24,032 nucleotides of DNA from a virus: positions 1-24,032 of IMG/VR virus record IMGVR_UViG_3300049460_000386. One strand, written 5' to 3'. Under the pieces are notes generated by a model. The model ran no database searches and was not told the origin of the DNA. It worked only from the letters and a program-made list of their open reading frames with translations. The translations under genes and the position numbers were made by a program. Within the stretch, counting starts at the first letter, position 1. The number at the start of each line of letters is the position of its first letter. Positions 1 through 24,032 of the stretch are shown piece after piece.

Positions 1-336
1 ATGACAATCATGCCCGACAAACCAGACACATGGCTGCTCGTTCTCGCGTGGCTGGGGCAGCACGCGCCGACGATCTACGCTGGTGCATTGTCATTCGTGG
101 TCGGTGCTTTGCGGATCATTTATGGCGGTGGTACGCGGCGACAAGCGCTGCTTGAAGCGTCGCTTTGCACGCTGATCACCATAGGCTTAATTCCTTTGTT
201 GGAGTACTTCGGTCTACCGCAGAACTTCGCCACGGCTGCGGGTGTATTCATCGGTTTTCTTGGCGTTAAGAAGATCGCCGATCTGGCTGATCGGTTCGCC
301 GACTTCAAGTTTCCTAAGTCGGATTCGACGCCATGA
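1..336 (+). CDS. Phage holin, lambda lysis protein S family
   Basis: Small inner-membrane protein that would open holes in the cytoplasmic membrane to release or activate the endolysin at the end of infection. The 111-residue product has three hydrophobic segments (about residues 24-40, 51-69 and 76-90) and a charged C-terminus (DLADRFADFKFPK), as in the lambda-type holin family PF05106. The YGGG turn after segment 1 and the GVFIGFLG run in segment 3 fit that family. The gene starts at the first base of the window, so its ribosome binding site is not visible; a second ATG at codon 4 is an alternative start. Its stop overlaps the next small ORF (ATGA). No endolysin or spanin is seen downstream, so the rest of the lysis cassette is presumably upstream of the window. 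Family assignment is from recalled similarity. Confidence 0.82.
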   Translation: MTIMPDKPDTWLLVLAWLGQHAPTIYAGALSFVVGALRIIYGGGTRRQALLEASLCTLITIGLIPLLEYFGLPQNFATAAGVFIGFLGVKKIADLADRFADFKFPKSDSTP

Positions 337-461
337 AGCGCCGTTCTTGGGTGCTGCCTCTTGTGTTCCTGCTGGCCTACTCCGACATGGGCCATATCCA
401 GTGTGGTGAGTCGCTGGCATGCCAGCAACTCGATGCTCAATCATTCCATCATAAGGTTTAG
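333..461 (+). CDS. Small coupled ORF, 42 aa, signal-peptide-like N-terminus
   Basis: Not recognised as a known family. It starts in an ATGA overlap with the holin stop and ends 3 bp before the next gene, which argues for translation by coupling. The product begins MKRR followed by a hydrophobic run (WVLPLVFLLAY), typical of a signal peptide or a single membrane anchor. It then has a short polar tail with two cysteines (residues 25 and 31) and a His-rich C-terminus. There is no clear lipobox before either cysteine, so it does not look like a standard Rz1-type outer spanin. Given its position it may be a small lysis accessory protein or a degenerate spanin, but that is inference only. Confidence 0.5.
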   Translation: MKRRSWVLPLVFLLAYSDMGHIQCGESLACQQLDAQSFHHKV

Positions 462-464
462 AGA

Positions 465-911
465 ATGGCTTATACCCAATACGAAACCGTTGTCGCCAAC
501 ACTCCCGAAGAGCTGACGGCCAAGCTGGCACAGGCCCTCGCCGATGGTTGGCAGCCTTATGGTAGTCCTGTCTCCATCACTGAAGGCTTTCAAGTGCTTC
601 AGGCTGTAGTGAAGGGATCAAGCAATGTTGGCAGTGCGCCGGGCGACATCACCTCGGACAACATCACGGACGCGTCGGATGTCGGTAAGGCCGTGCTGGT
701 GAGTGTTGACGCTGCGGCTGCGCGTGCCGCAATTGGCAGTGGGACTTCGGACTTCTCCGGTAGCTACAACGATCTGACCGATCTACCTGCCATTCCCGTC
801 GAAGGTGATGCCGCGATGCTGGAAGCCGGTACCGACGTCGTCGCGCATACCTGGTCAGCCAAACTGATCCATGACGAGGTTGCCCGCCAGATTGCTGCGA
901 TATCCGCTTGA
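465..911 (+). CDS. DUF1737 / head-fibre-like protein
   Basis: The 148-residue product has two parts. Residues 1-50 (YETVVANTPEELTAKLAQAL, then GWQPYGSPV) match the small DUF1737 domain, which is common in phage proteins and has no established function. Residues about 60-115 carry a Gly/Ala/Asp-rich fibre motif (DASDVGKAVL, AAARAAIGSG, SGSYNDLTDLPAIP) of the kind found in phage head-fibre and tail-fibre shafts, such as phi29 gp8.5. The C-terminus is predicted helical. The gene follows the small coupled ORF by 3 bp, with AAGG at about 452-455 as a possible ribosome binding site. It is the last gene before the cos region, which in the linear virion map would put it at the extreme right end. A capsid decoration role is suggested by the family only. 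Confidence 0.72.
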   Translation: MAYTQYETVVANTPEELTAKLAQALADGWQPYGSPVSITEGFQVLQAVVKGSSNVGSAPGDITSDNITDASDVGKAVLVSVDAAAARAAIGSGTSDFSGSYNDLTDLPAIPVEGDAAMLEAGTDVVAHTWSAKLIHDEVARQIAAISA

Positions 912-926
912 GCCATAAACAAGCGG
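904..926 (+). other. Hairpin overlapping the stop codon of the head-fibre-like gene
   Basis: A perfect 7-bp inverted repeat, CCGCTTG (904-910) and CAAGCGG (920-926), with a 9-nt loop. It spans the TGA stop at 909-911. There is no run of T after it, so it is not a standard intrinsic terminator. It could protect the 3' end of the late message or act as a weak terminator before the cos region. Confidence 0.4.
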
Positions 927-1033
927 TCTCATCGTGCAAAATAATGGTCTTAGTCGACTGCCTCCGTTTCAAACGCAGTGAGTGACTTCGGCAGACGGCG
1001 GAGGCCCGGGGACCCTGGCAACTTCCAAGGTAC

Positions 1034-1054
1034 ACGGGGCATAAGACTCGCGGG
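1034..1054 (+). other. cosN: Predicted lambda-like cosN packaging cut site
   Basis: The sequence reads ACGGGGC, six bases, then CTCGCGGG. Lambda cosN as I recall it has the same two blocks with the same six-base spacing; only the six bases inside the cohesive end differ (15 of 21 positions identical). By analogy the nicks would fall after 1036 on the + strand and after 1048 on the - strand, leaving a 12-nt 5' overhang GGGCATAAGACT at 1037-1048. Upstream, GGGACC (1009-1014) and AGGT (1028-1031) sit about where lambda has GGGTCC of cosQ and AGGT just before cosN. The position between the lysis genes and the terminase genes is where lambda carries cos, and the large terminase here is of the lambda GpA family. 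The match was made by eye. Confidence 0.75.
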
Positions 1055-1083
1055 AAAATGTTAGTGGCAGTGCGCAAAAGTTA

Positions 1084-1360
1084 GTTAACTGGTTAACTCG
1101 GGGGGGTTAACTTGGCTGAAGCCCTTACAGTCCGTGGCCTGTAGCCCGGTTAACTAAGGCGTTAACCAGGTTAACTCGGTTAACTGCTAATTGGCCTCAA
1201 CGCCAGACGGGCTGGGGCTTTGAGCATGGTTAACTCCTGAGTTAACCAACTGTTTTACTTGGTTAACTCCCAACGTCACCCTGAATTGACCTATAGGTCG
1301 CGCAGGCCGTGGCGTTCAGCGGTTCATCGATGAGTTAACCGACTAAATCACTCGGTTAAC
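1084..1360. repeat. Array of 12 GTTAAC palindromes (cosB-like or operator array)
   Basis: GTTAAC occurs at 1084, 1092, 1106, 1149, 1161, 1170, 1179, 1229, 1241, 1262, 1334 and 1355. Most copies extend to GGTTAACT or GGTTAACTC in one orientation or the other. A 6-bp site is expected about once in 4 kb at random. I noticed only two other copies in the window (2751 and 6342). Some copies form inverted pairs. The array begins about 36 bp to the right of the predicted lower-strand cos nick. This is where lambda places cosB, the multi-copy binding site of its small terminase subunit. No gene is convincing in this interval. Binding by the small terminase (2157-2756) or by the KilA-N protein (1648-2142) is inference. 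Confidence 0.8.
1239..1269. repeat. 11-bp perfect inverted repeat with 9-nt loop
   Basis: GAGTTAACCAA (1239-1249) and TTGGTTAACTC (1259-1269) are perfect inverted repeats separated by 9 nt. Their GTTAAC cores are 21 bp apart, two turns of B-DNA. The left arm also pairs with GGTTAACTC at 1228-1236 across a 2-nt spacer, so the two structures compete. Confidence 0.75.
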
Positions 1361-1365
1361 TCATC
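1329..1365. repeat. 14-bp perfect inverted repeat with 9-nt loop
   Basis: GATGAGTTAACCGA (1329-1342) and TCGGTTAACTCATC (1352-1365) are perfect inverted repeats with a 9-nt loop. Loop length and 21-bp core spacing are the same as in the repeat at 1239-1269. It is the last and longest of the GTTAAC-based structures. No T-run follows, so it does not look like a terminator; a protein-binding dyad is more likely. Confidence 0.8.
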
Positions 1366-1369
1366 AGCC

Positions 1370-1474
1370 AAAAACTCTCGCATTTCAGGGCAAAACTCGC
1401 GCCTTTTCAGGCAAAACTCGGGGCTTTTTGAGCAAAACTCGAGCACTTCAGCGCAAAACTCAACACCCCGCGCT
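1370..1474. repeat. Five direct repeats of exactly 21 bp (CAAAACTC units)
   Basis: AAAACTC occurs at 1371, 1392, 1413, 1434 and 1455, a constant 21-bp step. The inner units read CAAAACTCG followed by a variable C/G/T-rich half often ending TTTCAGG; the last unit diverges after CAAAACTC. The period equals two helical turns, so the conserved blocks would lie on one DNA face. The units touch with no spacers, so this is not a CRISPR. The same 21 bp equals seven codons, so on the - strand the array reads as heptads containing EFC, inside an ORF that I do not call as a gene. The array lies 5 bp after the last GTTAAC inverted repeat and ends 33 bp before the terminator at 1507. Confidence 0.8.
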
Positions 1475-1506
1475 GGAGTTTTTTTGCCTTTTTTCAGTTC
1501 AACCAG

Positions 1507-1529
1507 CCTCGGCATCCGCCGGGGTTTTT
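1507..1529 (+). terminator. Intrinsic terminator before the KilA-N gene
   Basis: CCTCGGC (1507-1513) pairs with GCCGGGG (1518-1524; one G-T wobble) over a 4-nt loop and is followed by TTTTT. It would stop transcription coming through the cos region and insulate the packaging genes from the lysis operon, unless antitermination operates. Two further T-rich runs lie just upstream (about 1479-1496). Confidence 0.65.
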
Positions 1530-1647
1530 CGTTCCTGCCGTAAGGCAAACCGAATAAGCAGGCTAGGACAGATCATCCGAACGAGGACGGTTTCTCTCCG
1601 CCTACGCCTCTGCCTGCTTACCCTTCCAGGCGGAAGGAGAGCGATGA

Positions 1648-2142
1648 ATGAACAACGTCATCCCCTTTCATTACCAAGGTCAAGCCGTTCGCTTTAATAG
1701 CGAGGGCTGGATCAATGCCACTGAAATCGCCAAGCGAGAAGGTAGGCGCCTCGATAAGTGGCTTTCGACTCAAGAAACCCAGGAATACATACGTGCCCTG
1801 GGTCATCATTTAAATACCCCCGAAAAGGGGGATTTAATCTCGTCGATGCGCGGACGCTCTGGTGGCACCTGGTTACACCCGAAACTGGCTGTGGCATTTG
1901 CAAGATGGCTCTCGGCGGACTTTGCCGTCTGGTGTGACCTGCACATCGATGCCTTGTTGCGCGGCGAGCTGGACGAGAAACAGCAGTTTGACCGGGCCTG
2001 TAAGAGCCTGGATGACGCCAAAGCAAACGCCAGCCTTAACGGCAAGGCGCTTGCCAAGTACCGCTGGAAGAAGCCGGAACTTGTACAGCAAGTCGAGTAC
2101 TGGCGTGGCCAGCTGCAACTGACCTTGGGTCTGTGCGATTAA
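1648..2142 (+). CDS. KilA-N domain DNA-binding protein
   Basis: The 164-residue product carries a KilA-N domain over about residues 3-110, starting VIPFHYQGQAVRF with WINATEIAKR. It has the diagnostic block GGTWLHPKLAVAFARWLSAD (about residues 72-91) and then FAVWCDLHIDALLRGE. The remaining C-terminal segment (ASLNGKALAKYRWKKPEL, then a leucine-rich end) resembles the helical tail of other phage KilA-N proteins. KilA-N is a DNA-binding fold found in phage antirepressors and regulators. A second ATG at 1644 is out of frame; 1648 is preceded by GGAAGGAG at 1632-1639 with good spacing. The gene sits between the repeat array and the small terminase gene, 14 bp upstream of the latter. This suggests a role in packaging or in controlling the packaging genes, but the target is unknown. 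Confidence 0.87.
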   Translation: MNNVIPFHYQGQAVRFNSEGWINATEIAKREGRRLDKWLSTQETQEYIRALGHHLNTPEKGDLISSMRGRSGGTWLHPKLAVAFARWLSADFAVWCDLHIDALLRGELDEKQQFDRACKSLDDAKANASLNGKALAKYRWKKPELVQQVEYWRGQLQLTLGLCD

Positions 2143-2156
2143 CTAAAGGTTAGGCC

Positions 2157-2756
2157 ATGACCACAGTCACTAAGGCGGAGTACGCCCAGCGCCAAGGTTG
2201 GTCCAAGGCCTACGTGTCCAAGCTGGCCAAGAGCGGCCGCCTGGTGCTGGCCGCGGACGGCACGGTGGAGGTCGAGGCGACGGATCGCCGCCTGCTCAGC
2301 ACAGCGGACCCGAGCAAGGCCAACGTGGCGGCACGGCATCAGCGTGAACGCAGAGAGCACAGTCCGCAGCGGCCGGTCGCACCAGTCCCGATCGATCACC
2401 CACCAACGACCGACTTCTCACGGCAGACGCCGCTGCCGGGCGAAGGCATTCCGGACTTTCAGGAATCGCGGGCTTTTCGCGAGTACTTCGAGTCTCGTTT
2501 GACCGAAAGCGAGTTTTACAAAAATCGCGGGGCCTATGTGGAGTTGGCGGCAGTGAAAAGGGCCGCGCATTCCACGGGACGCATGCTGAGAGATTTGCTG
2601 CTCGGCATGCCGCCGCAGTTGGCACCCGAGCTGGCCGCAATGAGCGATCACTGGGAAATCGAACGGCACCTGACGGCGGCGCTGCGCCGCGTCCTGGAAG
2701 ATGCCGAGCGCATGTCCTCGGCCGACCTTGTTCATGCATTGACACCAGCGAGTTAA
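2157..2756 (+). CDS. terS: Terminase small subunit (Nu1-like)
   Basis: DNA-recognition subunit of the packaging motor; it would bind near cos and position the large subunit. The 199-residue product begins with a helix-turn-helix/winged segment (about residues 4-45: KAEYAQRQGWSKAYVSKLAK, then GRLVLAADGTVEVEATDRRL), as in Nu1-like proteins that read cosB in lambda. A Pro/Arg-rich linker (about 60-95) follows, then a helical C-terminal half (FREYFESRLTESEFYKNRGA and RRVLEDAERM) likely used for oligomerisation and contact with the large subunit. AAAGG at about 2145-2149 precedes the ATG. It ends 3 bp before the large subunit gene, the expected TerS-TerL pair. Its stop codon lies within a GTTAAC (2751-2756). 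Assignment rests on position and N-terminal architecture more than on strong sequence motifs. Confidence 0.8.
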   Translation: MTTVTKAEYAQRQGWSKAYVSKLAKSGRLVLAADGTVEVEATDRRLLSTADPSKANVAARHQRERREHSPQRPVAPVPIDHPPTTDFSRQTPLPGEGIPDFQESRAFREYFESRLTESEFYKNRGAYVELAAVKRAAHSTGRMLRDLLLGMPPQLAPELAAMSDHWEIERHLTAALRRVLEDAERMSSADLVHALTPAS

Positions 2757-2759
2757 CCA

Positions 2760-4769
2760 ATGTCAACGGAAATGCCTGACGGTGAACAGGAGTACCGTCA
2801 GGATTTTTTCCGTGGGTTGAAGCCCGAGCCCGACGTCTGGATCGATGTCTGGGCTGACGAGTACATGCGTATTCCACGCGATGCCGGCGCTGCCGAACCC
2901 GGCCAGTACCGCACGGCGCGGACTCCGTATGCCCGTGAACCGATGCGCTGCCTGTCCCCGGCGCATCCCTGCAAGCGCGTGGTGACCATGGTCGCCTCGC
3001 AGTTGATGAAGACCCAGATTGCCCTGAACTGGATCGGCGGTCTGGTACACATGGCACCGTCGAACATCTTGACCTTACTGCCCAGCCTGGGCCTGGCCAA
3101 GCGGGTCTCGTCGCGCATCGGCAAGACCATCAAGGCCACCCCAGTGCTGCGCGAACGGGTGGCGGCCAACCGCTCGCGCGATGCCCGCAACACCATGGAC
3201 ACCAAAGAGTTCGAGGGCGGCTCGTTGTACATCACCACTGCCGGCTCGGCGGCGAACCTGTCGGAGTTGTCGGCGCGCTACATCTACGGCGATGAAGTGG
3301 ATCGCTGGGTGGTGGACGTGGGCGAGGAGGGTGACCCGATTGAGCTGGCAGAAACCCGCGGCAGTACGTTTGGCCGTAACGCCAAATTCTACTTTTCCAG
3401 TTCGCCGACGATTCGTGGTGCGTCGCGCATTGCCGATTTGTTCGAGACCAGCGATCAGCGTTTTTATTATGTGCCGTGTCCGAATTGCGGGCACATGCAA
3501 GTCCTGGAGTGGGAGCGCCTGCTTTACTCGGCGGATTACCAGCGGGTGCACTACCAGTGTGCCGGGCCTGACTGTGACGTGCTGATTGAGGAACACCATA
3601 AGGGCGAGATGTTGGCCAAGGGCGAGTGGCGTGCCCATGCCCAGGGCGATGGTGAAACCGTGGGGTTCAACCTCAATGCCTTGTACTCGCCAGCGGGCTG
3701 GACCGGTTGGGCCGCATTGGCCAAGCAGTTCGAGAAGGCCAAGCTGGCCATGTCGCGCGGTGATCTGGAACCCATGCAAGTGTTTTATAACACCCGCCTG
3801 GCCAAGGTCTGGGACAGCGCACAGGAGCAAACCAAAGCCGATGTGTTGATGGCGCGGGCGCGCCTGGAACCCTATGGCTTGGGGTTGATGCCGTGCGGTG
3901 CATTGCTGCTGACGGCGGCGGTCGATGTTCAAGGCAACCGTCTGGAGTTGTTGGTGGTCGGCTGGGGGCCGGGCATGGAGCGCTGGATCATCGATTACCA
4001 GGTGATCTGGGGGGACCCGTCCGATGAACACACCTGGGCGGTGCTGGATGACAAACTCAAGGCGCGTTATCCGCATCCGAGCGGTGCGCAGCTGACGATC
4101 CGGGCTGTGGGCATCGACTCCGGCGGGCATCACACTGATGAGGTTTACCAGTTCTGCCGGCTGCGACGCTGGCGCAACATTTTTGCGGTGAAGGGGGCGA
4201 GCAAACCCGGCCGACCGGTGATCGCACAGCGGCCATCGATGGTGGATGTAACCTGGAAAGGCACCACTGAACGCAAAGGGGTGGGGCTCTGGATGATTGG
4301 CACCGACACTGCCAAGGACTGGATCTATAACCGCTATCCGGTGGAAGACGGTCCCGGTGCTTTGCACTTTGCCAACGACCTGCCAAACGATTTTTTTGAA
4401 CAGTGCGTCGCCGAGCGCAAGGTCACCCGCTACGTCAAAGGCTTCAAGAGAGTCGAATGGGTCAAGGGCAAGGCAGAGCGTAACGAGGCCCTGGACTTGA
4501 TGGTGTACAGCCTGGCCATGGCGCATTATCTGGGACTGAACCGCTACAAGGAACATGACTGGGCACAGGTGAGAAGCGCTCTGTGGCAGGTGACGCCATC
4601 AGGCCAGAAACCTGTCACGGCCGAGCGTCTACGTGCTGCGGCGAAACCAGAGGAACAGCCGGCCGAGGCAGCGCCGCAACACAGTGTCCCCACGACGGCC
4701 CCCGTGCGTATTGCAGCACCGGCACAACGGCGAAGTTCCAGCAGCGGCTACCTCAAAAAGCGACGCTGA
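2760..4769 (+). CDS. terL: Terminase large subunit, lambda GpA family
   Basis: ATPase and endonuclease that cuts concatemers at cos and pumps DNA into the procapsid. The 669-residue length matches the GpA family (PF05876; lambda gpA is 641). The variant Walker A region is VASQLMKTQIALN at about residues 78-90. The Walker B strand with acidic pair is YIYGDEVDRW at about 174-183. A Cys-rich zinc-binding insert follows (CPNCGH, then CAGPDC, about 240-275). The nuclease half begins AAVDVQGNRLELLVVGWG (about 385-402), carrying the expected metal-binding Asp, and continues with IDSGGHHTDEVYQFCR (about 452-467). The C-terminus is Pro/Ala-rich and basic (YLKKRR), as expected for the portal-docking tail. 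The start follows the small subunit by 3 bp. GpA-type terminases generally make cohesive ends, in line with the cos site at 1034-1054. Confidence 0.96.
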   Translation: MSTEMPDGEQEYRQDFFRGLKPEPDVWIDVWADEYMRIPRDAGAAEPGQYRTARTPYAREPMRCLSPAHPCKRVVTMVASQLMKTQIALNWIGGLVHMAPSNILTLLPSLGLAKRVSSRIGKTIKATPVLRERVAANRSRDARNTMDTKEFEGGSLYITTAGSAANLSELSARYIYGDEVDRWVVDVGEEGDPIELAETRGSTFGRNAKFYFSSSPTIRGASRIADLFETSDQRFYYVPCPNCGHMQVLEWERLLYSADYQRVHYQCAGPDCDVLIEEHHKGEMLAKGEWRAHAQGDGETVGFNLNALYSPAGWTGWAALAKQFEKAKLAMSRGDLEPMQVFYNTRLAKVWDSAQEQTKADVLMARARLEPYGLGLMPCGALLLTAAVDVQGNRLELLVVGWGPGMERWIIDYQVIWGDPSDEHTWAVLDDKLKARYPHPSGAQLTIRAVGIDSGGHHTDEVYQFCRLRRWRNIFAVKGASKPGRPVIAQRPSMVDVTWKGTTERKGVGLWMIGTDTAKDWIYNRYPVEDGPGALHFANDLPNDFFEQCVAERKVTRYVKGFKRVEWVKGKAERNEALDLMVYSLAMAHYLGLNRYKEHDWAQVRSALWQVTPSGQKPVTAERLRAAAKPEEQPAEAAPQHSVPTTAPVRIAAPAQRRSSSSGYLKKRR

Positions 4770-4821
4770 GTGAAACGCGCAGTTGCAACCCACGTTGTCT
4801 TTTTACTTTAGAGCGATCCCC

Positions 4822-5028
4822 ATGGCCTTTACCCAACAGCAACTCGATGCGGTCGAGAAGGCAATTGCGCGCGGTGAAAAAATCGTGCGCTACGCAGATC
4901 GCAACGTCGAGTACCGCGACATCGACGAATTGCTCAGGGCACGCGACGAAATTCGGAGCTCGCTGATCGCGGCGGCAGGTCCGCGGTCGCGCATCGTGCG
5001 GCTTTACCATGGAGGCAAGGGACTGTAA
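4822..5028 (+). CDS. W: Head-tail joining protein gpW
   Basis: The 68-residue product has the length and position of lambda gpW (PF02831), a small head-completion protein added after DNA packaging that prepares the portal vertex for FII and tail attachment. Sequence features are an N-terminal helix (FTQQQLDAVEKAIARGE), a short hairpin (KIVRYADRNVEYRDI) and a second helix (DELLRARDEIRSSLIAA), the known gpW alpha-beta-alpha layout. The tail RIVRLYHGGKGL is basic. An in-frame ATG at 4783 would add 13 residues without family support, so 4822 is chosen. The stop shares its last base with the start of the portal gene (TAATG). Confidence 0.87.
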   Translation: MAFTQQQLDAVEKAIARGEKIVRYADRNVEYRDIDELLRARDEIRSSLIAAAGPRSRIVRLYHGGKGL

Positions 5029-6512
5029 TGGCTCGTCAGTATCCAACCTTGGGTCGCAGCGGTTTCTTGATTCCGTCGAACATCAAGGCCAGCTATGAAG
5101 GGGCTGCCGAAGGGCGCCGCTCTGCCAGTTGGGATGCGCCCGACGCCGGTTTCAACAGCATTGCCATTCCGGCATTGCGCAACCTGCGTTCGCGTTCCCG
5201 GGCCGCGGTGCGCAACGATCCATACGCCTTCAACATCATCGACAAGCGGGTCAGCAACCTGATCGGTACCGGTATCACGCCGCGGCCGAAAACCCAGGAC
5301 GACGAGCTTCGGCATCTGCTGCAGGAACTTTGGGCCGATTGGGTCGAAGAGTCTGACGCCGATGGTCTGACCGACTTTTATGGGCAGCAGGCGCTGATCG
5401 CCCGAACGGTAGAAACGGCCGGCGAATGTTTTGTCCGCCTGCGCCCGCGCAGCCTCGATGAGGGGCTGACGGTGCCGCTGCAACTCCAGGTACTGGCGCC
5501 GGAGTTTGTGCCGCACGACAAGTTCGAAATGGCCCGTAACGGCAACATCATTCGTGCCGGCATTGAGTTCAGTCCGGACAGTCGCCGGGTCGCGTATTGG
5601 ATGTACCGCTCGCATCCCGGTGATGCCTCCTCAACGAACAGTGGCTACAACCAGCTGGTGCGTGTACCGGCCAGTCAGGTGCTGCACATTTTTGAGCCGG
5701 TCGAACCGGGTCAGTTGCGCGGTCTGCCGCGCTTATCGCCGGTGCTTAAACGCCTGCGCAGCCTGGACAACTACGACGATGCGGTGTTGTTCCGTCAGGA
5801 GGTGGCCAACCTGTTCGCCGGTTTCATCAAAAAGCCTTCGCCGGATGACATCCAGACCCCAGTCGACCCGGTGACCGGTGCGCCGCTGAACCTCGCCTCG
5901 GATGGTTTCACGCCCATGGTCGCGTTAGAGCCCGGGACCATGCAGGAGTTGTTGCCGGGGGAGGAGGTCGAGTTTTCCACGCCGCCGGATGCCGGCAACA
6001 ACTATCCGGATTTCATGCGTCAGCAATTGATGGCAGCGGCGGCTGGTGCCGGAATGCCGTACGAAATCCTCACCGGTGATATGCGCGAAGTGAATGACCG
6101 CGCACTGCGGGTGGTGCTCACCGAGTTCCGGCGTCGACTGGAGCAGCTGCAATTTGGTGTGTATGTGCACCAGTTGTGCCGCCCGGTGCGGGCTGCGTGG
6201 CTGGACATGGCCGTGCTCAGTGGTGCCGTGCGGTTGCCGGACTACGCCCAGCGCCGCCGTGAGTATCTGCGTACACGCTGGGTGCCCCAAGGCTGGGCGT
6301 ACATTCATCCGGTTCAGGATGTTCAGTCACGCACGATGGAAGTTAACGCCGGCTTTGCCTCGCGCAGCGAAATGGTCCTGCGCACCGGCTATGACGCCGA
6401 AACGGTGGACGAAGAAAACGCCGCCGATGCCGAGCGGGCTCGGGGCAAAGGTCTTAATTACAGCACGCTCGTCGAACTGCTTCAGGCGTTCGACGACCAG
6501 GAGCAAGCATGA
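5028..6512 (+). CDS. B: Phage portal protein, lambda gpB family
   Basis: Forms the dodecameric ring at one capsid vertex through which DNA enters and leaves, and to which terminase and then the tail dock. The 494-residue product is typical for the lambda portal family (PF05136). It has the N-terminal block RRSASWDAP, the stretch RSRAAVRNDPYAFNIIDKRV near residue 60, and the helical core around PRLSPVLKRLRSLDNYDDAV (about 238-257). The conserved late block includes AAAAGAGMPYEILTGDMREV (about 338-357). The C-terminal part (VQDVQSRTMEVNAGFASRSE) also fits. It overlaps gpW by 1 bp and the protease gene by 4 bp (ATGA), giving a coupled head operon. Confidence 0.96.
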   Translation: MARQYPTLGRSGFLIPSNIKASYEGAAEGRRSASWDAPDAGFNSIAIPALRNLRSRSRAAVRNDPYAFNIIDKRVSNLIGTGITPRPKTQDDELRHLLQELWADWVEESDADGLTDFYGQQALIARTVETAGECFVRLRPRSLDEGLTVPLQLQVLAPEFVPHDKFEMARNGNIIRAGIEFSPDSRRVAYWMYRSHPGDASSTNSGYNQLVRVPASQVLHIFEPVEPGQLRGLPRLSPVLKRLRSLDNYDDAVLFRQEVANLFAGFIKKPSPDDIQTPVDPVTGAPLNLASDGFTPMVALEPGTMQELLPGEEVEFSTPPDAGNNYPDFMRQQLMAAAAGAGMPYEILTGDMREVNDRALRVVLTEFRRRLEQLQFGVYVHQLCRPVRAAWLDMAVLSGAVRLPDYAQRRREYLRTRWVPQGWAYIHPVQDVQSRTMEVNAGFASRSEMVLRTGYDAETVDEENAADAERARGKGLNYSTLVELLQAFDDQEQA

Positions 6513-7663
6513 GCAAGAACACGCCTCCGCGCATTTTAAACAAGGCCGGCCAGCAGGTGCCGGTGCAGGACAAAAGTTGGTACGCCGTGCACGCCAGTGG
6601 TGAAGCCACCGAGCGGGTGATCGAAGTCTTTGTGTACGGCGAGATCGGCACCTGGGGCATTACGGCCAGTCAGTTCATGCAGGATCTGCGCGCCGTCGAT
6701 GACGGCGTGTCACCGGTGATCGCGGCGTTCAACAGTATCGGCGGGGATCTGTTTGACGGATTGGCCATGCACAACACCTTGTCGCGGCTGGGCGAGCGTT
6801 GCACGGCCCGTATTGATGCCTTGGCCGCGAGCGCGGCGAGTGTTGCCGTGTGCGGTGCCCACAAGGTGGTGATCGCGTCGAATGCCATGCTGATGATCCA
6901 CAATCCATGGACCTATGCGGCCGGCGATGCCGACAGCTTTCGCAAGGTGGCCGATGTCCTTGACCAAACCATGGAAGCGATCATTGCAGCATACAAGGCC
7001 AAGGCACCCACCATCAATGAGGCAGAGCTGCGCGATATGGTGGCCGCTGAAACCTGGTTGACCGCCAAGGAAGCGGTGGCCCTGGGGCTGGCCGATGAAG
7101 TGGGTGACGGCGTTCAGATCAAGGCGTGTCTGGGGCAGGGCGGAGTGATGCAGCGTTACCAGCACACCCCAGCTGAATTACTGGCCCAGCTCAATGAGTC
7201 GCCTGAGCCAGCTCCGCAGTCGGAGCCGGAGCCAAACGATCTACCCGCGCATGTGGTCGATTCGGCCAAGCTGGCGTTGTTGATCACTCAACGTTGCGCC
7301 GAGTCGGGGATCAGCAACCTGGTCGCGCCGTTGCTCAGTTCGACCCAGCTTGAAAGCGAAGAGATAGTCCTGGCGGGGCTGACCCGGGCCAAGGCGGTGC
7401 ATGACCTGTGTGTCGCGGCACGATTGCCAGAACTCAGTGCCGAGTACGTGGCCGCGGGGCTGGATGAGTCCGCGGTACGCGCGCGGTTGTTCGACAAGAT
7501 CGTCAGCAGCGGCAACGGTTTCGAAATCGATAACAGCGTGCCCCTCAACGATGACCCAGCACCGAAGGTGCAGGCGAAACAACCGAATCCTTCTTCGATC
7601 TGGGCAGCCCGTCAGGCCGCCCATGCGGGGCAATCCAACAGTGCCAAAGGAGCACGAGCATGA
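6509..7663 (+). CDS. C: ClpP-like head maturation protease with C-terminal scaffold-like region
   Basis: Prohead protease of the lambda gpC type, with a ClpP-fold serine peptidase over about residues 30-205. The oxyanion-side motif reads NSIGGD (75-80), where most relatives have NSPGGD. The nucleophile is probably Ser108 in ALAASAAS, the general base His131 in MLMIHNPW, and the acidic residue lies near 181 in AETWLTAKEAV. A Pro/Glu-rich linker (about 228-246) joins a helical C-terminal domain (about 247-384). In lambda the corresponding region is also made separately as the scaffold Nu3 from an internal start. An in-frame ATG at 7148 (codon 214) just before the linker is a candidate, but its SD spacing is poor. 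The ATG overlaps the portal stop (ATGA), and the stop overlaps the decoration gene the same way. Confidence 0.94.
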   Translation: MSKNTPPRILNKAGQQVPVQDKSWYAVHASGEATERVIEVFVYGEIGTWGITASQFMQDLRAVDDGVSPVIAAFNSIGGDLFDGLAMHNTLSRLGERCTARIDALAASAASVAVCGAHKVVIASNAMLMIHNPWTYAAGDADSFRKVADVLDQTMEAIIAAYKAKAPTINEAELRDMVAAETWLTAKEAVALGLADEVGDGVQIKACLGQGGVMQRYQHTPAELLAQLNESPEPAPQSEPEPNDLPAHVVDSAKLALLITQRCAESGISNLVAPLLSSTQLESEEIVLAGLTRAKAVHDLCVAARLPELSAEYVAAGLDESAVRARLFDKIVSSGNGFEIDNSVPLNDDPAPKVQAKQPNPSSIWAARQAAHAGQSNSAKGARA

Positions 7664-8004
7664 CTGTAAAGTACGAAACGCTACACGCTGGCGAGTTTCT
7701 GCTCTCCGAAGGGGTCGGAAAGATCTCTCGTGAATCCATTCTGGTCGCCGCCGGTGCCGCACTGAATGCCGGCCAGGTGCTGGGACTGGTCACGGCGACC
7801 AATGAGTTTGCGCCCTACGATCCCGCCGCTACCGACGGTACCGAAGTGGCGGCCTGCATCCTCTACGGGCCACTGGGCGAATCGACCGAAGAGCGTCGTG
7901 CCAGCGCCGTGGTGCGGCTGGCCGAGGTTAGCGAGGTACATTTGACCGGTTTCGATGCTGACGCGGAAGCCGCCTTGGCGGCTCAATTTGTGATTGCCCG
8001 CTAA
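7660..8004 (+). CDS. Head decoration protein, lambda gpD family
   Basis: Trimeric protein that binds the outer surface of the expanded capsid and stabilises it. The 114-residue length equals the family norm (PF02924; lambda gpD is 110). Conserved features are the LVAAGAALNAGQVLGLVT segment after a short, partly disordered N-terminus, the APYDPAATDGTEVAACILYG strand region, and the VVRLAEV strand with a C-terminal helix (DADAEAALAAQFVIAR). It is coupled by ATGA to the protease gene and separated from the capsid gene by a terminator hairpin. That arrangement fits the need for large, roughly equal amounts of decoration and capsid proteins. Confidence 0.93.
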   Translation: MTVKYETLHAGEFLLSEGVGKISRESILVAAGAALNAGQVLGLVTATNEFAPYDPAATDGTEVAACILYGPLGESTEERRASAVVRLAEVSEVHLTGFDADAEAALAAQFVIAR

Positions 8005-8024
8005 GTCCAGCCCCCCTTTATCCC

Positions 8025-8049
8025 AACCCCGCCTTGTGCGGGGTTTTGC
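8025..8049 (+). terminator. Terminator hairpin directly upstream of the capsid gene SD
   Basis: AACCCCGC (8025-8032) and GCGGGGTT (8038-8045) form a perfect 8-bp stem with a 5-nt loop, followed by TTTTGCTTTTC. The capsid SD (TGGAG, about 8054-8058) follows within 10 bp. It lies inside the structural operon, so partial readthrough or antitermination is needed. The same layout recurs at 11113, 15895 and 21483. Confidence 0.8.
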
Positions 8050-8068
8050 TTTTCTGGAGAGTCCCTTC

Positions 8069-9064
8069 ATGGCCGACATTGGCATTTTTACCGACGATGT
8101 TTTTTCCGTGTCTTCGCTGACCGCAGCGATCAATGAGCAGGAATACTTGCCGGGCCGCATCAGCAGCCTGGGCCTGTTTCGCGAGGAAGGCATCAGCACC
8201 CTGACCGTGCAGATCGAAAAGGACGGCAACACCCTAGCCCTGGTGCCGGCGGGTGAGCGTGGTACCTCGGGTCTGGTCGTGGGTGCAAGCAAGCGTCAGA
8301 TGATCCCGTTCAACACCGTGCACTTGCCGCAGCGTTTCACCATCAAGGCTGACGAGATCCAGGGCATTCGTGCCTTTGGTACGACGACCGAACTGCAGGC
8401 TGTGCAGGGGGTAGTGAACACGCGCCTGAGCAAAGCCAAGCGCCAGCTCGATGCCACCCATGAGTTCCAACGCATGGGCGCGCTGAACGGCTTGGTACTG
8501 GACGCTGACGGCTCGACGGTCCTGCTGAACATTTACCAGGCGTTTGGTGTGCAACAACAAAGCCTGTCCATGGGCCTGAACGACTCGGCCACCAAAATCC
8601 GGGTCAAGTGCGCCGAAGCGCTGGACATGCAGGACGATGAACTGGGCAGCGTCACCAGCTCGGGCGCGCGGGCTTTCTGCGGCAAGAATTTCTGGAACAA
8701 GCTGATCACGCACAAATCGGTTGAGGAGACCTACCTCAATACGATCCAGGCCGCGGAATTGCGTGGCGATGCGCGGGACAGTTTCGAGCTGGGCGGCATC
8801 GTCTGGGAGCGCTATCGCGGGCGCATCGCTGGCGTGTCGTTTATCCACGACGATCAGGCGTTGTTGATTCCGGAAGGCGTACCGGATCTGTACATCTCTT
8901 GCTTTGCTCCGGCGGACTACATGGAAACGGCCAACACTCAAGGCCTGCCGTATTACAGCAAGCTGGAGCCATTGCCGTTCAACAAGGGAATGGCCGGTGA
9001 AGCGCAGTCCAACCCGTTGCACCTGTGCACGCGTCCTCGGGCGCAGATCCTGCTGACGCTCTGA
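8069..9064 (+). CDS. E: Major capsid protein, lambda gpE family
   Basis: Main shell protein of the icosahedral head. The 331-residue product fits the lambda E family (PF03864; lambda gpE is 341). Features seen are the N-terminal segment with FSVSSLTAAINEQEYLPGRI, the block LVPAGERGTSG, the helix-rich stretch FTIKADEIQGIRAFGTTTEL (about residues 91-110), and the late strand DLYISCFAPADYMETANTQG followed by LPYYSKLEPLPFNKGMAGEA. The start at 8069 follows a TGGAG SD at about 8054; longer in-frame starts from 7994 would run through the terminator hairpin and are rejected. The ORF is the only long open frame here and shows the expected codon bias. Confidence 0.96.
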   Translation: MADIGIFTDDVFSVSSLTAAINEQEYLPGRISSLGLFREEGISTLTVQIEKDGNTLALVPAGERGTSGLVVGASKRQMIPFNTVHLPQRFTIKADEIQGIRAFGTTTELQAVQGVVNTRLSKAKRQLDATHEFQRMGALNGLVLDADGSTVLLNIYQAFGVQQQSLSMGLNDSATKIRVKCAEALDMQDDELGSVTSSGARAFCGKNFWNKLITHKSVEETYLNTIQAAELRGDARDSFELGGIVWERYRGRIAGVSFIHDDQALLIPEGVPDLYISCFAPADYMETANTQGLPYYSKLEPLPFNKGMAGEAQSNPLHLCTRPRAQILLTL

Positions 9065-9066
9065 CC

Positions 9067-9381
9067 ATGGCCTTTCGAGACCTGGTCGAGGCAATCGACA
9101 GTGTGGTGTTCGACACCCTAGCCGATGTTGGTTTCATCGAAGGCCGTTGCGTGCTGGGCATGTTCTCGGCGCCTTGGTTGCAACCCAAGGTCGGGCGCTT
9201 GAACACCGGTCTGCGCGAGCCGTGTTTCCACATTCGCGTGGCCGATGCCGCAGGCGTGGAAAAAGCGCACACGGTGCTCATCGACTTACCAACCCTGGAC
9301 GGTGGTGGCGAGTACACCCTGATTCACCTGGAACCGGCGGGTGATGGTCTGGTGGCGTTGGCCTTGAGGTTAAAAGCATGA
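9067..9381 (+). CDS. Head-tail joining protein, lambda FII-like
   Basis: Small head completion protein (104 aa) of the FII/Phage_attach type (PF05354). In lambda, FII adds after gpW and forms the surface to which the tail attaches. Support comes from length, position directly after the capsid gene, and a beta-rich C-terminal half: FHIRVADAAGVEKAHTVLID, a Gly-rich turn (LDGGGEY) and a final strand HLEPAGDGLVALALRL. The start is 2 bp after the capsid stop; longer in-frame starts would overlap the capsid gene. It ends in an ATGA overlap with the next gene. Because this phage has a P2-type tail, this protein would have to adapt a lambda-type head to that tail. Confidence 0.75.
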   Translation: MAFRDLVEAIDSVVFDTLADVGFIEGRCVLGMFSAPWLQPKVGRLNTGLREPCFHIRVADAAGVEKAHTVLIDLPTLDGGGEYTLIHLEPAGDGLVALALRLKA

Positions 9382-10013
9382 GTGCCGTGCCGGTTTCTCT
9401 GCAGTTTTCCGCAGACGATATGCAGGCTTTTAATCAGTTGGCCAAGGTGATGCCCAAGGCCGCTGCTGCGGCGCAACGACGGGCGATCAACAAGACGTTG
9501 GGCTGGCTGGCCACACACATGGCGCGCGATGTCAGCAAGCAGGAGCGAATCGCCGTCCGCGCGGTGCGTCAGCGCCTGCGCAGCTATCCCATCAAAGGCC
9601 ACGGGCAGTTGGGCAAACTCTGGTTCGGCACCAACCCGATGGAGGCTAGCCGGATTGGCAGTCCTCGGCAGGGCAAGGCCGGTGTCTCGGTGGCGGGGCG
9701 GCGCTACCAGGGCGCCTTCTACAAGCGTGTGTATGGCAACAAGGCCGATATCTGGATCCGTACCTCCAGCAAGTACTTCAACCCGGACGACTATCCCGGC
9801 AGCAGCGCGTCCACGGGCGGCGGCACGAGTTCGGGCTGGATCGCGGAACACGACAATCGTTTTCCATTGGCCAAGGCCAAGGTCTCACTCGAAGACGTTG
9901 AAGGGCCGTTTTACACCTGGGCCAACAAGGCCGACGAACGTCTGCTGGTCGTGTTCAGGCAAGAGATGAACTTTGAACTGCATAAATACCTGAAGGGGAA
10001 CACCCGTGTCTGA
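9378..10013 (+). CDS. Tail completion protein, lambda minor tail protein Z family
   Basis: The 211-residue product resembles lambda minor tail protein Z (PF06763), which is needed for correct completion of the head-proximal end of the tail. Features are the N-terminal helical block (QAFNQLAKVMPKAAAAAQRR, AINKTLGWL), a basic segment (RAVRQRLRSYPIKG), and strands around KAGVSVAGRRYQGAFYKRVY. A Gly/Ser-rich loop (about 142-155: PGSSASTGGGTSSG) and a C-terminal helix (DERLLVVFRQEMNFELHKYL) follow. It begins in an ATGA overlap with the FII-like gene and overlaps the following gene by 8 bp. It marks the end of the lambda-like part of the cluster. Confidence 0.85.
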   Translation: MSAVPVSLQFSADDMQAFNQLAKVMPKAAAAAQRRAINKTLGWLATHMARDVSKQERIAVRAVRQRLRSYPIKGHGQLGKLWFGTNPMEASRIGSPRQGKAGVSVAGRRYQGAFYKRVYGNKADIWIRTSSKYFNPDDYPGSSASTGGGTSSGWIAEHDNRFPLAKAKVSLEDVEGPFYTWANKADERLLVVFRQEMNFELHKYLKGNTRV

Positions 10014-10569
10014 TCCTGCCTTTTCCTTGGATGCGTTGTATGCGGCCATCGAGGAGCACATCCGCCAAGCGCTGCCGACGGTGCGCTTTGTGGCGACCTG
10101 TCCGGACATTCAGGACCGGGTGGCACTGCCGGCGGTGTTCCTGGAACCGGTGGAGTTTGAACCCGGGCAAGACATCGGTACCGGTGAAACGGTGCTGGTC
10201 CAACGCTTTGAAGCGCGGGTCATTGTTGCGCCCGAGTTGGCCCGTCACCAGCAACTGGGTGCGCAGTTGGCGGCACAGATCGCCGTTTTGCTTCGGGGAC
10301 AGACATGGGGACTGGACAAGGTCGAGCAGGCGCAGTTCGTGGCCTCACGTCAGGACTGGACCAAACCGGAGCTGGATGGCTACACCGTGTGGATGGTGGA
10401 GTGGACCCAACAGATCTACCTCGGTGAGGTTGAATGGTTATGGCCAGTCGAACCGCCGGGTTCCCTGTACCTGAACGTCGATGGCTGCACCGGTACCGGC
10501 AATGAAGATCACTACTTTCAACCAGAGGATCTGGCATGGGATACGCCAGCGCTGAACACGACCGGATGA
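10006..10569 (+). CDS. Probable tail terminator/completion protein, hypothetical
   Basis: No firm family name. The 187-residue product begins with a helix (DALYAAIEEHIRQALPTVRF), then DIQDRVALPAVFLEPVEFEP, the segment GTGETVLVQRFEARVIV and a second helix (RHQQLGAQLAAQIAVLL). It ends with a beta-rich part (ELDGYTVWMVEWTQQIYLGE) and an acidic tail. A helix plus beta-sheet layout of this size, placed between a tail completion gene and the spike gene, is like tail terminator proteins, and I recall similar hypothetical proteins at this place in other proteobacterial phages. In P2 the corresponding slot holds R and S (tail completion). The start is GTG at 10006, within the end of the previous gene. 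The end overlaps gpV by 34 bp, so all three genes are coupled. Confidence 0.65.
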   Translation: MSDPAFSLDALYAAIEEHIRQALPTVRFVATCPDIQDRVALPAVFLEPVEFEPGQDIGTGETVLVQRFEARVIVAPELARHQQLGAQLAAQIAVLLRGQTWGLDKVEQAQFVASRQDWTKPELDGYTVWMVEWTQQIYLGEVEWLWPVEPPGSLYLNVDGCTGTGNEDHYFQPEDLAWDTPALNTTG

Positions 10570-11096
10570 TCGCTGCGATGCTGCTGCCTTGCGTGGTGGT
10601 CGGCGTCGATCTGAGTGCCGGCCGGGTGCGGGTCAAGGCCGGTACCTGGATCAGTGCCTGGGTGCGTTGGCATAGTTTGGCCGCGGGCAAGGCACGTCAT
10701 TGGCGTGCGCCGAGCACGGGGGAGCAGGGCGTGTTGTTCAGCCCCAGTGGAGACCCGGCCATGGGCACCTTTATCCCGGGGCTGTATGGCAACGCCGGAA
10801 CGCCGCCGGACAACCGCGATCACGTCGAGGCGTGGTACTTCGACGACGGCGGCTCACTGGTTTACGACTGGGCAGCCGGCAGCTACAGCATCGCGTTACC
10901 CGACGGCAGTAGCGCGACCATCACAGTCGGGGGCTCGCAGTTTGAAGTCACGCCGGCTCAAGTGCGGGTGACGGCCAGCCAGATCACCCTGGCGGGTGAG
11001 GTGAGCATCGACGGTGCGTTGAGTGTATCCGGCGACATCACCGGCGCGGGCACGATCATGGATGCCGGGGGCAACAGCAGTAACCACTCGCATTGA
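10536..11096 (+). CDS. V: Baseplate spike protein gpV (P2-like)
   Basis: Trimeric membrane-piercing spike at the tip of the contractile tail (PF04717 family; P2 gpV is 211 aa, this is 186). The N-terminal OB-fold region reads MIAAMLLPCVVVGVDLSAGR and continues with WHSLAAGKARHWRAPSTGEQ and GVLFSPSGDP. It is followed by a repetitive beta-prism (SYSIALPDGSSATITVGGSQ, then ITLAGEVSIDGALSVSG). The last residues are NHSH: the HxH motif that in P2 gpV holds the apical iron ion (three chains, six His). GAGG at about 10524-10527 is the SD. It is the first gene of the P2-type tail block and ends just before a terminator hairpin. Confidence 0.93.
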   Translation: MGYASAEHDRMIAAMLLPCVVVGVDLSAGRVRVKAGTWISAWVRWHSLAAGKARHWRAPSTGEQGVLFSPSGDPAMGTFIPGLYGNAGTPPDNRDHVEAWYFDDGGSLVYDWAAGSYSIALPDGSSATITVGGSQFEVTPAQVRVTASQITLAGEVSIDGALSVSGDITGAGTIMDAGGNSSNHSH

Positions 11097-11112
11097 GTGA
11101 ACATTCACCTTC

Positions 11113-11135
11113 AGCCCGCCGCGTGTGGGCTTTTT
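11113..11135 (+). terminator. Terminator hairpin after gpV, before the 73-aa gene
   Basis: AGCCCGC (11113-11119) and GTGGGCT (11125-11131) form a 7-bp stem (one G-T wobble) with a 5-nt loop, followed by TTTTT. The next gene's SD (CTGGAG, about 11141-11146) follows at once, the same layout as at 8025, 15895 and 21483. Confidence 0.75.
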
Positions 11136-11153
11136 CATGCCTGGAGAAAAAGC

Positions 11154-11375
11154 ATGACAAGTAAAACCAAGGAAGTATCGGCCGCCAGTGAGGCGCCCGC
11201 GCCGGCCACGCTGAGTATCTTTCGCGACACCCTGTACACCTCGCGGGTGCTGATTCTGCTGGAGGCCGAGCGCACCTTGAAAGTGGAAAAGGGCCAGGTC
11301 GCGGTGGCGTCGGACGACACGGTCGCGATCGAGTATTTGCACGGGCGCAAGGATTTTGTCGCGGTCGAGGGCTGA
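11154..11375 (+). CDS. Hypothetical 73-aa protein between V and W
   Basis: Not assigned to a named family. The 73-residue product has a low-complexity Ala/Pro/Ser N-terminus (about 1-22: SAASEAPAPA), followed by a compact beta-rich region with IFRDTLYTSRVLILLEAERT and VEKGQVAVASDDTVAIEYL. CTGGAG precedes the ATG at the normal distance; the longer in-frame start at 11097 would lie before the terminator hairpin and is rejected. In P2 there is no gene between V and W, so this is an insertion specific to this tail type, possibly a baseplate accessory protein. Coding status is supported by SD, spacing (4 bp to the next gene) and codon bias. Confidence 0.7.
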   Translation: MTSKTKEVSAASEAPAPATLSIFRDTLYTSRVLILLEAERTLKVEKGQVAVASDDTVAIEYLHGRKDFVAVEG

Positions 11376-11379
11376 TCCC

Positions 11380-11715
11380 ATGATCGGGATGATCGGACTG
11401 GACCGCCGCACCGGCCAACTCATTTCCGGCCTCGATCACCTGCGCCAGTCCATCGAGGACATCTTGTCCACGCCGCTGGGCAGCCGGCGCATGCGCCCGG
11501 AGTACGGCAGCAAGCTGCGGCGCTTTGTCGACCTGCCGGTCAATGACGGCTGGAAAAGTGCCGTGCAGGCGGAAGTGGCCAGCACGCTCGGGCGTTGGGA
11601 GCCTCGCCTGAAACTTGGCCGGGTGCGCGCCGTGGCCATCCTCGACGGGCGTATCACCTTTGAACTGACCGGGCAGTACCTGGGCAGCGACGTGACTTTG
11701 GAGGTGTCCGCATGA
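11380..11715 (+). CDS. W: Baseplate wedge protein gpW (gp25-like, P2-like)
   Basis: Baseplate assembly protein of the GPW/gp25 family (PF04965), which joins baseplate wedges to the central hub and starts sheath polymerisation. The 111-residue length is usual. Recognised segments are MIGLDRRTGQLISGLDHLRQ, SIEDILSTPLGSRRMRPEYG (the family's best conserved stretch, with the RxMRPEYG block) and the C-terminal strand VTLEVSA. An in-frame ATG at 11356 lies inside the preceding gene; 11380, 4 bp after that gene, starts in register with the family's N-terminus. Its stop overlaps gpJ by ATGA. Confidence 0.94.
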   Translation: MIGMIGLDRRTGQLISGLDHLRQSIEDILSTPLGSRRMRPEYGSKLRRFVDLPVNDGWKSAVQAEVASTLGRWEPRLKLGRVRAVAILDGRITFELTGQYLGSDVTLEVSA

Positions 11716-12590
11716 CCATGGAACTGGCGGCCCTGCCGCCGCCGCAAGTGCTGGAGGACCTCGACTTTGAGGAGGTGTACCAGGAGAAACTGGAAGCCTT
11801 CCGCCTGAGCATGGGCGACAACTGGAGCGCAGAGCTGGAGAGCGACCCGGTGCTCAAGCTGATCGAGCAGGCCGCGTATGGCGCCTTGCAGAACCGGGCG
11901 CGGGTCAACGACGCCGGCAAGGCCTTGCTGTTGGCCCATGCCGAGCGGGCCGACCTCGATCACCTGGCCGCCAACGTCAACCTGCAACGCCTGGAGATTC
12001 AGGCCGGAGACCCGAGCACGGTGCCACCGACGCCACAGGTGCTTGAGGAAGACGATGCCCTGCGTGAGCGAGTGCAGCTGTCGTATGAGGGGCTGACCAC
12101 GGCGGGGCCGCGCAACAGCTACATCCTCCATGCGCGCAACGCCTCGGGCCTGGTGTCCGATGCCACGGCGGAAAGCCCGTCGCCGGCCGTGGTGGTGGTC
12201 ACGGTGCTCAGTCTGGAAGGCAGTGGCGCCGCTTCACCGGAACTGCTCGAACAGGTCCGCCTGCACCTGAATGACGAGGACGTGCGGCCGGTGGCCGATC
12301 GGCTCACGGTGCAGAGCGCCTTGGTTATCGACTACCGCATTGAAGCGGTGCTGTATCCGCAGGCACCGGGCCCGGAAAACGAAGCCTACCTGGCCGAAAG
12401 CCAGAAACGCCTGAGCGAGTGGATCAACCCGCGTCGTCGCCTGGGGCTGGAAGTGGCGCGCTCGGGGATCGATGCGCAGCTGCACGTTCCCGGCATCGCC
12501 CGGGTTGAGCTGCTGGGCTGGACCGATATCAGACCGACCAAGGCCGAGGCGGCGTATTGCACCGGCTACAGCGTGACGCTGGGGGCCTGA
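11712..12590 (+). CDS. J: Baseplate assembly protein gpJ (P2-like)
   Basis: Baseplate J family (PF04865), 292 residues against 302 for P2 gpJ; it forms the outer wedge of the baseplate. Conserved blocks are the N-terminal LPPPQVLEDLDFEEVYQEKL, the helix with DPVLKLIEQAAYGAL, and ARVNDAGKALLLAHAERADL followed by DHLAANVNLQRL. The central EDDALRERVQLSYEGLTTAG leads into GPRNSYILHA with VSDATAESPSPAVVVVTVLS, and the C-terminal part carries RRLGLEVARSGIDAQLHVPG. It is coupled to gpW (ATGA) and followed 1 bp later by gpI. Confidence 0.95.
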   Translation: MTMELAALPPPQVLEDLDFEEVYQEKLEAFRLSMGDNWSAELESDPVLKLIEQAAYGALQNRARVNDAGKALLLAHAERADLDHLAANVNLQRLEIQAGDPSTVPPTPQVLEEDDALRERVQLSYEGLTTAGPRNSYILHARNASGLVSDATAESPSPAVVVVTVLSLEGSGAASPELLEQVRLHLNDEDVRPVADRLTVQSALVIDYRIEAVLYPQAPGPENEAYLAESQKRLSEWINPRRRLGLEVARSGIDAQLHVPGIARVELLGWTDIRPTKAEAAYCTGYSVTLGA

Positions 12591-12591
12591 C

Positions 12592-13203
12592 ATGAGCAGC
12601 CAGTTACCGCTCAACAGCACGCCACTGGAGCTGGCCGTGGAAGCGGCCAACTACGAAAACACGCTGATTCCGCTGCGCAGTTTGTACAACGCCGACACCT
12701 GCCCGGAGCATTTGATGCCGTACCTGGCCTGGTCCTGGTCGGTGGACCGCTGGAACAACAACTGGACACCGCAAGCCAAACGCACGGCGATCCGTTCGGC
12801 GTACGACGTGCATGCGCGCAAGGGCACCATCGGGTCGTTGCGGCGGGTGGTCGAGCCCTTGGGCTACCTGATCGACGTCGTGGAATGGTTCGACACCGTG
12901 CCGGAAGGCGTGCCCGGCACCTTCGCCCTGGAGGTCGGGCTGAACGACGCCGGCATCACCGAAGAACTGTACGAGGAACTGGCGTGGTTGATCGACGATG
13001 CACGTCCGGTCAGCCGGCACATGACCAACCTGGCGCTCAGTCTGCAGACCTCGGGGCAATTGGGCATCGCCGTGTGCGTGCAAGAGGGCGAAGAGATCGA
13101 CGTGTACCCCCCGGCTCCGCAAGACATCGACGTGACCGGCAGCTTTGGCCCGGCGCTCTGCGTCGATGAAACCGATACTTTGGACGTTTATCCTTATGAT
13201 TGA
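12592..13203 (+). CDS. I: Baseplate/tail protein gpI (P2-like)
   Basis: Tail protein I family (PF09684), 203 residues (P2 gpI 176). It is a baseplate component that connects the wedge to the tail fibre. Conserved features are LRSLYNADTCPEHLMPYLAW (about residues 28-47) followed by SWSVDRWN, then RTAIRSAYDVHARKGTIGSL (about 64-83) with RRVVEPLG, and the C-terminal DDARPVSRHMTNLAL block. The last 50 residues are an acidic tail (EEIDVYPPAPQDIDV, then ETDTLDVYPYD) not seen in shorter relatives, probably the fibre contact. It starts 1 bp after gpJ and overlaps the fibre gene by 8 bp. Confidence 0.93.
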   Translation: MSSQLPLNSTPLELAVEAANYENTLIPLRSLYNADTCPEHLMPYLAWSWSVDRWNNNWTPQAKRTAIRSAYDVHARKGTIGSLRRVVEPLGYLIDVVEWFDTVPEGVPGTFALEVGLNDAGITEELYEELAWLIDDARPVSRHMTNLALSLQTSGQLGIAVCVQEGEEIDVYPPAPQDIDVTGSFGPALCVDETDTLDVYPYD

Positions 13204-15367
13204 TAAGAGCAGTCAGTTTTTTGCCATCCTCACGGCAGTCGGTGAAGCCAAACACGCCAATGCCATCGCCTTGGGCCTGGACTGGATGTTCACCGAGATG
13301 GGTCTGGGCGATGCCAACGGCACCGACCCGATTCCCGATCGCCTGCAGACCCAGCTGATCAACGAATGGCGCCGGGCGCCGATCAACCAGATCCGCGTCG
13401 ATCCGGCCAATCCCAACACGGTAATCACCGAACAGATCATTCCGCCGGAAGTCGGCGGTGAGTGGATTCGCGAGATCGGCCTGTACGACGTCGACGGCGA
13501 TCTGGTCGCCGTGGCCAACTGCGCGCCGAGCTATAAACCGTTGCTGGACCAGGGCAGTGGCAAAACCCAGGTGGTGCGGATGAACTTCATCGTCAGCAGC
13601 TCGGCGAACATCGTGCTGAAGATCGATCCGGCGGTGGTCCTGGCGACCCGCGAATACGTCGACACGAAGATTCAGGAAGAGCTGAACAAGCTCGATCACA
13701 AGCAGTCGGTGCGGGTCGCCGCCACTGCGGACATCGCGCTGAGTGGTGTGCAGACCCTCGATGACGTGGCCGTGGTCGTTGGTGACCGGGTGCTGGTGAC
13801 TGCGCAGGCGCAGCCGCAGGACAACGGACTCTATGTCGTTAGCACCGACGGCTGGACACGGGCGGTCGATGCCGACAACAGCCTGGAAGTGACCCCGGGA
13901 CTGTTTATCCATGTGGAGCAGGGCACCGTCAATGGCGACAGCCTCTGGCAGTTGGTCACCGACGCGCCGATCACCCTCGGCAGCACCGGTTTGCAGTTTG
14001 AGATGATCGCCGGCGGCAGTGGGGCCGGCGTAGGCACCTTTCGCAGCGTCACCGTCGATGCCCTCGGCCGGGTAATTGCAGGCACCACCCCGACCACCCT
14101 GGACGGCTACGGCATCACCGACGCGTTACCCATTGACGGCACCGCCGTGGCGGCTACCCAACTGGAAACAGCGCGCACGGTTAGCGTATCAGGGGCGGCC
14201 AGCGGCAGCGCGCTCTTCGATGGCACCGGCGATGCTGACATAGCGATTATGTTGGCCGACAGCGGTATTGCGGCGGGCACTTATTCCTGCGTTACGGTTG
14301 ATGCCAAAGGTTTGGTGACAGCGGGCGACCAGCTGACAGGCGACGACCTCGGGCTGGGTACCGCCGCCTACCTGAATGCCCAAGTCAGCATTGATGATGC
14401 AACGGCTGAGGCGTTGATGAAAGTGGGCGCCTTTGGCCTCGGCGGTAGCGGGATTGTCCTGCCCGTAGACACTAATCTGGACACGGTCATCCTCGGTGGG
14501 CACTACCGGGTACTCACCGGCGGCAATATCCCTCCTGGAGGGGAGTACAGCCCCATGCTGGTGATCCGCGGCAGCGATGTAGTCGCCCAGATCGTCATCA
14601 GCTACCTGACCGGCACCCTTTATTCCCGTGGGGCCAGTGGGATTGGCGACGTCCCGGTGTTCACCGAGTGGGTCACCCATTGGAACAATCAAAACTTTAA
14701 CCCTGCCGCCTATCAACCTGCCCTCGGATTCGCGCCCGTTCAACAGGGTGGCGGTATTGGGCAAGGCGCGAGCAAGGTGTATATCGGATGGTCGGACACC
14801 GGATTAAAGGTCACCGTCGATGCAACGGACCTGGGGGGTATTGCCTTACTGAATGCGCCTGCCTTCGTCGGTGGAATCACGGTCTCCGGAAACTCCAACT
14901 TCTGGGCCTCATTGGGTATCGGGGGTGACCTATCCGTTGTAGGCACGCTCTACCCTACCGCCGTGGCGTGTTCTACCACCGTTTCCGCCACCAGTGGCGT
15001 TTACTCTGGTAGTCATGTCTATGCCGGCTCTGGCACTTCGCTGCTTGATTCCACCGGCAACAGCTATGGGCCAATTTGGGGCGGCTATTTAAGCAACTAC
15101 CTCGCCGCAAACTACCCATCCTTCTGGACCATGATGCCGAAGATCGGCGAGCAGCCCCATGGCGCGGTGGGTACCTATGCACTCATGTACATCGGCAGCC
15201 AGACCCAAGCCCCAGGCTGGATGGTCGCGGGCAGCGCACTTTGCTATTCCGCTACAGCGGGCGGTGCTAGCAGTGGCATCTATGCAACGGGCACATGGCG
15301 ATTGATGGGTTATATCAACGCGGCCAGCGCTGCTTACAGTACATCCCTATTTATGAGGGTCGAGTAA
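13196..15367 (+). CDS. H: Tail fibre protein (P2 gpH-like N-terminus)
   Basis: Receptor-binding fibre, 723 residues. Residues 1-150 form the baseplate-attachment domain (DUF3751/PF12571: MIDKSSQFFAILTAVGEAKH, then EIGLYDVDGDLVAVANCAP). The shaft has a coiled segment (about 160-170), an Asp/Gly-rich domain (about 175-275) and fibre motifs VTVDALGRVIAG with TTLDGYGITDALP (about 285-312), echoed by VTVDAKGLVTAG near 366. A second shaft part carries FNPAAYQPALGFAP (about 500). The C-terminal tip (about 650-723: GAVGTYALMYIGSQ, APGWMVAGSALCYSATAGG, TWRLMGYINAA) is of the Mu/P2 collar type. The start at 13196 gives the family N-terminus; an earlier in-frame start lies inside gpI. From about 14,650 on, base composition is less GC-rich than in the baseplate genes, which suggests exchange of the tip. 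Confidence 0.92.
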   Translation: MIDKSSQFFAILTAVGEAKHANAIALGLDWMFTEMGLGDANGTDPIPDRLQTQLINEWRRAPINQIRVDPANPNTVITEQIIPPEVGGEWIREIGLYDVDGDLVAVANCAPSYKPLLDQGSGKTQVVRMNFIVSSSANIVLKIDPAVVLATREYVDTKIQEELNKLDHKQSVRVAATADIALSGVQTLDDVAVVVGDRVLVTAQAQPQDNGLYVVSTDGWTRAVDADNSLEVTPGLFIHVEQGTVNGDSLWQLVTDAPITLGSTGLQFEMIAGGSGAGVGTFRSVTVDALGRVIAGTTPTTLDGYGITDALPIDGTAVAATQLETARTVSVSGAASGSALFDGTGDADIAIMLADSGIAAGTYSCVTVDAKGLVTAGDQLTGDDLGLGTAAYLNAQVSIDDATAEALMKVGAFGLGGSGIVLPVDTNLDTVILGGHYRVLTGGNIPPGGEYSPMLVIRGSDVVAQIVISYLTGTLYSRGASGIGDVPVFTEWVTHWNNQNFNPAAYQPALGFAPVQQGGGIGQGASKVYIGWSDTGLKVTVDATDLGGIALLNAPAFVGGITVSGNSNFWASLGIGGDLSVVGTLYPTAVACSTTVSATSGVYSGSHVYAGSGTSLLDSTGNSYGPIWGGYLSNYLAANYPSFWTMMPKIGEQPHGAVGTYALMYIGSQTQAPGWMVAGSALCYSATAGGASSGIYATGTWRLMGYINAASAAYSTSLFMRVE

Positions 15368-15852
15368 TGCCTGATGAAATGAATAACGAATTACCTGAGC
15401 TCGTACCCTTTGTTCCGCCCCCACCTCCAGCCCCGCTAGAGCCCATCGCGCCCTATGTCTACGAGGTTCGAAACTTAACCTTGTTCAAGGACGGGGTTGT
15501 TGACTGCGAGGTACTGAGCAAAGCGTTTGGCTGGATTCCATACAGCGCCCATCCAGCAGACACAGCCCCGGCGGCCATCGCTGTGTTCGAGTACATCGAA
15601 GCGAACGACATTGATGTGTCGACGCTTCCCCCAAGCCCGAACCTTGCAACTGCGATCACTGACAAGGAACGGAGCTGGCGTAACGACGAGTTGGTGGTGG
15701 CCGATGTCGAGCTGCTGAAAGCCGAGGACGCTGACCCTGCTTCTGTGGGTACACCGGCACAGTGGCGGCAGTACCGCGTGGACCTTCGCAACTGGCCCCA
15801 GTCGCAAGCCTTCCCGGATTCCACCCTGCGTCCAGTGCGGCCGACCACTTAA
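15367..15852 (+). CDS. Tail fibre assembly chaperone
   Basis: The 161-residue product would help fold or trimerise the fibre encoded just upstream, as gpG does for gpH in P2. Residues 14-30 are a proline-rich linker (VPFVPPPPPAPLEPIAP), followed by VYEVRNLTLFKDGVVDCEVL. The C-terminal region carries the diagnostic block WRNDELVVADVELLKAEDAD, then WRQYRVDLRNWPQSQAFPDS, as in the phage tail assembly chaperone family PF16778. The ATG overlaps the fibre stop by 1 bp (TAATG); an in-frame ATG at 15295 lies inside the fibre gene. Like the fibre tip it is less GC-rich than its neighbours, consistent with the two being swapped together. Confidence 0.88.
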   Translation: MPDEMNNELPELVPFVPPPPPAPLEPIAPYVYEVRNLTLFKDGVVDCEVLSKAFGWIPYSAHPADTAPAAIAVFEYIEANDIDVSTLPPSPNLATAITDKERSWRNDELVVADVELLKAEDADPASVGTPAQWRQYRVDLRNWPQSQAFPDSTLRPVRPTT

Positions 15853-15894
15853 CATCGAAGCATTTTCTATTCTGTTACGCATCACGTCACTCAC

Positions 15895-15918
15895 AGCCTC
15901 GCTACTGCGGGGCTTTTT
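15895..15918 (+). terminator. Terminator hairpin directly upstream of the sheath gene SD
   Basis: AGCCTCGC (15895-15902) and GCGGGGCT (15907-15914) form an 8-bp stem with one T-G pair and a 4-nt loop, followed by TTTTT. The sheath gene SD (CTGGAG, 15924-15929) follows at once. Confidence 0.8.
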
Positions 15919-15938
15919 CGTTTCTGGAGCATCACTCT

Positions 15939-17102
15939 ATGAGCTTTTTTCACGGCGTCACCGTGACCCTAGTGGACACCGGGGCCCGCCACATCGCCAC
16001 CCCGTCCGCGTCGATCATCGGCCTGTGCAACACCTTCACCGTGGGCCTGCCGGCCACGGCCGCTGCCAACGAACTGCTGCTGATCACCCGCGAAAGCGAA
16101 GCGGTCGCCGCCTGGGGCCCGGACGCGGCGATCACCCAGGACTGCAAGGCCATTTTCAAGCGGTCCAAGGCGGTGATTGTCGCTGTCGGTGTGCCGGTGC
16201 TGGAAGACCCGGACGAACAACTCTCGGCGATCATCGGCGGCGTCTGGGCCGACGGTACCCGTACCGGCATGCAGGCGTTGCTCGACGGCAAAAGCAAATT
16301 CAACGCCCAGCCGCGCTTGCTGGTGACCCCGCAGTACTCGGCGACGCTGGCGGTGGCCACCGAGCTGGTCGCGTTGGCCGACAAGCTGCGCGCCATGGCC
16401 ATCATCGACGGGCCGAACACCACCGACGAAGCGGCGATGGCCTATGCCGCCAACTTCGGCAGCAAGCACGCCTATATGGTCGATCCGGGGGTGCAGTTCT
16501 GGGACACCGGGATCAGTGCCACGGTGAACGCACCGGCCTCGGCTTGGACCGCCGGCCTGTTTGCCTGGACCGATGCCACCTACGGCTTCTGGGCCTCGCC
16601 GTCGAACAAAGAGTTTGTCGGTATCACCGGCACCACGCGGCCGATCGAGTTTCTCGACGGCGATCCCTCCTGCCGGGCCAACCAGCTCAACAACGCCAAC
16701 ATCACCACCATCATCCGTGATGACGGCTATCGCCTGTGGGGCAACCGCACGCTGTCCAGCGATCCGAAATGGGCGTTCGTCACCCGGGTGCGCACGCTGG
16801 ACATCGTCATGGACGCCATCCTTTACGCGCACAAGTGGGCGGTCGACCGTTCGATCACCGCGACCTACGTCAAGGACGTGACCGAGGGGCTGCAGGCGTT
16901 CATGCGCGACCTGAAGAATCAGGGCGCGATCATCAACTTCGAAGTCTATGCCGACGAAGAGCTGAACACTTCCAGCGAGCTGAGCCAGGGCAAGGTGTAC
17001 TGGAACATTCGCTTTACCGACGTGCCGCCGGCCGAAAACCCGAACTTCCGCGTGGAGGTGACCGATCAGTGGATCACTGAAGTGCTCGATACCGCCGCCT
17101 AA
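15939..17102 (+). CDS. FI: Contractile tail sheath protein FI (P2-like)
   Basis: Forms the contractile outer cylinder of the tail (PF04984). The 387-residue length matches P2 FI (396). Recognised segments are the N-terminus FFHGVTVTLVDTGARHIATP, SASIIGLCNT, AKDL-like strand replaced here by AIFKRSKAVIVAVGVPVLED, and KSKFNAQPRLLVTPQYS. The fold core includes FGSKHAYMVDPGVQ and RTLSSDPKWAFVTRVRTLDI. The C-terminal handshake strand region includes VYWNIRFTDVPPAENPNFRV, EVTDQWITEVL. The SD CTGGAG lies about 9 bp before the ATG. Longer in-frame starts from 15762 would overlap the fibre chaperone and the terminator and are rejected. Confidence 0.96.
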   Translation: MSFFHGVTVTLVDTGARHIATPSASIIGLCNTFTVGLPATAAANELLLITRESEAVAAWGPDAAITQDCKAIFKRSKAVIVAVGVPVLEDPDEQLSAIIGGVWADGTRTGMQALLDGKSKFNAQPRLLVTPQYSATLAVATELVALADKLRAMAIIDGPNTTDEAAMAYAANFGSKHAYMVDPGVQFWDTGISATVNAPASAWTAGLFAWTDATYGFWASPSNKEFVGITGTTRPIEFLDGDPSCRANQLNNANITTIIRDDGYRLWGNRTLSSDPKWAFVTRVRTLDIVMDAILYAHKWAVDRSITATYVKDVTEGLQAFMRDLKNQGAIINFEVYADEELNTSSELSQGKVYWNIRFTDVPPAENPNFRVEVTDQWITEVLDTAA

Positions 17103-17114
17103 GGAGGCCGCTTT

Positions 17115-17618
17115 ATGATTCCTGAAGTGCTCTACAACACCAACCTGTTCGTCGACGGCATCAGCCTGCAAGGCGATGTGCCGAGCCTGACCTTGCCCAA
17201 GCTGACCCTCAAGACTGACGAGTATCGCGCCGGCGGCATGGACGCGCCGGTGGAGATCGATATGGGCACCGAAAAGCTCGAGGCCAGTTTTATCACCAAT
17301 GGCGTGCGCCGCGAGGTGCTGAAGTTCTTCGGCCAGGCTGACCTGACCGGGTTCAACGCCTCGTTTCGTGGTGCCTTCAAGGGCCAGAAAGGTTCGGTTA
17401 AAGCAGTGGTCGCCACCCTGCGCGGCAGCCTCAAGGAAGTCGATCCGGGGGACTGGAAACCGGGTGAAAAAGGCGAGTTCAAGTACGCCGTCGCGGTGAC
17501 CTATTACAAACTGGAGATCGACGGCAGCGTGATGTTTGAAATCGATCCTCTCAATTCGATCCGCGTCATTGACGGCGTCGACCAACTGGCCGCTGTGCGG
17601 TCTGCCCTGGGCATGTAA
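17115..17618 (+). CDS. FII: Tail tube protein FII (P2-like)
   Basis: Makes the inner tube through which DNA passes (PF04985). The 167-residue length equals the family norm (P2 FII 172). Features are the N-terminal VLYNTNLFVDGISLQGDVPS, the loop LTLKTDEYRAGGMDAPVEID with the downstream MGTEKLEASF strand, and the C-terminal FKYAVAVTYYKLEIDGSVMF, EIDPLNSIRVIDG block. A strong SD (AAGGAGG, 17101-17107) precedes the ATG, as expected for a high-copy structural protein. It lies 12 bp after the sheath gene. Confidence 0.96.
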   Translation: MIPEVLYNTNLFVDGISLQGDVPSLTLPKLTLKTDEYRAGGMDAPVEIDMGTEKLEASFITNGVRREVLKFFGQADLTGFNASFRGAFKGQKGSVKAVVATLRGSLKEVDPGDWKPGEKGEFKYAVAVTYYKLEIDGSVMFEIDPLNSIRVIDGVDQLAAVRSALGM

Positions 17619-17629
17619 GGAGCACCACC

Positions 17630-17938
17630 ATGAGCAACGCAAAAGACAACGTCCTGCCTAAGTGGCTGCGACTGGGCGATGGCATTGCCACCGTCATGTT
17701 ATCCAAAGCGAGCGAGGCCAATGGCGTCAAGGTCGACAAACTGACTCTGCGTGAGCCGACGGTGCGCGAGATGCGCGCCGCCACCCTGCAGGGCGGAAGC
17801 AACGAAGAAGAGCAGGAGATGGTTCTGTTCTGCAGCCTGGCGAGCATCGGCCGCGCGGATCTGGAGGGGCTGCTGATGCGCGATTACCGTCGTTTGCAGA
17901 CCGCCTATTTTCGTCTGGGAGCAGACGACGGGGTTTAA
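17630..17938 (+). CDS. E: Tail assembly chaperone gpE
   Basis: Small protein that coats the tape measure protein while the tube assembles; 102 residues, similar to the P2 gpE/Mu gp41-type family (PF10109). Conserved features are LTLREPTVREMRAATLQGG in the middle and a C-terminal helical block with ADLEGLLMRDYRRLQTAYFR. A strong SD (AAGGAGC, about 17618-17624) precedes the start. The gene lies between tube and tape measure genes, the usual place. It ends DDGV-stop, and a second open frame continues immediately through the stop in another register (see the E' feature), the hallmark of the conserved tail-chaperone frameshift. Confidence 0.9.
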   Translation: MSNAKDNVLPKWLRLGDGIATVMLSKASEANGVKVDKLTLREPTVREMRAATLQGGSNEEEQEMVLFCSLASIGRADLEGLLMRDYRRLQTAYFRLGADDGV

Positions 17939-18050
17939 CCCCCGCCTGCAAAAGGCCCTGGCCAAACGCCTCGCCGTCGAACTGAATTTTTCGGCGGCCG
18001 AGATTCAGGGGTTGTCGTTTTCCGAGATGGTCTGGTGGCTCACGGATTGA
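17934..18050 (+). CDS. E': gpE' frameshift extension of the tail chaperone
   Basis: This frame is open from 17877 to the stop at 18048-18050. It has no ATG, GTG or TTG before an ATG at 18027 that would leave only seven codons, so it must be reached by frameshifting from gpE. Read from 17934 it gives FNPRLQKALAKRLAVELNFS followed by AAEIQGLSFSEMVWWLTD, a helical segment with the Trp-rich end seen in other phage E' proteins. The change of register is +1 (or -2). The most likely site is GGG followed by G at 17930-17933, where tRNA-Gly can slip +1 onto an identical codon, two codons before the gpE stop. The fusion would be 139 residues. The gene for the tape measure starts 24 bp later. Confidence 0.68.
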   Translation, partial: FNPRLQKALAKRLAVELNFSAAEIQGLSFSEMVWWLTD

Positions 18051-18074
18051 GCCCCCTTCATACACAGGTACCCC

Positions 18075-20423
18075 ATGGCAGCCAATAAACTCTCGCTCGG
18101 GCTGGTGATCGGTGGCGCCGTCGACTCGTCGCTCGGCGCCGCCTTCAAGAATGTCAGCGGCGAAATGAAAAAGCTCGAGGCGCAAACCACCCGCGCCAAG
18201 GGCTTGCAGAAAGTCATCGGCGAGACCATGCGTCTGCGCGATGAATGGAAAAAAGCTCACGACAGCGGGGCGGCCAACACCGATGCCTTGCTGCGCAAAC
18301 TGGAAACCAACACCAACAGCCTGCGCAAGCAGGGCATCGAAGTCGGGCGCCTGCGTCATGAGTACCTGGCCCTGGGCAAGGTGGTGCGCAGTGCCGAGTT
18401 CAAGGCCAAAGGCCTGAGGCAGGTGGAAGAGGGGCGCGAAAGCCTGCGCAGCGGGTTCGGCACGGCGGTGGCCGGTACCACCCTGGCCGCAGTGCCGACC
18501 AAGATCAGCGCGGATTTTCAGGCGATCATTCGCGACATTGCGATCAAGTCCGGTACCGCCAACACCCAGCAGGAGGTGAACACCGCTCGCGACATTGTGC
18601 AGACCTCCAAAGACACCGGCATGGCCAACACCCAGGTGGCTGACTTGGTGAACCAGCTGGTGGGCGGCGGCATGGAGCTGACCGAGGCGCTGAAGTACGC
18701 CCCGGTGGCCGCCAAGTTTGCAGTCGGGCAGGGCGCATCGGGCACTGACACGGCGAAGATGATTCTGGCGATGCAGAACAACGCCAAGATCACCGACCCG
18801 AAGAAGATGGAACAGGCACTGGCGTCGGTGGCGTTGCTGGGCCAGCAAGGCAGCTTCGAGGCGGCCGACATGGCCAAGTGGTTTCCGGAACTGTTGGCGC
18901 AGATGGCCGGCAGCGGCATCACCGGTCAGGACGCGGTCACCCAACTGGGGGCCATGCTGCAGGTGCAGATCAAGAGCGCCGGCAGCGCCGATGAGGCGGC
19001 GAACAACCTGAAAAACTGGGTCGCGAAAATCGGCTCGGGGGAAACCGTCAAAGGCTATGCCGATGCCGGGATCGATTATCAGGGCTCGATGAACGCCGCC
19101 ATTGGCAAAGGGCTGTCAACCTTTGAAGCCAGTTTTGAACTGGCACGCCGCTACGTGGAAAAGACCGACCCGAAAAAGGCCAAGCAGCTGAATCAGGGGC
19201 TGACCCGGATCAACCAGGAGACCGACCCGGTCAAGGCGCAAGCGATGGCCGATGCCCTGGCCGCGACCCTGCGCACCGGCGATCTGTTTGCCGACATGCA
19301 GGTCAAGACCGCCTTGATGGCGTACACCCAGAACAAGAAATTCTACGCCGAGCTGAAAAAGGGTGCTTCGGACCCCGGCGGCCCGCGCAAGGACATTCTC
19401 GACAAAAACCTGAGTGAACGGCGCGAGGCCTCGTCACAACGCTGGGCCGAAACCGGGCAGGCGTTCAACGATTCGTTGCGCGCCCTCGGCGATGCCCTGC
19501 GCCCGGCGACGGATGCGTTGGCCAGCGGGATCGGCGGTGCGGCGCGTGGCTTGACCGCCTTGTCCGAGGAAACGCCCAAGGCGGTGCTGAGCCTGGCGGC
19601 ACTCACTGCCGGAGCGTTGGTGCTGGGCAAGGCCTGGGCCGCGCTGAAGATCGGGCGGGGGCTGGTGAACATCGCCCGTGGTTCGGCCGGTGACCGGTCC
19701 AACATCGTGCAGCGGGTGTTCGTGACCAACGCGGATGACGGCGATGACGATGGGCTGGACCAAGATAAAGGTGGAAAACGAAAAGGTGCCGGAAGTCGGG
19801 TGTCCCGTGGTTCCCGCTTTATGAAAGTTGGCGGGGCGCTGGCGGCGGTCGGCGCCGGCATTCAGGTGTTGGACACTTACCAGAATGCGACCACGCGCGA
19901 TGAGAAGGCCGAAGGCTACGGCGAGGCGGCAGGTACCCTGGCCGGAGGCATGGCGGGTGCAGCGGCCGGCATGGTCATCGGTTCGATCATCCCACTGATT
20001 GGAACCGCGATTGGCGGAGCGATCGGTGGCATGGTCGGCGCGTGGGGCGGCGGTGACGTGGGCGCGACCATGGGCAAGGCCTTGTTTGGCGGGTCGGACA
20101 CGCCGGCCAAAGCACCGATCGGCATCTTGCCCATGGCCGCCGGCCAAGGGGTGGGCGCGGTCGTGCGTGCGATGGAAAACGCCCCCGCCGCGCTGGTCAC
20201 GGCGGCGGCATTGATGTCGACCACGGCGGCAAAAACACCCGAATGGCCGAAGGTCGATCAGCAATTTACCTTCGCCCCGGCCCCGGTTTTTCAGGTGCAG
20301 GGCGATGTGAAAGACCCGGCGCAGTTCGTTCAGGAAATGATGCCGTACCTGCGACGCCAGTTTGAAGACTTCGCCCGGGAGGCGCGCGCCCGGCAGTTGT
20401 TTGATGCGCCCCATGTGGGCTAA
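18075..20423 (+). CDS. T: Tail tape measure protein gpT (P2-like)
   Basis: Sets tail length and is ejected ahead of the DNA. The 782-residue product matches P2 gpT (815) in size and place. It has a helical, coiled-coil N-terminus (about 20-130: FKNVSGEMKKLEAQTTRAKG). The tape-measure core domain (about 150-400) includes TSKDTGMANTQVADLVNQLV and ANNLKNWVAKIGSGE. A hydrophobic helix sits near 505-525 (LSLAALTAGALVLGKAW). A long Gly/Ala membrane-active stretch follows at about 620-660 (MAGAAAGMVIGSIIPLIGTA, then IGGAIGGMVGAW), typical of the segment that inserts into the host membrane. The C-terminus ends with QEMMPYLRRQFEDFAREARA. The SD is weak (AGG at 18067), 24 bp after the E' stop. Confidence 0.95.
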   Translation: MAANKLSLGLVIGGAVDSSLGAAFKNVSGEMKKLEAQTTRAKGLQKVIGETMRLRDEWKKAHDSGAANTDALLRKLETNTNSLRKQGIEVGRLRHEYLALGKVVRSAEFKAKGLRQVEEGRESLRSGFGTAVAGTTLAAVPTKISADFQAIIRDIAIKSGTANTQQEVNTARDIVQTSKDTGMANTQVADLVNQLVGGGMELTEALKYAPVAAKFAVGQGASGTDTAKMILAMQNNAKITDPKKMEQALASVALLGQQGSFEAADMAKWFPELLAQMAGSGITGQDAVTQLGAMLQVQIKSAGSADEAANNLKNWVAKIGSGETVKGYADAGIDYQGSMNAAIGKGLSTFEASFELARRYVEKTDPKKAKQLNQGLTRINQETDPVKAQAMADALAATLRTGDLFADMQVKTALMAYTQNKKFYAELKKGASDPGGPRKDILDKNLSERREASSQRWAETGQAFNDSLRALGDALRPATDALASGIGGAARGLTALSEETPKAVLSLAALTAGALVLGKAWAALKIGRGLVNIARGSAGDRSNIVQRVFVTNADDGDDDGLDQDKGGKRKGAGSRVSRGSRFMKVGGALAAVGAGIQVLDTYQNATTRDEKAEGYGEAAGTLAGGMAGAAAGMVIGSIIPLIGTAIGGAIGGMVGAWGGGDVGATMGKALFGGSDTPAKAPIGILPMAAGQGVGAVVRAMENAPAALVTAAALMSTTAAKTPEWPKVDQQFTFAPAPVFQVQGDVKDPAQFVQEMMPYLRRQFEDFAREARARQLFDAPHVG

Positions 20424-20432
20424 GGAAATGAA

Positions 20433-21290
20433 ATGGCGGATGAAAAGACCTATCTGCAGCACCTGCAGGGTGGCCTGAAGCAGATGGTCGACGCCGGTGA
20501 AGCTGGCCGCACCGACATCGAGTCGATGACCGGGCCCATGAATGGCGCGCTCAATGAAATCAGCGGGGCGGCGGATGCGCTGGAAGGCTTGCCTTTTCTC
20601 AGCGAGGATCTGAGCGACAAGACCCGCCGTCTGCAAAGTGCAATCAACTCGGCCCAGGCCAAGATCGGCAAGGTGGCCAGCTACTACAACCAGACCCAGC
20701 GCGCACTGGCCCAGTTTGATGAGCATTTTTCCGCGTTGACTGAGCAGATTGGCCGCTTTGGCGCGGCTTTCAACAAGGTCGCCGGCAAGGCCAATGCCGC
20801 GCTGGGCAACATCTTCCCCACAGAATGGTTTGCCGGCGACCTGTCACCGATTCCCGACGCGGTGAAGCCGTTTCCGCACCTGCTGATTATCTACCCGCTC
20901 AAGGCGAATGAGCGGCCGTACTACTTCAATCTGGACACGGCAGCCTTCGACGAACTGCGCCGGCAGACGGCGTTTCGCTGGGCCGCGCAGGAACGCCTGA
21001 CCCGGCGCCCGGCACAGCAAGCGGTGGGTCTGGGGGAGGAGAAAATCACCATCAAGGGCGCGATCTACCCGGGCCACAAAGGTGGACTGAAGCAGCTGGA
21101 TAGGCTGCGCAGTATCGGCGCCAAGTTGCTGCCACTGAATCTGACCACCGGTTACGGCGAGGTGCTGGGCAATTGGTGCCTGACCCAGATCGACGAGGAA
21201 CAAAGCGCTTTGCTGCCCGGAGCGATCCCGCGCAAGCAGGGCTTTTCATTGGAGTTTGTCCGTTATGGCGATGACTTGCAGAACGGCTGA
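20433..21290 (+). CDS. U: Tail protein gpU-like, with long N-terminal extension
   Basis: The C-terminal half (about residues 145-285) matches the P2 gpU family (PF06995): PHLLIIYPLKANERPYYFNL, then ELRRQTAFRWAAQERLTRRP, KITIKGAIYPGHKGGLKQLD and VLGNWCLTQIDEEQSALLPG. P2 gpU is only about 159 residues; here about 135 extra residues at the N-terminus are mostly helical and heptad-like (LSDKTRRLQSAINSAQAKIG, KVASYYNQTQRALAQFDEHF). This could be a domain fusion or the form normal for this tail type. TAAGGA precedes the ATG 9 bp after the tape measure stop. It overlaps gpX by 26 bp. Confidence 0.85.
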   Translation: MADEKTYLQHLQGGLKQMVDAGEAGRTDIESMTGPMNGALNEISGAADALEGLPFLSEDLSDKTRRLQSAINSAQAKIGKVASYYNQTQRALAQFDEHFSALTEQIGRFGAAFNKVAGKANAALGNIFPTEWFAGDLSPIPDAVKPFPHLLIIYPLKANERPYYFNLDTAAFDELRRQTAFRWAAQERLTRRPAQQAVGLGEEKITIKGAIYPGHKGGLKQLDRLRSIGAKLLPLNLTTGYGEVLGNWCLTQIDEEQSALLPGAIPRKQGFSLEFVRYGDDLQNG

Positions 21291-21471
21291 CGGGGATTTG
21301 CTCGACACCCTGTGCCACCACTATTACGGCCACCTGAACCGCAGCGTCGAGGCGGTGCTGGCGGCCAATCAGGGCCTGGCCGATGAGCCGCAGCCGTTCC
21401 GGGCGGGCGTGCTGATCACGCTGCCAGAGCTGGTGGTCGAGACCGACAGTGTGATTTCACTGTGGGATTGA
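21265..21471 (+). CDS. X: Tail protein X (LysM-like, P2-like)
   Basis: Small tail protein of the Tail_X family (PF05489), 68 residues. It has a LysM-like fold: an N-terminal segment with GDLLDTLCHHYYGHLNRSVE, a second helix (AVLAANQGLA) and RAGVLITLPEL, the family's most recognisable pattern (GDxxDxxxxxxYG and PxxxGxxIxLP). It is thought to belong to the baseplate hub with gpD. ATG at 21265 is chosen because GGAG at 21251-21254 lies 10 bp upstream; ATG 21271 and TTG 21256 are alternatives. The start is inside the end of gpU. Confidence 0.92.
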   Translation: MAMTCRTADGDLLDTLCHHYYGHLNRSVEAVLAANQGLADEPQPFRAGVLITLPELVVETDSVISLWD

Positions 21472-21482
21472 TCCCGTTACCC

Positions 21483-21505
21483 AGCCCGCCGCACGCGGGC
21501 TTTTT
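21483..21505 (+). terminator. Terminator hairpin between X and D
   Basis: AGCCCGC (21483-21489) and GCGGGCT (21495-21501) form a perfect 7-bp stem with a 5-nt loop, followed by TTTTT. The gpD SD (TGAGG, about 21511-21516) follows at once. It is the fourth example of the terminator-plus-SD layout in the structural region. Confidence 0.8.
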
Positions 21506-21523
21506 CTTGTCTGAGGTGCCGAC

Positions 21524-22567
21524 ATGCAACCACTTTTCCGCATCGTCGCCGACGGTGCCGACATCACCACCGTGATCAATGATCGGCTGGTGTCGCTGCA
21601 GCTCTCCGATCGGCCCGGGATGGCCTCGGACTCATTTGAGCTGCGCATTGATGACCGCGACGGCGCGGTGTCGCTGCCCGTGCGTGGCGCGAGCATCGAG
21701 GTCTACCTGGGTTATGCCGGCGCCGACCTGACGCGCATGGGCCGCTACACCGTGGACGAGGTGGCGGTTTCCGGCCCGCCGGACACGCTGGTGATCAGCG
21801 GCAAGGCCAGCGACATGCGCGGCAGCGGCAAAACCACGCGCAGCGGGAGTTGGGAAGATGTCAGTCTGGCGCAGATCGTCGGTGATGTGGCCGCGCGCAA
21901 CGGCTGGCAGCCGTCGTGTCCGGTCGACACCCGGGTGCCGCGCATGGATCAGTTGAATGAATCCGACTTCAACTTCATCACCCGGGTGGCCAAAAAGCAC
22001 GACTGCACCGCCAAGGTGGCCGACGGCAAGCTGTTGGTGTTGCCGCGTCAAGGCGGGCAGAGTGCCAGTGGCAAGGCCTTGGCGGTGATCAGCCTGCAGC
22101 GCAGTGACGTGACCCGCTGGCAGTTTCGCTTGAGCGACCGCAGTGCCCACCAAGGGGTCAACACCCAGTACCAGGATCCGGCCAGCGGTGAATTGTTGGT
22201 CTCGCACCTGGACAACCCCAACGTGCCCGAAGGCCTGCCACCGGTGCACACTGATCGGCATATCTACCCGGACCGCACGGCGGCCGATGAGGCGGCGAAG
22301 GCGCGCCTGGCGGCGTTCAATCGTTCCACCGCCTCGGTGCGCTTGGATCTGCCCGGGCGTACCGACCTGTTTGCCGAATGCATGATCCAGGCGCAGGGCT
22401 TCAAGCGCGGGCTCGATGGCGAATACCTGGTGGAGTCGGTCGATCACACGTTCACGCCGTCCGGGTGGACGGTGTCGGTCGAGTTCAATGGTGGCAAGGA
22501 GGGTAAGGCCAAGGCCTCCGGCAAACCTCAGAAAGAGGTGCTTGAAGTGCCTGGTGGATTGCCCTAA
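21524..22567 (+). CDS. D: Baseplate hub protein gpD (P2-like late control/tail protein D)
   Basis: Phage late control D family (PF05954), 347 residues (P2 gpD 387). It forms the baseplate hub that joins the tail tube to the spike gpV, despite the old name late control. Conserved features are the N-terminal VINDRLVSLQLSDRPGMASD, the strand block LPVRGASIEVYLGYAG, TVDEVAVSGPPDTLVISGKA, and MDQLNESDFNFITRVAKKHD in the middle. The C-terminal half holds DLPGRTDLFAECMIQAQGF and GEYLVESVDHTFTPSGWTVS. It is the last gene of the tail operon and ends 92 bp before the convergent GrlR-like gene. Confidence 0.95.
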   Translation: MQPLFRIVADGADITTVINDRLVSLQLSDRPGMASDSFELRIDDRDGAVSLPVRGASIEVYLGYAGADLTRMGRYTVDEVAVSGPPDTLVISGKASDMRGSGKTTRSGSWEDVSLAQIVGDVAARNGWQPSCPVDTRVPRMDQLNESDFNFITRVAKKHDCTAKVADGKLLVLPRQGGQSASGKALAVISLQRSDVTRWQFRLSDRSAHQGVNTQYQDPASGELLVSHLDNPNVPEGLPPVHTDRHIYPDRTAADEAAKARLAAFNRSTASVRLDLPGRTDLFAECMIQAQGFKRGLDGEYLVESVDHTFTPSGWTVSVEFNGGKEGKAKASGKPQKEVLEVPGGLP

Positions 22568-22613
22568 GGGACGTAAGGACAATCGGTCGATCGAGGTGAG
22601 CGTTGCATGGTTA

Positions 22614-22644
22614 CCCGAACGCCTGTTACTTCATGGCGTTCGGG
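22614..22644. other. Hairpin between convergent gpD and GrlR-like genes
   Basis: CCCGAACGCC (22614-22623) and GGCGTTCGGG (22635-22644) form a perfect 10-bp stem with an 11-nt loop. TTACCC at 22611 and GGGTAA at 22651 can extend pairing around it. It sits between two genes that point at each other, so it is probably a bidirectional terminator, but neither strand has a T-run after the stem. Confidence 0.55.
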
Positions 22645-22659
22645 GATTGCGGGTAAAAG

Positions 22660-22995
22660 TTAAACGGTATCCGAAATTTTGATGCCCATAATCTCCATTG
22701 TGAGATGAGGTGCACCGACAACCGAGCCTTTGAGCTCAATTGTTCCAGCTTCATAATTCACCGTTCCGGCAGCATTCAATGTGTAGCTGTCTATTCTTAC
22801 TACGTTGGTATTTCCGTCTAGCCATTTACTAACTTTAAATTGAGACTTGAACGTACCTGATTGAGCAGGAACATCGCCCTGATAAAGGTAGTGGGGGTCA
22901 CCACCATTGGCCTTTCCATCCTTCACAACTACAAGACCACTACCGAAAGCACCCGTGTTGGCCTTGAAATTCACAGAAAAAATCCCGTTAGACAT
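22660..22995 (-). CDS. GrlR-like regulatory protein (cargo gene)
   Basis: The 111-residue product resembles the GrlR family, known from the negative regulator of the type III secretion locus of enteropathogenic E. coli. The fit is a compact beta-barrel pattern: MSNGIFSVNFKANTGAFGSG, then LVVVKDGKANGGDPHYLYQG (about residues 21-40), then TFKSQFKVSKWLDG and the C-terminal strand GAPHLTMEIMGIKI. The family places a small amphipathic beta-barrel at this size. The start at 22995 has a strong SD (AAGGAG, 9 bp upstream); the longer ORF from 23118 lacks support. The gene is on the - strand, visibly lower in GC than the neighbours, with its own possible promoter. This looks like a moron (cargo gene) inserted at the end of the tail operon. 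Its regulatory target here is unknown. Confidence 0.78.
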   Translation of the reverse strand: MSNGIFSVNFKANTGAFGSGLVVVKDGKANGGDPHYLYQGDVPAQSGTFKSQFKVSKWLDGNTNVVRIDSYTLNAAGTVNYEAGTIELKGSVVGAPHLTMEIMGIKISDTV

Positions 22996-23025
22996 CGTGC
23001 AGACTCCTTCGCAATGACAAGGGTG

Positions 23026-23053
23026 AGCATAGGGTTCAACGTCATTTACGCAA
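23026..23053 (-). promoter_or_regulatory. Possible sigma-70 promoter for the GrlR-like gene
   Basis: On the - strand, TTGCGT (23048-23053) and TATGCT (23026-23031) are separated by 16 bp and lie about 30 bp before the start codon, just upstream of the SD. The match to the consensus is moderate (4 of 6 in each box), so this is a candidate only. Confidence 0.4.
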
Positions 23054-23095
23054 GGAGGTTGCATCCAAACAGTATTACTAATCACGTAAAGGAGC

Positions 23096-23129
23096 GGCCA
23101 GTCTGGATGCGTCAACATCCAGCCTGGCC
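23096..23129. other. Interrupted hairpin upstream of the methyltransferase
   Basis: GGCCAG (23096-23101) and CTGGATG (23103-23109) pair with CATCCAG (23116-23122) and CTGGCC (23124-23129), leaving a single T/C mismatch and a 6-nt loop. The stem is 13 bp long in total. No T-run follows, so it is not a clear terminator; it could be a regulatory RNA structure or a protein-binding dyad. Confidence 0.6.
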
Positions 23130-23163
23130 ACCGTCCCCGCAGATGGTCCCTGCAAGTCCCGCC

Positions 23164-23200
23164 AAGGCTCCTGCTCTGTGCACAAAGCAGAGCGAGCCTT
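23164..23200. other. Second hairpin, immediately before the SOS box
   Basis: AAGGCTC (23164-23170) pairs with GAGCCTT (23194-23200), and inside it GCTCTG (23173-23178) pairs with CAGAGC (23188-23193), with a 2-nt bulge on one side and a 9-nt loop. It ends 4 bp before the LexA box. With no T-run close by, terminator function is doubtful; it may insulate the methyltransferase promoter. Confidence 0.5.
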
Positions 23201-23204
23201 GCAC

Positions 23205-23220
23205 CTGTTTATTTATACAG
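23205..23220 (+). promoter_or_regulatory. LexA (SOS) box upstream of the adenine methyltransferase
   Basis: CTGTTTATTTATACAG fits the gamma-proteobacterial LexA operator CTG-N10-CAG and differs from CTGTATATATATACAG at two positions. It lies 17 bp before the start codon, with an AAAGG ribosome site (23222-23226) in between, so LexA bound here would block initiation. It suggests induction on DNA damage, as for other prophage genes. Confidence 0.7.
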
Positions 23221-23237
23221 TAAAGGTCTTGCTATCT

Positions 23238-24032
23238 ATGTCTTCACCTATCATCCCTTGGATGGGCGGCAAACGCCGCCTGGCCGATCGTCTTATCCCG
23301 CTGTTTCCACCCCACGAATGCTACGTCGAAGTGTTTGCCGGCGGTGCCGCGTTGTACTTCATGCGACCCCAAGCCGCTCCCGTTGAAGTCCTCAACGACA
23401 TCAACGGCGACCTGGTCACGCTGTACCGCGTCGTGCAGAACCACCTCGAAGAGTTCGTGCGCCAGTTCAAATGGGCGCTCAGTTCACGTCAGGTGTTCGA
23501 GTGGCAGAAGACGACCCGCCCGGAAACCCTCACCGACATCCAGCGCGCTGCTCGGTTTTTTTACCTGCAGCACCATGCCTTCGCCGGCAAGGTGTCCGGG
23601 CAGACCTTCGGCACCGCGACCACCACACCGTCAATCAACCTGCTGCGAATCGAGGAAAACCTCTCGGCGGCCTGGCAACGCCTGTCCGGTACCTACGTGG
23701 AGAACCTGCCCTGGCTGGAATGTGCCGAACGCTACGACCGTGCCCATACCTTTCACTACATGGACCCGCCGTACTGGCAGACCGCAGGCTATGGGGTGGA
23801 TTTTCCGTTTGAGAACTACGAACGCATGGCCGACTTCATGCGCCGCTGCAAAGGCAAGGTAATGGTCAGCATCAACGATCACCGGGACATCCGCCGGGTG
23901 TTTGAAGGCTTTCACTTTGAGATGTTGGACATCCGCTACACCACGACCAATCAACGCCAGGGCAAGGCCGACGTCAGCGGTGAACTGGTGATCATGAACT
24001 GGGAGCCAGCGGCGTTGGGAGGACTATTTTGA
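23238..24032 (+). CDS. Dam-type DNA N6-adenine methyltransferase
   Basis: Transfers a methyl group from S-adenosylmethionine to adenine in DNA (D12 class N6-adenine methyltransferase, PF02086); 264 residues, the normal size. The N-terminus has PWMGGKRRLADRLIPLFP, and motif I VEVFAGGAALY (about 31-40) for cofactor binding. The catalytic motif IV is DPPY at residues 176-179 (HYMDPPYWQTAGYG). The middle region carries FFYLQHHAFAGKVSG. The start at 23238 is preceded by AAAGG and lies 17 bp after the SOS box; an in-frame ATG 60 bp upstream lies before the LexA box and would fuse unrelated residues. The stop is at the last base of the window. The recognition sequence cannot be told from the protein alone. 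It could protect phage DNA from restriction or control phage gene expression. Confidence 0.92.
   Translation: MSSPIIPWMGGKRRLADRLIPLFPPHECYVEVFAGGAALYFMRPQAAPVEVLNDINGDLVTLYRVVQNHLEEFVRQFKWALSSRQVFEWQKTTRPETLTDIQRAARFFYLQHHAFAGKVSGQTFGTATTTPSINLLRIEENLSAAWQRLSGTYVENLPWLECAERYDRAHTFHYMDPPYWQTAGYGVDFPFENYERMADFMRRCKGKVMVSINDHRDIRRVFEGFHFEMLDIRYTTTNQRQGKADVSGELVIMNWEPAALGGLF

Follow-up and report, generated by a model that had tools for sequence, protein, structure and literature searches.

In the lambda-like phages, R3 of both lambda and N15 lies at about 48-63, N15 has no IHF site between R3 and R2, and the lambda recognition helix comprises residues 17-24 (PMC9026076). Cohesive ends have also been defined for the RcC phages of Rhodobacter, where 11-nt 5´ overhangs were derived from read ends (PMC8601537), and in Pseudomonas a siphovirus-type head combined with a P2/R-pyocin-type tail has been described for Pf-5 prophage 03 (Mavrodi et al., 2009, PMC2647930). 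Here we analyzed IMG/VR virus record IMGVR_UViG_3300049460_000386 (hereafter the window, meaning the whole stretch of 24,032 b), which is a fragment and not a whole genome. Judged from its sequence, the stretch at 1008-1360 is very probably a complete cos of the lambda type belonging to a temperate Pseudomonas phage, in which TerS bound to GTTAAC repeats anchors a TerL that generates 12-nt 5´ ends. The features of the site and its surroundings are the following.

1-336, plus strand: holin, the upstream lysis gene (PHROG 126, E = 1.9e-38).
1008-1018, plus strand: cosQ-like block GGGGACCCTGG, about 1.9 bits/base over 152 distinct relatives, at the same offset from cosN in relatives.
1034-1054, plus strand: cosN, ACGGGGCATAAGACTCGCGGG, in the exact lambda cosN frame, with a core conserved in kin.
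1037-1048, plus strand: predicted 12-nt 5´ cohesive end GGGCATAAGACT, aligned with the adapter-captured LPPA36 ends GGTGATTCGAAC.
1060-1067, plus strand: conserved block GTTAGTGG (in the family, GTTAGCGG), overhang +24 to +31, with 1.63 bits/base at +25 to +31.
1084-1360, plus strand: candidate cosB, 12 GTTAAC copies, the first at overhang base +48; the class tracks the TerS helix.
1648-2142, plus strand: KilA-N gene, between cosB and terS (PF04383, E = 1.9e-22).
2157-2756, plus strand: TerS, the gpNu1-like terminase small subunit (PHROG 57).
2760-4769, plus strand: TerL, gpA-like ATPase and nuclease (PF05876, E = 3.3e-83; PF20454, E = 1.4e-108).
4783-9064, plus strand: lambda-type head genes, namely W-like adaptor, portal, ClpP-like protease, D and E (PF05136, PF00574, PF02924, PF03864; PHROG 2545).
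10536-22567, plus strand: P2-type contractile tail genes (sheath, PF04984/PF17482; tube FII, PF04985; hub, PF05954; baseplate and tape measure PHROGs).

The first-pass annotation had placed a cos between the lysis and terminase genes, which is borne out, with the holin before it and TerS and TerL after it, the KilA-N gene intervening. The terminase consists of a TerL of the gpA family and a TerS of the gpNu1 family (PF05876, PF20454 and PHROGs), and the PHROGs of the two proteins, 15 and 57, respectively, are also matched by lambda gpA and gpNu1. The tail is not of the long non-contractile lambda kind, the sheath and tube genes being P2-type. This combination of a lambda head and a P2 tail had been singled out as striking, but the hybrid plan was published for Pf-5 prophage 03 (PMC2647930) and therefore is not new. 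The gap between cosB and terS is 1098 b in the window, compared to ~335-350 b in the sampled kin of the GTTAAC class (619 b in L092), and we count the KilA-N gene, which parts cosB from terS in the window, against the full reading.

The sequence ACGGGGC-N6-CTCGCGGG at 1034-1054 is the sole zero-mismatch match in the window, and lambda (J02459, ends joined) has the identical 15 bases with identical spacing. The exact match to lambda cosN that had been claimed thus stands for sequence and spacing, whereas the 15/15 identity is peculiar to the window. Since close kin read CTCGCGCA or CCCGCGGG, only a shorter core (ACGGG...CGCG plus cosQ) is conserved; the full 15-base identity with lambda is partly luck, the shared core real. 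GGGACC, which had been likened to lambda cosQ at nearly equal distance, starts within GGGGACCCTGG 28 b ahead of the overhang, compared to 30 b for GGGTCC in lambda, and the block is conserved upstream of cosN in relatives. The AGGT ahead of cosN, also put forward as a shared mark, is not conserved in the family.

To extend the comparison, TerL relatives were gathered from genomes and IMG/VR, giving 160 loci, nearly all from Pseudomonas where named. The cosN pattern was found within two mismatches in 140/160 loci; the other 20 comprise 17 in which a diverged cosN follows the shared cosQ block, plus three on contigs that stop short of the site. The alignment with phages sharing the terminase, a check suggested earlier, hence showed that terS is preceded in 157/157 relatives of sufficient length by the cosQ block (GGGGACCCTG) and by a cosN that aligns with that of the window, although some loci are near-copies and the 157 therefore are not independent cases. 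Over 152 distinct sequences, information content was 1.90 bits/base for cosQ, 1.54 for cosN, 1.63 for the GTTAGCG block (+25 to +31) and 0.21 for the upstream flank. The GTTAGTGG/GTTAGCGG block was conserved on par with cosN in all TerS classes. At one locus (L153:113-165), the family cos is preceded at a distance of ~385 b by a second, differing cos-like sequence (GGGTCC, ACGGGTCATCGAACTCGCGG). When the intergenic region was compared with phage records by blastn, the sole match was short and lay outside the cos.

These data bear on whether the motif is a chance match or the dead remnant of a defective prophage. Stops in some kin TerL genes of the genus, together with the fragmentary nature of the window, would fit a remnant, but the terS and terL reading frames are open in the window, and only 3-4 x 10^-4 matches to the 15-base motif are expected by chance (whole window, both strands, window's composition). 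With chance excluded for the site because it is conserved in many relatives, we consider this explanation extremely improbable. By its sequence, the site is instead one of the lambda-type cos sites of a large Pseudomonas phage family, with a variant cosB.

Physical ends could be recognized in records of relatives. The public "complete genome" of Pseudomonas phage LPPA36, whose TerL is 64% identical to that of the window, holds an untrimmed BGISEQ adapter pair. At the cos (OR188719.1, L003:177-260), the left and right adapters (sequences as printed in PMC10788357) enclose a 10-nt barcode, and an identical 12-base sequence, GGTGATTCGAAC, stands on either side of this insert. We read this junction as adapters that were probably ligated to filled-in 12-nt 5´ virion ends and then assembled through. 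Alignment on the conserved flanks (ACAAG-N12-CCCG... and ACACG-N12-CGCG...), which in LPPA36 and the window are at equal distance to the TTAG/CTAG block, puts the LPPA36 cuts at window positions 1036/1037 and 1048/1049, the nicks predicted for the top and bottom strands, respectively. This support for the cut position is near-experimental, coming from one assembly artefact rather than a read pile-up, in a more distant relative with a different overhang. The cosN sequence for 12-nt 5´ ends is matched exactly in the window, and the cut length was seen in LPPA36 alone. The 12-nt overhang GGGCATAAGACT proposed in the first-pass annotation accordingly draws support from 157/157 kin, from the lambda-type terminase genes and from the adapter-captured ends of a relative. 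Both ends of the Haddon record also fall at the cos site, and the Presto record ends in the overhang. The end of the Haddon record (PQ571161.1 end, L005:1-30) carries a hairpin artefact, an inverted repeat, at the cos. Among more distant phages, the RcHotPocket record begins GGGGGCGGAAG/CGCG.

With headful (pac) packaging, the motif would be the pac site at which packaging begins, and a single end would be fixed. A conserved start site by itself is compatible with this mechanism, which we nevertheless regard as very improbable given that the same 12 bases are present at both LPPA36 ends, that the Haddon record ends in the cos on both sides, that Rhodobacter kin have defined 5´-overhang ends (PMC8601537) and that the terminase is gpA-type.

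The earlier reading had left out the cosB (12 GTTAAC) and the re-use of the site by mobile elements; what goes beyond it is that clade-specific repeats downstream of cosN follow the TerS helix and that elements carry multi-class cos arrays. In 445 b, 0.04 copies of GTTAAC are expected by chance, against 12 observed. The repeated sites lie downstream with the first near bp 48-50, the sequence layout of a cosB, and in the scored phages, with two exceptions, the first repeat begins at overhang +48 or +49, the position of R3 in lambda and N15 (PMC9026076). Four copies of GCAAAACTC, ~21 b apart, are found downstream of the GTTAAC repeats (window 1390-1461).

Among 158 phages there are four main repeat classes, GTTAAC, GTTGAC, GTGAAC and TTGAAA/ATTGAA, with TerS recognition-helix classes, in the same order, of GWSKxYVSKL, KGWSRQY/H, GWA/SKSYVSKLxxQD/E and PSYITWL. 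Repeat class agrees with helix class, the atypical loci being L085, L090 and L112. On the TerL tree, at least 20 changes are needed for the repeat class and at least 19 for the helix class; overhang types vary independently (29). The definition of both sets of classes postdates inspection of the data, and with cosB next to terS their concordance could result from linked swapping alone. Array elements without terS, described below, keep matching repeats and spacing and therefore provide evidence independent of the cosB-terS linkage.

The AlphaFold model of TerS (mean pLDDT 77), built from an alignment of genome loci only, with two phage-collection rows left out, has helices at 6-13 and 17-26, and residues 17-26 are predicted to be the recognition helix of a winged HTH. 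Z scores for structural matches to terminase-type DBD folds were modest: 6.7 for residues 2-52 against 7lw0 (rmsd 1.4, 50 aligned) and 7.6 for residues 1-66 against the PICI Rpp 6hn7 (rmsd 5.5, 64 aligned). Foldseek with the TerS model gave E values above 0.5, and a TerS sequence search of the PDB gave no match.

The cos might be genuine while the GTTAAC repeats are operators, for example for the KilA-N protein, and TerS recognizes the GTTAGCGG block. This possibility gains from the position of the KilA-N gene, which adjoins the repeats, and from GTTAGCGG at +24 to +31 being better conserved than the repeats. However, the block is invariant across TerS classes, and a sequence that is constant whatever the TerS class cannot set specificity. 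In addition, the TerS recognition helix and the repeat class covary, the repeats are kept in kin whose gap is too short for a gene, and in terS-less elements the repeats have stayed with cosQ and cosN, at +48/49. Operators thus seem unlikely to us.

In the reading that we favor, with the repeats as cosB, TerS (2157-2756) would bind GTTAAC and anchor TerL (2760-4769) on cosN. TerL would then nick the two strands at points 12 bp apart to give the 5´ ends GGGCATAAGACT. Packaging would proceed to the right, so that cosB and terS are the first to enter, and would halt at the next cosQ-cosN of the concatemer. The analysis itself establishes the sequence, its conservation, the gene family, the cut position by alignment with a relative and the coupling of repeat class to TerS helix; we infer the binding of TerS to GTTAAC, the direction of packaging and, by homology with lambda, the role of cosQ.

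A pattern combining cosQ and cosN (at most one mismatch) was detected in 113/299 Pseudomonas genomes, compared to 0 for a reversed control, and many of the matches were away from TerL, in clusters. We examined 34 clusters in 31 genomes (loci L208-L239, L261 and L262). Elements with arrays of two to three complete convergent cos units are present in at least 31/299 Pseudomonas genomes (for example, L219:9780-10205 and L208:9767-10200), and these elements are the surprising part of the result. TerL was not found in any of the 31 array loci checked. Facing units are spaced 219-258 b apart and tandem units 133-163 b apart. Each unit includes a separate cosQ, cosN, GTTAG-type block and set of repeats, the repeats being mostly at +48/49. 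The units are all of different cosB class in 32/32 classified arrays, although the arrays share descent and therefore are not independent trials. Fourteen arrays have three units, a TTGAAA unit facing one GTGAAC and one GTTGAC unit, and in the L261 array mixed GTTAAC/GTGAAC repeats face TTGAAA.

Gene content was read in three elements. Three elements of 8.6-17.5 kb are bounded by tRNA 3´-end repeats: L232 (9.2 kb), L215 (17.5 kb) and L219 (~8.6 kb), for which the repeat is imperfect. The L219 element encodes an integrase, an excisionase-like protein, DUF3077, a primase and a 287-aa core gene, followed by the array, and cargo in other elements includes Tmn, Dsr1, restriction or AbiV genes. Separately, a GTTAAC-class cos was noted beside a 1275-aa SIR2-domain gene in a 20-kb locus with no TerL (L260:8522-8715); this site possibly represents a single-cos element, or a remnant, for the helper class of the window.

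Their organization suggests that the array elements are satellites packageable by several terminase classes. We lean toward a "keyring" arrangement, in which two to three complete convergent cos, one per TerS class, would allow helpers with incompatible terminases to package one element; the facing layout would keep packaging from ending prematurely at the other unit. The elements carry anti-phage cargo beside the array. AH14a and AH14b of Pseudomonas ANT_H14 were considered as a helper-satellite pair and rejected, as these are phages without cohesive ends and with another terminase (PMC4936722). For satellites with cos arrays, the open literature (subscription papers being outside the scope) yielded the EcCICFT073 precedent and no class-matched arrays.

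Collectively, the findings extend the lambda packaging model, to the precision of single bases, to a large family of hybrid Pseudomonas phages. Within a single TerL background, this family provides at least four natural specificity classes of TerS/cosB, a ready set for testing DNA choice by TerS. The cos-unit arrays flag parasitic elements from sequence alone and point to usable helpers. Multi-helper packaging via matched cos arrays, if true, differs from the use of one shared cos (P4) or the redirection of TerS (Rpp, enteric PICIs).

Compared with lambda (J02459), 21, N15, phi80 and Gifsy-1, the window has the same cosQ-cosN-cosB order, predicted 12-nt 5´ ends and partial dyad symmetry of cosN. 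As in lambda-like phages, terS and terL come directly after the cos, TerS and TerL are homologous, and the first TerS site, here a candidate, is ~48-50 bp into the chromosome. The candidate cosB differs in extent, with 12 GTTAAC over 277 bp in the window, three R sites in lambda and one in N15. The window also differs from lambda-like phages in having GGGGACCCTG as its cosQ, a conserved GTTAGCGG block, a KilA-N gene interrupting cosB-terS and a contractile P2-type tail. Pf-5 prophage 03 shares the head/tail hybrid and the holin before the packaging genes, but its description includes no cos, the word "cos" being absent from the text (PMC2647930). The Rhodobacter RcC phages (PMC8601537), with a TerL 38% identical to that of the window, share 5´-overhang cohesive ends and CGCG right of the cut; they differ in their 11-nt overhang, siphovirus tail and GTTTCCACTT repeats. 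The Pseudomonas elements resemble the EcCICFT073 PICI, a terminase-less island with two functional lambda-like cosN (PMC6092414, PMC9026076). That island has no recognized cosB, and TerS is redirected by Rpp. The Pseudomonas elements, unlike EcCICFT073, carry full candidate cosB sets of different classes in convergent orientation.

Follow-up and report, generated by a model that had tools for sequence, protein, structure and literature searches.

A GTTAAC array beside a predicted lambda-type cos site in Pseudomonas prophages is very probably an expanded cosB

The DNA considered here (the window, by which we mean the whole stretch analyzed, of 24,032 bases) comes from a phage family of Pseudomonas prophages. 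It includes a holin gene, a DUF1737 gene, a cos region, and genes for a KilA-N protein, the small terminase TerS, the large terminase TerL, the portal and the tail sheath. TerS (2157..2756, plus strand; PHROG 57, 1.3e-28) is followed by a TerL of gpA type (2760..4769, plus strand; Pfam GpA_ATPase 3.3e-83, GpA_nuclease 1.4e-108). Between the repeat array that is our subject and TerS sits the KilA-N domain protein gene (1648..2142, plus strand; Pfam PF04383, 1.9e-22), an insert present in this phage only. A GrlR-like protein gene lies on the minus strand at 22660-23118 (Pfam PF16518, 8.7e-7), and a gene for a D12-class DNA adenine methyltransferase (23178-24032, plus strand) reaches the end of the record.

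The word GTTAAC occurs 14 times in the window, 12 of them within 1084..1360 (plus strand) and the other two at 2752 and 6342. Dinucleotide shuffles of the whole window have a mean of 2.04 copies and a maximum of 6; when positions 1080-1365 alone are shuffled in the same way (2000 shuffles), the mean is 0.22 and the maximum 3. The earlier note on this DNA had described 12 copies in 277 bp, far above chance and mostly belonging to one 8-mer or its reverse complement, and both statements hold: we count exactly 12, and 10 of them are AGTTAACC/GGTTAACT. Numbered from the predicted left end, whose first base is bp 1, the sites start at bp 48, 56, 70, 113, 125, 134, 143, 193, 205, 226, 298, and 319. 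Nearly all 230 GTTAAC sites in the window and 17 relatives (18 loci) have a purine before the core and a pyrimidine after it, so the site is RGTTAACY. While the core itself is palindromic, the flanking bases suggest that the array mixes site orientations. Helical phasing of the sites is only modest (10.5-bp vector length 0.51 in the window and 0.45 on average, over relatives that are not independent).

One of the two isolated copies, found by word count at 2752..2757 (plus strand) in GAGTTAACCA at the TerS stop codon, agrees with the array's 10-mer. An extra GAGTTAACC at this junction of TerS stop and TerL start is found in the window and in one relative (L012, 5587-5592) and is absent from the others; it is reminiscent of the accessory rR2 inside the TerS gene of N15.

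To the left of the array, we predict a lambda-like site for a 12-base 5′ cohesive end. The window's CACG-GGGCATAAGACT-CGCGGG aligns with no gaps to TTACG-GGGCGGCGACCT-CGCGGG of lambda's joined ends, which puts the predicted cosN, with flanks ACG and CGCGGG, at 1037..1048 (plus strand). The first GTTAAC lies 36 bp beyond its predicted end (1048/1049), the distance to the cos nick that the earlier note had estimated. About 30 bp left of the nick, the place of lambda GGGTCCT is taken by GGGGACCCT (1008..1016, plus strand; cosQ-like GGGACCC), a candidate cosQ that is the same in almost every locus of three TerS clades. A consensus search found no convincing IHF site in the array; it gave one match with one mismatch near 1346, and the lambda control region likewise had only a one-mismatch match.

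The place where the array begins is kept across the whole group. Site 1 starts at bp 48 in the window, in its close relatives, in the sister clades and in the chromosomal islands described below, and the first forward site does so alike whether the clade uses GTTAAC, GTGAAC or TTGAAA. For comparison, R3 occupies bp 50-65 in lambda and bp 48-60 in N15 (PMC9026076; also PMC4669245). In a TerS group represented by L078, L083, L096 and L050, GTTAAC sites (partly mixed with GTGAAC) stand beside a different cosN-like core, CAAGGGTAATTCG, so that array and cosN types can combine differently.

Related prophages, where the earlier note had proposed looking for enrichment of GTTAAC between cos and the terminase genes, do have it: all 17 closest relatives (TerS 74-77% identical) carry 11-17 copies between cosN and TerS. 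These loci are not all independent, as L004 and L014 look like one phage. The relatives' arrays usually end about 20 bp before TerS, and the GTTAAC that most of them have there corresponds in place to GATTAAC at 2137..2143 (plus strand) in the window, which by its sequence would be a degenerate last array site upstream of TerS, displaced by the insertion.

The sites are grouped in four clusters, which in the relatives lie at about bp 48-69, 112-133, 192-225, and 285-351. The clusters keep their positions across the 17 relatives, and the sites remain exact although the spacers between clusters have diverged. Each of clusters 2-4 is preceded by a 29-bp palindrome-like element, CTGWAAGCC-N11-GGCTTWCAG, ending 2-3 bp before the next GGTTAAC. 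In the window, the element before cluster 2 is CTGAAGCCCTTACAGTCCGTGGCCTGTAG (1116..1144, plus strand), with CTGAAAGCC-N11-GGCTTACAG at the same place in relatives; the one before cluster 3 is CTCAACGCC-N11-GGCTTTGAG (1196..1224, plus strand), whose arms pair at 8 of 9 positions. We considered whether the spacers form base-paired RNA or DNA hairpins: the arms pair slightly better than swapped arms (7.15 versus 6.75 of 9 positions), too small a difference to support a conclusion.

The same element turns up elsewhere (L132-L149). A perfect version, GGCCACGTANTACGTGGC, was found in 18 viral contigs, and in 13 of these it lies 59-60 bp left of the cosQ-like box. What separates clusters in the window's clade (CTGNAGGCC..GGCCTNCAG) is found at that distance left of cosQ in phages of the TTGAAA clade. 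In L143 (near 4510, reverse complement) its surroundings are an unrelated AGTCTAA array, with a tRNA-like region nearby. Other repeats also accompany these loci. Loci of the TTGAAA and GTGAAC clades (L023-L047) have GTAGGACA, GTGGGACA, and CTGTCCTA as recurrent words, at 3-6 copies upstream of cos and no more than 1.7 kb ahead of TerS. The window has five AAAACTC repeats at an exact spacing of 21 bp (1371..1461, plus strand, at 1371, 1392, 1413, 1434, and 1455), located after the GTTAAC array and before TerS; they have AACTCG in common with many GTTAACTCG sites, in whose right half it lies. The same array of five in 21-bp steps occurs in L012 (4864-4954).

The proposed binder of the array is TerS. 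A phmmer search of TerS against PDB sequences gave no match. An AlphaFold model of TerS (from 20 sequences) has a mean pLDDT of 72, with 78-85 for the N-terminal 50 residues, which are modeled as a winged helix-turn-helix (HTH). Of the chains that match residues 2-52, the best are the viral packaging entries 7lw0, 7lwr, and 7lxs, whose title is viral DNA packaging motors (Z 7.5-7.8, rmsd 1.3-1.5 over 48-50 residues), and 6hn7, from work on PICI Rpp-TerS, is close behind. The winged HTH predicted at the TerS N-terminus resembles the DNA-binding domains of lambda-type TerS; Z scores below 8 are individually weak, and they are consistent with the PHROG assignment.

Where TerS identity falls to 45-57%, the cos core and gene order are kept and the word is changed. 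We observe that the word is paired with the TerS recognition helix, which in the window lies within QGWSKAYVSKL, in 89 of 89 distinct TerS with upstream DNA (the one odd row in the tally, L044, has no upstream DNA and is outside the 89). Where [YW]VSKL is preceded by P or A, the word is GTTAAC; KSYVSKL goes with GTGAAC, and PSYITWL with TTGAAA. How many independent events does this co-variation represent? On a free TerS tree built without the HTH there are three word changes. Monophyly of TTGAAA, which the data do not reject (p-AU 0.51), lowers the number to two. Since the words need only about two changes, the co-variation of word and helix rests on few independent events. A first tree had hinted that the HTH and cosB move between TerS bodies as one cassette, an idea left unsupported by that same p-AU for TTGAAA monophyly.

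These word changes also bear on the palindrome, which the earlier note had read as that of an operator. It is probably incidental, because the homologous GTGAAC and TTGAAA sites are not palindromic; the simpler reading is one HTH per site with a single reading direction.

The cos region also occurs at chromosomal loci where no terminase was found nearby. Pattern searches found a second copy of the array in the genome of L003 (G001) and one in G138, the latter being all that was added by searching about 640 Pseudomonas-related genomes; a third, G495, was added from the genomes of L004-L009. G001 carries both the prophage and an island. All three loci have cosQ, cosN and array, with site 1 at bp 48 and 15 (G001), 17 (G138) and 11 (G495) sites. 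The first (G001:C7:395823-396250; L154/L158-L159) has HEPN-like genes and a tRNA-Arg nearby, the second (G138:C20:8277-8639; L155/L156/L160) has Dsr1 (PADLOC, 2344 bits) and a DUF6119 protein, and the third (G495:C1 near 1486417; L179) has a SIR2-like ORF and a CoiA-like ORF, both assigned by eye, and a tRNA-Gly. Searching the surrounding 20-40 kb by tblastn gave no match to the TerS, TerL, holin, KilA-N or DUF1737 proteins. No tyrosine integrase (PF00589) was found within about 35 kb, the nearest being 37-41 kb away or more. The islands' cosN variant, with a predicted end at GGTGCGAAGACT, is absent from viral contigs.

Around the array, these loci have in common essentially the cos-array block and a block of about 130 bp with GTTCCC repeats. 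The latter is also found in the satellite-like phiAH14b, next to its helicase gene; no primase was seen near the standalone arrays. A cos-array block conserved among otherwise different genes is independent evidence of a cis-acting packaging signal. Finding it with no terminase nearby, beside antiviral-type genes, suggests islands packaged by a helper phage; the loci are possibly helper-packaged defense islands, or else satellite remnants, and the islands may be mobile.

Taken together, the ungapped cosN alignment, the start at bp 48, the conservation of the array in every close relative, the word that follows the TerS helix, and the cos-only loci lead us to conclude, with a probability of about 0.9, that the array is an expanded form of cosB, the portion of a lambda-type cos packaging site to which TerS binds. 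The earlier note had put the array at the place of lambda's cosB on position, and the sequence comparison bears this out. Binding by TerS, the nick positions, and the roles of the extra copies and spacers are what we infer from it. The first site would be an R3-like anchor setting the distance to cosN. The further clusters, with palindrome-like spacers of about 30 bp between them, may take on additional TerS and cause the DNA to fold or wrap, which would raise affinity and specificity. TerL, anchored by TerS, would then nick the 12-base staggered cosN, and packaging would start rightward. A caveat to the expanded cosB is that the sister clades manage with 4-6 sites, and it leaves the purpose of 11-17 unexplained.

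That caveat is the starting point of a different explanation, in which only the first few sites act in packaging and the long array is a neutral tandem amplification of cosB modules, by slippage or unequal crossing-over. The variation of array length from 11 to 17 fits such a process, as does an island that has a duplicated block about 293 bp apart. But sites that remain exact between diverged spacers, in clusters whose positions are conserved, argue for selection on the distal sites too, and we regard neutral amplification as unlikely.

Could the array instead be a transcriptional operator, for autoregulation by TerS or for another regulator of late phage genes? In favor of this, the terminase genes follow the array and TerS contains an HTH. 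However, an operator does not account for three clades with different words all having their first site at bp 48 of a lambda-type cosN, nor for the array and cosN being kept together in islands where no terminase genes were found for it to regulate, and we consider it very improbable.

Even less probable is an operator for the KilA-N protein encoded downstream, which the earlier note had considered as a binder of the array. KilA-N domains bind DNA, and in the window the gene adjoins the array. Yet all 17 close relatives keep the array and none has a KilA-N gene in the sequence available around it, and there is no GTTAAC in the KilA-N neighborhoods of phages D3 and PS-1. The earlier note held that related phages with the same terminase and KilA-N genes and no array would speak against its proposal; we see the reverse, the same terminase with KilA-N missing and the array always present. 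In the window the gene separates the final array site from the one before it, the arrangement expected of an insertion. The homolog in D3 (orf11) sits among head genes, so the KilA-N gene seems to move between phage loci. The AAAACTC repeats were also considered as a KilA-N operator and discarded, since D3 and PS-1 have none upstream of their KilA-N genes and L012, which lacks KilA-N, does have them. Least probable of all is that GTTAAC (the HpaI sequence) is a target of methylation or restriction avoidance tied to the D12 methyltransferase at 23178-24032, given that other clades have GTGAAC or TTGAAA in this position and that GTTAAC is not enriched elsewhere in the window.

Returning to the expanded cosB, we can compare it with cos systems already described. 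Like cosB of lambda, 21, phi80 and Gifsy-1 (R3-I1-R2-R1), it lies to the right of cosN, starts at about bp 48, and would consist of repeated TerS sites; the winged-HTH TerS, gpA-type TerL, 12-base cosN and cosQ-like box are also those of lambda-type phages. It differs in having 11-17 short sites over about 290-590 bp, as opposed to three 16-bp R sites in 120 bp, in showing no clear match to an IHF site, in having palindrome-like spacers between clusters, and in its Pseudomonas host. With 11-17 sites in place of the lambda layout (three R sites, R2 opposite to R3 and R1), we class the array as a cosB variant and not as the lambda architecture. N15 has a simple cosB with a single essential R3 at bp 48-60; the array has the same start and is the opposite extreme. 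Closer by are the short arrays of the sister clades (GTGAAC four to six times, TTGAAA four to six times, and GTTAAC four times, as in the P. aeruginosa phages LPPA56, Lodos, and Haddon), which have the same cos-array-TerS order and the same TerS family. They have fewer sites, in about 100 bp, no spacers, and in two clades another word.

Is any of this new? The earlier note took a repeated array of this form at a packaging site to be undescribed. TerS-bound repeats occur in some Gram-positive cos regions, for instance that of Lactobacillus phage A2, so the mere presence of repeats at cos is not new; what stands is that no paper on GTTAAC or on a many-site cosB was found in the open literature, subscription papers being outside the search.

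The standalone loci resemble P4 and PICI (Rpp) satellites in that cos lies beside antiviral genes (Dsr1, SIR2-like, HEPN-like) with no terminase found. P4 and P2 are known to have hotspots adjacent to cos that hold defense genes (PMC9122126). Unlike those satellites, the standalone loci have no phage integrase within about 35 kb. They also keep a helper-type cosB in full, whereas enteric PICIs have no recognizable cosB (PMC9026076). A wider proposal, which we advance tentatively and at somewhat less than even odds, joins two things: that the expanded cosB is a long scaffold for loading TerS, made of modules of a spacer and 2-4 sites, and that integrase-less Pseudomonas defense islands have captured the whole cosN-cosB, so that group-A phages would package and spread them in trans.

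Why several TerS sites exist is an open question, discussed in terms of specificity versus an "energy ladder" (PMC9026076). Recognition of cosB by TerS has been detailed mainly in lambda, 21, and N15, phages that have three sites or just one. The loci described here form a natural gradation of 4 to 17 sites, in which three sister words are paired with three recognition helices, and this opens both the recognition code and the use of site number to direct tests. The cos-bearing defense islands, for their part, suggest a route by which antiviral genes could hitch-hike from one Pseudomonas strain to another.
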